This document shows, in pieces, positions 1 to 64,000 of a stretch of 64,000 bases of DNA. How positions within the stretch are numbered: position 1 is the stretch's first letter; each line of letters opens with the position of its first letter. The notes under the pieces were generated by a model. That model made no database searches. It worked only from the letters and a program-made list of their open reading frames with translations, and was not told the origin of the DNA. The stretch comes from Thermogemmatispora onikobensis (GTDB lineage Bacteria; Chloroflexota; Ktedonobacteria; Ktedonobacterales; Ktedonobacteraceae), in contig NZ_BDGT01000023.1 of assembly GCF_001748285.1 (NCBI RefSeq), positions 1 through 64,000 on the forward strand. The letters are read 5' to 3'. A program made the translations under genes and the position numbers.

Positions 1-64
1 CGAGGACCGGTGGACCAGGCTCGTGGCGCTCCTCTGGCTTCCTCGGCTCCTTGCTTTGATCCAT
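1..64 (-). CDS. 5' end of a gene leaving the window, probably another membrane Ser/Thr kinase paralog (partial)
   Basis: An ATG on the minus strand at 64 opens 21 codons to the window edge without a stop; the peptide is hydrophilic and rich in Glu, Pro and Lys. The bases just upstream (GGGGAGGG, then TTTCGTCTATG) match the ribosome site and start of the Ser/Thr kinase gene starting at 10618 almost base for base. That is why I call a gene start here. That kinase also begins with a short hydrophilic stretch before its kinase domain. The kinase identity is inferred only from this shared leader; no domain is visible. It lies 155 bases downstream of the 220-2856 gene on the same strand. Confidence 0.5.
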   Translation of the reverse strand, partial: MDQSKEPRKPEERHEPGPPVL

Positions 65-219
65 AGACGAAACCCTCCCCGGTTCGTCTCGCTGCCACGT
101 TTCTTGCTCTCAGGCAATTGGATTGAGAATAGTATGCTTTTCTACTGCGAACTTTTCCTACGATGATGGCCCAGGGCTGACACTGCAGCGGGCTGCCCGA
201 GTCGCCTGGGCCGATTCGA

Positions 220-2856
220 TTAGCCTTTGCCAGAGGTTGGGGTGTTGCCGGGACTGGGCGCGGTCGGTGCCGCTGTGGGCGAACTGGTCGGCCCCGGCCC
301 GATGCTGGCGCTGGGGGCCGGTGTCAGCCCGCTCACGCTGTTGATGCTGATGCTGATCTGGCTGGCATCGCTGGGCAGGCGATCGCTGCCGTGGGCGATG
401 GCAATGTCGGCCTCTTTGATGCCGCTCTGCCGCTGGAGGAGCTGCAGGGCTTCACTCCTGGTCTTGCCGGCGATGAGGTGCGCCAGGCTCTCTTTGCGGG
501 CGGCGTCGAACTGGTAGGCCCAGCGCCCTTCGGCGGTGACGGTGATGGAGATGCTGCCTTTGCCGGGTCCGCTGCTGATGGGTGTGGCGCCGCTGATGTT
601 CGTCATGATCTGGCCGACGGGGGCGTAGCCGGCTCCCAGGCTCTTGCTGGCTTCCTGGCTGAGCAGGTTAGCGCCCAGGCGTAAGGCCGCTTGTTTGTCG
701 AAGGCTTCGCCGCTGCAACTGGCCGAGACGGTGACGGTGGCGCTATTGGCGCGGTCGCCGGCCCGGTGATCGCTTTTGACGCTCGTGCTGCAGGTGGGCT
801 GGCTGATGAGCTGCTCGCCCGCGCGAAGCTGGCGCTGAAATTGCTGCTGGGCCTGCTGGGCCAGGCTGGCTTTGAGCGGGTTGGCAACGCTGTCAATGTC
901 GCTCTGCTGGACAAAGGTGTAGCTCTGTGGGTCCTGCCCGCCGGTGAAGGCGCTGCTGGTGGCATAGATGTCGGTAGCGCCGCAGCACGGTTGATTACTG
1001 ATCACCCCAGCAGGCAGGTTGCCGACGCTTCCGGCTTGGACGATATGGGCCGGTACGGATTTGGAGACAGGCTGGGATGGACTGGGTTGAGGAGGAAGAT
1101 CAGCGCGGGCGTCGGTGACGATTTTGAGCCCGTTCTGCAATGTAAATGTCGTCCCGCTGACGACGGTCTCCCAGGTACTGCCTGTATGGATGAATGTAAT
1201 CGTTCCCCTGGCCTGCACGCCGGGCGTTTGACCGTGCCCCGTCGCTGGCACCGTCTTCGTCTGCGCCGCCGGGGCCGCCGTCAGGACGCGCGCCTGAATC
1301 TGGCGCTGGGCCGGGTCGGGTGTTCCCGTTACCCCGGTGATCAGGTACTGGTTCTTCAGGTCGACGCTGGCCGGTGTGATCGTCACCGTTGCCCCTGGCG
1401 TCCCAAAGGGCATCATGGCCGCCACCGGCCCCAGCAGCTTCGGATTCACCGCTGCCAGCGCTCCACAACCGATCAGTAGCAGTACTAACAGAATCGCCAC
1501 CAGTGCCAGCCAGAGCACTCCCCGTCGCCGCTGCCTCCTCCGCTGTTGACGTGGCGGTGTCCACGGCGGTGGTACGGTCGACACTCCGCTGGCCGACATC
1601 GCTGCTGCTCCTCCGGCGGTGCCGCTGGCGGTTCCTCCTCCTCCTCCTCCTGCTCCGCTGCTGCTCCCTGCCAGGGCCATACCAGCGGCGGCCCCGGCCA
1701 GGGCCCCGGCGCCTGCTGCGGCGGCGGCTCCTCGCCCGGACTGCGGCGAGCTACCGCGCCGCGCCGCTTCTGCATCGGGTACATAGGCGTTGCTGGCTGT
1801 GGGCAGCTTGGCCGTAATGCGGCGCGAGTGGGGGAATTGGATAATGCCCGGTCCCGCGTTGGCGGCTGGAGTGCGTGGTGGTGCGGCGCTGGCCCTGGCC
1901 TCGTCTGGCCCCTGCTTCTGGCGGCCTTCTTCAGCAGCCACTGCCGCCGCTCCCGCGGCCAGACCCGCTGCTCCTGCCGCCGCCGGTGAGATCGGTGAGG
2001 AACTCTCTTCCTCAGACGGTGTCGCAGGCGCTGGCTCCTGTCTCGCTCCCGTGTCCGTCCCTGCAGGGGTAGCCGCTGCCGGTGCCGGCGAGAAGCGCGC
2101 TCTCTCAACCGGCGGCAGCTCTTCGTCTTCTTCCTCTTCCTGGAAGGGTCCTGCTCCTGCTCCCACTCTGTCAGGACCCTGCTCCTCCGCAGGTTCTTCC
2201 GTGGGTTCTGCCATTCCGCCTGCGGTTCCGGCCTTCCGCTCCTGCTCGCGCTGCAGGGCGCTCCAGCTCAGGCCCGCAGCGGCTCCGGCAGCTCCTGCCG
2301 CTGCCGCGCCACCCAGTGAGGTCCCACGAAAGGCCGGTCGTGACGGTTCAGGACGAACATCGCTCGCTTGCTGCTCGGCCCCCGTGGCTGCTCGCTCTCC
2401 CTCTCCCTCTCCCCCTCCCCCCCCTGCGCTCTCGCGCTCGCGGAGCCGCAGGAGGCGGCGCAGCCGCTGTGACCAGGCAGGCCCCTGACCTTCTTCCGCC
2501 TTGCCCTCTTCCCACATGTCTTGCAGTGAGCGCACGTAGTTGTCGAGAGATGAGTAGACCGGAAAGCGCCGCTGGCGCGCGTACTCCGCTGGCTCCGAAC
2601 GCGGTGGGGCGATGAAGATGAGGCGCGCTTGCGGGTTGCGCCGCATCTTGAGTACCTCGAAATCAACGCGGCGCTGGAAGGCGCGATTCTGCTCCGGCAG
2701 GACAATGGCAATCTGCTTGCGTCCAAGCTTCTCCTGGGTCAGAATCGCTGTCAGTACATCTTTTCGCTCGTCCGTAGGCGCAACGTAGATAACGCCGATC
2801 TCTTCTGCACGCGGGTCGCCTGCACCGAGCAGCTCTGAGCCATCTGCCTGTCTCAT
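220..2856 (-). CDS. Single-pass membrane protein with C-terminal baseplate-J-like extracellular module
   Basis: About 878 residues. The N-terminal ~130 residues form a compact cytoplasmic domain of unknown function. Residues ~150-440 are low complexity, rich in Ala, Gly, Glu and Pro. A basic stretch and one transmembrane helix follow at ~445-470. The ~400-residue C-terminal part should lie outside the membrane and resembles the baseplate-J-like modules common in Ktedonobacteria. The block FTGGQDPQSYTFVQQSDID and a later SDHRAG motif are shared with the kinase at 7955-10618. The ATG at 2856 was chosen because GAGGG lies about 9 bases upstream; the 51 codons before it have no good ribosome site. 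The role is unknown. I infer an envelope or sensing protein related to the kinase, perhaps its partner. Confidence 0.7.
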   Translation of the reverse strand: MRQADGSELLGAGDPRAEEIGVIYVAPTDERKDVLTAILTQEKLGRKQIAIVLPEQNRAFQRRVDFEVLKMRRNPQARLIFIAPPRSEPAEYARQRRFPVYSSLDNYVRSLQDMWEEGKAEEGQGPAWSQRLRRLLRLRERESAGGGGGEGEGERAATGAEQQASDVRPEPSRPAFRGTSLGGAAAAGAAGAAAGLSWSALQREQERKAGTAGGMAEPTEEPAEEQGPDRVGAGAGPFQEEEEDEELPPVERARFSPAPAAATPAGTDTGARQEPAPATPSEEESSSPISPAAAGAAGLAAGAAAVAAEEGRQKQGPDEARASAAPPRTPAANAGPGIIQFPHSRRITAKLPTASNAYVPDAEAARRGSSPQSGRGAAAAAGAGALAGAAAGMALAGSSSGAGGGGGGTASGTAGGAAAMSASGVSTVPPPWTPPRQQRRRQRRRGVLWLALVAILLVLLLIGCGALAAVNPKLLGPVAAMMPFGTPGATVTITPASVDLKNQYLITGVTGTPDPAQRQIQARVLTAAPAAQTKTVPATGHGQTPGVQARGTITFIHTGSTWETVVSGTTFTLQNGLKIVTDARADLPPQPSPSQPVSKSVPAHIVQAGSVGNLPAGVISNQPCCGATDIYATSSAFTGGQDPQSYTFVQQSDIDSVANPLKASLAQQAQQQFQRQLRAGEQLISQPTCSTSVKSDHRAGDRANSATVTVSASCSGEAFDKQAALRLGANLLSQEASKSLGAGYAPVGQIMTNISGATPISSGPGKGSISITVTAEGRWAYQFDAARKESLAHLIAGKTRSEALQLLQRQSGIKEADIAIAHGSDRLPSDASQISISINSVSGLTPAPSASIGPGPTSSPTAAPTAPSPGNTPTSGKG

Positions 2857-3112
2857 CAGCCTTACCCTCGCATGTCCCAAGAAATGGCCTTTTCGCCTGA
2901 ACCTGATACATTGTACACTACCTTCGCGGTGCGCGCAATCGCCGACGCCCCCATTTTGGGAAACAGACGTCCGCTTTCCGGTTTCCGGCGGTACGGGCCG
3001 GGACGGCACGCTCTGCTCCAGGTTCGCTTGTCTCTCTGTCAGGAGGAAGGAAAGGAGGGAGGGAGCTGGCTCTGCCTGTCTCCCTCTGTCTGTTGCCTGC
3101 CGCCTGCCCGTT

Positions 3113-3718
3113 CTACCCGCCCGCTCGTCTCTCTGTCCCCTGGCCTGGCCAGGTCCCCGGGTGGTCGAGGAGAGCCAGCAGCTCGCTGCGCCATAGCTCC
3201 CATTCTAAGAATCCCCCCGCGGCTAGCTCGCCTCCTCGCCCTTTGAGATCATCCTCCGTCGCTTTGCGGTTGAGGACCGCTCTGCCAATGGCGGTCTCGA
3301 TCAGAATGTAGCGGTGCCTCTCCCATTCCCAGTCAGGGTCAATGATGCGCCCGGCCACGGGATGATGCTGCAGGATGATACGCTCACCCGAGACTCCCCG
3401 GGCGTCGCGCGCAATTTGCCGCAGGGCCAGGGCCGCCAGACCCGGCTTGCTCGCTCCCGCTCCTGCGCTCTCCTCCGGGCGGCGATACTTGAGCTGCCGC
3501 GGTCGGATGAGGAGGAGCAGGTGGTAGTTCCTCCCTACCTGGAGCTGCACCCCCGGCTTCCCTTGTGATCCGCCCATTCGGGAGGCGCTGCTGAAGACCG
3601 GCAGCAGGATGCTGTTGCGCAATAGAAAGGTGAGGTGATAGAAGGAGTCGTAGTCGCATTGCTTCTCGATGAGGAGTCCCTGGACAAAGGTGCCTGCCTG
3701 TCGCTCTCGTTCGCTCAC
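3113..3718 (-). CDS. Hypothetical protein, about 201 residues
   Basis: I do not recognise the family. The protein has mixed hydrophobic and charged composition, a region rich in Leu, Ile and Arg in the middle (NYHLLLLIRPRQLKYRR), and a Trp/Glu-rich C-terminal part. There is no signal peptide or clear membrane helix. The frame is open to 3943, but the added 75 residues are Arg/Pro/Ser-rich and look untranslated. A GTG at 3718 has GGAGAG about 8 bases upstream, so I prefer it. However, a possible minus-strand promoter near 3958-3990 leaves the ATG at 3943 possible. It is encoded alone, with more than 250 bases on either side. Confidence 0.5.
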   Translation of the reverse strand: MSERERQAGTFVQGLLIEKQCDYDSFYHLTFLLRNSILLPVFSSASRMGGSQGKPGVQLQVGRNYHLLLLIRPRQLKYRRPEESAGAGASKPGLAALALRQIARDARGVSGERIILQHHPVAGRIIDPDWEWERHRYILIETAIGRAVLNRKATEDDLKGRGGELAAGGFLEWELWRSELLALLDHPGTWPGQGTERRAGG

Positions 3719-4180
3719 TGTCGCTCTCTCCTGTCGTCTCGTCTGTTGGACAACACTCGACTCGCTCGTTGGCTGCTTTGTTTGGGTGGGTAATCTGGTC
3801 CCTGCTCTTCCAGGCTGGCTTCGGCGACGACAATTCGGCGACGGCGGCGGCACCAAGACAAGGGTCGTGCGCTTGCTCGGGGAACGTCCCCCTCCCCGCT
3901 TCTCACTCAGGTGCTGCGCTCGGGGTGAGAATGCTCCTGGCACGATGCTCGTTTAGAGGTATATATACCCCATCCGGGGCGCCTACGGCAATGGCTGGGT
4001 TCGGGATCTGGCAGGAGAGGTAGAAAATGAACTGGCGGACAGCAGCCGAGGAGCTGGTCCAGGTCAGCCCAGGCCACAGGAAGCAATCAAACAAGCAGGC
4101 AGCTCTCAGATTTCCTGGTTTTTGATTGGTTGCCCGCTTTTTGCCGCCTGTCCTTACCGTAGATCCTATGGCTATAAGAA
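3719..4180. other. Intergenic stretch with a 12-bp AT palindrome
   Basis: I see no supported gene. The notable element is a perfect palindrome GGTATATATACC at 3958-3969. On the minus strand it follows TTGCCG with an 18-base gap and so could contain the -10 box of a promoter for the 3113-3718 gene. A small C4/G4 hairpin (3968-3979) lies beside it. Confidence 0.4.
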
Positions 4181-4226
4181 GGTCTGCCGGGGCACGCTGA
4201 CGGACAGCGCTCTCCCCCGGCAGACC
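4181..4226 (-). terminator. Stem-loop terminator after the 4323-5060 gene
   Basis: Perfect 12-bp inverted repeat (arms 4181-4192 and 4215-4226) whose loop contains a further 5-bp hairpin. On the minus strand it lies about 97 bases after the stop of the upstream gene and is followed by TTCTT. It may be rho-independent, although the T tract is short. Confidence 0.5.
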
Positions 4227-4322
4227 GGCGCTCGAAAGAGACAGACAAAGGCAAGCGGACCACTCGGTAGTTAGAAGAGAGAGGTATCTGGCGTTGGTTC
4301 AGTCCCCCTAACCCGAATGCGC

Positions 4323-5060
4323 TCACTCGCGGGCGATGGTCCGCATGGTGAGATAGTCGCCTTCGACGATGCTGCCGTCGGAACGCACGTGGATGCGGCC
4401 ACGATAGCGCCCATAGGGCACGCCAAAACCGCTCGGCAGCTTGCGCAGCGAGAGGAGACGGCAGCGGCGCCCAGCCTGCTCCATCTTGAGGTCGGCGATG
4501 ATTTTGGCCTCCTCGTCGCTGATGGCATAGAAGAGATAGAGCAGGTCGGCCTCTTCTTCGCCGTGACGATAGGCCAGCAGCCAGAGGATCTTTTCGATGG
4601 GGCGCTCAGGCTCTTCTTCGTCCTCGTCTTCCTCAGCCTGGGCCTCAGCTTTGCCCTCGCCCTGAGAGCGCCAGGCGGAGACCGGCAGCGCCCCTTTGCC
4701 ATTGACGCCTCCTACCAGCGTCCCCGCCGCGGGCACCTCGACCTCGACCTCGGCCTCGACCTCCACCTCCACCCGCGCCTGCGCCTCCCCACCCTCTTCA
4801 CCCCCTACGCCAGGAACGACTGGCCGCGTCGCTCGTTCCTGGTCACGGACCTCGTCGATGACTTCGCAGACGATGGCCGCCGCTCGCTCCTGCCCAACCA
4901 GCCGGGCCAGCTTGCTCTGGTATTCTTCCATGTTGCGCAGGCGACGCTGAATATACTCGTGCTTGGCCCAGCCACACGCCAGACCGTATAAGGCCCAGCG
5001 CCCGGCCAGATATTCGGCCTCTAGCTGACGGCGCAGGCGCGCAATCTCACTTCCACTCAT
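4323..5060 (-). CDS. Hypothetical coiled, acidic protein (245 residues)
   Basis: Family not recognised. The N-terminal ~80 residues are helical and charged, starting with a basic Arg/Glu heptad-like stretch. A Gly/Glu/Val-rich low-complexity linker sits at ~95-125, including an EVEVEAEVEVEV run, and a very acidic DEDEEEP stretch near 150. The C-terminal ~90 residues look folded (LLAYRHGEEEADLLYLFYAISDE onwards). The start at 5060 has AGGAGA 6 bases upstream; the ORF could begin 11 codons earlier without such a site. A good minus-strand promoter lies 56-85 bases upstream. It is divergent from the first XRE regulator, so the two may share control. Confidence 0.65.
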   Translation of the reverse strand: MSGSEIARLRRQLEAEYLAGRWALYGLACGWAKHEYIQRRLRNMEEYQSKLARLVGQERAAAIVCEVIDEVRDQERATRPVVPGVGGEEGGEAQARVEVEVEAEVEVEVPAAGTLVGGVNGKGALPVSAWRSQGEGKAEAQAEEDEDEEEPERPIEKILWLLAYRHGEEEADLLYLFYAISDEEAKIIADLKMEQAGRRCRLLSLRKLPSGFGVPYGRYRGRIHVRSDGSIVEGDYLTMRTIARE

Positions 5061-5115
5061 GCAAGTCTCCTCTCTCCTGTGTTTGTTTACCACCTCTAGA
5101 ATGGTGGTGTATTAG

Positions 5116-5145
5116 AATCTACCATTACGGTCGCAGTTCTGTCAA
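5116..5145 (-). promoter_or_regulatory. Promoter for the 4323-5060 gene
   Basis: On the minus strand there is a consensus TTGACA at 5140-5145, an 18-base spacer and TAGATT at 5116-5121. Predicted transcription starts near 5109, leaving about 48 bases of leader before the ATG at 5060. Confidence 0.5.
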
Positions 5146-5159
5146 CCCTGGTACTCTGA

Positions 5160-5194
5160 TACAATCGCCTTACCTACTACGGATCTGGTAAGGC
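5160..5194 (+). promoter_or_regulatory. -10 box and 8-bp inverted-repeat operator before the first XRE gene
   Basis: TACAAT at 5160-5165 is followed at once by a perfect inverted repeat GCCTTACC / GGTAAGGC (5167-5174 and 5187-5194, 12-base centre). It sits over the expected transcription start and ends 11 bases before the ATG at 5206. The placement is typical of an autorepressor operator; no clear -35 is visible. Confidence 0.45.
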
Positions 5195-5205
5195 AGGTCA
5201 AGCAT

Positions 5206-5439
5206 ATGATTCGTCTGCGCGTTAAGGAGGTCGCTCAGGCTAAGGGCGTAAGCATGTCGCGACTCTCCCGCATCTCAGACGTGAACTACAAGACGATCCA
5301 GCAGATCTGGCGCGATCCCTTCCGCGAGGTCTCGATCAAGACGATCGAGAAGCTGGCGAAGGCTCTCGAGGTCCCTTCCCATGAGCTGATCGAAGATGTA
5401 CCCGATGAGGATCAGCCGCCGGCGCCGCCCCAGACGTAG
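5206..5439 (+). CDS. Small XRE/Cro-type DNA-binding protein, copy 1
   Basis: 77 residues, almost all helix-turn-helix. It begins MIRLRVKEVAQAKG, then a recognition segment (SMSRLSRISDVNYKTIQQIWRD), then a helical segment ending in LEVPSHELIEDVPDE, which is the usual Cro/C1-type end. The tail is acidic and Pro-rich. There is no sensor or dimerisation domain, so it should act as a minimal repressor or as a partner of other proteins. It is the first of four related genes at 5206-7062, all on the plus strand, and has an operator-like inverted repeat directly upstream. Autorepression is an inference. Confidence 0.8.
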   Translation: MIRLRVKEVAQAKGVSMSRLSRISDVNYKTIQQIWRDPFREVSIKTIEKLAKALEVPSHELIEDVPDEDQPPAPPQT

Positions 5440-5485
5440 CGCAAGGCTCCTTTGAAGGATAAGAAGCCAGTTGAATGGGTTGTTT

Positions 5486-5719
5486 ATGTGGCCATTGGTG
5501 CGGCTCAAAGTGAAAGAGGTTGCCGAAGCCCGCAGCCTTAATATGTCTTCGCTGTCCCGGGCAGCCAATGTCAACTTTCGCACGATTAAAGGCATCTTTC
5601 GTAATCCTTACAAAGATGTGAATATCTCTACGCTCGCCAAAATCGCGCGGGCGCTGGGCGTTCCCACCCCCGAGCTGATCGAAGACGTGCCTGACGAGGC
5701 GGACCTCCCCAAGTCTTAG
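5486..5719 (+). CDS. Small XRE/Cro-type DNA-binding protein, copy 2
   Basis: About 77 residues, same layout as copy 1: VRLKVKEVAEARSLNMSSL, an HTH ending IKGIFRNPYKDVN, then LGVPTPELIEDVPDEA. The start is uncertain. A TTG at 5471, the ATG at 5486 and a GTG at 5498 are all in frame. The GTG aligns best with the start of copy 1, while none has a strong ribosome site (AAGGA lies about 12 bases before the TTG). It begins under 50 bases after copy 1 stops, so both may be on one transcript. Confidence 0.75.
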   Translation: MWPLVRLKVKEVAEARSLNMSSLSRAANVNFRTIKGIFRNPYKDVNISTLAKIARALGVPTPELIEDVPDEADLPKS

Positions 5720-6184
5720 CCGGCCAGGTCAAAAGTCTGGGAAAATCACCCAGTCCGTGCTTCAATTTTCTCTTGTATCATCGTCTTTAAAGATAGGAGA
5801 GTTGGCTCTCCCAGAATGCGCCAGAGCCGTACAAGCATGCCCTCTGCGTTTGAGACCGGGAGGCCCGACGCAGGGCGCTGGCGCTCTGAGCGCCTCTTGC
5901 CGCTGTCAGCGCTGCCTTACACCGTTGACGGCAGTCTGGTTTGAGTGTTGTCCTTTGAAAGGAGCCAGTCGAGGTGCGCGGATGATCGAAGGGAGAAAGG
6001 TCCGCTTTTTGATTCTGAAAATCCTCTTTAAGCCTGCCGACGATATTCTTAAAATGGCACAGCTCGACGTGTCGATGGTACGCCCGAGCAAAAGGTGCAT
6101 CCACGTTGGTCGCCCGCGTACGTGTCCTTATCGGCGCCATCCCGAAGCCAAGGCTCGCCCGCGTTGATCAGGAAGGAGCTGATC
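5720..6184. other. Gap between regulators, no supported gene
   Basis: Open frames exist on both strands, but none has a ribosome site or recognisable protein. No strong hairpin or promoter was found. It may be the remains of another copy or a regulatory spacer. Confidence 0.4.
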
Positions 6185-6475
6185 GTGTTCAGGCTGCGCA
6201 TCAAGGAAATTGCCGAGGCGAAGGGCTTTACTCCTTCCGCCCTCTGCAAGGCCGCCAACCTCAACGATCGCACCGTGCGCCGGATCTTCCGCGATCCGTA
6301 TGCACAGGTGAATTTGCGTACGCTCGTCAAGATCGCGATGGCACTGGGGGTGCAGGCCCATACCCTGATCGAGTTCCTGCCCGATGAGGAGACACCCCCC
6401 GGGACTCCTCCTAAGCGCGCCCGCCCCCCTCGCCGCTATCAGCCACGGAGCAGATTCTCTTTCCCATCGTCCTAA
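6185..6475 (+). CDS. Small XRE/Cro-type DNA-binding protein, copy 3
   Basis: About 96 residues from the GTG at 6185, which has a strong GGAAGGAG site 6 bases upstream. The open frame extends 30 codons further but without a comparable start. The fold is the same as its neighbours: VFRLRIKEIAEAKGFTPSAL, an HTH ending VRRIFRDPYAQVNLRTL, then LGVQAHTLIEFLPDEE. Unlike copies 1 and 2 it carries a basic, Pro/Arg-rich C-terminal tail that could add non-specific DNA contacts. It is separated from copy 2 by 465 bases and so probably has its own promoter. Confidence 0.8.
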   Translation: MFRLRIKEIAEAKGFTPSALCKAANLNDRTVRRIFRDPYAQVNLRTLVKIAMALGVQAHTLIEFLPDEETPPGTPPKRARPPRRYQPRSRFSFPSS

Positions 6476-6726
6476 CTGTTCCTCCCTTACTCCGGAGGGC
6501 CTGACCGCCTCTCACTCCCTCGTTTCCCTCCCCCGCGGAGGACGAGGCCGGCGGCAGGCCCTTTTTCTTCCTCCACTTGCCCCTCTTCGGCTCCCTACTG
6601 CGGCTTCTCCTCCTTTCCTTTGTACCTATATTTGCCGTTTCAAAGTCGCCATTTTGATGTCGCTTTCAGAATAGTACCATCCTAAGCACTCTACTGTCAA
6701 GTCCTCAAATAGGTTATTCTCATGCC
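6476..6726. other. Gap between XRE copies 3 and 4, no gene seen
   Basis: The stretch is pyrimidine-rich early and AT-richer near 6660-6726, where a promoter for copy 4 would be expected. I cannot pick convincing -35 and -10 boxes. Confidence 0.4.
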
Positions 6727-7062
6727 ATGAAAGTCCGGCTGCGGGTTAAAGAAGTAGCAAAAGCAAAGGGCTTCTCGATGACCAGGCTTCATATTAAGTC
6801 CGAGGTAGCCTACAACACCATCCGCCGTATATTTCACGATCCCTATGTCGAGGTTACGACCACTACACTGGCAAAGCTTGCTGAGGCGCTCAATGTTCGT
6901 GTCGAGGATTTGATAGAGACCGTAGACGAAGATGAATCAGCGCAACGGCAGGAAAGCAGGGCTTATGTGAAGCCACAGAGGAAAAGGCAGCAGGATCACC
7001 GATCATCACACTCAGTTACAAAACAGAGCGAGCAGACCGAAGGGGGATGCGCCGTACCCTAA
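6727..7062 (+). CDS. Small XRE/Cro-type DNA-binding protein, copy 4 with basic tail
   Basis: 111 residues. The HTH part (MKVRLRVKEVAKAKGFSMTRL, then IRRIFHDPYVEVTTTTL, then LNVRVEDLIETVDEDE) aligns over its whole length with copies 1-3. The tail after residue ~72 is longer, Gln/Arg/Lys-rich and probably disordered. The ribosome site is weak. AT content is higher than in the other copies. This could mean a different history, but that is speculation. Confidence 0.78.
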   Translation: MKVRLRVKEVAKAKGFSMTRLHIKSEVAYNTIRRIFHDPYVEVTTTTLAKLAEALNVRVEDLIETVDEDESAQRQESRAYVKPQRKRQQDHRSSHSVTKQSEQTEGGCAVP

Positions 7063-7185
7063 CGGACTTTTGGGTAGGGGCAGTAAAGGGGGTGCTGGTG
7101 GAGCGTGGTGAACAGTAGCCGGCGGTGAGGCCAGGTGGCGCGCCGTCCGGCTGGCTGGCTTTCTGATTCTGGTTCTGGCGATGGC

Positions 7186-7213
7186 GGATTGTCGATTGTG
7201 GATTGCAGATTGC
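7186..7213. repeat. Four imperfect 7-bp tandem repeats
   Basis: Units GGATTGT, CGATTGT, GGATTGC and AGATTGC follow each other without a gap; the core GATTG is constant. They lie just upstream of the lipoprotein start. Similar heptamer runs occur in intergenic DNA of several bacterial groups. Confidence 0.7.
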
Positions 7214-7241
7214 AGTGTCAGAAAAAGGAGTGTGTGATTCG

Positions 7242-7778
7242 ATGCGTGGAAGACGTTTCCCCCACACAGCGGCCCTGCTACTGATGGCTGGTGCTCTCTG
7301 CCTCTTCCTGCTGGTTGCCTGTGGTAGCAGCAAGCAAGTGGCGACCACGACAACGGCCTGCTCGCTGATTACGACAGACGAGGCGCGGCAGGTATTGGGG
7401 GCCGCGGTGCGTTCGCAGCCGCAGGAGGTGGTGAGCAAGCCCAAGAACGCCACGGTGAGCGAGTGCCTCTATACCTCGTCCTCGGACAGCCACGTGGCGC
7501 GGGCCTCGTTGGCCCTTTCGATTACCGCCGATGCGGCCAGCGCCCAGCAGCTCTACAATCAGGCCAAGAGCGCGGCCCTCGACCTGAGCCGGCAGACAGC
7601 GACGGTCAGCCTGGGCGACGCGGCTTTTCAGACGCAGCGCAGTTCGTCTTTCGGGCAGGAGACACTGCTGACGGTGCTCAAGGATAACACGGTGCTGGTG
7701 GTCGAGGCGCTCAGCCCGGGACATCGCCAGCTTGATCTTGAGCAGAGCCTGGCGCAGATCGCCTTGAACCGTCTCTAG
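7242..7778 (+). CDS. Small secreted lipoprotein, DUF3558-like
   Basis: 178 residues from the ATG at 7242, which has AAAAAGGAG about 11 bases upstream. An Arg-rich n-region (MRGRRF), a hydrophobic core and the lipobox LVAC make a clear type II signal peptide, so the mature protein should be anchored to the outer face of the membrane by its first cysteine. The mature part begins TACSLITTDEARQVLGAAV, with a second Cys at SECLY. The pattern of C-L-(I/T)-T..EA...LG followed by a later Cys resembles the actinobacterial DUF3558 lipoproteins. The function is unknown. It stands alone and is convergent with the kinase gene downstream. Confidence 0.75.
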   Translation: MRGRRFPHTAALLLMAGALCLFLLVACGSSKQVATTTTACSLITTDEARQVLGAAVRSQPQEVVSKPKNATVSECLYTSSSDSHVARASLALSITADAASAQQLYNQAKSAALDLSRQTATVSLGDAAFQTQRSSSFGQETLLTVLKDNTVLVVEALSPGHRQLDLEQSLAQIALNRL

Positions 7779-7841
7779 AGGAGAGCGGTGCCGGGAGTGG
7801 GCCGGCGCTCGCGGAAGAGCATGCCTGAGAGCGGCGTCGGT

Positions 7842-7864
7842 ATGCCTGCCATGAGGCAAGGCAT
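7842..7864. terminator. Candidate bidirectional stem-loop between convergent genes
   Basis: Nine bases (7842-7850) pair with 7855-7864 with one bulge and a 4-base loop. It lies between the lipoprotein (plus) and kinase (minus) stops. No T tract follows on either strand, so termination is only a guess. Confidence 0.3.
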
Positions 7865-7954
7865 GCCTGGCGCCGTTTGTCTGTTTGGTGGCACGGTGAG
7901 GCTGAGGCCGCCCAGGTTGAGCCGGGAGAGCGTACGGACAGACGAGGCGGCTGC

Positions 7955-10618
7955 TCAGGGGGTAGCTCTGATGGTGATGCGCGCGGGATCGCCGGGCAGG
8001 GTCTTCTGCCCGAGGGCCAGGCTGAGGGTGACGTCGGCGACGCCCGGCTGACGGCGCAGGAGGGCGCGAGCCTGCTCGGGATCATGACCGGCAATGAGCT
8101 GCTTGAAAGTGGCGAGCTGGGCGGCGCTGAACTGATAGCGCCAGGTGCCGCGCGCCTGGACGGTGAGGACGGCGCTCTGATCGCCGGAGCGGGCGGCGCT
8201 GATCTGTGTCTGGATGGGCTGCGTCGGATGGTAGCCGCTGCCGTAGCTGCGGGCGATGTCGGCGTTGAGCAGGGCGGTGACGAGGGTGATGACACTGTTG
8301 CGGTCGTAGACGAGGCCGCTGCAGGAGGCGGTGACGGTCACAGCGACGCTACTGGCACGCTCGCCGGCGCGGTGATCGCTATTGACCTGGCTGGTGCATT
8401 GGGGGTCACCGACGCTCTCCTCAGCGCTGCTCTTGAGGCTGGCGAAAGCGGTGCGGGCGCTGCCGACCAGGGCCGGCTTGAGGGCCGCCGCAGCGTTATC
8501 GATATCGCTCTGCTGGACAAAGGTGTAGCTCTGCGGATCTTGCCCCCCGGTGAAAGGCTGGAGATTCTTCACAGTGATAGTTTCATCAGAAGTGCAGCAG
8601 AACTGATTAATCGCAAGAGCCTTGATATTACCAGCAGAACCAGCATTGACTGCGTGTGCGCTAACACTTATCTGTCCGAAATTTGGAGGATTTCCAGCAG
8701 GTATCGAAATATCAGCATCGATAGAGACCTTTACTCCATTGGAAGCAGTAACAGTAGTACCCTTGGGGACGGACTGCGGAATAAATTTTCCATTATAGAA
8801 CGTCAGCACACCCTGGGCGCGGGTACCGGGAGTTGAAGCCTGACCGGAGGCGGTCACCGTCCGCGACTGAGCCTGTGGGGGTGTTGAGAGCAGGCGGGCG
8901 GGGACGACCAGGCGGGCGGGATCGGCCTGGGCGCCGACGCGGGCGCTCAGCGTATAGGTGCGTTGCAGCGTATGGGTGGCCGGTACCAGCGTCACGGTGG
9001 CCGAGGGATGCAGCAGGCCCAGGCCGAGCGGCAGCAGCGTCAGCGACAGGACTGCCACCAGCAGCAGGGCCAGCGCTGTCAGGCCCAGGCGCGAGAAGGC
9101 CCGGGCCGCGAGCCACGGCAGCCAGGTAGCCGATCCCGCCGCAGCGCGAACGGGTGCGGAGGCTGCCGGCGCGGAGGCCGCCAGGGCCGCCGGAGCGCTC
9201 CCCGTGCCCGGTCCCGAGCGCGAGATCGAGGGACTGCGTGACGGACGGTTGCGCTGTGCAGGCGCAGCGGACGCCTGGCGCGCACGGCGCGGCAGGGCAA
9301 TAATAGCGGGGCCGTCAGCCGGAGCGGACGCCGAGGCAAGCGCAGAACCGGTCTGCCGTTCAAATTGGTCGGGTCCTGGAGCCGGGGGAAGCAACATCGC
9401 CCCGTAGCCCGGGTCGGGAGGAGTCCAGCGCGGCTCGCCCTCCCACTCGTCCGAGCCGGGGCCAGTAGCAGCAGGGGCGGCCCAGGCCCAATCGGGAGTC
9501 AGTGAGCGCGTCGCCAGCTCTCCACTAGCAGCCGCCCACTGGTCTGAAGCAGGCTCGTCCTGCCTGGCAGCCGGCCACAGTGACGCCCGGCGAGTGCCCT
9601 CGCGCCAGACCGTCCCCGGCGCATCCTCAGCCGCATCCCACAGCGAGCCATTGCCGCCGGGATCATCCCCCAGGCCCGCGGCGGGATCATCCTCCTCCTC
9701 GCCGTCGGCGCCGGTCATCAGCGCGGTTGCTCCGAGATCGGGGCCAGGTCCGCCGAAGGGGCGGAAAGCATGCAAGGCCCGCACAAAGCTCAGCACATCG
9801 GGATAGCGCTCGGAGCGCTCCTTAGCCAGGCCGCGCAGAATCGCCGCCTCGATCGGAGCGGGCAGATGCGGATTATAGGCCCGCGGAGGGCGTGGCTCCT
9901 CCTGCGTATGGCGATACATCAGCACCAGAGCATCGTGATCCTCAAAGACGCGGTGGCCGGTCGTCAGCTCATAGGTCAGGCAGGCCAGGGCATACTGATC
10001 GCTCTGGCGGGAGACCTGGCCGCGGAACTGCTCGGGCGCCATATAGGCGGGGGTGCCGCTCACGCTGGCCTGTTCCAGGCTACGCGAGCCGAGCAAGAAA
10101 GCGATGCCGAAATCGGCCAGCAGGGCCTCGCCGTGATCCGTAAAGAGCACATTTTCCGGCTTCAGATCGCGATGGATCACGCCGCGCTCGTGGGCGTAGT
10201 GGAGGGCCGAGCCAACCTGAGCGACGATGGCCAGGGCCTCCTCCAGGGGCAGAGGGCGCCCGTTGGCGCGTTGCAAGCGAGCGCGCAGGGAGCCGCCGGC
10301 AGCGTAGAGCGTCACCAGATAGGGGAAGCCCTCGTCATCGATGCCGGCATCGATGAGCGGAAGAATATGGGGATGGCGCAGTTGCTCCAGCAAGCGGGCC
10401 TCATCGATAAAGAGGGAGCGCGCGCGTGGAGAATCGAGGGGTGTCAGCAAGCGCTTGAGGGCCACGGGGGGGCGCGACTGCAGAATCAGATGGCGAGCCA
10501 GATAGACGGTACTGAAGCCGCCGCGTCCGAGGCGGCGCAGCAAGCGATAATTGCCGATGCGGCTGCCTGTTCCCTCCTGTTGCCGCCCATCCTCGCCAGG
10601 CCCCTGATCGCGTGTCAT
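7955..10618 (-). CDS. Membrane Ser/Thr protein kinase with baseplate-J-like extracellular module
   Basis: 887 residues. The N-terminal Hanks-type kinase (~20-285) has a glycine loop GRGGFSTVY, the VALK lysine, HRDLKPEN with catalytic D151, DFG and SGTPAYMAPEQ, so it should be active. Then follow an acidic, Trp-containing linker, a basic Ser/Pro stretch, one membrane helix at ~503-535 and a ~350-residue outer domain. This outer domain is homologous to the C-terminal part of the 220-2856 protein, sharing FTGGQDPQSYTFVQQSDID. The layout is that of a receptor kinase. The ATG at 10618 has GGGGAGGG about 11 bases upstream, and this leader recurs at the left edge of the window. Substrate and signal are unknown. 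Confidence 0.88.
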   Translation of the reverse strand: MTRDQGPGEDGRQQEGTGSRIGNYRLLRRLGRGGFSTVYLARHLILQSRPPVALKRLLTPLDSPRARSLFIDEARLLEQLRHPHILPLIDAGIDDEGFPYLVTLYAAGGSLRARLQRANGRPLPLEEALAIVAQVGSALHYAHERGVIHRDLKPENVLFTDHGEALLADFGIAFLLGSRSLEQASVSGTPAYMAPEQFRGQVSRQSDQYALACLTYELTTGHRVFEDHDALVLMYRHTQEEPRPPRAYNPHLPAPIEAAILRGLAKERSERYPDVLSFVRALHAFRPFGGPGPDLGATALMTGADGEEEDDPAAGLGDDPGGNGSLWDAAEDAPGTVWREGTRRASLWPAARQDEPASDQWAAASGELATRSLTPDWAWAAPAATGPGSDEWEGEPRWTPPDPGYGAMLLPPAPGPDQFERQTGSALASASAPADGPAIIALPRRARQASAAPAQRNRPSRSPSISRSGPGTGSAPAALAASAPAASAPVRAAAGSATWLPWLAARAFSRLGLTALALLLVAVLSLTLLPLGLGLLHPSATVTLVPATHTLQRTYTLSARVGAQADPARLVVPARLLSTPPQAQSRTVTASGQASTPGTRAQGVLTFYNGKFIPQSVPKGTTVTASNGVKVSIDADISIPAGNPPNFGQISVSAHAVNAGSAGNIKALAINQFCCTSDETITVKNLQPFTGGQDPQSYTFVQQSDIDNAAAALKPALVGSARTAFASLKSSAEESVGDPQCTSQVNSDHRAGERASSVAVTVTASCSGLVYDRNSVITLVTALLNADIARSYGSGYHPTQPIQTQISAARSGDQSAVLTVQARGTWRYQFSAAQLATFKQLIAGHDPEQARALLRRQPGVADVTLSLALGQKTLPGDPARITIRATP

Positions 10619-11030
10619 AGACGAAAGCCCTCCCCGGCCTCGCATACGAGCACAGCCAGATAGATAGACAGAGATAGATAGAGAGGCAGCTGAGAGGCAG
10701 GCGGACAGAGGCGGCTGGCTGGCGCTGCCCGAGGCAGTTAGCCGGCGAACGAGAGGGGCAGAGCCTGGTTCACCATCGTCTCCTCTCCTGGTGGCTGCTG
10801 GCTGAGCTGCTCAGCTGTCGTTTCAGTTGCGCGAGCGTGTAGGATGGAGCAGCCTGGAGCCTGGGCTATTGGCCAGAGCAAGGCAGGGCAGCGTAGCGTC
10901 GTCTGGCCCAGTCCTGGTTATGGCCACGGGAGCGGCCAGGCGGTCAGGAGCGGACAACGATCCGCGTGTGTGCCAGTCAAATCAGTATTGCCTCTCACTT
11001 CTCACTATCTTGTAGTATACCACGTATCGC
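10619..11030. other. Upstream region of the kinase and end flank of the CRISPR array
   Basis: No gene is supported. It contains a purine-rich GATA-type microsatellite at about 10659-10690 (AGATAGATAG and GAGATAGATAG). A short AT-richer stretch lies just before the last CRISPR repeat. Confidence 0.5.
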
Positions 11031-11888
11031 GTTTCAGTATCCTCCTTCGGATCGTCCCCCCTGCAACTTTAATGCCATCTGAGGAGCAGATTGCAATTTT
11101 GGACTTTCAGTATCCTCTCCCGGATCGTCCCCTCTGCAACCCGGAAGATCCGCCACGCCATGTGCGTGGGGTATTGGACCTTTCAGTATCCTCTCCCGGA
11201 TCGTCCCCCCTGCAACCATACAGATAGTCTCTTCATACATGAAATAGATCAAGCTTTCAGTATCCTCTCCCGGATCGTCCCCTCTGCAACACGAAGATAA
11301 TGAGTTTGTCGATTCGGAAGAAGAGTTAGCTTTCAGTATCCTCTCCCGGATCGTCCCCTCTGCAACCTACTTATTCTATTGAGGCATGGTACTACTCTAG
11401 CCTTTCAGTATCCTCTCCCGGATCGTCCCCTCTGCAACGACGACGGCTTTATTGTCTGGGAGAGAGGTCAGCTAGCTTTCAGTATCCTCTCCCGGATCGT
11501 CCCCTCTGCAACGCCGCGCTCACATACCAGTAATGCTCCATCCGTCCATAACTTTCAGTATCCTCTCCCGGATCGTCCCCTCTGCAACTGACCTGGCCCG
11601 GCGGGCTAGCCGTAGCCGTCCCAGCTTTCAGTATCCTCTCCCGGATCGTCCCCTCTGCAACGGATGAAGGCTTTGGTACAGGCAGCTTTGCTAGAACCTT
11701 TCAGTATCCTCTCCCGGATCGTCCCCTCTGCAACTTTGTGCATGGCATCCAGGAACTCCAGGAAGATGGGGGAAACTTTCAGTATCCTCTCCCGGATCGT
11801 CCCCTCTGCAACCCAAGAGAACAGAACCAAAACCAAAGCCAAAACCACAGGCTTTCAGTATCCTCTCCCGGATCGTCCCCTCTGCAAC
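11031..11888 (-). CRISPR. Orphan CRISPR array, 12 repeats and 11 spacers
   Basis: A 37-bp repeat, beginning CTTTCAGTATCC and ending CCTCTGCAAC on the plus strand, occurs at 11031, 11104, 11180, 11254, 11330, 11402, 11476, 11552, 11625, 11698, 11776 and 11852. Spacers are 35-41 bp and all different. Read on the minus strand the repeat starts GTTGCAG and ends ACTGAAAG, the usual 3' end of type I and III repeats. The copy at 11031 is decayed at several positions, as expected for the leader-distal end, and the copy at 11180 shares one of its changes. Both facts place the leader on the right. No cas genes are visible, so Cas proteins must act in trans. The type cannot be assigned from the sequence. 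Confidence 0.97.
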
Positions 11889-12111
11889 CGGGCGGCGGAA
11901 AGAGGTCAGGGATAGTGTTTCACCATCCACGAACGATTGAGGCCCCGTTTTTGGCGTCTGAGAGGCTCGTTTTTCTCTCCCTCCCCCTCTCAAAATATAT
12001 CGTCCCACGACCTTTCTCGAAACTCGTCTTCTGCAAACCGCAAGGGGCGAGTTTCGAAGAGGCAGCATTGCATTTTCGAGTATACCACAGGCAGAAGTGC
12101 CACGTCCAGAG
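11889..12111 (-). promoter_or_regulatory. Putative CRISPR leader with promoter
   Basis: Read on the minus strand, an extended -10 box (TGG followed by TATACT, 12079-12087) lies 18 bases after TGGACG (12103-12108). Transcription would start near 12072, about 184 bases before the first repeat. Inside the transcribed leader a 10-bp inverted repeat (12017-12026 and 12048-12057) could form a hairpin. Several T-runs and no open frame fit a leader. Confidence 0.5.
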
Positions 12112-12114
12112 GTC

Positions 12115-12139
12115 AATGCGGTCAGAATCTGACCGCATT
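12115..12139. promoter_or_regulatory. Perfect 12-bp-arm palindrome upstream of the CRISPR leader promoter
   Basis: Arms AATGCGGTCAGA and TCTGACCGCATT with a single central A. It begins 7 bases upstream of the presumed -35 box of the leader promoter, a position typical of an activator or repressor site. The binding protein is unknown. Confidence 0.55.
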
Positions 12140-12348
12140 TCCCGGGAGCACTCGCCGGGTTTCGAAGCGGCCCCGCGCAAGGGCCACATGAGCCGAAGAT
12201 TGCCTCAGTGCACCCTTCCCACAACCAGCGCACCCCAGGTCGTCGGCCAGCGAGCAGCGCTATCAGCAGCGGCTCTATATCGACAAACATATATTTGGAG
12301 CATCACGTACAATATAAGTAATCCTTCTGGTTACTGGAAGGCTGCACC

Positions 12349-12394
12349 CACCGGCCTCTCCGGCGGAGTGGGGGCTCCGCCGGAGAGGCCGGTG
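12349..12394. repeat. Perfect 20-bp stem hairpin
   Basis: Arms 12349-12368 and 12375-12394 are exactly complementary, with loop TGGGGG. There is no T tract on either side. The GC-rich flank 12395-12480 can also pair with itself in several short helices. It may be a structured RNA, a REP-like element or a terminator; I cannot decide. Confidence 0.6.
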
Positions 12395-12613
12395 TGGGAC
12401 GGGACGGGGAAGTCCGGGCGGGCGGTCAGCGGGGTAGCGAGCGCCACGCCAGCGGGCGGTCTCTCCTCCCGCAGGAAGAGAGCCTGAGCGAACCGAAAGG
12501 AAGGAGCAGAGAAGAGACAGAGTGACCCCCACGTGGGTCTTAATCTAATCATCGTCTCGTATGTTGGTTTGGCAGACTGGCTGATTGCCTCGCCCGAGCA
12601 AAGGAGCCAGCCC

Positions 12614-12925
12614 ATGGTGACCTACCTGGAACGACACATCGTCATCGACAGGAGCCGCTTACTGGACTACGCCCTATCCTATGCGCGGCACGGCTGGCGC
12701 GTCGTGCCTCTCTACGAGCGCCTTCCCGACGGGCGCTGTACCTGCGAGCGTCCGGGCTGCAGTGCGCCGCACCCGCGGGTCCCCGCACTGGCCTGTGCCA
12801 CCACCGATGAAGAAGAGATCCGCCGCTGGTGGCGCCTGGCTCCTCGTGCGGGCATTGGCGTCGTCATCATGGGCCGCGATGGCCGCGAGACCCTTCTTCC
12901 CATTCCCGGCACCAGCGGGCCATAG
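12614..12925 (+). CDS. Truncated bifunctional primase-polymerase N-terminal fragment
   Basis: 103 residues. The stretch LLDYALSYARHGWRVVPLYE, a Cys pair in CTCERPGCSAPH, then TTDEEEIRRWWRLAPRAGIGVVI matches the beginning of the Prim-Pol (archaeo-eukaryotic primase-like) domain found in phage and plasmid primases. The domain stops right after the GIGVV strand, before the acidic metal-binding residues that should follow, so it cannot be catalytic. The ATG at 12614 has AAAGGAG about 9 bases upstream and a good terminator lies downstream, so it may still be expressed. It is most likely the remnant of an integrated element; the alternative is a small domesticated protein. Confidence 0.65.
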   Translation: MVTYLERHIVIDRSRLLDYALSYARHGWRVVPLYERLPDGRCTCERPGCSAPHPRVPALACATTDEEEIRRWWRLAPRAGIGVVIMGRDGRETLLPIPGTSGP

Positions 12926-13069
12926 TCAGGCCCGCCCTGATCTGATACCCGGCCTTAAGCACAACGGGAGGGCCAGCAACCACAGCTCAGCAGGTTGGGC
13001 AGGGACGCCCGCCCCTTGCAGCGCGTTCCTGGCGAACGAACAACCTCCCGGCCTCCTCTCTTCGTTGCT

Positions 13070-13103
13070 GAGATCCCTGCCCTCGCTCAAGGGCGGGGAT
13101 CTC
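13070..13103 (+). terminator. Rho-independent terminator
   Basis: A 14-bp stem (13070-13083 with 13090-13103, one G-T pair) and a 6-base loop, followed by a pyrimidine tract of repeated TTTCTC. It ends the transcript of the primase fragment. The sequence also resembles the terminal hairpins of IS200/IS605 elements. Confidence 0.75.
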
Positions 13104-13391
13104 TTTCTCTTTCTCTTTCTCTGCCAGCCGCTCCCTCCGGCCAGACCCTCCCCCCTGTTCTCCTCTTGCCAGACGCGCTATCATCTGATCAAACGGGAAG
13201 CGTGCCCAGGCAGACCGACATTCACGGCACGCCCTCCCAAGCGCCGCCCGCCTCCGCCCGAGTCCTCGCCAGCCGCCCGACCGTTCGCCCGTCCGCCCGC
13301 CGTCCCAGGGGTGCCGCGACCCGGTCCGGCCCGAGTCAGAGCGCGCGGCGGCCTGATCACAAGCCCTGGCACAGACAGAGGAGCATCGCCT

Positions 13392-15332
13392 ATGCATCCC
13401 GAAAAAGCCGCCCGACTGCAGGCCCTCCAGCGACACGAGGAGCGCCTGCTGCGGCGCATCGCGCGCCTGGACACGCGCAGCAACCGCTACTCATGGCTGC
13501 GCGTCGCCATCTTCGCCGTCGGCCTGGCCAGCGGCCTGATCCTGGGCCTGGCCCTGCACTGGTGGGCGGGCCTGATCAGCTTCGCCCTGGCCATGCTCAT
13601 CTTCGGCGGTCTCGCCGCCCAGCACCGGCGCATCGAGCGCCACCTGGCCCGCCTGCGCCTGCTCGTCTGGCTGACCCGCGACGAACGCGCGCGCCTGCTC
13701 GTCGACTGGCAGACCATCGCCCCCCTGCCCGGCGGGCGCGACCTCTCCGACAGCGACGCCACCCACCCCTTCGACCTCGACCTCGACATCAGCGGGCCGC
13801 GCTCCCTGCACCGCCTGCTCAACACGGCCACCACCCGCGAGGGGAGCCTGCTCCTCAAGAGCTGGCTGCTGGCCGAGAGCGTCGAGCCGGCCACCATCCA
13901 GCGGCGGCAGGCTCTGGTCGCCGAACTGAAGCCGCTGCGCCTCTTCCGCCACCGCCTGCAGATCGAAGCGCGCCTGGCCGGTGGACAGAGCAGCCTCCTG
14001 CGCGGCGCCCAACTGCTTGGGCGTCTGCGGCAAGAAGCGCCCCCGGCTCGCCTCAAGCAGAGCCTGGCCCTCATGGGCAGCCTCAACCTCCTGACCCTGC
14101 TTCTCCTGGCCGGGCAGCTCCTCCTGCACCTGCCCCCCTGGTGGCCCATCAGCGCCGCCCTCAGCCTGCTCCTCTTCCTCCTGCGGCGCGGCGACGCCGG
14201 CGACCTCTTCGACGAAGCCTTCGCCCTGCAGAGCACCTGCGCCCAGCTCAGCGCCACCTTCGCCTCCCTCGAACAGCGCCGCCATCCCCAGCAGCCCCAC
14301 CTGCAGCAACTCTGCCAGCCCTTCACCGGCGCCGGCCAGCTCAGTCCCGCCCGCGCCCTGCGCCATCTCTCCCTGCTCCTCAGCCTGGCCTCCTTCGGGC
14401 AGAACCTGCTCCTCACCCTCCTGCTACACCTCTTCCTCCCCTGGGAATTCCTCATCGCCCTGCGCCTCAACGCCTGGAAAGCCCGCCTGGCCCAGCAGAT
14501 GCCGCGCTGGCTGGAGACCTGGTTTGAGCTGGAAGCCCTCTGCTCACTGGCCACCTTCGCCGACCTCAACCCCGACTACCACCTTCCCGAGCTCCTCGTC
14601 GGTCCCCAGGCGCCGGCCCTCCTCTACGAAGGCCAGGGTCTGGGCCATCCCCTCCTGCCGCCCAGCAGAAAAATCCTCAACGACTTCGCCCTGCGCCAGC
14701 CGGGAGCCATTGCCATCATCAGCGGCTCCAACATGGCCGGCAAGAGCACCTTCCTGCGCACCGTCGGCCTCAACCTGGTCCTGGCCAACGCCGGCGCCCC
14801 GGTCAACGCCGTCCGCCTGCGCCTGACCCCCCTGCGCCTCTTCGCCAGCATGCGCATCAACGACGCCCTGACCGAAGACGCCTCCTACTTCTACGCCGAA
14901 GTACGACGCCTGCGCGCCCTGCTGGACGCCGTCGAACGCCCCGACAGCGCGCCGCTGCTCTTCCTCATCGACGAAATCTTCCGCGGCACCAACAACCGCG
15001 AGCGGCGCATTGGCAGCCGGGCCTACCTGCGCGCCCTCGCCACCACGAGCAAACCCTGCGCCGGCCTGCTGGCCACCCACGACCTCGACCTGACCCGCCT
15101 CGCCGAGGAACTCCCGGGGATCAGCAACTACCACTTCCGCGAGGAGATCAGCGACGGAGCAATGGTCTTCGACTACCGCCTGCGGCCCGGCCCCTGCCCA
15201 ACCACCAACGCCCTCAAGATCATGCGCCTCTTCGGGCTGCCCGTGCCGGAGGTGCCGGAGACAGAGACCAGCGAGAACGACAGCCAGCAGGCTGCCGCCG
15301 GACCGCCCGCCGACAAGACAGAAGCCTCATGA
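13392..15332 (+). CDS. Membrane-associated MutS-family ATPase
   Basis: 646 residues. The C-terminal third is a MutS domain V ATPase: Walker A SGSNMAGKST with K451, the conserved FASMRINDALTEDASYFYAEVRRL segment, Walker B LLFLIDEIFRGTN with D527 and E528, then LLATHDLDL. The core/clamp region before it is recognisable, but the mismatch-binding domain I is absent. Three hydrophobic stretches (~35-78, ~230-270 and ~330-360) suggest membrane insertion. This layout is known as a MutS-related family distinct from mismatch-repair MutS and from MutS2 (no Smr domain), and its role is not established. The ATG at 13392 has GAGGAG upstream. The longer frame to 12681 is Pro/Arg-rich and overlaps a terminator, so I reject it. 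Confidence 0.85.
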   Translation: MHPEKAARLQALQRHEERLLRRIARLDTRSNRYSWLRVAIFAVGLASGLILGLALHWWAGLISFALAMLIFGGLAAQHRRIERHLARLRLLVWLTRDERARLLVDWQTIAPLPGGRDLSDSDATHPFDLDLDISGPRSLHRLLNTATTREGSLLLKSWLLAESVEPATIQRRQALVAELKPLRLFRHRLQIEARLAGGQSSLLRGAQLLGRLRQEAPPARLKQSLALMGSLNLLTLLLLAGQLLLHLPPWWPISAALSLLLFLLRRGDAGDLFDEAFALQSTCAQLSATFASLEQRRHPQQPHLQQLCQPFTGAGQLSPARALRHLSLLLSLASFGQNLLLTLLLHLFLPWEFLIALRLNAWKARLAQQMPRWLETWFELEALCSLATFADLNPDYHLPELLVGPQAPALLYEGQGLGHPLLPPSRKILNDFALRQPGAIAIISGSNMAGKSTFLRTVGLNLVLANAGAPVNAVRLRLTPLRLFASMRINDALTEDASYFYAEVRRLRALLDAVERPDSAPLLFLIDEIFRGTNNRERRIGSRAYLRALATTSKPCAGLLATHDLDLTRLAEELPGISNYHFREEISDGAMVFDYRLRPGPCPTTNALKIMRLFGLPVPEVPETETSENDSQQAAAGPPADKTEAS

Positions 15333-15380
15333 GGGACAATCAGCCAAAGAGAGAGGGAACGAGCAGAAGAAGCAGAGCGT

Positions 15381-17834
15381 TCAGGAGGAGGCGGACGACG
15401 GACCAGCGGGCGCCTCCTCCTGGCCTGTCGAGAGCGCCTGCTCCTCCTCCCCTGCCGGGAGCGGCTGCGTAGGAGCCGTCGCCAGGCCCTCACTCGCCGA
15501 GGCAGGCACCTCCCCGGCAGGAGCCTCAGCCAGCACCACCGTTGGAGGAGCGCCGGCGAGCGGCTGCGAGGTCAGCAGAGCCGTCCGAGCCACCGCCGCC
15601 AGCTCCAGCGTCGCATCGAGAGACAAGGCCCGCTCCAGATCGGCCAGGGCCTCAGCTCGTCGCCCCAGGGCCGCCAGCACCTGACCGCGACAGGCCAAAG
15701 CCCAGGCATAGTCTGGGCGCAGGGTCAGGGCCCGCTCAAGGCACGTCAGCGCCTCCTCGTAGCGGCCCAACAAGCGACAGATCTCCCCGCGCTCGCCCCA
15801 GGCCCGCGCCTCATGCGGACTGAGCGCTAAGGCCCGCTCCAGATCGGCCAGGGCCTGCTCATAGTTGCCACACAGGCGGCAGGTCTCGGCACGATGCACC
15901 AGCGCCCAGACATAGCCCTCATCCAGCGCTAAAGCGCGCTCAAAATCCTGCAGCGCCTCCTCATAGCGCCCCAGGCGCGTATAGACCTGGCCGCGACTGG
16001 CCCACGAACGCGCATCGAAAGGATTAAGAGAGAGAACCCGCGCCAGATCCTCCAGGGCCTCGGGATAGCGGCGCAGGCGGCGCAAGATGCGCGACCGCTC
16101 CACAAAGGCCCACACATTCGACTCATCCAGCGCTATAGCCCGGCTGTGATCGGCCAGAGCCTCCGGATAGGCCTGGCGGTAACGCTGCACCCGTCCGCGA
16201 AAAAAGTAGGCTGCCGCGCGGGCCCGTGGAGACAGGCCCGGATACTGACAGAGCCGATCAAAGAGGCGCAGGCCCGTCGCCCAGTCGCCTTCATCCATCG
16301 CCCGCAGCCCGGCCTGCAGCAGCTCCAACAGCTCACGCTGCTCCTGCTCCAGACCGCGCCGCACCTCCTCCAAAGCCGCCATCTCTAGCAGGCGAGTAGC
16401 AAAGCGGCGCTCCTGATAGAGGGCCAGCGTAAAGTATTCGAGCAGCTCCCGCCAATACCTGCCGGCATCGGCGATCAACCCATGATAGAGCGCGTTCAGC
16501 GTTGCCTCCTGCCAGCGGGTCGCCTGCCAGTACTCCTGCCCCGGCACGTAGAGCGCATCCCGCTGCTGCAGGTAGAAGGTCGCCAGGCAGGCATGCAGCT
16601 CGCGATACTCGACGGGACTGCGCCGGCGCAGGTACTCCAGCATCATGCGCCGGACCACCGAATGATAGCGCCAGCCCTCACCGCGCTCACTGACAAAGGG
16701 CAAGGCAATCAACCAGCTAAAGACCCGCTCGACATGGGGAGCCTGCTCCCCCAGCGCACAGCGCAGCAGGCAGGCCAGCACATCGCGATTGAGCAGACGC
16801 GGCAGCGCCCCCAGCAGCGCCGTCTCGCGCAGCGCCGGATCGCTGACCCAGCGCAGAAAGCGCTCCACCATATCGCTGGCCGGCAGCACTGTATAGGTCG
16901 CCCCCGTCTCACGCGGGGCTGCCAGCCAGCTCATCAGCACCGGCAGCCGGCCCGAGACCTCGATAATCTCCTGGCGTCGCAACGGATCGCGCACATGATA
17001 GAGATCGAGAAAGGCCTCGGCCTCCTCCTCCGTGAAGACATCCAGGCGAATCAGCCGCGTCACGCCCCGCAAGACGCCCCACTCGTTTTCCAGCGGATCA
17101 CGACCGGCCACCACCAGGCGGATACGCCCCGAGGGGCGATACTCAGGCAGGCGCAGCAACCACCAGAAGAGGGCCGGGCGCGTCGCCTCGAAATTATCGA
17201 GGCAGAGCAGCACCGGCCAGCGCTCAGCCACCCGATTGAGATCGGCGAAAAAGAGCTGGCTCAGAACCTCCTCCGGCTCACGCAGCAGCTCGATCTCCTC
17301 GCGATTGCCCAGCTTGCGCAGCAGATAGCGCCCCCACTCACTGGCCAGCTCCTCAACCTCCTCCAGCGAGAGATAGGAGAAAGCCGGCCCAACCACCGGC
17401 AGCAACTCGCCGGCCACAAAGGCCAGGCGCAAGAGCGTTCGCACCGACAGGCCCCCCTGACCGCGCGGCGCCTGGGGATCAGACTCAATTTCATGCAGAC
17501 GCTGGTAGTAGAGGCGATGACGATCCTCAAAGGCTTTGAGGCGCAGCCCACGCTGATCGAACTGGGCCGCCAGATGGCCCAAAACGGCCAGGACATCGCG
17601 CTGGCGCTCGTCACACTCAGCCACCAGAAAGCCCAGCTCGCGGGCCAGGGCCTGAAAGCGGCGCAGCAGCGTCGTCTTCCCAACACCAGCCTGGCCAGTC
17701 AGATAAAAGATCAGCGTACGCGGCGGCTCGCGGCGAAGCTCCTCCAGAAAGAGCGCCAGCTCCTGCTCGCGCCCCACAAAGCGCTCACCCTCACTCTGGT
17801 GAATAATCTGGCTCCAGTCCTGGCCTGACGCCAT
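15381..17834 (-). CDS. STAND-type P-loop ATPase with C-terminal TPR array
   Basis: 817 residues. An RFVGREQEL entry motif leads to Walker A TGQAGVGKTT (K53), a Walker B strand VLLCLDNFEA and a sensor region VVAGRDPL, which is the signature of NB-ARC/AAA-like STAND ATPases. A winged-helix region around 330-450 is followed by at least seven tetratricopeptide repeats (~510-770), with recurring LxRYEEAL.DLERALAL motifs, and a disordered Ala/Glu/Pro tail. Such proteins act as signal-dependent switches, in transcription, in signalling or in defence, with the TPRs as sensor. No effector domain is visible at the N-terminus. The start has GGGGAGG about 9 bases upstream. The gene is convergent with the MutS-like gene, 48 bases between stops. 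Confidence 0.85.
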   Translation of the reverse strand: MASGQDWSQIIHQSEGERFVGREQELALFLEELRREPPRTLIFYLTGQAGVGKTTLLRRFQALARELGFLVAECDERQRDVLAVLGHLAAQFDQRGLRLKAFEDRHRLYYQRLHEIESDPQAPRGQGGLSVRTLLRLAFVAGELLPVVGPAFSYLSLEEVEELASEWGRYLLRKLGNREEIELLREPEEVLSQLFFADLNRVAERWPVLLCLDNFEATRPALFWWLLRLPEYRPSGRIRLVVAGRDPLENEWGVLRGVTRLIRLDVFTEEEAEAFLDLYHVRDPLRRQEIIEVSGRLPVLMSWLAAPRETGATYTVLPASDMVERFLRWVSDPALRETALLGALPRLLNRDVLACLLRCALGEQAPHVERVFSWLIALPFVSERGEGWRYHSVVRRMMLEYLRRRSPVEYRELHACLATFYLQQRDALYVPGQEYWQATRWQEATLNALYHGLIADAGRYWRELLEYFTLALYQERRFATRLLEMAALEEVRRGLEQEQRELLELLQAGLRAMDEGDWATGLRLFDRLCQYPGLSPRARAAAYFFRGRVQRYRQAYPEALADHSRAIALDESNVWAFVERSRILRRLRRYPEALEDLARVLSLNPFDARSWASRGQVYTRLGRYEEALQDFERALALDEGYVWALVHRAETCRLCGNYEQALADLERALALSPHEARAWGERGEICRLLGRYEEALTCLERALTLRPDYAWALACRGQVLAALGRRAEALADLERALSLDATLELAAVARTALLTSQPLAGAPPTVVLAEAPAGEVPASASEGLATAPTQPLPAGEEEQALSTGQEEAPAGPSSASS

Positions 17835-17959
17835 CAGTATAGTCCTCCCCTGGAATCAGCCATCAGTACATCAGTACAGGGCGGCGCTGAGCACCCTGGC
17901 CTCACCGCTCTCCCGAACAGAACAGCCAGGCCGGGCGCGCCGGCAGCCAGCAGCGCCCC

Positions 17960-18799
17960 CTAGTGCTCCTCTATCGACGAAGGAGCGGCAGCGGCCTGCC
18001 CTGCCGACAGCGCCGCCGCCTCCTCCTCAGCCACCAGGCCACCGGCATAGCGGCACTCGCTCAGCAGCGGGCAGGCGGGACAGCGCGGGCGCTGCGCCAG
18101 GCAGACGCGCCGTCCGTGACGGATCAGATTAACATGCAGCGCATAAACCCAGGCCGGCGGCGTCATCTGAGCCAGCAGCACATGCGCCTGCTCGGCGCTC
18201 ACCTTCGGCCCCAGCAGACCCAGGCGGCGCGCCACCCGGTGCACATGCGTATCGACCGGCATCACCGGCCAGCCCAGCGCAAAGAGCAGCACACAGGCCG
18301 CCGTCTTCGGGCCCACGCCCGGCAGCTCCTGTAAATACTCCCAGGCTTCCAAAGGCTGGCGGCGGCGCAGCTCGGCGCACAAGAAAGCCTCCAGCGACTC
18401 ACCGCCAGCCGTCGCCGGAGCGCACTCAGCCTGAGCCTCACGCCGACGCGCCAGCTCAGCCAGCACCTCCTGAATGCGGCGCGCCTTCAGATTGGCCAGA
18501 CCGCCACAGCGAATCACCGCCGCCAGCCGCTCCGTCGGAGTCGCCAGCAGCTCCTCCCAAGCTGGAAAAGCGGCTCGCAACTGCCCATAAGCCCGCTCCG
18601 AATTCATATCCGAGGTATGCTGCGACAGGATCGTCCCAATCAGCTCCCCCAACGGCTCACCGGAAGGCCGCCAGACAGGCTCACCATAGACCTCCAGCAG
18701 CCGCTGATACACCCGCGCCAGGTGCACCGGAGGAAGCCCTCCGCCATCGGCAGACTGCGATTCTGGACCAGCCGCATCAGGCTGCACAGGCTGCATCAT
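17960..18799 (-). CDS. nth: Endonuclease III-type DNA glycosylase/AP lyase
   Basis: 279 residues. It removes oxidised pyrimidines from DNA and nicks the abasic site. The HhH-GPD core shows LPGVGPKTAACVLLF with the catalytic K165 and PVDTHVHR with D183, 18 residues apart as in the family. Four cysteines in the pattern C-x6-C-x2-C-x5-C (CLAQRPRCPACPLLSEC) bind the 4Fe-4S cluster. The N-terminal ~30 and C-terminal ~25 residues are extra and probably disordered. Two adjacent ATGs lie at 18799 and 18796; GAAGGG upstream is about 14 bases away, so the start is approximate. It lies 164 bases downstream of the helicase gene on the same strand. Confidence 0.93.
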   Translation of the reverse strand: MMQPVQPDAAGPESQSADGGGLPPVHLARVYQRLLEVYGEPVWRPSGEPLGELIGTILSQHTSDMNSERAYGQLRAAFPAWEELLATPTERLAAVIRCGGLANLKARRIQEVLAELARRREAQAECAPATAGGESLEAFLCAELRRRQPLEAWEYLQELPGVGPKTAACVLLFALGWPVMPVDTHVHRVARRLGLLGPKVSAEQAHVLLAQMTPPAWVYALHVNLIRHGRRVCLAQRPRCPACPLLSECRYAGGLVAEEEAAALSAGQAAAAPSSIEEH

Positions 18800-18963
18800 C
18801 GTCAGAGAAACCCACCCTTCAGGAGACTGCTGACAGCCCTTCGTCCACAGAGAGACGAGACCGTCTTTCGCTGTATTGTAGTACACAGCTCGCCATACAG
18901 CAACCGCCGTCCCGGGCCGACTCGCCGTCTCCTCACGGGGCCAGGGCCAGCCCCCACTCAGGC

Positions 18964-21105
18964 TCAGGCCACATTCCAATAGGCGGCATCGAAGCCTTCC
19001 AGCAACGGCGACGTAGCCGCCTGCGGGACCACCACCAGCAGGGCGCGCATGGCCCGCGTCATCCCCACGAAGAGCGTCCGCCGATCGATGGCCTGCAGCT
19101 CGCTCTGCTCCTCGGCGTTCAAGGCCGACAGCGCGCTGCGCGGCCAGCCTTCCTCAGTAAAGCCAGCCAGGGCCACCACCGGAAACTCCAGGCCCTTGGC
19201 CGACTGCAGCGTCAGCACCTTCACCCCCGCCGCCTGCAGATCCAGCTCATGGCCGCGCATAAAGCTGGCCGGCAGTCCCTGAGCCTGCAGCGCTGCCGCC
19301 AGCCGCTGGCCAGCCCGCCTCGTCGGCGTCAGCACCGCGCAGGCCCCAATTCCCAGCCGCAGCTCATGGGCCGCCGCCGGCAGAAAGCGGCGCAAGAGAT
19401 CGACCTCCTCAGCCTGCGAAGCCACGCGCCGCAAAGCCGGCATCGGCCCACTATGCTCATAGCGCCGCTCGCCCGACTCCCCATCCAGCTCGCCAGCCAC
19501 CTGAGCCTGCAAATACGTCCGCGCCGCCTCGCCGATCTCGCGCGTCGAGCGATAATTGACCGTCAACACCGCGGTCCGCCCGCGAAAGCGCAGCAACTCA
19601 TGGACCTCCGTCCAGGCAAAACCGCTGCCATAGATCGACTGATTGGCATCCGCTGTAATGAAGAGCAGCCGCGGATCGCGACAGAGCAAGACCAGCAGGC
19701 GCAGCGCCGCCGGATCAAGATCCTGAGCCTCATCGATCAGCACCGCATCATAGCAAGGCGCCAGCCGTCCAGCCGCAGCCCAGGCCGCCGCGCGGGCCCG
19801 CACCTGCTGCCAGGTCTCCTTACCCCGCAGACGGACCAGGGCCACAAAGCGCTCATAGAGCGCCCACACCGCCCGGCGCTGCAGTGGCGAAAGGGCCACC
19901 CGCCGGCCCGGACGCGGCGCCCGCAAATACGCCTCCAGCGAAGGGATCTGACGCGCCAGAATGACCTGAGTCAGCTCGCGCCTCAGATACTCCGCCCCAA
20001 GCTGGCCCAGCACCTGACGCTGCGCCCGCTGCTGAGCCGGCGACCCTGTGAAGCGCACCGTCTCCAGGGCCTGTGCAAAGAGCTGCTGCTCCTCCTGCGG
20101 CGTCAGCGGCCTGGGCGGCTCCCCCAGATCGCTGAGCAACTGAAAGATCAAACGATCCGCCGTCTGCACCTCCACAAAGCGCAGATCCACCCCCGGCAAC
20201 TGACGCAGCAACTGCTCACACGAGCGCACCAGCGCATTGGTATAGGTCGTAAAGAGCAGGCGCGCCTCCCGCCGCCCCTGGCGGCGCAGCTCCTCCTGCA
20301 AAGCCCGCACCCGATAGAGCGCAATCGTACTCTTCCCCGTTCCCGGACCACCCTTGAGCAGCGTCGGGCCGCCCGAGCGCAGGCCCCGCAGCACAAAGGT
20401 CTCCTGCTCCGGCGAGAGATGCAACAGAAAGCCAACCAGCTCCCCCTCGCGATAGCGCAGCAGATCCTCAACATCGCTCAGGAGATAGTCCGGCTGCTGG
20501 AGCACCGAGACCAGGGGCCGCTCAAACATATGCTGATCGATCAGCAGCAAATACTCATCGGGCACGCCCGGACAATCCAGCAACTCCTCCTCGGTCGCCA
20601 AAGGCAAAAGGCGGGCATGGAACTCCGGCGGCACCCGCAGGCGCGTCAGCAGCTCGGCAGTGATCGGCTCGGGCAGCGGGCGCCTGGGCGCAGGCTGAGG
20701 CGCCAGCCAGCGCTCCCAGTAGGCCGGAGCCGGGGCAGACGGCGCCGCCTGCCGGTTCTCCTCAGCGGCGCCTTCGACGGCAGCCACCAGCGCGAGGTCC
20801 AGCTCCTCAGCCGGGACAGCGGCATCCAGCTCGCCGTCGTAGGTTGCCTGATCGCGCCGGCGCAGGGCCAGCACATAGATATACGGACGTTTCAGCGCAT
20901 AGAAAATGCGATAGACCCCGCAGCGCAAGCGATAGACCGGTATCCCCATATGGCGAACCTGACAGCGCGTGTAGCCATCGGGATAAGGGTCCTTCAACAG
21001 GAGATTGAGCTTCTCGATAACCAGGCGGATCTCTTTAGGAGAGAGAGCTTGCAGCGCACGGAGAAATTCAGGTTTTTGCAAGAGACACCAATCACCAGCG
21101 GCCAT
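18964..21105 (-). CDS. RelE-fold domain fused to UvrD/Rep-type superfamily 1 helicase
   Basis: 713 residues. Residues ~1-95 (FLRALQALSPKEIRLVIEKL, then YRLRCGVYRIFYAL, then YVLALRRRDQATY) have the pattern of RelE/ParE mRNA interferase-like toxins. The rest is a UvrD-like 3'-5' helicase: Walker A GGPGTGKST (K258), LIDEAQDLDP, TADANQSIYGSGFAW, LTVNYRST, LTLQSAKGLEFPVVAL and LFVGMTRAMRALLVV cover motifs I-VI. No nuclease domain follows. The ATG at 21105 has GGAGGG 8 bases upstream. Such fusions occur in genome data, and their role is not settled. DNA repair, phage defence or a tethered toxin are all possible. No antitoxin gene is seen. Confidence 0.88.
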   Translation of the reverse strand: MAAGDWCLLQKPEFLRALQALSPKEIRLVIEKLNLLLKDPYPDGYTRCQVRHMGIPVYRLRCGVYRIFYALKRPYIYVLALRRRDQATYDGELDAAVPAEELDLALVAAVEGAAEENRQAAPSAPAPAYWERWLAPQPAPRRPLPEPITAELLTRLRVPPEFHARLLPLATEEELLDCPGVPDEYLLLIDQHMFERPLVSVLQQPDYLLSDVEDLLRYREGELVGFLLHLSPEQETFVLRGLRSGGPTLLKGGPGTGKSTIALYRVRALQEELRRQGRREARLLFTTYTNALVRSCEQLLRQLPGVDLRFVEVQTADRLIFQLLSDLGEPPRPLTPQEEQQLFAQALETVRFTGSPAQQRAQRQVLGQLGAEYLRRELTQVILARQIPSLEAYLRAPRPGRRVALSPLQRRAVWALYERFVALVRLRGKETWQQVRARAAAWAAAGRLAPCYDAVLIDEAQDLDPAALRLLVLLCRDPRLLFITADANQSIYGSGFAWTEVHELLRFRGRTAVLTVNYRSTREIGEAARTYLQAQVAGELDGESGERRYEHSGPMPALRRVASQAEEVDLLRRFLPAAAHELRLGIGACAVLTPTRRAGQRLAAALQAQGLPASFMRGHELDLQAAGVKVLTLQSAKGLEFPVVALAGFTEEGWPRSALSALNAEEQSELQAIDRRTLFVGMTRAMRALLVVVPQAATSPLLEGFDAAYWNVA

Positions 21106-21362
21106 CAGCGTACCCTCCAAACAAACGTACCCCGCGGGGCGGCAGACCTGGCAATCAACTGCTTTATATCAAAGTATATTACCACTATTTTCACTAGAAA
21201 TAAAACGCGCCCAAGCCACAGATTTAGCAGATCGCACCACGGCGACCAATCCCTCAAGAAGAGGCGCCTTCGGCCAGGCCACCACCGAGGGGAGAGAGAG
21301 CAGGTCAGCCGGGCAGGAGAGACCAGCCGGCACCAGAGTCAGAAGAAGGGGGTATCAGAGGG

Positions 21363-21405
21363 AGGCTCAGCCCTGGCCCTCGTCGTGAGAGTCAGGGCTG
21401 AGCCT
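21363..21405 (-). terminator. Stem-loop after the GH1 gene
   Basis: Perfect 13-bp stem (21363-21375 with 21393-21405) with a 17-base loop, about 135 bases after the GH1 stop. No T run follows on the minus strand. It would close the ABC transporter/beta-glucosidase transcript. Confidence 0.55.
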
Positions 21406-21540
21406 TTGGGGAGGGAAAGCAAGCACAGGGACAGAATGAACAATCTGGCCTGTCCCCGCGGTTTCAGGCGCCGCCTGCGCCGTCGACAGGGCAGGAAGGA
21501 GCGGCAGCGGGTTGTCAAGCTCCGTCGGACCCACCCAGGC

Positions 21541-22941
21541 TTAGCAGCAGCGGGCGCGTGTGCGGAAAGCCTGCAGCAGGGCCGCATACCAGTGGCCACT
21601 CTCCTTGATCACCCGTCGCTGCGAGGCATAATCAACATAGACGATGCCAAAGCGCTTACGGTAGCCCTCGGCCCACTCGAAATTATCGAGCAGGGACCAG
21701 ACAAAATAGCCACAGAGCGGCGCCCCCTGCTCCAGCGCCTCAGCACAGGCACTGATATACGACGCCAGATAGGCCACGCGGCGCGGATCGTGGACCGTCT
21801 CGCCTCCATCCCACTCATCGGGGAACGCCGCCCCATTCTCCGTCACATAGAGCCGCTGCACCGGATACTCGCGACTCACATCGAGGAGCAGATCGCGGAG
21901 GCCCTGGGGAAAGATCTCCCAGGCCATATCGGTATAACAGGCATTAGGGACTGGCGAGACCGTTCGGCACTGATCGGCCAGTGGCGGCTCCGGTGACCCG
22001 CGCACCACCATCCGCGAATAGTTATTGACCCCCAGGAAATCCAGAGGGGCCGCCACCAGTTCCAGATCGCCCTCCTCGATCGGCGGCGGATTGAGGCCCA
22101 AAGCGGCAAAGAGGCCCTCGGGATAGCACCCGTGATAGAGCGGGTCAAGGAACCAGCGATTTGAGAACGCATGGGCCAGAGCCATATCGCGCAGCGTTTC
22201 CGGGCGCTCATCGGCCCCATAGACCTTCACCAGCACCTGGGCCGTTCCGATCTGGGCCTGCGCTGGCAAGACTGCCCGCAGGCGAGGGACAGCCAGCCCA
22301 TGAGCCAGCAAGAGATGATGGGCCGCATCGACCGCCGCCTGCCGATCGCACAGGCCCGGGGCGTGCACGCCGATACCGTAGCCCAGATAGGCGCTACACC
22401 ACGGCTCATTGAGCGTCATCCAATGCAAGACGCGATCGCCGAGCCGACGGGCCACCACCTCCGCATAGTCGGCAAAAGCATAGGCTGTCGAGCGCGCACG
22501 CCAGCCGCCCTCACGCTCCAGGGCTGACGGCAGATCCCAATGATACAGCGTCACAAACGGCTGAATGCCCGCATCCAGCAGCGCATCCACCAGGCGATCA
22601 TAGAAATCCAGACCTGCCGGATTGACCGGGCCACGCCCCTCGGGCAGCACTCGCGGCCAGGCGATAGAAAAACGGTAGGCATTCAAGCCCAGGCGCGCCA
22701 TCAGAGCCACATCCTCGCGATAGCGACGGTAATGATCTGCAGCCGGCGCCCCGCTCTGGCCATCGGCGACCCGGCCCGGCGTCGCCGAAAAATCATCCCA
22801 GATCGAAGGGCCGCGGCCATCCTCAGCGACCGCCCCCTCCACCTGATACGAAGAAGTCGCGGCTCCCCAGAAGAAGCCAGTGGGAAAGCGTGCAGCCAGG
22901 TCCTCAACCGCCTGGAACGAGACAGTGGGGATACTCGTCAT
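21541..22941 (-). CDS. GH1 beta-glucosidase
   Basis: 466 residues, the normal length for family GH1. It hydrolyses cellobiose and short beta-glucans from the non-reducing end, in the cytoplasm (no signal peptide). The family markers are FFWGAATSSYQVEG near the N-terminus, acid/base E179 in TLNEPW, nucleophile E368 in YVTENG, and SLLDNFEWAEGY near the end. It follows two permease genes and a binding-protein gene, so it should act on the imported oligosaccharides. It could also act on beta-galactosides or fucosides, as many GH1 enzymes do. Confidence 0.95.
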   Translation of the reverse strand: MTSIPTVSFQAVEDLAARFPTGFFWGAATSSYQVEGAVAEDGRGPSIWDDFSATPGRVADGQSGAPAADHYRRYREDVALMARLGLNAYRFSIAWPRVLPEGRGPVNPAGLDFYDRLVDALLDAGIQPFVTLYHWDLPSALEREGGWRARSTAYAFADYAEVVARRLGDRVLHWMTLNEPWCSAYLGYGIGVHAPGLCDRQAAVDAAHHLLLAHGLAVPRLRAVLPAQAQIGTAQVLVKVYGADERPETLRDMALAHAFSNRWFLDPLYHGCYPEGLFAALGLNPPPIEEGDLELVAAPLDFLGVNNYSRMVVRGSPEPPLADQCRTVSPVPNACYTDMAWEIFPQGLRDLLLDVSREYPVQRLYVTENGAAFPDEWDGGETVHDPRRVAYLASYISACAEALEQGAPLCGYFVWSLLDNFEWAEGYRKRFGIVYVDYASQRRVIKESGHWYAALLQAFRTRARCC

Positions 22942-23113
22942 GCGTTCTCCTGTTCTCTATCCTCTCGGGAATGATGGTCTCTCACTCAAGCAAGAGAGAG
23001 CAAGCGGCCAGTCGGCGGAGCCGGGAGAGAGGCCCTGGCCTCTGCCTCTGCCAGGCGGCGAGAGCGAGCCCGCAACGACACAGGCCAGGGCCCAGGCAGT
23101 GCGCCCGCCACCG

Positions 23114-24202
23114 CTAGCCGAGACTACGTGAGGCACCGACAGGAGCCGTCTCGGAGCCAGGGCCTCCCCCGAGGGAGCGGGCCAGCATCTGGCGCAGCAG
23201 GCGCTTGCTCGGTCGGGCCTCGCTGCGCAGGCGAGGATTGGCCACCTCATCGATGCCGAAATTGATCAAAGCCAGCCCGGCCCCCAGCAGGGCAATACAG
23301 AGGCCCGGGGCAGCGAACCACCACCAGGCCCCCAGCAGCAAAGCATCGTTATTCTGGGCCCAGTAGAACATCGTGCCCCAGTCGACCACCGTCACATCGC
23401 CCAGACCCAGGAACTCCAGGCCGGCGGCAGCCAGAATCACATAGATCGCCGTGCCCACAAAACCCGCGGCCACAATGGCGATCTCATTCGGGAAAATCTC
23501 AAAGAAGATGATGCGCCAGGTTGACTCACCGCCAGAGCGGGCCGCCTCCACAAAATCGCGCCGGCGCAGCGACAGCGTCTGCGCGCGCAGCACCCGCGCC
23601 TGATAGGCCCAGCTTGTCAGGGTGATCACCACCGCCACCGTCAACGGCCCCTTAAAGGGCACGTAAGCGGCCAGCAGCACCGCCAGCGGGAAGCTCGGCA
23701 GCACCAGGAAGACATTGATCAGCAGCGAAAGCACCTCATCGACGATCCCCCCCAGGTAGCCGGCGCACAGGCCCACCAGGACCGAAATAGCCGTCACCAC
23801 CAGGCCCGTGGCCATGCCCCAAAGGATCGAGACCCGCGTGCCCACCACCAACTGACTAAAGATATCCTGACCAGTCTGCGTCGTCCCCAGCCAGTGACTG
23901 GACGATGGCGGCACCAGCACATCGTTCGACAAAGCGCTCGGGTCCCTATGGATAAAAAACGGCCCAAAGATCGCCACCAGGAAGAAGAACCCCACAATGC
24001 ATATCCCCACCATCGCCTTGCGATTGAGCGTAAAGATGCGCCATAGACTCATCCAGGGCCGCTCAGACACCGGAGTCGGAGCCAGTGCCGGGCCAGGCAG
24101 AGCAGCCGGTCCCAACCCCGCCGTCGTACCCGCCCCTGCCCCCTGCTGAGGCTGGCTCAGGGGCGCGACCACTGGCTCTGGCGATTGCGGTAGCATAGCC
24201 AT
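23114..24202 (-). CDS. ABC transporter permease, DppC/OppC type
   Basis: 362 residues. A ~60-residue Pro/Gln-rich cytoplasmic N-terminus is followed by about six membrane helices. The EAA-type loop RRRDFVEAARSGGESTWRIIFFEIFPN is the contact site for the ATPase. It is the second inner-membrane subunit of a family-5 (oligopeptide-type) importer. The ATG at 24202 has AAGGAG 8 bases upstream. It lies 143 bases after the partner permease. The genes around it suggest that the cargo is a beta-gluco-oligosaccharide, as for related Thermotoga transporters, rather than a peptide. No ATPase gene accompanies it. Confidence 0.9.
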   Translation of the reverse strand: MAMLPQSPEPVVAPLSQPQQGAGAGTTAGLGPAALPGPALAPTPVSERPWMSLWRIFTLNRKAMVGICIVGFFFLVAIFGPFFIHRDPSALSNDVLVPPSSSHWLGTTQTGQDIFSQLVVGTRVSILWGMATGLVVTAISVLVGLCAGYLGGIVDEVLSLLINVFLVLPSFPLAVLLAAYVPFKGPLTVAVVITLTSWAYQARVLRAQTLSLRRRDFVEAARSGGESTWRIIFFEIFPNEIAIVAAGFVGTAIYVILAAAGLEFLGLGDVTVVDWGTMFYWAQNNDALLLGAWWWFAAPGLCIALLGAGLALINFGIDEVANPRLRSEARPSKRLLRQMLARSLGGGPGSETAPVGASRSLG

Positions 24203-24345
24203 GATCGATCTCTCCTTCTCTCTCTCCGTCTGCGACTCTCGCAGCACTGCTGCGCTCGCTGCGGACCACGTGGTTGCAGCCAACCGACCGCACCGTCGCC
24301 GTCCCCTTGCTGCGCTCACCACTCATCCGCCCCGAACCAGCCAGG

Positions 24346-25317
24346 CTAGCGCACGCGCGGATCAAGCACCAGATAGGCCAGGTCGGCCAGGAAATTGGCG
24401 CCCAGGACCGCCAGGGCAATCAGCAGGAAAATGCCCTGCAACAAGGGATAATCGGAATTCTGCGCAGCCTGCAACAAGGCGAAGCCCACGCCGGGATACG
24501 AAAAGACCACTTCTGTCAAGAGCGAGCCAGCCACCACAAAGCCCAGCGAAAGGGCGAAGCCGGTCACATTCGGCAGAATCGCATTGCGGGCCGCATAGGA
24601 GAACATCACCCGCCCCTCCTTGAGGCCCTTGGCCTCGGCCAGCAAGACATAGTCCTCGGTCAGGGTCGTAATCATGGCGTTGCGCATCCCGAGCATCCAG
24701 CCGGAGATCGAGGCCAGGACGATGGTAAAACCGGGCAGCAGAGCATGATTGAGCGCGCTCAGCAAGAAATCCGGTGTCAGCGCCACCGTCAAGGACGTAT
24801 CGTAGCCGCCGTTCACCGGGAACCACCTCAAAGTATAGGCCAAGAGATAGAGCGCAATCAGCGCCAGCCAGAAGTAGGGAATGGCCGAGAAGAACGTCAA
24901 GAAAGGCGGCAGGACATTATCAAGGAACGAACCTCGTCGCCAGGCGATAAAGACGCCGAGCAGCGACCCCAAGACAAAGCTGATCAGCACAGACGTCCCG
25001 ACCAGGGCCAGGGTCCAGGGCAGCTCTTGAGCCAGGACCGTAGCCACGGGCGTCGGGAAGTAGGTAAAAGAAGTACCGAGATCGCCGTGGAGCAGATTCC
25101 CCAGGTACTGAATATACTGCACCCAGAGCGGATCGTGCGAAATGCCAAACTGCAGTTCCAGAGCATGGATGGCCTGGGGCGTCATGCGCCCCTGGAAACG
25201 GGCCATCAGCGCCCCTGCTGGATCGCCCGGGATCAAGCGCGGGATAATAAAATTCAAGGTAATCGAGGCCCACAAGGCCACCAGGTAGAAGCCAAGGCGG
25301 CGCAGTACATGCCTCAT
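24346..25317 (-). CDS. ABC transporter permease, DppB/OppB type
   Basis: 323 residues with a membrane helix right at the N-terminus (GFYLVALWASITLNFIIPRLIPGDP, the standard DppB opening) and about six helices in all. The EAA loop reads LTEDYVLLAEAKGLKEGRVMFSYAARNAILP. It pairs with the DppC-type subunit downstream to form the channel. The ATG at 25317 has GGAGG and AAGGGG within 20 bases upstream. An unusually long 487-base gap separates it from the binding-protein gene. Confidence 0.92.
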   Translation of the reverse strand: MRHVLRRLGFYLVALWASITLNFIIPRLIPGDPAGALMARFQGRMTPQAIHALELQFGISHDPLWVQYIQYLGNLLHGDLGTSFTYFPTPVATVLAQELPWTLALVGTSVLISFVLGSLLGVFIAWRRGSFLDNVLPPFLTFFSAIPYFWLALIALYLLAYTLRWFPVNGGYDTSLTVALTPDFLLSALNHALLPGFTIVLASISGWMLGMRNAMITTLTEDYVLLAEAKGLKEGRVMFSYAARNAILPNVTGFALSLGFVVAGSLLTEVVFSYPGVGFALLQAAQNSDYPLLQGIFLLIALAVLGANFLADLAYLVLDPRVR

Positions 25318-25521
25318 TCTGGGTCCCCTTTCCTCCCAGCCGAGAGAGGCGGCGCAGCGCACAGCGAGCGACGGTGACCTGAGTGCTCACCAGCTGCTCT
25401 GCTGGGCGTGTCGGTGCGCACTGCCAATGCCTGCCGGGTGTTGGCCAAAGTCGCTCCTTTATTATCAGGAAAGCAAACCCGTTTGCCTGTCCGTTGCCAT
25501 TTCGTTACCATCTCAATTCAT

Positions 25522-25573
25522 GGCCAGTGCCAGTGGCCAGTGCCAGTGGCCAGTGCCAGTGGCCAGTGCCAGC
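25522..25573. repeat. Four tandem 13-bp repeats
   Basis: The unit GGCCAGTGCCAGT is repeated without a gap at 25522, 25535, 25548 and 25561; the last base of the fourth differs. Three copies are identical, which points to recent slippage. Confidence 0.9.
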
Positions 25574-25731
25574 GAACGAGCGAAAGCGAAAAGGAGCGCT
25601 ATCGGAATAGGTGCCGAGCCGAAGGCTGATGGTCGGTGCCGTGCCTGGCTGCCGCCTGCTGACGAAGCCAGAGCGGCGAGCGGCGGATTGGTCCAGGCGC
25701 TCCTCGGGAATGGGAAGCGGAGCGCCGGGCG

Positions 25732-25783
25732 GAGCGGGCCGTTGCGGAGGGAGGTGAGAGAGCCGCACCCGATCGGCCCGCTC
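25732..25783 (-). terminator. Possible attenuator after the binding-protein gene
   Basis: Arms GAGCGGGCCG (25732-25741) and CGGCCCGCTC (25774-25783), with a GGTGAG/CTCACC alternative pairing. It is 22 bases past the binding-protein stop. Such hairpins often keep binding-protein mRNA more abundant than permease mRNA. Confidence 0.35.
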
Positions 25784-25804
25784 ACCTCACCTACGCACGG
25801 GGTT

Positions 25805-27514
25805 TCAGGCAACGGGCTTCAAATTCAAGGCCACCACTTCGGCATCGGGGAAGTCGAAGGGAGCCGGGGAAGCATAGGCATTATTCGCATCCGGCCAGCC
25901 GGTGAAATTGCGGCTGCTGTACTCGTACCAGGTTGCCCCATAGACCAGCGGAATGCTCGGCAGCTGCTCCACCATGATCTGCTGCAGACCATAGAGCGCC
26001 TGCTGCTGCAGCGTCTGATCAGTGGTTGTCGCGTACTGAGCCAGCAGCTTATCGGTCGTCGAGTCGATCCAGCGCTCCCAGTTGGAAGCCGCCGGCTTCC
26101 CGAGGGGAGCACTGTTCGTGCTATTGAGCAGCGAATTATACAAGTAGAAGGGCGTCGGTCCTGGATTCGTCCAGGAGATCGCCATATCGTAGCTGCCCAT
26201 CTGCAGAGCGCTGAAGTAGGCGTTGAAGGAAATCGAATTCACCTTCGCATCGATGCCGATGGTCTTCAGATTGTTCGCGATGATCTGGACCGCCGTCACC
26301 CAGTCAGTCCAGCCGGTCACCACATTGATCTGGAACGACAACTTCTTGCCGCTGCTATCGGCATAGATGCCATCCGACCCCTTATGGAAGCCAACGCTCT
26401 CCAGGAGCCGCTGTGACTGATTGGGGTCCTTGGCGAAGGAGACATTGGCGTACTTCGGATTCAGGTAGCTCTGGTTCTCGGGGAGCACCAGGCCAGTCGG
26501 GCTGGCCACCGGCTCGTAGCCGCTCTCGGCCACCTTGTAGATCTGCTCGCGATCGATGGCCGCGCTGATGGCCTGACGGACCGCCAGCTGATTGAACGGA
26601 GCCTTGGCCGTATTCAAATACAGCATCACAATATTGCGGTTGGGGAACCAGTAATGATTATGCGCAGGGTCCTTCGCCACATAGGTCTGCTGGATATTGG
26701 GCGTATAGAGGCCCGTCCAATCGACATCACCGCGGCTGAGCAGCAGCTCGGCGCTGGTATTCGAATCGAAGGCGGGATAGCGGATCTCATCGACAGCCGG
26801 CTTACCGGGCTGCCAGTAGTTGGGGTTCTTCTTGAGCGTAATCAGCTGCGGCGAGAAGGACTTCAACATGAAGGGGCCGGTACCGACGGGATTAGCGTCG
26901 ACGAACTTGGTTGGGTCGCCGGCGCTGGCATACTCATGCTTCGAGACGATCCAGGTCTGACCAGCCAGATACCAGAGGAGCGGCGTATAGGGGGCCTTCA
27001 AAGTAACGGTCACCGTCTGGTCATCGGGAGCCTGGACGCTCTGGAGATACTGCCAGAGGCCATTGCCGTCGGCTGTCGGATACTGCTTGAGCATCTGCAG
27101 CGTAAAGACCACATCCGCCGACGTGAAAGGCTGGCCATCCGACCACTTTACACCAGGGCGCAGGTGGAAGGTCAGGGTCTTGGCATCGTTGGAGAAATCG
27201 TAGCTCTGCGCCAGCCAGGGCGTGATCTGGCTATTCATGCGATTAAAGAAGAGCAGCGTCTCGTAGATCATGCCCTGCGAACCGTAGTTCGCGTTGGCCG
27301 AGTAGGGGCTAAAGCCGTTGGTGAAGTCACCTTTCGGGCTGGGCACGACCGTCAGCACGTGCGTCTTACTGGATGAGCTGCTAGTGCTTCCCTGCCCACA
27401 GGCAGCCAAGAGGAGCAACATGCTCAGCGCCAGCAGCGAGAGCACAGCGCGCCCCAGGCCAGCCACAGAGCCAGGTCGTGGAGAAGAACGAGTGAGGCCG
27501 GTCTTATCGCACAT
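25805..27514 (-). CDS. Family-5 extracellular solute-binding lipoprotein
   Basis: 569 residues. A type II signal peptide (LLALSMLLLLAACG) anchors it outside the membrane, and a Ser-rich linker follows. The SBP_bac_5 fold is shown by the LTFHLRPGVKWSDGQPFTSADV motif and by a GYEPVASPTGLVLPEN segment. It captures the solute for the two permeases downstream. Family-5 proteins bind peptides, nickel or oligosaccharides; the neighbouring GH1 and GH16 genes favour beta-glucan oligosaccharides. The ATG at 27514 has a perfect AAGGAGGT 6 bases upstream, so I reject the ATG 24 codons earlier. Confidence 0.93.
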   Translation of the reverse strand: MCDKTGLTRSSPRPGSVAGLGRAVLSLLALSMLLLLAACGQGSTSSSSSKTHVLTVVPSPKGDFTNGFSPYSANANYGSQGMIYETLLFFNRMNSQITPWLAQSYDFSNDAKTLTFHLRPGVKWSDGQPFTSADVVFTLQMLKQYPTADGNGLWQYLQSVQAPDDQTVTVTLKAPYTPLLWYLAGQTWIVSKHEYASAGDPTKFVDANPVGTGPFMLKSFSPQLITLKKNPNYWQPGKPAVDEIRYPAFDSNTSAELLLSRGDVDWTGLYTPNIQQTYVAKDPAHNHYWFPNRNIVMLYLNTAKAPFNQLAVRQAISAAIDREQIYKVAESGYEPVASPTGLVLPENQSYLNPKYANVSFAKDPNQSQRLLESVGFHKGSDGIYADSSGKKLSFQINVVTGWTDWVTAVQIIANNLKTIGIDAKVNSISFNAYFSALQMGSYDMAISWTNPGPTPFYLYNSLLNSTNSAPLGKPAASNWERWIDSTTDKLLAQYATTTDQTLQQQALYGLQQIMVEQLPSIPLVYGATWYEYSSRNFTGWPDANNAYASPAPFDFPDAEVVALNLKPVA

Positions 27515-27834
27515 AAGCGCACCTCCTTGGAAAGCGAATCGGACGTCGATTGAGCGAACAAAGCATCGTCTCATCACGGTCAGCATTGGACCAGCCAGCC
27601 CTCCTGATCGGACTTCCAGGCCGAGTTCCTCCTGAGCTCAGCGGACCGCATCCGGCATCAGCCCCGAAATCAGCCGGATCTGACACCACCGCCATCCCCA
27701 CTCGGCGCTGCCCCTCTGTCTGGCCGTCTGGCTCTCTGCAGCGGCAGCCCTGATGATAGCAGCGCCGAGCAAGGGAGAGGTGAGGAATCAACTCACCGCA
27801 AGCAAAGACGAAGGTCACGAAAGCGGGACAGCTT
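27515..27834. other. Upstream region of the transporter operon
   Basis: No gene. A 7-bp inverted repeat (ATCCGGC / GCCGGAT, near 27646-27683) could be a regulator site. I see no convincing promoter boxes. Confidence 0.35.
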
Positions 27835-29448
27835 TCACGGATGAGTCCAGGTATAGGTGGACGTATCGTACTGCAACCCGTTCCTCTGGTAGGTAAACGA
27901 GTACGTGATCGTCTGCCCCGAACTCATCCCACCAGCCGTGTACTGCCACTGGCCGGCGCTGCTGTTGTAGCTCATCTGCACGTTCTGCTGGGCCTGGCCG
28001 GGGACCGTATAGTGCACGATCACATAGCCCGCCGTCCAGCCGCTCGGTTGAAACCAGAACTGCGCCTGAGTAGCACTCACGCTGTTCACTCCCTGGCTGA
28101 AGCCGCTGCCGCCCGAGGGCGTCGGTGTCGGCGTAGGGGTGGCAGCCGAAGAGCCTACCGTATAGGTATAGGTGGATGTATCGTACTGCAGCCCGCTCTT
28201 CTGGTACGTGAAGGAATAAGTGATAGTCTGTCCCGAGCTGACCCCACTGACTGTATACTGCCACTGGCCGGCGCTGCTGTTATAGCTCATCTGCACGTTC
28301 TGCTGAGCCTGACCGGGAATCGTGTAGTGCAGGATCACATAGCCCGCCGTCCAGCCACTCGGCTGAAACCAGAACTGCACCTGATTGCTACTGATGGCTT
28401 TGACTCCCTGTGTGAAGCCGCTGCCGCTGCCGCCGCTGGCCGTTGGTGTTGGGCTAGGGGTAGGAGTCGCAGTCGGCGTCACTGCCGAGCCATTGGCAGT
28501 ATAGACGCGCACATAATCGACCAGCATAGGCACGCCGGGCTGAGTAGAAGAGGTCGGGCCGCCGCCGAAGGCAGCGGGGAAGCCACCGCCGATGGCCAGA
28601 TCGAAGATGATGTAGAAAGCATGATCCACAGCATTGGCCCAGGTCGTGGCATCCACCTGATTGGCACTGACCGTAAAGTAGTTATTGCCATCCAGGTACC
28701 AGCGGATCTGCTCAGGCGAGACGCTGCGATCGATGATGACCGTATAGGTATGGAAGCCTGTCTGGCAGCCGGAGCAGGGCTTCTGACCGCTGCCGATACC
28801 ATTTGGCTCATTGCAGGGGCCGCCGGGATAGGTGCCACAGTGCATCGTCCCGAAGACCGAGCTGAGGCCGTTGATATCCTCCATAATGTCGACCTCGCCA
28901 TCGTTGGGCCAGTTATGGTCGGAGCGGTAAGGTGTACCGAGCATCCAGAAAGCCGGCCAGTAGCCCAGGGCAGCATTGCCGGAGACATTGGGCTGCTGCA
29001 GGGAGGCCGTCACCTCCAGCTCGCCGCCGGGAGGAGCAGCAAAGCTATCGTTAACCGTCTCAATGCGGCCCGAGGTCCAGTTGCCATTGGCATCGCGCAG
29101 GGGCGTGATGGCCAGGTGGCCATTGCCATCCAGGGAGACATTGGCCGTGCTATTAGTCGTCGTCTCGATCTCCCCAGTGCCATAGCCGGTGCCGATATCG
29201 TAGATCCACTGCGACGTATTCAGCGGAGAGCCTGCCGAGCCGCTAAACTCATCGCCCCAGACCTGAGTCCAGGTAGCAGCATGGGCCTGGGGGACTGTGC
29301 GGGCCACGAGGAACAGCCCGGTCGAAAGGCAGACCACCAGGGCACAGACGGCGAAGAGGAGCCACCTGAAGGGCAACCGACGGAAAGCGGAGCCGGAACG
29401 AGCAGGCTCATCAACATCCCTGTGAACTCTACGCTGAGATATCCGCAT
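27835..29448 (-). CDS. Secreted GH16 endo-beta-1,3-glucanase with two CBM56 modules
   Basis: 537 residues. An Arg-rich n-region and a hydrophobic segment (~27-50) ending AHA form the export signal. The GH16 domain (~57-320) carries the catalytic EVDIMED with E185 and E190. Thr/Pro linkers then separate two near-identical ~90-residue modules (~345-437 and ~455-537) beginning VQFWFQPSGWTAGYV and containing QQNVQMSYNSS. These match CBM56, which binds beta-1,3-glucan. The enzyme should degrade laminarin or fungal wall glucan outside the cell and feed the transporter encoded downstream. The start has AAAGGAG 8 bases upstream. The two CBMs are so similar that a recent internal duplication is likely. 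Confidence 0.93.
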   Translation of the reverse strand: MRISQRRVHRDVDEPARSGSAFRRLPFRWLLFAVCALVVCLSTGLFLVARTVPQAHAATWTQVWGDEFSGSAGSPLNTSQWIYDIGTGYGTGEIETTTNSTANVSLDGNGHLAITPLRDANGNWTSGRIETVNDSFAAPPGGELEVTASLQQPNVSGNAALGYWPAFWMLGTPYRSDHNWPNDGEVDIMEDINGLSSVFGTMHCGTYPGGPCNEPNGIGSGQKPCSGCQTGFHTYTVIIDRSVSPEQIRWYLDGNNYFTVSANQVDATTWANAVDHAFYIIFDLAIGGGFPAAFGGGPTSSTQPGVPMLVDYVRVYTANGSAVTPTATPTPSPTPTASGGSGSGFTQGVKAISSNQVQFWFQPSGWTAGYVILHYTIPGQAQQNVQMSYNSSAGQWQYTVSGVSSGQTITYSFTYQKSGLQYDTSTYTYTVGSSAATPTPTPTPSGGSGFSQGVNSVSATQAQFWFQPSGWTAGYVIVHYTVPGQAQQNVQMSYNSSAGQWQYTAGGMSSGQTITYSFTYQRNGLQYDTSTYTWTHP

Positions 29449-30065
29449 CCAATACTCCTTTCTTCTGCGGAAAAGTCATCAGCTGCACTGCAGCTGAGCT
29501 GGCAGCACGCCGTCGGCCAGAGAGAAGAGCCAGCGTCGCCGCGCCTGGCGCTCTGGCGGGCAAGCAGCGAGCGGACGCAGCCAACAGCAGTGCTGCAGTG
29601 CCGGCAGCAGCAACTGCGCCGGCAAGAGTGGCCAGCAGCCACAGCGCACTGGCCAGCCATCCACCTCCTTCCACCCCATCCTTCCAGGCGGTACACTGGA
29701 TGGCCAGACCAGCAGCGTGGTTGAGCCAGATAGCTGGTCTCCCTGTTTGTCCGTCTGTCTGTCTGCCAGCCAGCCAGTCTGTCTGGCTGCCGTCTGGCGG
29801 TCAGCAGAGGGCAGGACCCGGCGAGCCGAGCCGGGGCAGGCAAGACAGAGTCCCAGGCCCTGTATGCCTGAGCCGCTGCCAGGCGGCCCGGCTCACCAGC
29901 CAGCTTAGAAAGCAGGACAACAGTACGACAAGACATACTGTTCTCCGGCAGAGAGACGCATCCATGCGACTCAGACAAGACATCCTCTGGCAGAGCAAGC
30001 AAGCGTTATCTGGATGAAGGGCTCGCCTCGTGCGGTCCAACGCAACGCGGAAGGGCGAGCCGGTG
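29449..30065. other. Intergenic region upstream of GH16
   Basis: No supported gene. An 8-bp-arm palindrome (CAGCTGCA C TGCAGCTG, 29480-29496) lies just upstream of the GH16 ribosome site. A CTGT/CCAG microsatellite spans about 29748-29790. The end of the region holds the terminator of the LacI gene. Confidence 0.45.
30020..30061 (-). terminator. Stem-loop after the LacI gene
   Basis: 8-bp perfect stem (30020-30027 with 30054-30061) and a 26-base loop, starting 5 bases past the stop and followed by CTTC on the minus strand. It is a weak terminator candidate. Confidence 0.4.
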
Positions 30066-31250
30066 TCAGGCAGGTACACTTGACGCTCGTACCACCAGGC
30101 TGGTATCGAGTTGTATATGAATGGCCCCGTCCAGGCGATAGGGAGCAGAGGCTTCGAGTACAGCTCCCGCGCGCGCACCCAGCTGATGGTCGGAGCCAGC
30201 GGCGGCAGTGGCCAGAGGCCCACCTGCCGGGGTCATCCCTGCCCCAGCCTGGCTATGCTTCCCGTCCTGGCTGGCCCGCGTGCGCGGGAGCACATGATCG
30301 GGATCGACCATCATCAAGAGCAGCTCGATGGCCTTCGCCCCCATCTGAGAGAACGGCTGGCGCACCGTTGTCAGCGGCGGGCGGACATGGGACGAGACCA
30401 GGTTATCATCGAAGCCGACCAGAGCGACATCCTGGGGGATCTGGATGCCCTGCTCCTCGGCTACTTCTAGAAAGCCGTAGGCCATCTGATCATTGGCCAC
30501 AAAGATCGCCTCGGGCCAGCGCGTTCGCTCGCGGGCGAACAACTCGCGGGCACAGCGGCGGCCACTGGCGGGATCAAACTCGCCCTGCAGCAGCAGCTCG
30601 GGGTCAGGCGCGAGCCCGGCCTCATGCAGCGCCTGACAATAGCCCTCATAGCGCTCCTGGGCGCAGTAGTAGCGCTTCGGCCCCATCACATGGGCAATGC
30701 GCCGATAGCCCAGGTCGAGCAGGTGGCGAGTTGCCTGATAGCCCCCAGTGCGATTATCCACCCCCACCCACGGGCAAGGGAAATGCTCTGGCGGCTCCTG
30801 GTCATTGATCATGACCATCGGCAGCCCGCGCTCAAAATGCCTGAGCAAATGGGGGGTCAGATCGCAGGGCAGGATGGCCAGCAGGCCCGAGACCATACGC
30901 AGAGAGAGAATGCGATCGACGACGTCCGTGTGGGTAGGATTCTCAAAATTGATGCTGTAGAGGACCATCTCATAGGAGGTACGCTCGATATACTCCGCCA
31001 CCCCACGCAGTATCTCCGGAATCGCTGGCCAGGTCAGCGGCGGGGTCAATACCCCAACCAGGCGCGTCTTGCCGCCGGCCAATCCTCGGGCCGTCACATT
31101 CGGCACAAAGTTGTATTCGCGCACCACCCGCATCACGCGCTCGCGCAGCTCCTGGCTGATGGCAGGATAATTATTCAGGACGCGCGAGACGCTCGACTTC
31201 GAGACCCCGGCCAGGCGGGCGATATCCTGGATGGTGAGCTTCTCATCCAT
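30066..31250 (-). CDS. LacI-family transcription regulator of the glucan locus
   Basis: 394 residues. The N-terminal HTH (LTIQDIARLAGVSKSSVSRVLNN) and hinge are followed by a periplasmic-binding-protein-like sugar sensor. An insert of roughly 45 residues, Ala/Gly/Ser-rich and unlike LacI proteins, interrupts the C-terminal end between VDPDHVLPRTRA and the usual LDTSLVVRASS. The frame stays open, so this is an insertion rather than a frameshift. The ATG at 31250 has GGAGAG upstream. Its own promoter carries two GAAACCGGTTTC-type operators, so it should repress itself. The neighbouring GH16, transporter, GH1 and GH5 genes are likely targets, but I find no equally good operator in front of them. 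Confidence 0.92.
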   Translation of the reverse strand: MDEKLTIQDIARLAGVSKSSVSRVLNNYPAISQELRERVMRVVREYNFVPNVTARGLAGGKTRLVGVLTPPLTWPAIPEILRGVAEYIERTSYEMVLYSINFENPTHTDVVDRILSLRMVSGLLAILPCDLTPHLLRHFERGLPMVMINDQEPPEHFPCPWVGVDNRTGGYQATRHLLDLGYRRIAHVMGPKRYYCAQERYEGYCQALHEAGLAPDPELLLQGEFDPASGRRCARELFARERTRWPEAIFVANDQMAYGFLEVAEEQGIQIPQDVALVGFDDNLVSSHVRPPLTTVRQPFSQMGAKAIELLLMMVDPDHVLPRTRASQDGKHSQAGAGMTPAGGPLATAAAGSDHQLGARAGAVLEASAPYRLDGAIHIQLDTSLVVRASSVPA

Positions 31251-31318
31251 TGTCCGTCTCTCCAACGTCTAAGGCTTTGGTTGTGCACCTGGTTCCTGCG
31301 CGGGTGGTGCCAGCTTCT

Positions 31319-31366
31319 GGAACCGGTTTCTGGCGAAACTATAACATTGAAACCGGTTTCCGTCAA
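31319..31366 (-). promoter_or_regulatory. Promoter with two LacI-type operators
   Basis: On the minus strand: TTGACG (31361-31366), 17-base spacer, TATAGT (31338-31343). The palindrome GAAACCGGTTTC (31349-31360) fills the spacer. A second copy, GAAACCGGTTCC on this strand (31319-31330), lies over the transcription start. Their centres are 30 bp apart, three helix turns. This is the promoter of the LacI gene starting at 31250. Confidence 0.85.
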
Positions 31367-31564
31367 GACTTCCGGGACTTTTTTTTCGCAACATTTTCGA
31401 GATTCGAAAGAGGAGGGAAAGAGGAGGATGAGGCCAGGGAAGCAGGCTCACTCTGAGCGGAGGCCGAAAGGGCCTGCTCCCTACATCCGCAGGCAGGTTG
31501 AGGGAGGGAGATGGGCCAGACTCCTGCCTGGTGACCGGTGGTGGCAGGGCTGGCCCAGAGGGTA

Positions 31565-33301
31565 TTACTGGGTGCTGCAGGTTACTCCGTTCAGTGTGAA
31601 GCTCGTCGGGGGTGAGTTTGTGCCGTTCCAGGTACCGTTAAAGCCGGGGGCACTCCCCAGCGTCGCTCCCGCCGGGATGGTGGCGTTATAGGACAAATTG
31701 GTAATGGTGACGGTGCTGCCTTGCTGACTGAAGCTGCCATTCCAGCCCTGGGTGACCGTCTGCCCGTTCGGGAAGGTGAACTTGAGCGTCCAGCCATTGA
31801 TGGCCGTACTGCCCGTATTAGTGATGGAGATGCTGGCCCCAAAGCCACCAGGCCACTGGGCGGTAATGGCGTAGTGCACCCGGCAGCTCAGCCCGCTGGA
31901 AGGTGTCGGTGTTAGGGTCGGCGTCGGCGTGACAGCCGGAGTTGGTGACGGGGTCGGCGTCGGTGTCACTGTCGGCCTGGGAGTCGGCGTCGGGCTGGCC
32001 GCAGCGGTTGCTGTAGCGGTCGGCGTGACACCCGGCGTCGGCGTCGTGCCCGTGCCTGGGCTACCACCGGACTTCTGTTGCTGGTGCTGCGAGTGCTGCA
32101 GGAAGATGGCCAGCTCGGGGGCTCCGTGCGTTACACCGTAGATGCTGTCAGGATTACGCGCAACGTACATCCAGAAGTTGTCTCCGTCGGCATCGTCCTG
32201 CTCCAGTGTGTTGTAAAACATGGTCCACCAGCCTGTCCGGTTGCCAACATCCGAGCGGCTGTTGAACTCTCCAAGGATAAACGGCTTGCCGACGACGTTG
32301 TGGGAATCGCTGACCCACTTGTTGATGACCTGCTGGGCCTGGCTCATGCTCAGGTTCGCCCAGCTCTCGGTCGGGTAGAAGTGGGCGGAAGTGAAATCAA
32401 TATATGGAGATTGATGGATGTAGACAAAAGGATTGCCGGAGTTGCCGCCGTAGCCGTAAGCTGTTCCCTGGCCTTCGAGGCCCGTCCCCAGCATATGGTT
32501 CGGGTCGATGCTCTTGATGAAAGCGCCCATCGTGTCGACCCAGGCCCGCAGGGTGGTGCCGGTTGTGCTCTCATCAGGGGTGGCGTTCTCGTAGCGTGGC
32601 TCGTTCATCAGCTCCCAGGCGAAGATGGTCGGCTCATCTTTGTAGGCAATGCCTGAGTAGTGATTGACGTGGTTGAGGGCGTATGAAACGTAGTTCTTGT
32701 ACTGGGTGAAGCAGCCTGGACACTGCTGCTGATTGAAGAAGCGCCAGCGGTTGGACTGGCCAGTGGGCAGTCCTTCCCATTGCAGGCGGGTATCGATCCC
32801 ACCGTACGCCTCCCAGTAATTTTCAAAGACCGGGATGAGGCGGATGTTGTGCGCCTTGGCCGATTGAATGATGTAATCAAATTCATCGAACTCAGCGACG
32901 TTGTAGACGCCCTTCGAAGGCTCGAAGCCGTGCCAGGTCTCGTGGTCAAACATCCAGGTACGCACAACCGTAATGCCATCGCTCTGGGCGTTGCTAAAGT
33001 AGGCATCGATGGCAGCCTTGTCCATGTATTTGTTCTCGATATCATCCTGGGTGCTGCTGCTGCTGCCATCGCCAAAGGTAAAGATATCGTAGCTATTGGC
33101 TCCGGCGTAGTAGAACAGCTGGCCGTTGAGGCAGAAGTGAATGCCACAGCGGGTGACAAAGCCGGAGGCTGCTTGCGCGGCATGGCGCGGGCTACCGATG
33201 AGCAGAAGACTGCTGATGGCGGCGATCAGAGTGATGGTCGCGCAACCAAGCAGCGAGGAGAGGTAGCGGTAGGCTGGCATCTTGCTGCTGTTGCTGAACA
33301 T
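31565..33301 (-). CDS. Secreted GH5 mannanase-type hydrolase with CBM2
   Basis: 578 residues. The signal peptide is at ~1-38 (ends AAQAA). The GH5 domain (~40-400) has FYYAGANSYD, acid/base E234 in LMNEPRY and nucleophile E345 in ILGEFNS. The overall pattern fits the GH5_7 endo-beta-1,4-mannanases best. A Thr/Pro linker with about a dozen TPTP repeats leads to a ~100-residue C-terminal CBM2 (CRVHYAITAQWPGGFGASI, GWTLKFTFPNGQ, closing Cys in TCS) that binds cellulose or chitin. The ATG at 33301 has AAAGGA 8 bases upstream. It is upstream of the LacI gene on the same strand. Confidence 0.92.
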   Translation of the reverse strand: MFSNSSKMPAYRYLSSLLGCATITLIAAISSLLLIGSPRHAAQAASGFVTRCGIHFCLNGQLFYYAGANSYDIFTFGDGSSSSTQDDIENKYMDKAAIDAYFSNAQSDGITVVRTWMFDHETWHGFEPSKGVYNVAEFDEFDYIIQSAKAHNIRLIPVFENYWEAYGGIDTRLQWEGLPTGQSNRWRFFNQQQCPGCFTQYKNYVSYALNHVNHYSGIAYKDEPTIFAWELMNEPRYENATPDESTTGTTLRAWVDTMGAFIKSIDPNHMLGTGLEGQGTAYGYGGNSGNPFVYIHQSPYIDFTSAHFYPTESWANLSMSQAQQVINKWVSDSHNVVGKPFILGEFNSRSDVGNRTGWWTMFYNTLEQDDADGDNFWMYVARNPDSIYGVTHGAPELAIFLQHSQHQQQKSGGSPGTGTTPTPGVTPTATATAAASPTPTPRPTVTPTPTPSPTPAVTPTPTLTPTPSSGLSCRVHYAITAQWPGGFGASISITNTGSTAINGWTLKFTFPNGQTVTQGWNGSFSQQGSTVTITNLSYNATIPAGATLGSAPGFNGTWNGTNSPPTSFTLNGVTCSTQ

Positions 33302-33636
33302 ACTGCGTCCTTTCTGGGCGGGGAGGTCCCCCTTGGCATTCCTTGCTAAGGGAGAGCATAGGGCTGCTTGCGCCGTAAGGCCAGAGCAGGTAGCGGACAT
33401 CTGGCAGTCACTGTTTTGACAGCCAGGGCGGGACGACCGGCCATGCTGGCCATCCTGCCCGGCCTCGCTGCCCTGGCAGCGTTGGAGGTGGGGACTTGAC
33501 GGGAGCAGTGCCGCTGGCATTCAATGAAAAGCGGTGCCGCTCTGCCTGGTCTATCGACGGGCGAGCTGGCGCCCGGCTGTAGTGAGAGAAGCCTGGTTCT
33601 CCTCTTTCTGCAGGAGGCGAAAGGAGGTCTGTATCG
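33302..33636. other. Divergent intergenic region between GH5 and the molybdopterin subunit
   Basis: Promoters for both genes should lie here. I see no consensus boxes and no gene. Confidence 0.4.
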
Positions 33637-35970
33637 ATGTTGCATGAAGCACAGAGGCAGGCGTCATCTGTCTTGATTGGCACGGCGCTCCCTCGCCAGG
33701 ACGGCGAGGCTAAAGTCAGCGGGCGTGCTCGCTATGCGGGCGATCGTTGGCCGGAGGGGCTGTTGCATGCTCGTCTGGTTACCAGTCCCTACGCCCATGC
33801 CTTCATCCGGCGTATCGACTCCGCGGCGGCTCTGGCTTTGCCGGGGGTGGTTGCCGTCTTCACTGCGGCCAATCTGGGCCTGCGGCCCGCGGACGGCGGA
33901 GTTCGCTCACTGGAGCCGCTGGCCAGTACCGAGGTCTGCTGGTGCGGCCACCCTGTGGCGCTGGTCGTTGCGGAGACGGAGGCACTGGCTGAGGATGGAG
34001 CTGCTGCCGTCGAGGTCGATTATGAGCCGTTGCCGGCTGTGCTTGATCCCGAGGCCGCCTGTCAGCCGGACGCTCCGCGAACCTGTTTGCAGCGCGATTT
34101 TCGTGAGACGCTGCGGCAGAGCCACGCGCTCTTTCTGCCGCCTGGTACTTCCCTGGAGGAGGAAGGTCTTTCGCCCAATGCCGCCGCACTTCCGCCGCTG
34201 CTCATGGGGGACATCGAGGAGGGATGGCGAGAGGCGGAGGTCATTGTGGAGGAGCACTACAAGACTGCGCCCGTGCATCAATCCTATGTGGAACCGCAGA
34301 CAGCCCTGGTCGTCCCTGATCCACGCACCCGGCAGCTGACGATCTATTCCAGCACGCAGGGGCTGCTCAATGCTCGTCGGGCAGTGGCTCTGGCGTTGGG
34401 CCTGTCAGAGCGGCAGATCCATGTGGAGCCGGTGCCAGTCGGTGGCGGTTTTGGAGGGAAGGAAGTGCTGCTAGAGCCACTGGTGGCGGCGGCGGCGCAG
34501 CAGCTGGGTCGACCGGTGCGCCTGGTCTACACGCGCCAGGAGGAGCTGCTGGCCGGCAATCCGGCGCCGCAGACCGCGATTACGGTGAGGCTGGGAGCGC
34601 GCCGGGACGGCACGCTGACGGCCATCCAGGTGCGGATGATCCTTGATTCGGGGGCCTATCCCTATCCTCTGGCTGGACTGAGCAGCTTCCATTTCAGCAA
34701 TCTCTATCGCTGTCCTCACCTTGCTATCCATTGCTATTTGGTACAGACCAATAAGCCGGGCAGCGCCGCGTACCGGGCGCCGACCGGTCCACAGGCCTAT
34801 TTTGCCCTGGAGTCGACGGTCGATGAGCTATGTCGCCGTCTTGGGCTTGATCCCTTAGAATTCCGTCTGCGCCATGCCCTGCGTGAGGGCGACCCGCGCG
34901 CGCCTGGGGGTCGCTGGCCCCGCATCGGTCTGGTGGAGTGCCTGGAAGCGATCGGGAGCCATCCGCTCTGGAGCGAGCGCGAGCGCGCTCGAAGCGAGCT
35001 TCCAACGGAGTTAAGCGGCTGGCGTGTCGGGATCGGCCTGGCAGCGAGTGGCTGGCCGGGAGCGACGGAGCCGGCGGCGGCTCTCTGTCGTCTGGAGGGA
35101 GACGGCAGTGTGACGGTGATCGTTGGCAGCGTGGATATCTCAGGTTCCGACAGCTCCCTGGCCCTGATTGCGGCGGAGATCCTGGGTCTGCCGGCGCGCT
35201 CGATCACGGTGGCTCATGAGGGCACTGACACGATGCCCTACAGTGGCTTGACGGCTGGCAGTAAGACCACCTACGCCCTTGGCTCTGCTGTCCTGGCGGC
35301 GGCTCAGGACGCCCGCGAACAGATTTTGACCATTGCTTCGGAGCTGTTGGAGGCGGCGCGCGAGGATCTTGATCTGCGCGATGGGCGGGTCACTGTGCGT
35401 GGTGTTCCCGATAAGTATGTGACGCTTCAGCAGGTGGCGGCCAGTTCGACCAATTTCGGCGCTCGTTATGCCCCCGTCTTTGGCCGTGGTCGCTCAGCAA
35501 ACGCTACCTCTGGTCCGATGTTTGCTGTGCACCTGGCGAAGGTGGCCGTTGATCCTGAAACAGGAGAGGTACGGGTACTGGACTATGTTGCAGCTCAGGA
35601 TGTGGGGCGGGCTTTGAACCGTGGAGAGGTGGAGGGCCAAATCTACGGAGGCGTGGCGCAGGGTATTGGTTGGGCCTTATTGGAGCGGCTGGCCTATGGC
35701 GAGGAGGGCCAATTGCTCACGGGGACCCTGATGGACTACGCCCTGCCTCATAGCCAGGATGTCCCTCCGATTACGCCGCTGATCATCGAGGTGCCGTGCG
35801 AGCTTGGTCCCTTCGGGGCCCGGGGAGCGGGCGAGCCCCCGGTCGTCCCGGTGGCCGCTGCCATTGGCAACGCGCTGCGCGACGCCCTTGGACTACGCTT
35901 GACGGAGCTGCCGATGACCTCGGAGCGCATCGTACGAGCCTGGCAAGAGGCCCGTCAGCGCGCCTCGTAA
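33637..35970 (+). CDS. Orphan molybdopterin-binding subunit, xanthine/CO dehydrogenase family
   Basis: 777 residues, normal length for the large subunit of this family. The N-terminal a/b hammerhead part (KVSGRARYAGDRW...VTSPYAHAFIRRID) and the cofactor-binding part (GGGFGGKE at 269-276, AYRAPTGPQAYFALES near 378, catalytic E733 in GARGAGE) are intact. The active-site loop AYRAP is not the AYRCSFR of form I CO dehydrogenase, so the substrate is unlikely to be CO; a purine, aldehyde or N-heterocycle is more likely. The FAD and 2Fe-2S subunits normally encoded beside it are missing on both sides. The start has AAAGGAGGT 9 bases upstream and a terminator follows the stop. Confidence 0.93.
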   Translation: MLHEAQRQASSVLIGTALPRQDGEAKVSGRARYAGDRWPEGLLHARLVTSPYAHAFIRRIDSAAALALPGVVAVFTAANLGLRPADGGVRSLEPLASTEVCWCGHPVALVVAETEALAEDGAAAVEVDYEPLPAVLDPEAACQPDAPRTCLQRDFRETLRQSHALFLPPGTSLEEEGLSPNAAALPPLLMGDIEEGWREAEVIVEEHYKTAPVHQSYVEPQTALVVPDPRTRQLTIYSSTQGLLNARRAVALALGLSERQIHVEPVPVGGGFGGKEVLLEPLVAAAAQQLGRPVRLVYTRQEELLAGNPAPQTAITVRLGARRDGTLTAIQVRMILDSGAYPYPLAGLSSFHFSNLYRCPHLAIHCYLVQTNKPGSAAYRAPTGPQAYFALESTVDELCRRLGLDPLEFRLRHALREGDPRAPGGRWPRIGLVECLEAIGSHPLWSERERARSELPTELSGWRVGIGLAASGWPGATEPAAALCRLEGDGSVTVIVGSVDISGSDSSLALIAAEILGLPARSITVAHEGTDTMPYSGLTAGSKTTYALGSAVLAAAQDAREQILTIASELLEAAREDLDLRDGRVTVRGVPDKYVTLQQVAASSTNFGARYAPVFGRGRSANATSGPMFAVHLAKVAVDPETGEVRVLDYVAAQDVGRALNRGEVEGQIYGGVAQGIGWALLERLAYGEEGQLLTGTLMDYALPHSQDVPPITPLIIEVPCELGPFGARGAGEPPVVPVAAAIGNALRDALGLRLTELPMTSERIVRAWQEARQRAS

Positions 35971-36018
35971 GCTGGCTGCTTGCCAGACAGTGAGAGCAGC
36001 AGCAGGATGAAAAGACGG

Positions 36019-36066
36019 CCAGCCGTGGAGGAGGGTGCTCTTCCCTCGCGGCCCACGGCTGGTTTT
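36019..36066 (+). terminator. Rho-independent terminator of the molybdopterin subunit gene
   Basis: 10-bp perfect stem (36019-36028 with 36053-36062) followed by TTTT; a smaller hairpin sits in the loop. Confidence 0.8.
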
Positions 36067-36101
36067 GCCTTCGCTTCGAATGCCTCTTTGCTTGCTCCTT
36101 T

Positions 36102-37217
36102 TTACCCTTCGCCCCAACCTCGGCGGTCTCTCTCCTCTCGCCGGGGCCAGCGGACGACGGGTAGCAGCGCGCTCAGCCCCAGGGCCGTTGTCGGCAGGTC
36201 TGACGGCAGACTGGCAGATGGTGAGGGGGTAGGAGCATAGGGTGAGCGTGGCAGTTGCTTTTCAATAAATTGGATATAGGAAGCTTTGCAGACACTTGCC
36301 GGCTGGTCCCCTGTGGCCACACAGATCGCAGCGGTCAAGTAGTTGGCGACGCCCAGGATACTCTTAGCCACGGGAGTACCGGGATCAGTGAGCTGTAGGG
36401 CAATGTCGCGCTGGGACAGCCCTGCGAGGATGCCCGGATCAAAGCTCTGGCCGCGTACCAGGTAAAGGTTGGCAATGTCCAGGAATGGGATGCTGCCGTC
36501 AGGATTGAGCGAGCCAATGATCTGCTGCTGCGCTGCTGTCGGCCCTTCGAGAGGGTGGCCTTCGCGGTCCTCTAGCTCAACTGGGGCAAAATCAAGGTAG
36601 TTGCTCTGGTAGGAGCTGCCATGAAAGGTAAACGTTGCGGTATTTGGGTAAGCATCTGTATCAGAGGAGATTGTCTCTGGCAGCCGGCTGAAGGTGCCAA
36701 AGCGACTGAGAGCCACAACGACTGGCCAGCGCTCCGCGGCACAGTACGGGCAGAACTCGGCGCCCCAATAGAAGAACTCCGGCTTGCCGCCAGGTCCGCG
36801 CAGCATTGGGCGATCAGCGATGACGCGCAGAGGACTCGACAGGTCACCGGTGCCTACTTTAGAGAATTGGCTATCGTTGATGAGAGCCAGATTGTTCATG
36901 ACCTGTGGGTCTGTCGCAGAGCGGCTAGTGTTCGTGAGCGTGGTTGTGTTCTGATGGCCGAGGAAGAAGAAGAGGCCGACGATGGCGCCGATCAAGATCA
37001 AAGTGACGCCTACCAGCCACCAACGGTAGGCGCGCCAGACTGAGACGCCCCGTCGTCGGCCTGCCCGCTGCATCTGTCTGGGGGGCATCCCTTTGGGCCT
37101 GGCTTCCATTTGCACGTGTTTGCTGACGGAACTGGTGGAGGCTTGAGACGTGCGCCCCAGCGAGCGCGTTGGCGAGGTGGGAGGATTTGCTCGCTTTCTG
37201 GATGTGGATGAAGACAT
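36102..37217 (-). CDS. DUF929 membrane protein with thioredoxin-like CPYC motif
   Basis: 371 residues. A basic Ser/Thr/Arg-rich cytoplasmic tail, one membrane helix at ~63-85, then an extracellular domain of ~240 residues and a Pro/Ser tail. The domain fits DUF929: [27 protein letters not shown] places C156 and C159 in a thioredoxin-like CPYC motif, so a disulfide oxidoreductase role outside the membrane is plausible. The ATG at 37217 is chosen because the preceding 237 codons are low complexity and an extended -10 promoter lies inside them. The ribosome site is weak (GGGAAGAGAG). Confidence 0.8.
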
Positions 37218-37599
37218 AGTTCTCTCTTCCCTGAATGCAGATGGTAGACTGTCCTTCCTTGAACAACGCTCGCTTTTGCCTGAGCAGGTGGCGCCAGCGA
37301 GATGATAGGCGATATCCACATTATAGCATGTAGACTCAGCGTGGTGATGCTTCTGGCAGCCAGCTGCCTCTGCCTGCACTGGCGACGGCAACTTCTTTCC
37401 CCGCCCCGGCCTGGCTGCCCGGCTTCGTTCCTGCCTGATTGCAGGCGGGTTTTCACCTGTGGGCCAGGTCTTCGCTTCGGGCCTTCGCTGCAGCCGGGGC
37501 CGGGGACACGCCAGAACAAGGCAGGGCAGACATAGCCGCCTATGGCAGCCGCGATCTTTCGCTGCTTTCCGCTCCGCAGTGCTGGTTTGCTTAAGCTGA
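37218..37599. other. Intergenic stretch holding the DUF929 promoter
   Basis: No gene is supported. Apart from the promoter at 37320-37328 nothing stands out. Confidence 0.45.
37320..37328 (-). promoter_or_regulatory. Extended -10 promoter of the DUF929 gene
   Basis: TGCTATAAT on the minus strand is a perfect extended -10 box. No good -35 is present, as is common for this class. Transcription would start near 37313, about 95 bases before the ATG. Confidence 0.55.
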
Positions 37600-38661
37600 T
37601 CACTCTGTGGGATTGGACCAGCCGGAGGGCAGCAGCTTCCACCAGGGAGTGGCACAGCGGTGCAAGACACGAGCGATTGTCTGCAGGGTGGCCACCCCCT
37701 CCTCTTCCAGCCAGTGCTCCAGGGCGGCACTTCCCTCCCTGGCATAGAGAGAGATTCCTTCCTGCCAGAGGGCGCGGCCACAGACCATGCCGCAGAAGGG
37801 AACGCCGGCCTCGGCGGCCAGCTCCAGGAGCTCACAGACAGTAGCGGCGCTGTAGCCTGCGCTCGCATAGACAAGGGGCAGCGAAGTTGCCATTCCCACG
37901 GCCCGTAGCTGATCAATGGCCTCCTCACGCGAGTAGACCGGCGTGGGTGCCTCGCAGCTCTGCAGCCCGGCGGTGTAGGTCGGTACGATGGGCCAGTCTA
38001 CTTTCAGAACATCGACGCCGTAGCGCGGCAGTCCAAACTCGGCCACGGTGAGAACGACGTAGATCGGCTTGACCCGGGCAAAGTTCAGCTCAGCGTTCTC
38101 CTCAGCTATCTCTTTGCCAGGATAGACGAGCGGCTCCAGGAAGAAAGGCACTTCCAGGGCCTGGCACTCGGCCCCTATGCGCTCGACATAGGCTTGCTTG
38201 ACACGGTTGATCTCTGGGCTATCGAAGGGATTGTAGTACAGCAAGACTTTGATAGCCTGGGCTCCGGCCCCCACCAGGCGTTGTACGCTATACTCGGGGA
38301 TCACCTCGGGAGCTTTATCGCGACCATTGGCACTATAGCCAGAGCGCTCGTAAGCGAGTATCAGGCCTGTTCGGGGATGGCATGCCCCCAGGGCCTCCAG
38401 ACCATACTCGGGATCAAGCAGGACCGCGCTCACATAGGGGGAGAGAATGCGTGTGACCAGCAGCTTAAAGGTGTACAGGTCAGAGGCACTGGCCTCCCCG
38501 TATGAGCCACGGGCCTTCGCTAAAGCCCGAGCCAGGTTCGCGCGGTGGTCAATGGCCAGGGCTGTAATGATGCCGTGCCCATCGGCACAGGACTGCAATC
38601 CCTTCAGCTTATTCTGCAGTTTTTTACTTCCTATACAGCTCAGATATTCTCCTCTATACAC
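37600..38661 (-). CDS. LacD-class (tagatose-1,6-bisphosphate-type) aldolase of the inositol locus
   Basis: About 353 residues. It has the class I aldolase barrel of the LacD family: [12 protein letters not shown] near the start, [21 protein letters not shown], and VDVLKVDWP, whose lysine should form the Schiff base. It is the last gene of the iol cluster. There it probably performs the IolJ step, splitting 2-deoxy-5-keto-gluconate 6-phosphate into glyceraldehyde-derived C3 units. LacD standing in for IolJ is an inference from context. The GTG at 38661 has AGAGGAGAGG just upstream; another GTG lies 12 codons earlier. Confidence 0.85.
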
Positions 38662-38732
38662 AGTATCCTCTCCTCTGTTTACTGCAATCCGCTCCACCTT
38701 AGTCTTACTTCATGTTGCCAAACCTCTGCTTC

Positions 38733-39752
38733 TCAGGTTATCTCACGCAGGAAGACAGGGCGATGCTCCTCCAAAGAGCGTTGAGCTGCCAGGGCAATCG
38801 CCACCGGGACGCGGCCATCGTAGCCGCTGACAGGCACGGGGCGGTCATCCAGCACAGCATCGACAAAGGCTTGCAGCTCGGCGGCAAAGCTTTCGGCATA
38901 GCGTTCCATGAAGAAATGCGCAGGAAGATCGCGTCGCACGCCATGACGGTCGCTGATTACTGCCGTATTGGGATAGACATTGTCGATGGCGATGCTACCT
39001 TCACTGCCGAACAGCTCAATGCGTTGATCATAGCCATAGCGAGCGCGGCGGCTATTGCTGATCGTGGCGATGGCCCCATTGGCGAAACGCAGCATGACGG
39101 CAGCGTGGGCCACGTCCCCCGCCAGGGTGATTTCTGGTTCACCCTGGCTATGGGCCAGAGCAAAGACCTCTTCGACTTCACTGCCCAGCAGGAAGCGGGC
39201 CATATCGAAATCATGGATTGTCATATCGAGGAACAATCCGCCTGAGATTCGGAGATAAGCAGCCGATGGAGGAGCGGGATCACGGCTTGTAATGTGGAGC
39301 ATCAACGGAGCGCCAATCTCCCCTTGCTCAACAGCCCATCTGACACGGCGGAAGTTCGCGTCAAAGCGGCGATTAAAGCCCGTCTGTAGTTTGACTCCCG
39401 CTTGCTCGACGGCAGCCAGTGCGCGATCGATCGTCTCCAGGTCCAATGCTAGCGGCTTCTCGCAGAAGATATGCTTCCCGGAGCGAGCGGCTTCCTGGAT
39501 CAGCTGGGCGTGGGTAGCTGTTGGTGAGCAGATCAGGACGGCCTTGATCTGTGGATCTGCCAGAATCTCTTGATAGTTTGAGCAGAAGCGAGGTATGCCG
39601 CACTCGCGAGCGCAGGACTCAGCGGCCTCAGCGCAGGCATCGGCCACGGCCAGCAGCCGAACATGTGAAAGACGTCTCATCAAATGATGAGCATGGAGGC
39701 GTCCGATCCGTCCCGCGCCAATTAAACCAACGGTCAGCAGTTTCACAGTCAT
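38733..39752 (-). CDS. iolG: Inositol 2-dehydrogenase (Gfo/Idh/MocA family)
   Basis: 339 residues. It oxidises myo-inositol to 2-keto-myo-inositol with NAD, the first step of the pathway. The Rossmann fold shows GLIGAGRIGRLHAHHL, then the EKP motif with the catalytic lysine in FCEKPLAL, and the DMTIHDFDMARFLLG segment with the active-site Asp and His. The start has AAAGGA upstream. It sits between iolE and the aldolase on the same strand. Some family members act on scyllo-inositol or other sugars; the iolC, iolD and iolE neighbours support myo-inositol. Confidence 0.92.
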   Translation of the reverse strand: MTVKLLTVGLIGAGRIGRLHAHHLMRRLSHVRLLAVADACAEAAESCARECGIPRFCSNYQEILADPQIKAVLICSPTATHAQLIQEAARSGKHIFCEKPLALDLETIDRALAAVEQAGVKLQTGFNRRFDANFRRVRWAVEQGEIGAPLMLHITSRDPAPPSAAYLRISGGLFLDMTIHDFDMARFLLGSEVEEVFALAHSQGEPEITLAGDVAHAAVMLRFANGAIATISNSRRARYGYDQRIELFGSEGSIAIDNVYPNTAVISDRHGVRRDLPAHFFMERYAESFAAELQAFVDAVLDDRPVPVSGYDGRVPVAIALAAQRSLEEHRPVFLREIT

Positions 39753-39872
39753 CCCGTCATCCTTTCCTGTGGTTTACCTGCTCTCGTTGCTGGTTCTGGT
39801 AGCAAGCTGGCAGGTTGCCAGTATCTTGCGCTCCTGCTGTCTGTCCCTCTTCTCGGCAGAGAGTCAGCGGGT

Positions 39873-40823
39873 CTAGAGGCCAAGCCCATGCAAGTACTGG
39901 CGATTGCGCAGGGCACTGAGATAGGGGCTGCCCATACCGGGCAGCACATCCTGCTCGACGACGATCCAGCCCTGATAGCTGCGCTGCCGGAGCCAGTCCA
40001 CCACTGCAGGGAATGGAACCGTCCCCTGCCCTAGCTCGCAGAAAACACCGTGGCGTAGCGCTGTAAAGTAGTCCCAGCCCTGGGTACGGGCTTCTTGGGC
40101 TACTCTTGGTGAGCAGTCTTTAAAATGGACATGCCAGATCCGTGAATCAAAGCGACGCAGAGCTTCCTCGACCAGCTCTGGCTCACTGCTGCCGCTGCCG
40201 TAGAGGTAGTGGCCGGTATCGAAAGTCAGGCCAATGAGGCTCGGATCTGTCAGCTCCAGAAAGCGAGCAATCTCCTCGGGTGTTTCCACGTAACCAGCAC
40301 AATGATGATGGAAGGCTGTGCGTAGTCCCGTGGACTCGTAGATGACGCGAGCAACGATCTCGCTGTTGCGTGCGAAGATGCGCCACTCATGAGGGGTCAG
40401 TCCCTGAGCAGGGGAGATGCGTCCAGCGCAGGATGTCCGGAGAGGATCACGGCCATTCTCGTCGGCCAGGAGCAACAGCGGTTGCCAGGCGGCCCCCGTG
40501 GCCTGAGAGACCGCTGCGAGCAAGCTGGCGATGCGCAGGGCCTGCTCCAGACCTGTCCGCAGCGTGCTCGGCTCCCTGAGCATCACGGGAACAAAGCCAG
40601 CCACGAGTGTCAACCCGCGTCTATACAGCTCTGCAGCCAGGTGATCCGTTGCCGTAGGCAGATAGCCCCAGTCCCCTAATTCTGTCCCTTCATAGCCAGC
40701 GGCTTGCAGCTCGTCCAACATCTGCCCCCAGGGGATGGCCGGCTTCTGTGGCTGGGTCTCATCGAACTCCAGCGTTCCCCAGGAGCAGGGCGCGTTTGCT
40801 ATGTGAATCTTCTCCATTGCCAT
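39873..40823 (-). CDS. iolE: 2-keto-myo-inositol dehydratase
   Basis: 316 residues. It dehydrates 2-keto-myo-inositol to the trihydroxycyclohexane dione used by IolD. The AP-endonuclease-like TIM barrel opens with IANAPCSWGTLEFD, typical of IolE. It carries metal ligands in HHHCAGYVET, LTFDTGHYLYG, WHVHFKDC and VVEQD. Two ATGs, at 40823 and 40817, are in frame; the first has GGTGGGA close by. The frame is open for 90 more codons but without a ribosome site. Confidence 0.92.
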   Translation of the reverse strand: MAMEKIHIANAPCSWGTLEFDETQPQKPAIPWGQMLDELQAAGYEGTELGDWGYLPTATDHLAAELYRRGLTLVAGFVPVMLREPSTLRTGLEQALRIASLLAAVSQATGAAWQPLLLLADENGRDPLRTSCAGRISPAQGLTPHEWRIFARNSEIVARVIYESTGLRTAFHHHCAGYVETPEEIARFLELTDPSLIGLTFDTGHYLYGSGSSEPELVEEALRRFDSRIWHVHFKDCSPRVAQEARTQGWDYFTALRHGVFCELGQGTVPFPAVVDWLRQRSYQGWIVVEQDVLPGMGSPYLSALRNRQYLHGLGL

Positions 40824-41049
40824 TTCTTCCCACCTTGCAGCGCAGCAAAAGCGTGACCGGCGATGGTCATCTGCTTTACACCCCGCGCTTCCAGACCACA
40901 TTGCTCTCGTTCTCCTGCTGCCACGCGCTGGTGGCATCTTCTTCATCGTCTCATCATCGGCTACCAGTTGTCTTCTGTCCATCGCCTTTACCGCTCCCGC
41001 CACGGCGAGAGCGCGGCCAACCAGCCGCTCTGTCCCCTGCACCCTTTGA

Positions 41050-42936
41050 CTATAGGAAGTATCGTTCTTGAGTGCGCATCGCTTCCCATTCATGGCGAGC
41101 GGCCTGGACCTGGGGGCTAGAGCTTACCTCTGCCACGGTTACATCCCACCAGCTTTCATAAGAGGGCACACTCTCATAGCGGTCGCATGGCACATAAATC
41201 ACCGTTGTGCGATCCATTGCATGAGCGGTTTCCAGGGCGGCCACCACGTCGGCGGTCTCGCGGCAACGGATCACATAAGCGCCCAGACTGCGAGCGTTCT
41301 CTGCCAGATCAACGGGTAGCGGCACCACCTCGGAGCCGGCCTCATCGCCTGGCAAGCGACCATTGCGGGGGTAGACATAGCGTGTCCCGAAGCCACTCTG
41401 ACCGAGCGAGCGGCTCAGTGAGCCGATACTCTTGAAGCCCTGGTTATCGAAGAGCACGATAACCAGCTTATAGCCCTCCTGAATGGAGGTCACAATTTCT
41501 CCATTCATCATCAGATAGGAGCCATCACCGACCAGGACGTAGACCTCCCGTTCGGGAGCAGCCATTTTCGCCCCCAGGCCCCCGGCGATCTCGTAGCCCA
41601 TGCAGCTATAGCCGTACTCCAGATGAAACTGCTTCGGATGACGTGTACGCCAGAGCTTATGCAAATCGCCCGGCAAGCTCCCGGCGGCACAGACTACGAT
41701 CCCATCGGGGGAACCATATTCATTAACAGCCCCAATCAGCTCGCCCTGTGAGGGAAGTGGCCCATGACGCAGGCCGTAGATATGTGAGACCTCAGCCTCC
41801 CATTCGCAGTGCAGGGCCTCGGCACATTGTCGGTACTCAGGCGACACCTGATAGCCTGCCAGCAGCGGCAACAGCTCATCGAGCGTCGCGCGGGCATCGC
41901 CTATCAGCGAGAGAGCCGAGTGCTTTGCCGCATCGAACTCCGACACATTGATATTGACGAACCGCACCGCTGGATGACGGAAGGCGGTCTTCGAGGCTGT
42001 CGTAAAGTCGCTATAGCGTGTTCCAATGCCGATAATCAGATCGGCCTCGCGCGCCAGGCGATTCGCCGCGAACGTACCAGTGGCGCCGATCGCTCCGAGA
42101 TTGAGGGGGTGATCAAAGCGCAGACTGCCCTTCCCGGCCATCGTCTCGGCTACTGGAATCCCCGTCTCGGTCACCAGGCGTTCCAGCAGAGTCCAGGCTT
42201 CAGCATAGATCACGCCGCCACCCGCGATAATCAGTGGGCGCTGGCTGGCTCGTATCCAGGCGGCGGCCTCTTCTAGCAGTCGCCGGTCTGGTCGCGGACG
42301 GGGAATATGCCAGATCCGTTTACGGAAAAAAGCCTCTGGGTACGTATAGGCCTCTGTCTGCACATCCTGGGGCAAAGCCAGGGTCACCGCTCCCGTCTCC
42401 GCTGGACTCGTCAGCACACGCATTGCTTCAGGCAGGGCGGTCAGCAGCTGTTCCGGGCGCGTGATACGATCCCAGTAGCGGCTCACTGGCTTAAAGCAAT
42501 CATTGACCGAGATATCCTGAGTATGCTCTGACTCCAACTGCTGCAACACTGGAGCCACATTGCGCCGAGCAAAGAAATCTCCGGGCAGCAAGAGCACAGG
42601 GAGTCGGTTAATGGTAGCTGTGGCGGCGCCGGTGACCATATTTGTAGCCCCCGGTCCAATCGAGGAGGTACAGGCAAAGGTCTGCAGGCGATTCTTGACT
42701 TTTGCATAGGCGATGGCCGTATGGACCATTGCTTGCTCGTTGCGAGCCTGGTAATAACGGAAATCGGGCAGCTCCTGGAGGGCCTGGCCAATGCCCGCTA
42801 CATTGCCATGACCGAAGATTCCAAAGCAGCCAGCGAAAAAAGGCAGCTCTACGCCGTCGCGTTCTATATATTGATTGCGTAGGAAAGCAATCAGCGCTTG
42901 TGCCATTGTCATGCGTCGGCCAATGTGCTCACTCAT
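41050..42936 (-). CDS. iolD: 3D-(3,5/4)-trihydroxycyclohexane-1,2-dione hydrolase
   Basis: 628 residues. This thiamine-diphosphate enzyme opens the ring to give 5-deoxy-glucuronate. The N-terminal part has FFAGCFGIFGHGNVAGIGQAL and a glutamine/glutamate-containing TPP-activating region. The C-terminal part has the cofactor motif GDGSYLMMNGEI, which continues to VIVLFDN at the expected spacing. The start has GGAGGGAG upstream. It is placed between iolC and iolE. The product needs IolB to be isomerised, and no iolB gene is visible. Confidence 0.95.
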   Translation of the reverse strand: MSEHIGRRMTMAQALIAFLRNQYIERDGVELPFFAGCFGIFGHGNVAGIGQALQELPDFRYYQARNEQAMVHTAIAYAKVKNRLQTFACTSSIGPGATNMVTGAATATINRLPVLLLPGDFFARRNVAPVLQQLESEHTQDISVNDCFKPVSRYWDRITRPEQLLTALPEAMRVLTSPAETGAVTLALPQDVQTEAYTYPEAFFRKRIWHIPRPRPDRRLLEEAAAWIRASQRPLIIAGGGVIYAEAWTLLERLVTETGIPVAETMAGKGSLRFDHPLNLGAIGATGTFAANRLAREADLIIGIGTRYSDFTTASKTAFRHPAVRFVNINVSEFDAAKHSALSLIGDARATLDELLPLLAGYQVSPEYRQCAEALHCEWEAEVSHIYGLRHGPLPSQGELIGAVNEYGSPDGIVVCAAGSLPGDLHKLWRTRHPKQFHLEYGYSCMGYEIAGGLGAKMAAPEREVYVLVGDGSYLMMNGEIVTSIQEGYKLVIVLFDNQGFKSIGSLSRSLGQSGFGTRYVYPRNGRLPGDEAGSEVVPLPVDLAENARSLGAYVIRCRETADVVAALETAHAMDRTTVIYVPCDRYESVPSYESWWDVTVAEVSSSPQVQAARHEWEAMRTQERYFL

Positions 42937-43043
42937 CGTTCTCCCTCCTCCGGGTAGTCGGCTCGCTCACAGTCAACGCGCTCGCTGGAGGGCAAGCAGA
43001 GCAACATGGGTAGTCGGCCCCCCGCGTCTCGCAGCAGCCCCTC

Positions 43044-44093
43044 CTAGAGGCCACCGTGTTCCTCGACGAAGGCCCGCACTTCCGCGTAGGTCGGCATAAA
43101 ATCGGCGCAGCCATGCCGCGTCACCAGGATGGCCCCGCAGGCGTTTCCCAGACGGGCAGCTCGATACCAATCCCAGCCCTGCAGCAAGCCGTAGAGCAGG
43201 CCGGCAGCGAAGGCGTCCCCAGCGCCCAGAATATTTTGAACGGCTACAGGAAACCCTGGTGCCTCCAGGCAGGACGGCGAACTGTGCCGGTTCTCAGATG
43301 ACGCCAGGTGAACCCGCGAGCCGCGAGCGCCTCGCTTCTCCACCAGCGCTCGCGGTCCGCGACGCAGCATCTCCTGGATAGCCTTCTCGACATCGCCGCT
43401 CACCCGGGCATCGGAGATCTGCGAGTGTGCCACCTGCACCTGTCCAGGATCGCGCAGCAGGGCCGCTTTGATCTCATCCTCAGTACCGATCACCAGATCG
43501 ACCAGCGGCAGCGTCGAGCGGATCGCGACCCCGAAAGCGCGCTGGTCATGCCACTGGTCAGGGCGATAATCGATATCCAGGACTACCATCACACCCTGCT
43601 CGTGTGCCAGCTCGGCAGCAAAGAGTGTGGCGCTGCGACTCGGCTCCTTGCTCAGTCCGGTACCAGTGATGAGCAAGACGCGGCACTCACTGAGCGGCGT
43701 CGCCAGCACATCGTCGATCGTCAGCTCAATGTCAGCGCAGTGATCGCGATAGTAGGTAAGCGGGAAGCGGTCTGGCGGCTGGATTCCCAGCACCACAGCG
43801 CTACTCCGATACCCTGGCTTGCGCACTATGTAGCGTGTCTCTACGCCCTCACAAGCCAGAAAACGGAGGATAAAATTGCCCACCTGATCATCGCCAACGG
43901 CAGTCAACAGCGCCGAGCGTAATCCCAGTCGCCGGGCCCCCACACAGATGTTCGTAGGGCAACCACCAACATAGGCCGCAAAACTTTTAATTTCCTCAAA
44001 TGGCGCCCCGATGTCGTTGGAGTACAGGTCGAGAGAGGAGCGCCCTATAGCAACAAGATCATAAGCACGCTGCCGCTGCTGCTCTGGCTCCAT
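43044..44093 (-). CDS. iolC: 5-dehydro-2-deoxygluconokinase
   Basis: 349 residues of the PfkB sugar-kinase family. It phosphorylates 2-deoxy-5-keto-gluconate. The N-terminal motif is YVGGCPTNICVGARRLG and the C-terminal catalytic motif is NILGAGDAFAAGLLYG, whose Asp is the base. The ATG at 44093 has GAGGGAGG 8 bases upstream; a TTG two codons earlier is less likely. It is the first catabolic gene after the regulator. Confidence 0.93.
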   Translation of the reverse strand: MEPEQQRQRAYDLVAIGRSSLDLYSNDIGAPFEEIKSFAAYVGGCPTNICVGARRLGLRSALLTAVGDDQVGNFILRFLACEGVETRYIVRKPGYRSSAVVLGIQPPDRFPLTYYRDHCADIELTIDDVLATPLSECRVLLITGTGLSKEPSRSATLFAAELAHEQGVMVVLDIDYRPDQWHDQRAFGVAIRSTLPLVDLVIGTEDEIKAALLRDPGQVQVAHSQISDARVSGDVEKAIQEMLRRGPRALVEKRGARGSRVHLASSENRHSSPSCLEAPGFPVAVQNILGAGDAFAAGLLYGLLQGWDWYRAARLGNACGAILVTRHGCADFMPTYAEVRAFVEEHGGL

Positions 44094-44432
44094 CGACAAG
44101 CCTCCCTCGTAATCTGATCACCTCTGGCCGAATGGACACGCTCACACTTACCGCTCTGGTTTATCCAAATCAGGAGAGCCTGACTCAACCCTGCAGCGCA
44201 CCCTTGGGGCCTGACTATCAGCCCCATCCACTGCGTCAGCCCGCCTGGCCCTCTCCTGCCGCCATCGTGCGTCTCAGCACGCTTGCTTGATCTGTCCTGC
44301 GGACAAGCGCTTGTACGACCGAGCCAGGCGAGCAAGGGTAATAGCTCTTGCGCTCTTACCTGCCCACAGTGCTCTGGCCGGATGTGAGCCGGCCCAACGG
44401 TCGCCTGGCCTTCCTCTGCTCTCTCCTTCTGT
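44094..44432. other. Gap between the regulator and iolC
   Basis: No gene. A hairpin (GGGGC with GCCCC extended by TCAG/CTGA with one bulge, 44206-44225) may be a weak terminator of the regulator gene. A promoter for iolC-iolD-iolE-iolG may lie between it and 44093, but I cannot define it. Confidence 0.4.
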
Positions 44433-45524
44433 TCACCTTCCCGTCGCAGGGCGAGAGGTCGGTGGCGGAGCGGTGCTTTCACGCACCACCAGCATCGGGG
44501 AAAGGACATGATTGCAGCCCTCTTGATCATGGAGCAGATCAAGCAGTACCTGCATCGCCAGACGCCCAAGCTCGATACGAGGTTGACGCACCGTGGTTAA
44601 GGGGGGGCTAATATAGCTGGCCATCTCGATATCGTCGAAGCCGACGACACTCAGCTCAGCAGGGACCGCCAGGCCACGACGGTAGCAGGCCATTAGGATT
44701 CCGATGGCCATCATATCATTCTGGCAGAAGACGGCAGTCACTCCCGCATCGAGCAGGCGCTGAAGCGCGCGGCGTCCACAAAGAAGATCTTCCTGGGGGG
44801 AAGCTTCTTCTGCCGCTATGATCGTCACCCACTCCTCACGTGGCACCAGACCAGCGCTAGCCAGAGCGGCCTGATAACCTTCCAGCCGTTGGCGGCAGGA
44901 ACGCGGGCGGCTATGTGTGCCTAGATAGCCAATGGCGCGATGGCCGAGAGCCAGCAGGTGCGCAACCGCCAGCTGCGCCCCTGCAAAATCATCGACCGCC
45001 ACCCAGTGGAGCAGCTCATACTGCGACTCAGCCTGGCTGTTGATCAACACCGTCGGTACGCGAATCTGATCAAGTCGCTGCTTATACTCCCCTGTAATAC
45101 GCGAAGAAGCCACCAGGATGCCGTCAACACGCCGGCGATGGAACGTCTCGATCACCTCAATCTCCCGCTCGGGATCGTTATGCGTGGCGCTCAAGAAGAC
45201 GCTTAGGCCAGCCGAGCGTGCGACCTCTTCGACCCCGCGCACAACCTCACTCAGGAAGGGATCGGCAATTGAGGTTACCGCCAGGCCAATCGTGCTGGTG
45301 CGCCGTGTTTGCAAGCTTTGGGCGATCGCATTGGGTGTGTAGCCCATCTCCAGCGCCAATTGTTGGATACGCTTCCGCGTCTCTTCGCTGATCAAGGGGC
45401 TATCGCGCAAGGCGCGCGAGACGGTGGTATGGGAGACGCCGGCCACTCGCGCAATATCGGCAATGGAGATTTCACGCGAGCGTTTCGCTCCAGCAACTCG
45501 ACTTGTGGCAGATGAGCTGCTCAC
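44433..45524 (-). CDS. LacI-family regulator of the inositol locus
   Basis: 363 residues. The HTH (ISIADIARVAGVSHTTVSRAL) starts at about residue 18, followed by the sugar-sensing domain (GLAVTSIADPFLSEVVRGVEE; VVGFDDIEMASYISPPLTTVRQP). The frame opens at an ATG at 45590. However, that codon lies inside an operator, 2 bases from the predicted transcription start, so the GTG at 45524 with AGGAG 6 bases upstream is the better start. It should respond to inositol or a breakdown product and repress iol genes and itself. This replaces the DeoR-type IolR of Bacillus. It is divergent from the radical SAM gene. Confidence 0.9.
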   Translation of the reverse strand: MSSSSATSRVAGAKRSREISIADIARVAGVSHTTVSRALRDSPLISEETRKRIQQLALEMGYTPNAIAQSLQTRRTSTIGLAVTSIADPFLSEVVRGVEEVARSAGLSVFLSATHNDPEREIEVIETFHRRRVDGILVASSRITGEYKQRLDQIRVPTVLINSQAESQYELLHWVAVDDFAGAQLAVAHLLALGHRAIGYLGTHSRPRSCRQRLEGYQAALASAGLVPREEWVTIIAAEEASPQEDLLCGRRALQRLLDAGVTAVFCQNDMMAIGILMACYRRGLAVPAELSVVGFDDIEMASYISPPLTTVRQPRIELGRLAMQVLLDLLHDQEGCNHVLSPMLVVRESTAPPPTSRPATGR

Positions 45525-45575
45525 TCTGCTCCTGTTCCTCCTGCTTCCCGATGCCAGCCGCTCTGGCTTTGGTTT

Positions 45576-45624
45576 TGCACACGTGTGCATTAGCAGTATA
45601 GTGGATGGCCTGGGTTCCTGTCAA
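45576..45624 (-). promoter_or_regulatory. Promoter and perfect palindromic operator of the inositol regulator
   Basis: On the minus strand: consensus TTGACA (45619-45624), 18-base spacer, TATACT (45595-45600). The palindrome TGCACACGTGTGCA (45576-45589) covers the predicted start site. This is the expected position for autorepression by the LacI protein encoded next. Confidence 0.85.
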
Positions 45625-45726
45625 GGGGGGGTTGCCGCTTTTTTTTGCCGGCAACAGAAGTTTTTGTCTGAGAGTGTGCTATCCTGAATGAATGGGCGAG
45701 TTTGTGCTTACAATCAGGGGGAAACT

Positions 45727-46587
45727 ATGCATGTCTCTAGTGTGGAGGCCAGCGGCATCCTTACACCGCAGCGTGGGGGTTTTTTGGCTGCACCTCCCTA
45801 TCCGTTTACGCATGCCTTGTCCGCTTATACAGGCTGCGCCTATGGCCAGACAGCGTGTGGTCAGTATTGTTATGCGCGCTTCTTGCCAAACTGGAAGACT
45901 GCTGGCCTGGGTGTTCCCTGGGGTCTGGCTGTGCAGGTGAAAATTAATGCCCCGCTGCTACTGGAGCAGACACTGGGTCGTATGTCCCCCGAGCGACGGC
46001 GCGGTCTGCGCATTTTTATGAGTACCACCACCGATCCATACCAGCCGCTTGAGCGGCGCTATCAGGTGACACGCCGCTGTCTGGAGGTCTTTGCTTCTTA
46101 CCCTGACCTTGATTTGTTGGTGGTGCAGACGCGCTCACCACTGGCCGAGCGCGACCTCGATCTACTGCACCAGATTCCTTATGCCTGGCTTTCGGTGACG
46201 ATCGAGACGGATGATATGGCCTATCTGCGCCAGTTGGGCGGTGGGCCTGCGCTGGAACGCCGCTGGCAGCTGATACGCCAGGCCAGTCGCCTGGGGGTAA
46301 AGACGCAGATTACAATTAGCCCTTGTCTGCGTTTTACTGATGTCGAGACCTTTGGAGGTCGGCTCCTTGAGAGCGGTGCACGTCGTTTGCTGGTGGATAC
46401 GGTTGAGGGCGACGGCGCAGGCGGTGAGCGCACGGCACGCACTCCTTTTGCACACCTGGAACCGGCTTGGCAGAACACGCAACCCGCACATGCTCTTTAC
46501 GCCTACCTGCGTCTGCATGGGCCTGGTCGCGGCCTGGCTGTCGGTTGGGGCGCAAGCGGCTTCTGCGGTATCGCTCCCCGCTCCTAG
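45727..46587 (+). CDS. Radical SAM protein, SPL-related
   Basis: 286 residues. The N-terminal AYTGCAYGQTACGQYCYAR holds C37, C44 and C48 as candidate ligands of the 4Fe-4S cluster. The spacing C-x6-C-x3-C is wider than the usual C-x3-C-x2-C. The following barrel strands (IFMSTTTDPYQPLE, LLVVQTRSPL, LSVTIETDD, TQITISPCL) are like spore-photoproduct-lyase-related radical SAM proteins, which act on nucleic acids or unknown substrates. The ATG at 45727 has a GGGGG-containing site close upstream. It is encoded alone, 243 bases before the large kinase gene, which has its own promoter. Confidence 0.8.
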   Translation: MHVSSVEASGILTPQRGGFLAAPPYPFTHALSAYTGCAYGQTACGQYCYARFLPNWKTAGLGVPWGLAVQVKINAPLLLEQTLGRMSPERRRGLRIFMSTTTDPYQPLERRYQVTRRCLEVFASYPDLDLLVVQTRSPLAERDLDLLHQIPYAWLSVTIETDDMAYLRQLGGGPALERRWQLIRQASRLGVKTQITISPCLRFTDVETFGGRLLESGARRLLVDTVEGDGAGGERTARTPFAHLEPAWQNTQPAHALYAYLRLHGPGRGLAVGWGASGFCGIAPRS

Positions 46588-46677
46588 CCTCCTTCTTTTC
46601 ACTGCCGTTGCATACCAGCTGGCAAGGGCCTCGGCTCTTTGAGGCGTGCCTGCGCTGATGGTGTGGAAAATGGATGC

Positions 46678-46707
46678 TTGTTCGCCAGGAGAAAAACATG
46701 TTATAAT
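46678..46707 (+). promoter_or_regulatory. Promoter of the NERD-kinase operon
   Basis: A perfect TATAAT (46702-46707) is preceded at 18 bases by TTGTTC (46678-46683, three of six consensus bases). Transcription would start near 46714, leaving a 117-base leader that is AT-rich compared with the rest of the window. Confidence 0.55.
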
Positions 46708-46830
46708 TCGACATCCCTTTTGCAGCTATATGATGGTAATATCTCACTGTAATGAGGGCTATTTCGCAAGGGATGCTATGCGTCGTTACTGTCCCAATCT
46801 CTCTTTGATAAGGAGTAAGGAGGCGCACCT

Positions 46831-49800
46831 GTGGCTGAGTTGATCAGTACGAGCGACTTCGCAAGCGAGGGAGAGCAGCGGGCAGCTGCGGCCTTGCGCC
46901 AGGGGTTGCCCGCCTCGTGGCTGGTGATCTGTAATAAGGTCTTTCCAGCGAAGAATGGGAAATCCTTCGAGATTGATTTTCTAGCAATAGGCCAGCGCTG
47001 GATCTTTGTGATCGATGAGAAGTCCTGGCAGGGTCCCTGGCGGGGCAACGAGGAGTTCTGGACTCGGGCCGATGGGACATCAGAGCGGAGTCCGCTGGCA
47101 AAGGTCGATTACGTGGCTAAGGTGGTGGCCGGCTCCCTGCGAGAAAAAATCCCTTCTCTGAGGGGGAACGAGCACTTTGTGCAGGGCGTTGTCCTCCTCT
47201 CTTCGCCAACTGCTCAGCCGGTGATTCACGATGTGCGGGCTTCGACGGCCCTTTTTAGGCTGGACGAGGTGTGCGAGCGCCTGCAGGAGTTAGATGAACA
47301 CCAGGGCAATCCTTTGGTCGGTCAGTTGCATTCGCTGCTGAGAACTACGCTGACGGGCCTGCCCGCGCGCCCCAAGCTTCCACGTCAGATCGGCACTGGG
47401 TTTCAGATTGAGGAGGCAGAACAGGTACGTCCGAAGCTCTACCGCTGCCGCGCGCTCGAGAAGGTTTCTGGGACCAATCGACCTCGCATTGTTATGCTCT
47501 ATGAGCTTGATCTCGATCCACTAGAACGTCAGGAGGCGCAGGAATTCTATACGCGCACGTATAAGGCGCTGGAGCAATTACAGCCAACAGGCCTGGTGCC
47601 GCGAGCCGAGACCCCTTTCCCTTGGTCAGATAGGTTTATGGTGGTAGCTATTGTTCCACCCGAGGGTGAGGGCCGTGCGTTGAGCGCTCTGCCGCTGCCG
47701 GAGACGCGCGAGGAGTTTCTGAAAGACCTGCAAATGGCGGCTATAGCCTTTAAAGGGTTGGCCCAGATCCATGATCAGGGCGTCCTTCATCGCGCGTTAA
47801 CTCCCGCTGCGCTCATGGTGCAGTTTCCAAAGGGTCAGCCGCCCCGTGTGCTCTTCACCGACTTTTATGCAGCGCGCGTCAGTGGTATGTCCATTGCAGC
47901 GAGGCTCGATAAGACCGCAGTCGACGATCCCTACGCTGCCGAGGATGTGCTCATCAGCTACGAGTTCGCGACACGGCAGACGGATACCTTTAGCCTGGCG
48001 CTGGTGATGCTTGAGCGCCTCTCCGGTACTCCTATTTCCCTGCTGCGCCCGACAGTCAATGAACCACCATGTCTGCCTGATGACCCCCGCTGGCGGTCTT
48101 TCCTTCCTCCTGAGCCATCGGCAGCCTTGTCAGAGCTTTTCCGCTCAGTCCTGCTGCCTTCGCGGGAGGAGCAGCCCCCCAGCGCTGAGGAGCTGGCTCA
48201 CCGCCTGGAAGAGATCCTACGCCAGGCCCAACAGCCCCAGGTCAGTGAGCTTCCTCAGACCCTGGTGAACGGCAAGTTCGTCGTCCACCGCTTGCTCGGC
48301 CAGGGAGCAATGGCCCGTACGTATCTGGTGAGCGAGAAAGACCAGCCAGGACGGGGACAATTGGTGCTGAAACAGTTCTCGCAGCCAACTGAGGCCCATG
48401 ATCATGCAATTCAAGAATACAAAGCTTTAAAAAATATAAAGAGCAAGTATTTTCCGGCCATCCAGGAGCCAGGGGAAGACCCTCATATTGCGATGGAGTA
48501 TATCCCTGGCCCGACGCTGCAGCAGCTCGAAGGAGAATTTCCCTGGCCTCTAGAGCGCTGGTGGCCCTTCGCCCAGGACCTGCTGAAGGCCCTGGCGACG
48601 CTAGAGGAATATGGCATTCTTCACCGCGACATCAAACCTGCCAATATTATTCTGCACGAGGTCGATAATCATCCAGTCCTGATCGATTTCGGCTTTGCCA
48701 TCCGGCGAGGCGAAGAGCGTAGCCTGGCTGGTACGCCGCTCTATCTGCCGCCCGAGGCGCTGACTGCTGCCAGTCCGCCCGCCGATTGCGATCGCTATGC
48801 GGCTGCTGTCGTGCTTTTTAAGATGTTGACAGGCCAGTTGCCTTTTACCTACAGCACGGAGGGGCAACGTATTCTGCGTCCTGTAGAGGACTTGCCAGGT
48901 GCTGATGAGCATGTGCAGCGCCTGGCTGCCGTGCTCTTGCGCGCGCTTGATCCCGAGCCCCAGCGGCGACCTGTCAGCGCTCGTCAGTTTCTGGCAGAGT
49001 TGGAACAGGCCGAGCTGGCGGCAGTAGTGGCGGCAGAGGAGACAACGCCGGTCCTTGAAACTGGTCAGGAACGGGAGGCGCGAGTCAATCCCTGGGTGGA
49101 GCAGGTGCGCGGTCTCTATCGCAAGAGTGCCAGCGGGAACGCCGACAATCGCGGCCTGGACAGCGACTTTGTGCGTCAGACCTACGTAGAGACGGACCTC
49201 GATCGGAAGCTGCTGCCGCTTGTGCTGGCCCGGCGCCCGCTCGCGCTTTTCCTCTCGGGCAATCCTGGCGACGGCAAGACGGCTTTCTTGGAGCAGGTGC
49301 GCCAGAAGCTGGTTGAGCTAGGCGCCAATCCCGTAGCAGAGCGCTCCGATCAAAGCGGCTGGGAGCTGGTCTATCAGGATCATGTCTTCCGTAGTTGCTA
49401 CGATGCTTCTGAGGCCCACGGCGGGTTGAGCGCCGATGAGCAGCTTACGCGCCGGCTCCAGGAGTTGGAAGGCTCCGAGCGTCCAGCGGCAGCGCTGACA
49501 GTGCTGGTGGCTATCAATGATGGTCGCCTGGCCGATTATTTTGAGCGCTACGGTGAGCGCTTTAGCTGGTTGAAGAGGCAGCTGAGTCGCTCCCGCCGCA
49601 GTGAATCGCTGCGAGAGCAAGAGGTCTGGCTGGTCGATTTGAAGCGACGCGCTTTTGTGGCCTTGCCCGGCGAGCAGGCGCGGGAGCGCTCACTCTTCCA
49701 CCGCGTGCTGAATAGCCTGGTGGCAAAGGAGCACTGGACGATCTGCCAGTCTTGCACTGCCGAGGCCATCTGTCCGATTTATCAGAATGCACAGATGCTG

Positions 49801-50808
49801 CATCAGAACCGCACCAAGCGGCGGTTGGAATTCCTCTTGTTGCTGCATCATCTGCGCCACCAGCGTCATATGACGATGCGTGACCTGCGTTCGGCTCTGG
49901 CCTTTCTGATCACAGGCAATCTGAGCTGCAGCGAGGTGCATGCTGCTCGCCAGGGCGAAGATGGGGGAGCGGCTTTGCTAGAGCGCGCGTGCTGGCAGAG
50001 CGCTTTTGCTCCCGCCGAGGTTGACGATGAGCTGCTGCGCGATCTGCGGGCGTTTGATCCTGCACGCTTTCCTCAGCCTCATCTGGATCGCTTCCTGCAT
50101 TTCCATCAAGGGTCATCAGATGCCCTGCTGCGCGTTGAGTTGATGGCTGACGGAAAAGATTTGCCGCGCCAGCGTTTCCGCGAAGAGCGCGATTGGCTGG
50201 CTGCCTGGAAGCGCCGCCTCTATTTCTATGGTCCACGTCTGGATGATGAGGATCTGCGTCCAGAACTGCCTTCCGTGCGCTGGCCCGATCTTCTGCCTTA
50301 CCGCTATGCTCTGCTCTACCTGCAGTTGCTGAAAGGTGAACAGGAAGAGTTGGAGGAGACACGCCGCAAGCTGGCTCTTGGCATTTTGCGGTCGGATGGG
50401 ATCAACGCCGATTTGCCAGATGGCCATTTGAGTGTGGTGGTGCGCGCTTCGGAGGAGCAGCAACTGATTATTCTGAAGCAGCTCCCGCTGGAGCAGTTCA
50501 TTCTGGAGTCAGTCGGCACTAGCGATAATGAGGTCGTTGAGACCTTACCCGAGTTCCTGGTACTGCGTCATCGCTCGGGAACGCCTCGTCTGGAGATCTC
50601 TCTCGATCTGTTTGAGCTGCTGCTGCGCCTGGCGGATGGTTTGCAGCCAGAGGCTCTAGAGCTGCAGCCGCTGCTGGAGGATCTGCGCCATTTCAAGCAT
50701 GCGGTGCTGCTGATGGAAACAAAGGATCTTGTGTTGATCGAGAAAGGTCAGCATCTGCACCACTTGACGCAGCGCGACGGTAAGGTGGTCAGAACAGCCA
50801 TTGCTTGA
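46831..50808 (+). CDS. NERD nuclease-like, pseudokinase, Ser/Thr kinase and DptF-like NTPase fusion
   Basis: 1325 residues. A NERD domain (~10-110) has the core FEIDFLAIG and VIDEKSW, so D49, E63 and K64 are candidate active-site residues. A first kinase-like domain (~200-465) has HRALTP (A322 for the catalytic Asp) and DFY for DFG, so it is probably inactive. A second kinase (~475-735) is intact: GQGAMARTY, VLK, HRDIKPAN with D600, DFG and PPE. Then follows a P-loop NTPase (GNPGDGKT, ~810-817) with a Cys cluster at 972, 975 and 981. The NERD-kinase half resembles PglW of BREX type 2, while the NTPase half and position resemble DptF. It starts at a GTG with AAGGAGG upstream. It probably senses or licenses the two downstream proteins by phosphorylation. 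Confidence 0.85.
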   Translation: MAELISTSDFASEGEQRAAAALRQGLPASWLVICNKVFPAKNGKSFEIDFLAIGQRWIFVIDEKSWQGPWRGNEEFWTRADGTSERSPLAKVDYVAKVVAGSLREKIPSLRGNEHFVQGVVLLSSPTAQPVIHDVRASTALFRLDEVCERLQELDEHQGNPLVGQLHSLLRTTLTGLPARPKLPRQIGTGFQIEEAEQVRPKLYRCRALEKVSGTNRPRIVMLYELDLDPLERQEAQEFYTRTYKALEQLQPTGLVPRAETPFPWSDRFMVVAIVPPEGEGRALSALPLPETREEFLKDLQMAAIAFKGLAQIHDQGVLHRALTPAALMVQFPKGQPPRVLFTDFYAARVSGMSIAARLDKTAVDDPYAAEDVLISYEFATRQTDTFSLALVMLERLSGTPISLLRPTVNEPPCLPDDPRWRSFLPPEPSAALSELFRSVLLPSREEQPPSAEELAHRLEEILRQAQQPQVSELPQTLVNGKFVVHRLLGQGAMARTYLVSEKDQPGRGQLVLKQFSQPTEAHDHAIQEYKALKNIKSKYFPAIQEPGEDPHIAMEYIPGPTLQQLEGEFPWPLERWWPFAQDLLKALATLEEYGILHRDIKPANIILHEVDNHPVLIDFGFAIRRGEERSLAGTPLYLPPEALTAASPPADCDRYAAAVVLFKMLTGQLPFTYSTEGQRILRPVEDLPGADEHVQRLAAVLLRALDPEPQRRPVSARQFLAELEQAELAAVVAAEETTPVLETGQEREARVNPWVEQVRGLYRKSASGNADNRGLDSDFVRQTYVETDLDRKLLPLVLARRPLALFLSGNPGDGKTAFLEQVRQKLVELGANPVAERSDQSGWELVYQDHVFRSCYDASEAHGGLSADEQLTRRLQELEGSERPAAALTVLVAINDGRLADYFERYGERFSWLKRQLSRSRRSESLREQEVWLVDLKRRAFVALPGEQARERSLFHRVLNSLVAKEHWTICQSCTAEAICPIYQNAQMLHQNRTKRRLEFLLLLHHLRHQRHMTMRDLRSALAFLITGNLSCSEVHAARQGEDGGAALLERACWQSAFAPAEVDDELLRDLRAFDPARFPQPHLDRFLHFHQGSSDALLRVELMADGKDLPRQRFREERDWLAAWKRRLYFYGPRLDDEDLRPELPSVRWPDLLPYRYALLYLQLLKGEQEELEETRRKLALGILRSDGINADLPDGHLSVVVRASEEQQLIILKQLPLEQFILESVGTSDNEVVETLPEFLVLRHRSGTPRLEISLDLFELLLRLADGLQPEALELQPLLEDLRHFKHAVLLMETKDLVLIEKGQHLHHLTQRDGKVVRTAIA

Positions 50809-50829
50809 TCTGCTGGAAGGAGGGCCATC

Positions 50830-52542
50830 GTGAAGGTTAAGTTGCCGAAGGAATTGCGCGGAGTCCGCTTTTCTCTGGTACTGCCCATTGAGTTGAATGA
50901 TTTCGATATCGAGCTGTTGCTGCCTATCCTCTTCTTTACTATTCTGGCCGAGGGTCGGGGACGCGCTCGTATACCAAATGACCCTCGGACCATCGATGTC
51001 TATATTAATAAGCTTAGCCAGCATCCTGCGCTTGAGGGTTTCACCACTCCTCGCGAACGACGTCTGCTGGAACGTCTGGTACGCACTGCCCTGATCACAA
51101 CCGGGCATACCGGTCGAAAGCGTGAAGCTGAGCAGATTACCTCTATTGTGACTTACAGCATACTTTCTTACAAGCCTGGCTTCCCCAAGGAAGCCAGTCG
51201 CCTGCGGAGCGCGGACCTTTTTCTCTACCAGGCGATGCACAGGTACCTGAAAGGCGATCAGGCCCTGCGCCAGCTTCTCAAAGAGATTTTCGGTCGCGGC
51301 GTTAAACTCGGCAAGGCGGGCGACCTGGGTGGGGAATACGATGGCACTACTGAGGTAGATACGTTGACGCGCCTCTCGCTGGCCTTTCTCGATGGCTTTG
51401 AGAGTGCCCGGCCAGGCTTGAGTCGTGAAAAAGATGCCCATTCCGGAGCCTGTCCCGGACTGACCTACGAGCTAGCGGCTGACCTTGTGCAATATATGTC
51501 GGCTTACCACAGGGCGATGCCCATGCCGGCTTTTATTCATCATCTCTTGACCTTGATCAATTTCGAGCTGTTTATCTACACTCTGAAGGTTGTCTACGCG
51601 GTGAATGCATTGGTCGCGCAGCCAGAGAGCTTGCCTCCCGCGATGGGCGAGCCTCCGGCCCCATCACCCCCAACCCTCTATGTGGACTTCACCGGCCAGC
51701 CTGGCCCCAGCCAGGAGATGGCCCATGCCTGTGTACGCCGCGATATCGAAGCCTACCAGAGCTTTCTCTCGGCGAATCTGCTGCTGCGCCAGCTGCAAAG
51801 CTATGTGGAGCAGCTCAGACGAAACAGTCGCCGTCGAGCTCTCATAGATGGCCTCCTTGGAGACGCAACCGCAGGCCCACTTTACCTGCAACGTTTACTG
51901 ATGCTACGCGACCAACCCAGTATCTATGCTGATATTGAGGCTCACGCCAGTCATGATATTAACAGAATCTTTGAAGAGAATAAAGATCCAGAAGAGCCAG
52001 AAAGCACACTAGCAACAAAATACCTGGATGAGCTGCTCGCCAGCGCTGAGAGCGATTTAGATGGCCTGGTCATCCTGCTGAAAGAAGGCCAGCGCGATGC
52101 TACCCAGAATTTCGTGCGCTGGTACTGGAGCACTGGAGGATTGACGCGCACTGAGGGGCTGCTTCGAGGGCAGCTCAAATATCGCCCATCCTGGCAATAT
52201 GCTCCGACCAACGATCTGTTGGCGGTTCTGGTGCAGCTTGCCGCTGCCCGTCTGAATGGCAGCGAGAACGGCCTGAATGGAGACCAGAGCAATCATGGTC
52301 CCACGCCCATCCGCCTGCAGGACTTCCTGCGCTTCCTCGACGAGCGCTTTGGGCTGCTGGTTGACCGTCCGCCCGCTCCTTTTGTGGGCGCCGAGTATAC
52401 TGCCGCGGCCCAGGAGAATCTACGGGCGATGCTGCGCCGCCTGCGCCAGATGGGTATCTTCCGCGACCTCTCCGACGACTTCACGGTCCAGCGTCTGCAC
52501 CCACCGTATGCGGCCACATCCGCGCTAACCAGCTACTACTAA
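50830..52542 (+). CDS. Middle protein of the operon, DptG-like by position
   Basis: 570 residues; I do not recognise a catalytic motif. It opens MKVKLPKELRGVRFSLVLPIELND and is mostly helical with leucine-rich stretches. It has a Pro-rich loop at ~260-280 (MGEPPAPSPPT), a probable coiled segment at ~300-340, and a C-terminal winged-helix-like end (LRAMLRRLRQMGIFRDLSDDFTVQRLHPPYA). It begins 21 bases after the kinase stop at a GTG with GGAAGGAGG upstream, and its stop is 29 bases before the next start, so it is cotranscribed. DptG holds the same place between DptF and DptH; similarity is by order, size class and helical nature only. It may be a scaffold linking the NTPase and the HerA protein. 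Confidence 0.75.
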   Translation: MKVKLPKELRGVRFSLVLPIELNDFDIELLLPILFFTILAEGRGRARIPNDPRTIDVYINKLSQHPALEGFTTPRERRLLERLVRTALITTGHTGRKREAEQITSIVTYSILSYKPGFPKEASRLRSADLFLYQAMHRYLKGDQALRQLLKEIFGRGVKLGKAGDLGGEYDGTTEVDTLTRLSLAFLDGFESARPGLSREKDAHSGACPGLTYELAADLVQYMSAYHRAMPMPAFIHHLLTLINFELFIYTLKVVYAVNALVAQPESLPPAMGEPPAPSPPTLYVDFTGQPGPSQEMAHACVRRDIEAYQSFLSANLLLRQLQSYVEQLRRNSRRRALIDGLLGDATAGPLYLQRLLMLRDQPSIYADIEAHASHDINRIFEENKDPEEPESTLATKYLDELLASAESDLDGLVILLKEGQRDATQNFVRWYWSTGGLTRTEGLLRGQLKYRPSWQYAPTNDLLAVLVQLAAARLNGSENGLNGDQSNHGPTPIRLQDFLRFLDERFGLLVDRPPAPFVGAEYTAAAQENLRAMLRRLRQMGIFRDLSDDFTVQRLHPPYAATSALTSYY

Positions 52543-52571
52543 GAAGCATTGAGCCTGGAAAGGGTCTACCT

Positions 52572-55500
52572 ATGGTAATCTCTTCTCCACAGAGCGAGCT
52601 GAAGATCGAGCTACTGGCCGAGGCGCTGCTAAAAGAAATCAGGGGGACAAGCGCCGGCCATTGTGCTCGTATTGACTTCCTGGAACTGGACGATGCGCTG
52701 CCCCTCTGCCAACGGCTACGCACAAGTGAGCAGGCAAAGCAGGGAACCATGTTCCATATCCTGGCTACTGAACGCCAGCCTGGACCCGATGACTTGCTCT
52801 TTATCACACCTGACCGCGCGATTGAGCTACGCAACCGCAAGATTGGACGCTTCTGCCTCTTCATTCCTGCTGGCAGTGTAGACGCTACTGCCAGCTCGCT
52901 GGCCAATGCCTTCGCTCCCATCGATGGACGGGCGCTTTATGAGGCCGCCCTCCAGCAGCTACGGCGCCGACTCCAGGAGCGCTCTCCCGAGGCCGCCGCC
53001 CAGGTTCAGGCAGTTTTTAGCCACCTGCGCCGCTGGCCTGGCTTAAGCTATGAGCGACGCCTGGACTTCGTTATCGCCGTCTACGCCCATGTACAGGATG
53101 GCACGGCGGAGACGATTGGCCTGGAGCTCTGGCGGGTCGGCCTCATCAGCGATGCACGCCCCGATTTCGTCAATTTTCTGGAAGCCAATCGGCGCCTGAC
53201 GACGCTGTTAGCTCGTCCCAAGAAGTTCGATGCCACCCTGGTCGAGCGTGTGCAAGAGCTGAAGGTGGAGAGCACAACCGCCACAGAGCTGCTGCGCTTC
53301 CTCCAGGGCAAAGCCCTCAGCGATGTGCATAACTGGTCACGCGCTCTGGTAGAGAAAGAGCTGACGCTCGATCGTTGGGAATTCGTCCAGCATGAAAAGA
53401 GCGACCTGCATAAATTTGAGGTCGAATCTTTCGTCAATGCCAAAGGAGCAGTTGAACACTTCTGTCACCTGGCTCAGCCAGACGGCGTTGGTGGTGCCCT
53501 GTACGCTTACTACGGAAGCAACGGTGATGTGGTGGTACGCTGGAAGTGCAAGCCAGATAAGCCGCGCAACCTCGGCGGCTGGCGCGTGGCCATCGTGCCC
53601 CAGGACAGCGAGCCAGGTTTCCGCGAAAGCCTGTGGGAGCAGGACTTCACCCCTGGGCGACGCAAGGTCACGATCAAGCTAGAGAAGCTGGGACTCGATA
53701 GCGAGGAGCTGCCCGATTATCTGGTCTGCGTGCGCATCGCCCCCTTGGGGCCTGACGGCAATGAGATGGTGAAGGACAACGATGGGGAGAAGCAGCTCTA
53801 TTACGAAGATAGTCTCGCGTTCTACTTGACCCTTGATCCAGCTCACCTTCCTCCCGAGCAGACTCCCCGCGAAAAGCGCCAGACTGTCCCTACCCTTTCC
53901 TGGGGACGGCTCAAAGTCGGTAGCGAGGTCCGCGAGACAATCCTGGAGGAAAGCCTGCCCCAATGGCAGAAGGAGCGCGCCTATTTCAGCCTGCTGCTCA
54001 ATGGCAAGCACCGACTGACGCTGACGCTGAGCGAGACGCTGCAGCAGCTGGAGCAGCGCGTTCTGAAGGAACCGGCTCAGGGTGGCTGTTTTCTTCTGGA
54101 AGTTGATGATCTGCAGCCCGTCGATGGGGAAGCTATTCAAGCGTTTCAGCTTGCCCCTGGCGAAAGCGAGAGCTGGCAACATTTCTGGCGCCAGCGCGAG
54201 CTGTTCTTCCGACGCCTGCGCCAGTCCGAGGGACGCGACCTCATCGAGGTGGCCGATTGGAGCAACAGCCCTGAGCTGGCCGACGCCGCTGTCCGCTACG
54301 CTCAGGCTTACCATGACCTGCTCCAGGACCTGCGAGCACGCGCAGCTGATGAGAGCGAAATCAAACAGGCTCTCTCGATTGACAGCCTGCTCATCCGCTT
54401 TCTACATCAGCGGCAGGCCGAAGAGGCCCTGGTCATCCTGCCAACCCACCCGCTGCGTGCCGCCTGGTTTGCCGGCTACACCCGGCTGCTTTCCTCCTGG
54501 GAGGAGGAGCTGCTGGAACAACAGGAGAGTCAGCGTAAACAGAAAGTCGATCTGGAAGCACTGCGCCTGCTCGTCCCGGCCAACGTCCCTCCCTTTGCCT
54601 ACCACGCCGCCACACCGACGGTCTTCATTTTCTTCCAGAATCTGCTTTTCTTCCACGGAGTGGCGCTTCCCGCCGATGCCCCTGATCCGCATCGGCGTTA
54701 TACCGACGTCGCTACTGTGCTCAAGGCCAGCCCGGACCAGGCCGTCCCGGGCGATATCCGTCCTGAGCGGCTTGGCGAGCATCTCAAGCTCTTTCAGGCC
54801 CTCCATCCCTACGCCAATCCGCTGGTCTTGACGCTGGTGAACCCGGATCGTGGCGCGCTGCTGGGCGAGGCCCTGAAGGGTCTGGCCCCCTCGCAAAATG
54901 AAGCGGAGGAGACAGAGCTACCAGTCGGCACCCTGCCCCTGCTCCAGATCACTTCATACAGCGAAAGCTGGCAGAGCGGCACCTTGCAGACTCTGGCCCA
55001 AACGCTGCAACAGCATGGCAACTGGCTCTTCCGAAACGCAGGCTACCAGACAGACCATTTCCTGCCGGCCCTCTCAACCACCGCCCGCCCGCTGCGCCTG
55101 TTGCAGGAAGGAAAGCAAGAGCCACCCGAGGCTCACCTGGCCATCGTCAGCGACCTGATGCGTCCTCGCGTCGTTGCGACGTCGACGCCGGGCGCGTCCT
55201 CGCCGAGCAGCACAGTTAGCAGCTTCTCCCTCTATGGTCTGCTCGCACGCTTTATCTCTCAGTTCAGTCAGGAGAACGGTACCTTGCTCTGGCGCTACCA
55301 GATCAACACCTTCGGCGGTAAGCCCCTTCCTCATCCCGAGGGACCACGCTATAGCGAGACACTAGTCAATCTGCACACAGCGCTTCTGAAAGCCGGTGGC
55401 TACTTACTCAGCGGTAGAGCGGAAACTCAGCCCACTCTGGAGGTCGCGCTCACGGACAAGCGCCGCGCTCTGCTGGAGAAGCTGCATCAAAGGACGAACT

Positions 55501-57683
55501 GGGTCATTACTCTGGACCGCTTCTTTACGCTGGACTACTACGACTCGCCCCACTTGCCCGGACTGGAGGACATAGCCCGTAAGTATGTGCTGGACTATTC
55601 GCCTGAGTTCACCGAAGGGCTGGGCCATCGCATGATGGTGACCACCTCCTGGCACCAGGAAATCAGCTCGATGCTCGCCCAGGCTATGGACGAGTTGGGC
55701 TTCTCGCAAATCGAGGAGAGTGTCAGCCACCTGCTGCACTACTTGAAAATCATCTCGGGACGTCTGGCATTGGAAGCACTGGAGTCCCCAGCCAGCACCG
55801 CCGCCGCCGTGGGCCTGGGCGTGGTCACAGCCTGGCTCCAACGCCAGGGCCGCCTCAAGCAGGCCGTCCTGCTACCCGTCGACCTCTACCCGCGTATCTT
55901 CTCACCGAACAGCACAGGGCAACCCGTCCAGAGCGAGCGCCGCTGCGACCTGGCACTCATCACCCTGAAGCGGAACATTGTCGAGACGACTTTTATCGAG
56001 GTCAAGTGGCGTCGTGGCACCGCCCCACTTGAGCGCCTGGCCGCCGATATGGCCTTGCAGATGGAAACGACCGCTGAGACGATGCGTCAGCGCTTCTTCG
56101 ATCGTCAGCAGCTCGATGGCGCCCTGCAACGCGCCTATCTGGCCAATGTCCTGCGCTTCTACTTCGAGCGCGCCCGTCGCTACCAGCTTTTCAATCCCGA
56201 GGCCGAAGGCACTTTCCTGGAAAACCTGGCCCGCTTCGAAAAAGAAGAGCTGGACTTCCGTCCCAGCTATGAGGGCTATATCGTCAGTCTTGAGAGCGAG
56301 CCTCGGAAGCAGCCGCTGATCATCGGAGACGCCCGCATCCGCCTGCTGACTGCCAGCGACTTCCAGAACCTGCCCGAACTTTTACAGGAGCCAGCCCTCA
56401 ATCTCGAGGAAGAGGCCCTGGTCTCCGAGGAGTGGGCAGAATGGGAGCAACAGATAGGAGAAGGAGACGCATTCACCGCAGAACCAGCGGGCCAGCCAGC
56501 CGCTGAGCCTGGTCTTCCATCCAGACTTGAGCGGCAGTTAGAGAAACTCGGCAGGACAGAAGCAGAGAACACGTTGCTCATTCGCACCGGCCAGAAAGAG
56601 AGCCAGATGGCAGCCGGGCCTGTCTCTATGTCCACACGCATTCAGCTGGGGCAGGCCGCCAGTGGCCCAGTTTACTGGAAGCCGGGCATCCAGGGTAGCC
56701 CGCATCTCTTCATCCTGGGTATCCCCGGACAGGGGAAATCGTGGACAATTGAGCATCTACTGAGTGCCCTAAGCCAGCAAGGCGTCCCGGCCCTGGTGCT
56801 GGACTTCCACGGCCAGTTCGCCGATCCCCAGGGGCGCTACTTCCAAAGCGTTCATCCGCAGGTTCTCGATGCAACGAAGGGTCTGCCTTTCAGCCCCTTT
56901 GAATGCAGCGTCTCCGGTCCAGCCTGGCGATCCAACGCCCTGGCAATTTCCGAGATCTTCGCTCAGGTCGCCGGGCTTGGAGAGATGCAACGCGATGTCA
57001 TCTACACGGCTATCCGTGACGCCTACCGGGTCCACGGCTTTGAGGATGAACTGAGTGCCCAGGAACGCAGCGCGTTGACTTATCCTTCCCTCTACGAGGT
57101 CTTCCATCGTATTGAGCGACTGGAGCAGCAGCGCCGGGTGGGTCACGTGACCGCACGCTGCCGGCCATTGCTGGAAATGGACCTCTTCCAACCCGCAGAG
57201 TCCCCTGCCAATCTCTCCTCGCTGATCGGGCATGGACTGGTCATCGACCTGCATCAGCTCTACGCGGAGCTGCTGCAGCTCAGCGCCGGCGCCTTCCTCC
57301 TGCACAAGATCTATAAAGACATGTTCCACTGGGGCCCTGCCGAGCGGCTGCGGCTGGCCATCGTCCTGGACGAGGCCCATCGCCTGGCCAAGGACAAGAC
57401 CCTGCCCAAGCTCATGAAAGAGGGACGCAAGTTCGGCATCTCAGTGATCGTCGCCAGCCAGAGCCTGGGCGATTTTCATCCCGAGATTCTCAACAACGCC
57501 GGCACACGCATCATCTTTCGCCTGAACCATCCCGAATCGCGCAAAGCCGCGGGCTTCATCCGCGCTGGCCAGGCCAAGCAGGTCGCGGAGCGGATCGAGC
57601 AACTGAGCGTCGGCTCTGCCTACGTTCAGACCCCCGAAATGCGGCAGGCCCTGATTGTGCGTATGGGAGCTGGCTCCTCATAA
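52572..57683 (+). CDS. DptH-like protein: nuclease-like domain and HerA/DUF87 ATPase
   Basis: 1703 residues. The N-terminal ~1000 residues are unassigned, but the opening part (CARIDFLELDDALPLCQRL, then FITPDRAIELRNRKIGRFCLFIPAG) is like that of large defence helicases. A PD-(D/E)xK-like core lies at ~1080-1180, with D1126 in RRCDLALITL and E1143-x-K1145 in TFIEVKWRRG. A HerA/FtsK-type ATPase (~1365-1700) has Walker A GIPGQGKS (1383-1390), Walker B IVLDEAH (D1600, E1601), then VIVASQSLGDF and a TRIIFRLNHPE arginine motif. It may pump or cut DNA as a ring. Length and domain order match DptH of the phosphorothioate-dependent restriction system. It is the last gene of the operon, and stem-loops follow. 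Confidence 0.87.
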   Translation: MVISSPQSELKIELLAEALLKEIRGTSAGHCARIDFLELDDALPLCQRLRTSEQAKQGTMFHILATERQPGPDDLLFITPDRAIELRNRKIGRFCLFIPAGSVDATASSLANAFAPIDGRALYEAALQQLRRRLQERSPEAAAQVQAVFSHLRRWPGLSYERRLDFVIAVYAHVQDGTAETIGLELWRVGLISDARPDFVNFLEANRRLTTLLARPKKFDATLVERVQELKVESTTATELLRFLQGKALSDVHNWSRALVEKELTLDRWEFVQHEKSDLHKFEVESFVNAKGAVEHFCHLAQPDGVGGALYAYYGSNGDVVVRWKCKPDKPRNLGGWRVAIVPQDSEPGFRESLWEQDFTPGRRKVTIKLEKLGLDSEELPDYLVCVRIAPLGPDGNEMVKDNDGEKQLYYEDSLAFYLTLDPAHLPPEQTPREKRQTVPTLSWGRLKVGSEVRETILEESLPQWQKERAYFSLLLNGKHRLTLTLSETLQQLEQRVLKEPAQGGCFLLEVDDLQPVDGEAIQAFQLAPGESESWQHFWRQRELFFRRLRQSEGRDLIEVADWSNSPELADAAVRYAQAYHDLLQDLRARAADESEIKQALSIDSLLIRFLHQRQAEEALVILPTHPLRAAWFAGYTRLLSSWEEELLEQQESQRKQKVDLEALRLLVPANVPPFAYHAATPTVFIFFQNLLFFHGVALPADAPDPHRRYTDVATVLKASPDQAVPGDIRPERLGEHLKLFQALHPYANPLVLTLVNPDRGALLGEALKGLAPSQNEAEETELPVGTLPLLQITSYSESWQSGTLQTLAQTLQQHGNWLFRNAGYQTDHFLPALSTTARPLRLLQEGKQEPPEAHLAIVSDLMRPRVVATSTPGASSPSSTVSSFSLYGLLARFISQFSQENGTLLWRYQINTFGGKPLPHPEGPRYSETLVNLHTALLKAGGYLLSGRAETQPTLEVALTDKRRALLEKLHQRTNWVITLDRFFTLDYYDSPHLPGLEDIARKYVLDYSPEFTEGLGHRMMVTTSWHQEISSMLAQAMDELGFSQIEESVSHLLHYLKIISGRLALEALESPASTAAAVGLGVVTAWLQRQGRLKQAVLLPVDLYPRIFSPNSTGQPVQSERRCDLALITLKRNIVETTFIEVKWRRGTAPLERLAADMALQMETTAETMRQRFFDRQQLDGALQRAYLANVLRFYFERARRYQLFNPEAEGTFLENLARFEKEELDFRPSYEGYIVSLESEPRKQPLIIGDARIRLLTASDFQNLPELLQEPALNLEEEALVSEEWAEWEQQIGEGDAFTAEPAGQPAAEPGLPSRLERQLEKLGRTEAENTLLIRTGQKESQMAAGPVSMSTRIQLGQAASGPVYWKPGIQGSPHLFILGIPGQGKSWTIEHLLSALSQQGVPALVLDFHGQFADPQGRYFQSVHPQVLDATKGLPFSPFECSVSGPAWRSNALAISEIFAQVAGLGEMQRDVIYTAIRDAYRVHGFEDELSAQERSALTYPSLYEVFHRIERLEQQRRVGHVTARCRPLLEMDLFQPAESPANLSSLIGHGLVIDLHQLYAELLQLSAGAFLLHKIYKDMFHWGPAERLRLAIVLDEAHRLAKDKTLPKLMKEGRKFGISVIVASQSLGDFHPEILNNAGTRIIFRLNHPESRKAAGFIRAGQAKQVAERIEQLSVGSAYVQTPEMRQALIVRMGAGSS

Positions 57684-57688
57684 ACAAG

Positions 57689-57709
57689 CTCCCGCGTCAA
57701 GGGCGGGAG
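57689..57709 (+). terminator. Stem-loop right after the DptH-like gene
   Basis: 7-bp stem CTCCCGC / GCGGGAG (57689-57695 with 57703-57709), 5 bases past the stop. No T tract follows. The sequence resembles IS200/IS605-type terminal hairpins, as does the terminator at 13070. Confidence 0.45.
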
Positions 57710-57720
57710 GAATAACAGAC

Positions 57721-57789
57721 AGACGGGTCCTGTGGCAGCAGGAAAGCAGGCTTACAAGGCTGCTCATCAGCTACCAGCAGGACCCGTCT
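57721..57789. terminator. Inverted repeat between convergent genes
   Basis: 12-bp perfect arms AGACGGGTCCTG (57721-57732) and CAGGACCCGTCT (57778-57789) enclose 45 bases that can form further small hairpins. It lies between the stops of the HerA gene and the pentapeptide gene, so it may end transcription from both sides. Confidence 0.45.
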
Positions 57790-57866
57790 GCAGTCTGCTC
57801 CCTCCCCAGCAGCCGCGGAGCATATCCTTCCGATCGCGTTCCCGACAGACCCCTCAAGGTCTCCAT

Positions 57867-59006
57867 TCACAGAGGTCGACGCACCACGTTGGAGCCGATC
57901 CCCAGACGCCAGCCGGTATAGGGATCGATCACAATCTCCTCCAGCGCGCTGCGATCAAGGCCGTTGAACTGCTCGGGCTCCGCCTGGATCTGTTGTAAAT
58001 CGGCTCGCACAAAGAGACTATTGGTCAGCACCGCCGCAGTCAGACGCGCCTGCTGCAAATTGGCGCCGCGACAATCGGTAGCGTACAGATAGGCCTCGGA
58101 GAGGTCGGCGCCTTTAAGCAGCGCCTCTACCAATGAGGCTCGGCTGAGATCACAGCCACTCAGATCAGCACGCGAGAGATTGGCCCTGGCGCAGTCGACC
58201 TTGCTCAGATCGGCCCTCCTGAGCACCGCCTGGAACAGATACGCGCGATTCAGGCTGGCCCCTCGGAGATTGGCCTCATGGAGGGCCGCATCAACCAGAT
58301 TGGCGCCATAGAGCGAGGCCCCACAGGCATAGACCCCGTTCAGATTGGCCTTACTCAGGACGGCCAGATTGAGACGCGCCCCACTGAGATTAGCCCCACT
58401 CAGGTTAGCCTCGCGCAGATGAGCGCCGACCAGATTGGCCCCACTCAGATCGGCGCGACTCAGATCGGCCTCGTCCAGAATTGCGCCGCTCAGATCGGCC
58501 CCACTCAGATCAGCCCCAGAGAGATTGGCACGGCTCAGATTGGCCAGACTCAGGCGAGCCTGGCTTAAATCACAGCGCCGCAGATCGACCCCAATGAGAC
58601 CAGCCTCAACCAGCACCGCCCCGTGGAGATCGGCACCCCGTAGATCCACTCCTCCCAGATCCGTCGAGCGCAGGTCAGCCTCACGTAGCGAGGCCCCCAG
58701 GAGATTCGCCCCGATCAGATTGACCCCGATCAGGAAGGCTTTACTCAGGTTGGCCCGGCTGAGATTGGCATGACTGAGATCAGCCTTACGTAGATAGGCT
58801 CCACAGAGATAGGACCCGCTTAAATTGGCCTCCGAGAGATTGGCCCCGCGCAGATTGCCACCACTGAGATCTACCTTCTGCAAATCAAGCCGACTCAGAT
58901 CGGCCCCATCAAGCATAGGAACGCGCTCCTGCCGGTAGGCCTGGACGATCTCCACCAGGGCCTCCTCGCGTCCGAGTCCTCCTAACTGCGGCTCAACCTC
59001 AAGCAT
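57867..59006 (-). CDS. Pentapeptide-repeat protein
   Basis: 379 residues. After a ~35-residue helical start (REEALVEIVQAYRQERVPML) nearly the whole protein is A(D/N)LS-type pentapeptides, of the form A-(D/N)-L-(S/R)-(G/R/E), about 60 units. They should fold into a right-handed square beta-helix about 15 coils long. No catalytic residues are visible. The family includes DNA-gyrase mimics and scaffolds; the role here is unknown. The ATG at 59006 lies 5 bases after the stop of the DUF4388 gene and 14 bases from the nearest GGAAAGGA, suggesting translational coupling. Confidence 0.93.
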   Translation of the reverse strand: MLEVEPQLGGLGREEALVEIVQAYRQERVPMLDGADLSRLDLQKVDLSGGNLRGANLSEANLSGSYLCGAYLRKADLSHANLSRANLSKAFLIGVNLIGANLLGASLREADLRSTDLGGVDLRGADLHGAVLVEAGLIGVDLRRCDLSQARLSLANLSRANLSGADLSGADLSGAILDEADLSRADLSGANLVGAHLREANLSGANLSGARLNLAVLSKANLNGVYACGASLYGANLVDAALHEANLRGASLNRAYLFQAVLRRADLSKVDCARANLSRADLSGCDLSRASLVEALLKGADLSEAYLYATDCRGANLQQARLTAAVLTNSLFVRADLQQIQAEPEQFNGLDRSALEEIVIDPYTGWRLGIGSNVVRRPL

Positions 59007-59011
59007 ACAAC

Positions 59012-59647
59012 TTACAATCCTTTCCTCTGAATGATGCCACGCTGCTCCAGATCGCTCAGCAGCTGGCTCACTACCTGCGGCTCCTTGCCCATCAGCTGAG
59101 CCAGATCGAGCAGCCGGCGCCGGCCATCAATCAGCAAAAAGAGCTGACGATGGGCGCGCGAGAGACGATACTGCTCGATCAGAAGCAGAGCTTGCTGGAA
59201 GGGCAGTACAGGATAAGGCACCGCGTGGTAGGAAGCATCAGAAGAACGAGCACCCTGCTGCCCCGGCTCGCTCGCAGCCACCCCCGGCTGAGAGCCACGA
59301 GCCGCGACAGATGGCGGCCCTGACGAGGACGCTGGCGTCGCTGGACGCGGCGGCTGTGTAATGCCAGCAGCCAGCCAGGCCAGTAACTGTTTCGTTGCCT
59401 CATCAAGTACCACGGGAGTAAAACTATAGCGACACCTCCCCCAGGTACTCAGCCAATTGAGCGCGGCATGATCTTTGCGGCGACCAGCGCTGGCCTGGGT
59501 GACCTGACCTTTCACAAAGGTGATCACTCCTTCCTCGAAGAGGTCGCCAGTTCCTCGCCAGGCCGTGAGTGTGCCGCTGCCACGCGCGAGCTGGATCAGC
59601 TGAATAATCGTGACCAGGTGATCCGTCACGCCTTCCTGCTCTGACAT
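59012..59647 (-). CDS. DUF4388 (PATAN-like) protein
   Basis: 211 residues. The N-terminal ~80 residues (VTIIQLIQLARGSGTLTAWRG, then GVITFVKGQVTQASAG, then ALNWLSTWGRCRYSFTP) are a DUF4388 domain, found in gliding and signalling proteins of multicellular bacteria. A Pro/Ser-rich linker leads to a C-terminal ~60-residue winged-helix-like domain (RQLFLLIDGRRRLLDLAQLMGK, then VSQLLSDLEQRGIIQRKG). It has GGGAGCAGG upstream. It is coupled with the pentapeptide gene, so both proteins probably act together, possibly in regulation. Confidence 0.8.
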   Translation of the reverse strand: MSEQEGVTDHLVTIIQLIQLARGSGTLTAWRGTGDLFEEGVITFVKGQVTQASAGRRKDHAALNWLSTWGRCRYSFTPVVLDEATKQLLAWLAAGITQPPRPATPASSSGPPSVAARGSQPGVAASEPGQQGARSSDASYHAVPYPVLPFQQALLLIEQYRLSRAHRQLFLLIDGRRRLLDLAQLMGKEPQVVSQLLSDLEQRGIIQRKGL

Positions 59648-59901
59648 AAGCCTGCTCCCCAGAGAAACCAGCCATAACCGTCACACCCCAGATCAAGACA
59701 TCCTTGCCAAAGGACGTACGAGCCTGGATAGCGCCCTCGTAGCAGAACCAGACCATCCGGAAGAGAAGAAAAGGAAAGCAATGCCTTTGCTCAAGCAATT
59801 CCATTCTGTCGACGCAAATGCCCCTTTCATGATCTGGGGTCTGTTATCTCTGCGTCGCTCTCTCGCTGGCCCTTGGGCTAGCCAGCCAGTCACACCGGGT
59901 C

Positions 59902-61497
59902 CTAGCGATTCGCTACATGCTCGTCCTGTAAAGGAAACGCTCCGGCAGGAGTGGTTTGACGGAGCTGACGCGCCTGCTGCAGGAGTCGTTCCTCTGAGAA
60001 ACCGGTTACTGGGCGGATTGCATAGTCAGTCGGACTGGTGTTATCCTGCCCACGCGGCAGGCCGAGCAGGTCAAAGAGGGGCGTCAGAGCACAACACAGG
60101 ACCAGATTGAGCACCAACCCGGCGAAGGCAGCGTAGACATGGAACGAGAGGCCCCCCAGGGTCAGGGAGTAGACCGTTCCAAAGTTCTGGGTAAGGACCA
60201 TCCAGGTGCCAAGGACCATACCTCCAGCCCAGCCGCAGATCAGGGCCAGGTGGTGGAACCAGCGCGTATAGAGGCCCAGGAGCACCGCAGGCAGGATCTG
60301 AATGATCCAGACATTGGCAAACAGCTGCAGATTAATGGCGAAATCCGTCGGGAAGAAGAGAATGAAGAGCAAAGCTCCAAACTTAATGACAAGGGAGGCC
60401 GTCCTGGCTACCGCCGATTCCTCACGCTCTGTACAGTTGGGATGGAAATATTCACGATAAATGTTGCGAGTAAAGAGGTTAGCCGCTGCAATCGACATGA
60501 CACCAGCGGGAACCAGGGCGCCAATGGAGATGGCAGCAAAGGCGAAACCGGCCAGCCACGGCGGCAGCATGCTGGCGAAAAGCGCTGGTAGAGCAATATT
60601 GGTCTTGTAGAGAGGAGATGGCTTAATACCAGCAGCAATAGCCATAAAGCCAAATAAGCCGATGAGCGACTGCAGGAAGGTATAGGCCAGCAGGAATGGC
60701 AGCGTACGCTTCAGCGTACGACGGCTATTAGCGCTCAGCATCGCGGTAAAGGCGTGCGGATAAAGGAAGAGCGCCATCGCAGAACCAAGAATGAGGGTTG
60801 AAAAGGTGCTGTACTGCGCAGGAGAGAGCGTGAGCTTATCAGCAGGAACAGCAGCAAAGATACGCGGCAACCCTCCGAGGCGGAGAGAGATGATGACAAA
60901 ACTCACAATGGCTACCAGCCAGATAGAGAAGTCCTTAAAGATAGCGATGAGGGCTGGCCCACGCAAGCCGCTGACATAGGTGTAGAGAGCCAGGATCAGG
61001 AAAGCGATGAAGAGAGCCAACTCGACATTGATCCCCATCTGGGCAATACAGACCTGGATACCGTAGATCTGGATGGCGATGTAAGGCATGGTGGCCATGA
61101 TGCCGGTGACCGCCACTACCAGCGCCAGGGCACTACTACCGAAACGGTCACGCACAAAATCGGCTTGAGTAACATAGCCACGATGGCGAGCAATGACCCA
61201 AAAACGAGGCATCATGATCAGGGCAAAGACAAAGGCCAGGGTCAGATAGGGTGAAGCAAAAAAGCCCTGTGCCCCTTGGGCATAGACCAGAGCCGGCACC
61301 GCCATGAACGTGTAAGCAGTGTAGAGGTCACCGCCAATGAGGAACCAGGACACCACTGGTCCAAAGCGCCTTCCCGCCAGGGCCCACTCCTGAAGCCGGC
61401 TCAGATCGCCAGGCCGCCAGCGCGCGGCCAATAGGCCCATGATAGTCATTACTATGAAAACGCCTACAAAGACCGCCAGCATTCCCCATTGAATCAT
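59902..61497 (-). CDS. Sodium:solute symporter, monocarboxylate-type
   Basis: 531 residues with about 13 hydrophobic membrane helices. It belongs to the SSS family (AAR...GRRFGPVVSWFLIGGDLYTAYTF, then ADFVRDRFGS near helix 3-4), nearest to the acetate/pyruvate/lactate permeases of the MctP and ActP type. It brings a small organic acid into the cell with sodium. The C-terminal ~50 residues are cytoplasmic and Gln/Arg-rich. The ATG at 61497 has AGGAGAAGAG upstream. A DUF3311 gene, its usual partner, is divergent from it. Confidence 0.9.
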   Translation of the reverse strand: MIQWGMLAVFVGVFIVMTIMGLLAARWRPGDLSRLQEWALAGRRFGPVVSWFLIGGDLYTAYTFMAVPALVYAQGAQGFFASPYLTLAFVFALIMMPRFWVIARHRGYVTQADFVRDRFGSSALALVVAVTGIMATMPYIAIQIYGIQVCIAQMGINVELALFIAFLILALYTYVSGLRGPALIAIFKDFSIWLVAIVSFVIISLRLGGLPRIFAAVPADKLTLSPAQYSTFSTLILGSAMALFLYPHAFTAMLSANSRRTLKRTLPFLLAYTFLQSLIGLFGFMAIAAGIKPSPLYKTNIALPALFASMLPPWLAGFAFAAISIGALVPAGVMSIAAANLFTRNIYREYFHPNCTEREESAVARTASLVIKFGALLFILFFPTDFAINLQLFANVWIIQILPAVLLGLYTRWFHHLALICGWAGGMVLGTWMVLTQNFGTVYSLTLGGLSFHVYAAFAGLVLNLVLCCALTPLFDLLGLPRGQDNTSPTDYAIRPVTGFSEERLLQQARQLRQTTPAGAFPLQDEHVANR

Positions 61498-61891
61498 ATG
61501 TCTCTTCTCCTATGGCACGAGTCTTTCAGGAAAACGCCACATCACAACACTGTGTCCGCCAAATGTGCCTGACCCGCTCCTACTGTTCTCCTGCGTGAAG
61601 AGCTACTCAAGTGTAGTGCTTCGTTTCCTTAACTGTATCTTGTGTATAATGTATCCAGGTAATTCCGTCTGTTCCATCCTCTCTCTGCCTGGTTCGTTTT
61701 TATCATGTTGTATGCCCTTCGATAAGTGTCAGTATAGCACTACATCAAAGTACGACGGGGGATCATAGCCTTTTTTTCCTAATTCTGTCAAAGTAAGCTG
61801 CTTGGGCCTCTCTCGTGAGCCTATACTACACTTGAGTGGTCCAGCCTTGGGGAAAGAGATAATCTTCATTCCTGCACAAGGCAGGGCGATT
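61498..61891. other. Divergent promoter region
   Basis: AT-rich compared with the surroundings. It contains TATAAT on the plus strand at 61645-61650 without a good -35, and a minus-strand promoter at 61762-61791. No gene is seen. Confidence 0.45.
61762..61791 (-). promoter_or_regulatory. Promoter for the symporter
   Basis: Minus-strand TTGACA (61786-61791), 18-base spacer, TATGAT (61762-61767). The leader to the ATG at 61497 would be about 255 bases, long enough for a regulatory RNA, although I see no known riboswitch in it. Confidence 0.5.
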
Positions 61892-62122
61892 ATGACCGGG
61901 GAGAGTGTGACGACGATGCTACCTGAAGAATCGCTCCAAAGGCGGGGGCGTCTCTGGCCTTTCGCGCTCTTGCTCATTCCCTTTCTCACCGCCGTCTGTC
62001 CGGCCCTCTACAACCAGGTGGAGCCAACGCTGTTCGGCGTACCTTTCTTCTATTGGTTCCAAATGCTCTGGATCGTTGTCACTGCTGTAGTCGTGGGTCT
62101 GGTGGCTTTGTTGACCGAGTAA
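61892..62122 (+). CDS. DUF3311 small membrane protein
   Basis: About 76 residues with two membrane helices (WPFALLLIPFLTAVCPALYN and FYWFQMLWIVVTAVVVGLVALL). The PFLT...P.LYN......GVPFFYWFQ pattern is DUF3311, which is almost always encoded beside a sodium:solute symporter and may be its small subunit. Usually it precedes the symporter in one operon; here it is divergent. The start is uncertain: the ATG at 61892 has GGCAGGG upstream, and the ATG at 61916 is possible. Confidence 0.8.
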   Translation: MTGESVTTMLPEESLQRRGRLWPFALLLIPFLTAVCPALYNQVEPTLFGVPFFYWFQMLWIVVTAVVVGLVALLTE

Positions 62123-62739
62123 CCTGCCGGCAAGAGACCTTTGGACAGTGGGAAGGAAGGCGTTGGCCTTCCGGCGGCTTGTTTGAGTGGGAACTTCATT
62201 GCGCCTGGCTCTTGAGTAGACAGCTCCTCTCTTGTTCGAGGTCCGACTATGCTCTCTTCTTCATCCTATTCCAGCCTGCTTACCTCCAAAGGTCTCTGGT
62301 CTGGGGAGCCATCTCCGGGGAGGTCCTCTCTGCTCTGAGCGACCTCTTGTGCAGGCTGCTGATCTTGCTCTCTATCGACAGCTTCTCCCTGGCCGCCGGC
62401 AGCCATGCTTGCGTGGCAGTTCTCGATGTGGTATCACATCCCTATGATAGGGCTTACCAGTCTGCCGACAACGAGCTTTGATCATCATCAACGACCGCAG
62501 GCACACCGTTCTTCGACTACTTTCGGATTGGGTCATCGCCGCTTTTCCTCCTCTGCATGCTGGCCTTTGCCAGGACTCGTTCTCTCCACGAGATTGTCTC
62601 TCCTCTACGCTGATCACAGGCGCCATCGCCCTCACGCTGGTAGGATCACTTTCTCGCCTCCCTCTCCCTGGTCATCTTCTTGCTACGGTTTATTCGTATG
62701 AATGATGATGTTTGCCTTGAATAAGTATTGGAGCGAGCG
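62123..62739. other. 617-base gap without a supported gene
   Basis: Short open frames on both strands lack ribosome sites and recognisable protein. No strong stem-loop or repeat was found. A promoter for the S9 peptidase should be near the right end. Confidence 0.45.
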
Positions 62740-64000
62740 ATGTTCGAAGAGCAAGATGAGAACAAAACGGTGCCGCGCCCGGTGTCAGCACAGGCGACCA
62801 CCTCCTCCGACGCTTCCAATCAGGCGGAGTTAGATGAGGGCGAAGCCAGCGGCAAGATCATGCAGCAGGAGGTCTCAGGTCCGGCCTCCATCCAGGGCGG
62901 AGACGCCGCTGCTGCTGGAGCGTCGGTCTCGACCACAGTTGCGGCAGCCATAGGGCTGGCCCCTGTGACAGTAGAGGAACTGCTGGATCTGCAGATTGCC
63001 TGGGACCCGCAGCTTTCGCCCGATCACTCCCTGATTGCCTTCACGCTGCAAAGGAACGATCGAAGCACTCAGAGCAGTAAAAGTGCTATCTGGCTGGCCC
63101 CGAGTCGCAAAGAGGCTGTTAGTGGGGCGCGACAGCTCACCGCTGGCGAGCATCAGGACTTTCTGCCTCGCTGGTCGCCACGAGGTGATGACCTGGCCTT
63201 TCTGAGCACGCGCCACGGTGGTCAGCCTCAGCTCTTTCTGCTCTCGCTTCATGGCGGGGAGGCACGCCAGTTGACTCACCTGCCCAATGGAGTCAGTGAT
63301 TATAGTTGGCGTCCCGATGGTCAGGCTCTGCTGGTGCATAGTCCTTGGAAACCAGCCGATGACCAGGAAGTCGGTCCGAAGGAGGAGGAGACCGCCCTTG
63401 TCTATACGCGGCTTGACGAGCAGTGGGATGGCGTAGGGCATTGGCACGGACGCCGGATGCAGCTCTGGCTCGTTCCTCTGAAGGGAGAAGCTGTACGCCT
63501 GACCGCCGAGCCGGTACATCTGGTTCAATCATGCTGGTCGCCCGACGGCAGCGAGGTCGCTTTCTGCGCTAATCGCCGCCCACAGCCCGACCTCAGTACC
63601 AGCATGGCCCTCTGGGTTCTGACACTGGCCACAGGACAGCTCCGTCGTCTGACCCCCGAGGAAGGGCTGGCTCAGATGCCTTCGTGGTCGCCAGATGGCC
63701 GCTACCTCGCTTACTATTATGCTCCTGATCAGACCGAGACCTGCAATATCACCCCGTGGGTTGTGGCCGCCGACGGCAGCGAGGCGCCGCGTCCAGCCTT
63801 TCCTGAGCAGGCCGACTACACCTGTCAGGTCACCATTACCGATGAGCTGCGTCCCCTCAGCGAGTGGCTTGTCCGCCCGCAGTGGTATCCCGATAGCCGC
63901 CATCTCCTGGTAACGATCCATGAGCGTGGCCAGGCCCATCTCTACCGCATCGATCATGAGAGGCAGCAGATGACGGCTTTGACCAGTGGTCCGGGGCGCT
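62740..64000 (+). CDS. S9-family (prolyl oligopeptidase-like) peptidase, 5' part (partial)
   Basis: 420 codons to the window edge with no stop. An ATG at 62740 has GGAG 7 bases upstream. Residues ~1-72 are acidic and disordered (Glu, Gln, Ala). From ~75 on a beta-propeller is seen: repeats ending in WSP or WRPD followed by G and a hydrophobic strand (LPRWSPRGDDLAFLSTR, YSWRPDGQALLVHS, SCWSPDGSEVAFCANR, MPSWSPDGRYLAYYY). This is the N-terminal gate of acylaminoacyl peptidases. The catalytic alpha/beta hydrolase part with Ser, Asp and His would lie beyond the edge. TolB-like or other PD40 proteins are the alternative. The long disordered start is unusual. Confidence 0.85.
   Translation, partial: MFEEQDENKTVPRPVSAQATTSSDASNQAELDEGEASGKIMQQEVSGPASIQGGDAAAAGASVSTTVAAAIGLAPVTVEELLDLQIAWDPQLSPDHSLIAFTLQRNDRSTQSSKSAIWLAPSRKEAVSGARQLTAGEHQDFLPRWSPRGDDLAFLSTRHGGQPQLFLLSLHGGEARQLTHLPNGVSDYSWRPDGQALLVHSPWKPADDQEVGPKEEETALVYTRLDEQWDGVGHWHGRRMQLWLVPLKGEAVRLTAEPVHLVQSCWSPDGSEVAFCANRRPQPDLSTSMALWVLTLATGQLRRLTPEEGLAQMPSWSPDGRYLAYYYAPDQTETCNITPWVVAADGSEAPRPAFPEQADYTCQVTITDELRPLSEWLVRPQWYPDSRHLLVTIHERGQAHLYRIDHERQQMTALTSGPGR

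Follow-up and report, generated by a model that had tools for sequence, protein, structure and literature searches.

A MAD6-MAD7-MAD8-like gene trio of Thermogemmatispora onikobensis in a lineage mostly without a linked DNA-marking enzyme

Three large genes follow one another on the forward strand of the 64,000-nucleotide stretch of Thermogemmatispora onikobensis DNA analysed here (hereafter the window). A first-pass annotation had proposed them as a candidate new anti-phage system and knew of no described system with this layout. Is the arrangement new, and what kind of machine would it encode? As detailed below, anti-phage machinery related to all three genes has been described already, and the layout itself was known before.

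Architecture of the trio

The genes and their main features, by position in the window, are as follows.

46831..50808 (+): gene 1, GTG start, 1325 aa, MAD6/DndF-like
46864..47199 (+): NERD nuclease-like domain of gene 1, residues 12-123 (Pfam PF08378, E 6.1e-16)
47428..48210 (+): pseudokinase of gene 1, about residues 200-460, where the alignment shows HRA instead of HRD and TDFY instead of DFG
48280..48972 (+): Ser/Thr kinase of gene 1, residues 484-714, with VLK, HRDIKPAN and IDFG (Pfam Pkinase, E 2.9e-35)
49171..50745 (+): DndF-like P-loop core and C-terminal domain of gene 1, residues 781-1305, with Walker A GNPGDGKT, INDGR and C-x2-C-x5-C
50830..52542 (+): gene 2, GTG start, 570 aa, MAD7
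52572..57683 (+): gene 3, ATG start, 1703 aa, MAD8/DndH-like predicted nuclease-translocase
54249..55751 (+): middle of gene 3, residues 560-1060, methyltransferase-like Rossmann region
55947..56006 (+): PD-(D/E)XK-like catalytic residues of gene 3, D1126...E1143-V-K1145
56697..57641 (+): HerA/FtsK-like ATPase of gene 3, residues 1376-1690 (Pfam DUF87, HerA_C; PDB 7es4, DptH, E 7.9e-8)

The coordinates, lengths and close spacing first reported for the three ORFs were reproduced, with gaps of 21 bases between genes 1 and 2 and 29 bases between genes 2 and 3, and purine-rich, Shine-Dalgarno-like stretches precede all three starts. They are real genes and not chance ORFs, because a colinear trio of the same lengths recurs in other Thermogemmatispora and many other taxa, and because all three are under purifying selection (dN/dS about 0.10-0.33 over whole genes). 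A consensus scan returned three promoter-like sites against 2.6 in shuffles, and no site fell in either intergenic gap; a single promoter for the trio is plausible, judging from the gene spacing. The neighbours in the window are metabolic, radical-SAM, pentapeptide and SSF genes. Elsewhere in the window (18964-21120), a UvrD-like helicase ORF matched the GajB and NERD+UvrD models.

Profile matches identify gene 1 as a PglW-like NERD/pseudokinase/kinase head joined to a DptF-like NTPase core, in the order NERD, pseudokinase, Ser/Thr kinase, P-loop NTPase core with a Cys motif, and C-terminal domain. Both ends had been recognised in the first-pass annotation and both assignments held. The PADLOC PglW model matched the N-terminus with an E-value of 1.1e-51 over residues 5-671, although the NCBIfam PglW model reached only 163.8 bits against a cut-off of 990, over the same residues only. 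Residues 781-1305 aligned with annotated DptF (hhalign 99.1%, E 1.8e-18, each hhalign E-value given here being one pairwise comparison and not a database search), the NCBIfam DptF model scored only 14.3 (cut-off 50), and PADLOC SspF matched residues 785-1039 with 108.8 bits. The NCBIfam MAD6 model passed its curated cut-off (491.9 bits; cut-off 460). The NERD residues D49 and DEK62-64 are kept in most of the window lineage in a motif alignment.

Gene 2 passed the curated cut-off of the NCBIfam MAD7 model (482.6 bits; cut-off 410) and had no Pfam family. Its AlphaFold2 model was confident (mean pLDDT 86), and a Foldseek search with it returned no PDB fold match with E <0.001. The match to DptG was weak (hhalign 18.5% over 142 columns); the triple wHTH is a feature of DndG, with which gene 2 was compared through this weak alignment and through the model without a PDB fold match. 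The DptF-DptG-DptH layout proposed earlier was thus borne out for genes 1 and 3, whereas the equation of gene 2 with DptG was not established.

The sequence of gene 3 is of the MAD8/DptH type, keeps the PD-(D/E)XK motif intact and includes a HerA translocase. It aligned over its full length with the MAD8 family of MADS loci (hhalign E 6e-117), while its score with the NCBIfam MAD8 model (45.9) lay below the cut-off of 175. The resemblance to DptH, also claimed earlier, was recovered by hhalign (E 1.8e-38 over 1122 columns), and PADLOC DndH matched with an E-value of 2.2e-35; the NCBIfam DndH model TIGR03237 had no match in the window genome. Residues 560-1260 were modelled by AlphaFold2 with a pLDDT of 84, and the PDB fold matches of the middle region were mostly to SAM methyltransferases, though weak (E 1e-3 to 4e-2). 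The [DNS]PP[FYW] motif is absent throughout the gene 3 sequence. This middle region agrees with the inactive methylase part described for DndH (PMC10853773), by analogy with which it is probably inactive. The D...EVK residues are kept in both gene 2 lineages (see below) and lost in two loci (L067, L072), and the HerA P-loop is present. In three relatives (L065, L078, L072), BLAST similarity to gene 3 of the window ends near residue 1246, with HerA motifs still present, and the C-terminal part may have diverged or been exchanged there.

Relation to described systems

The claim of an undescribed layout did not survive comparison with MADS, in which MAD6-MAD7-MAD8 correspond to the window trio in gene set, order and size class, as judged from profile libraries and a review (PMC12904381). 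PADLOC and NCBIfam already give MADS names to the same trio; the NCBIfam calls for MAD6 and MAD7 are at equivalog level, and the homology to MAD8 is full length. The window trio nevertheless differs from MADS in lacking both the MAD2 methylase and the MAD5 specificity subunit as linked genes, in carrying GIPGQGKS as the HerA P-loop of gene 3 where MADS has GVQGxGKS, in its sub-threshold MAD8 score and in its placement in a separate clade. A profile search for MAD4 in the window genome gave no match. Matches to the mad1, mad2 and mad3 models in the genome were set aside as uninformative alone, these models firing on generic HTH, methyltransferase and ATPase proteins.

A second precedent is the DndF whose core is fused to a NERD domain and to an inactive and an active kinase in tandem, published by Rakesh, Aravind and Krishnan in 2024 together with a 1700-residue DndH and with DndFGH as a stand-alone system (PMC10853773). 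A 2026 survey of BREX notes the same NERD/inactive kinase/active kinase order in PglW as in that DndF fusion (PMC12839542). Gene 1 has the domain order of this NERD-kinase-DndF type of DndFGH/DptFGH and gene 3 is DptH-like, but gene 2 matches DptG weakly, the phosphorothioation genes of the genome are not adjacent to the trio, and the genome has no DndH above cut-off. SspFGH is likewise a three-gene restriction module, and its SspF model matches the core of gene 1, whereas SspG and SspH matches in the trio were very weak. With BREX type 2, gene 1 shares the NERD-pseudokinase-kinase head of PglW, but at the far sub-threshold, N-terminal match given above; PglX, PglZ, BrxC, BrxD and BrxHI were not found beside the trio among the window ORFs scanned, which were part of the window's ORFs.

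In this trio, gene-level homology joins MADS, DndFGH and PglW, which are usually treated apart. A "MADS" label drawn from MAD6 and MAD7 alone would presume a methylation step, and none was found here.

Lineages, neighbours and distribution

A gene 2 profile scan of contigs from one genome per species returned 37 loci, and a tree of 36 gene 2 proteins separated two clades (100/100 support each) across a long branch. The clade of the window (n=20) includes Ktedonobacteria, Chloroploca, Herpetosiphon, Armatimonadota and Frankia. In most loci of the second clade (n=16), an HsdM-like gene and an ORF of about 460-490 aa lie directly upstream of the trio; at L092, these upstream genes scored 741.3 with MAD2 (cut-off 720) and 381.1 with MAD5, just below its cut-off of 400. 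The tree label "with MAD2/5" covered this whole clade and fits most, not all, of its loci: L088 has a 1287-aa protein of no named family and L090 a Schlafen/HATPase protein, while contig ends cut the loci at L084 and L091.

In the fetched flanks of the window clade, counted per flank, several of them short or limited by contig ends, no hsdM or hsdS and, at most loci, no methylase motif was seen, barring type IIG-like methylases that directly adjoin the trio at L071 and L073. No N6_Mtase match was found on the window's contig (C23). The trio thus sits in a separate, old lineage, mostly without a linked DNA-marking enzyme, and the question therefore arises of how the cell's own DNA is spared.

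A look at the defence-island context that had been suggested for survey showed defence neighbours beside some relatives and no such island around the trio in Thermogemmatispora. Some members of the window lineage have BrxL and Mrr nearby, or a type IIG methylase and an integrase, and a SIR2 gene accompanies a plasmid relative (see below). In Ktedonobacter sp. SOSP1-85 (L061, L103), BrxL lies directly upstream of the trio, and further large ORFs run in the same direction, which may be a BREX locus. All six Thermogemmatispora genomes carry the trio at one shared site (the HOG45 copy, G004, is partial at a contig end), flanked by a radical-SAM/LacI/sugar-catabolism block and a pentapeptide-repeat/SSF block, with metabolic genes around and no defence island.

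In Chloroflexota the trio is patchy, occurring in 21 of 400 genomes. Compared with T. aurantia, the window has dS values of 0.04-0.06 for the trio against 0.72 for PfkB and 0.53 for SSF, low values extending over the trio and near neighbours within positions 43047-61497; the contrast with T. carboxidivorans is small (0.15-0.19 versus 0.26-0.28). One reading of the dS contrast suggests a recombination tract over the trio. A plasmid search with gene 2 gave no match, and the HerA part of gene 3 as query retrieved trio relatives on conjugative plasmids of Rhizobium. On a conjugative plasmid of Rhizobium phaseoli (L105:1-13107), a diverged trio lies downstream of a SIR2 gene.

Self marking and restraint of the trio

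The search of the window genome for a self mark covered type I R-M, type IIG enzymes, MAD2/MAD5 and DndC. By profile search, no convincing unlinked MAD2 or MAD5 was found. Several side observations accompany this search: at L096:6544-10236 (G000:C53), a TIR-like (ThsB-model) N-terminus is fused to a type IIG restriction-methylase in a 1231-aa protein that adjoins a type I R-like ORF and has similar N6_Mtase matches in all six Thermogemmatispora genomes, and at L098:1703-8764 (G000:C26), a DrmMI-like methylase adjoins a DpdE-like helicase.

The trio could be an ordinary MADS-like restriction module whose self mark is supplied from elsewhere in the genome by a type I or type IIG methylase, a reading that we regard as unlikely. 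The genome does offer such enzymes, namely several type IIG methylases and type I R-M at two loci, and one of the methylases adjoining the trio at L071 and L073 shares 31% identity with the type IIG enzyme on contig C12 over 1312 aa. The individual candidates fared less well. The best mad2/mad5 loci, on C10 and C54, were rejected as MADS partners because each is an ordinary type I R-M locus that has its own HsdR, and the MAD2 model at C10 scored 135 bits against a cut-off of 720, as a generic hsdM only; type I HsdM is moreover missing from two of the six trio-bearing Thermogemmatispora genomes (G005, G001). The C12 methylase, the one type IIG enzyme whose co-occurrence with the trio was examined, was rejected as a trans partner because the two do not go together in relatives: high-scoring orthologues occur in relatives that lack the trio, and several trio carriers gave weak or no matches. 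A type IIG enzyme of 1231 aa, matched in every one of the six Thermogemmatispora genomes, is a candidate mark source. Much the same question applies to phosphorothioation, since the trio is DndF- and DndH-like in sequence: it might be a phosphorothioate-reading DndFGH module paired with a dnd locus of the same genome, where a run of dndA, dndE, dndD and dndC-like genes (L102; G000:C16:62000-81900) includes a DndC of 549 bits and where a canonical DndH is missing. Against this pairing, gene 2 is MAD7 and not clearly DptG, and DndC was rejected as a genus-wide partner, the five other Thermogemmatispora keeping the trio with DndC below cut-off or absent; we consider it the least probable of the readings weighed here.

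A takeover of the trio for housekeeping in Thermogemmatispora, for example in DNA repair or genome maintenance, would fit its presence in six of six genomes at a shared site by metabolic genes, as well as the purifying selection. In T. tikiterensis (G001), however, gene 3 (L049:11201-19164) is broken by about 2.7 kb of inserted DNA that carries a TnpB-like ORF, a natural disruption of the trio; this interruption, the patchy presence elsewhere and the relatives on plasmids speak against a housekeeping role, which appears improbable.

The reading that we favour, with somewhat better than even confidence, is a DndFGH/MADS-type restriction complex of deep lineage, whose linked methyltransferase module was lost or never present and whose restraint is probably infection-dependent. 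Sequence comparison gives strong support to the homology of the trio with the MADS/DptF/DptH machinery, and by this relationship a defence role is likely. Infection-dependent restraint is proposed because no self-mark enzyme is linked to the trio and none was shown to accompany it consistently. SspFGH and unrestrained DndFGH harm host DNA lacking the phosphorothioate mark (PMC8092258), and a mark-free relative would therefore need some other restraint. Control of the trio would then be independent of a linked methylase. The methylases at L071 and L073, the metabolic site in Thermogemmatispora and the dndA-E-D-C-like module of the window genome count against this favoured reading. A bolder form of it, held more tentatively, sees the trio as a mark-free machine in a deep sister lineage of MADS, in which infection sensing by kinase and NTPase replaces methylation as the test of self and non-self.

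As a mechanism for the favoured restriction complex, the three proteins would assemble into one machine and load onto invading DNA, the HerA part of gene 3 translocating and its nuclease cutting that DNA. The NTPase and C-terminal domains of gene 1 would sense infection and its kinase would relay the signal, a kinase gating of the kind proposed in the first-pass annotation, while the NERD domain may act as a second nuclease. The machine would probably be held in check through infection-dependent activation and not through a cognate methyl mark. A lineage that keeps this restriction trio mostly without a methylase makes restraint without a cognate mark a testable question.
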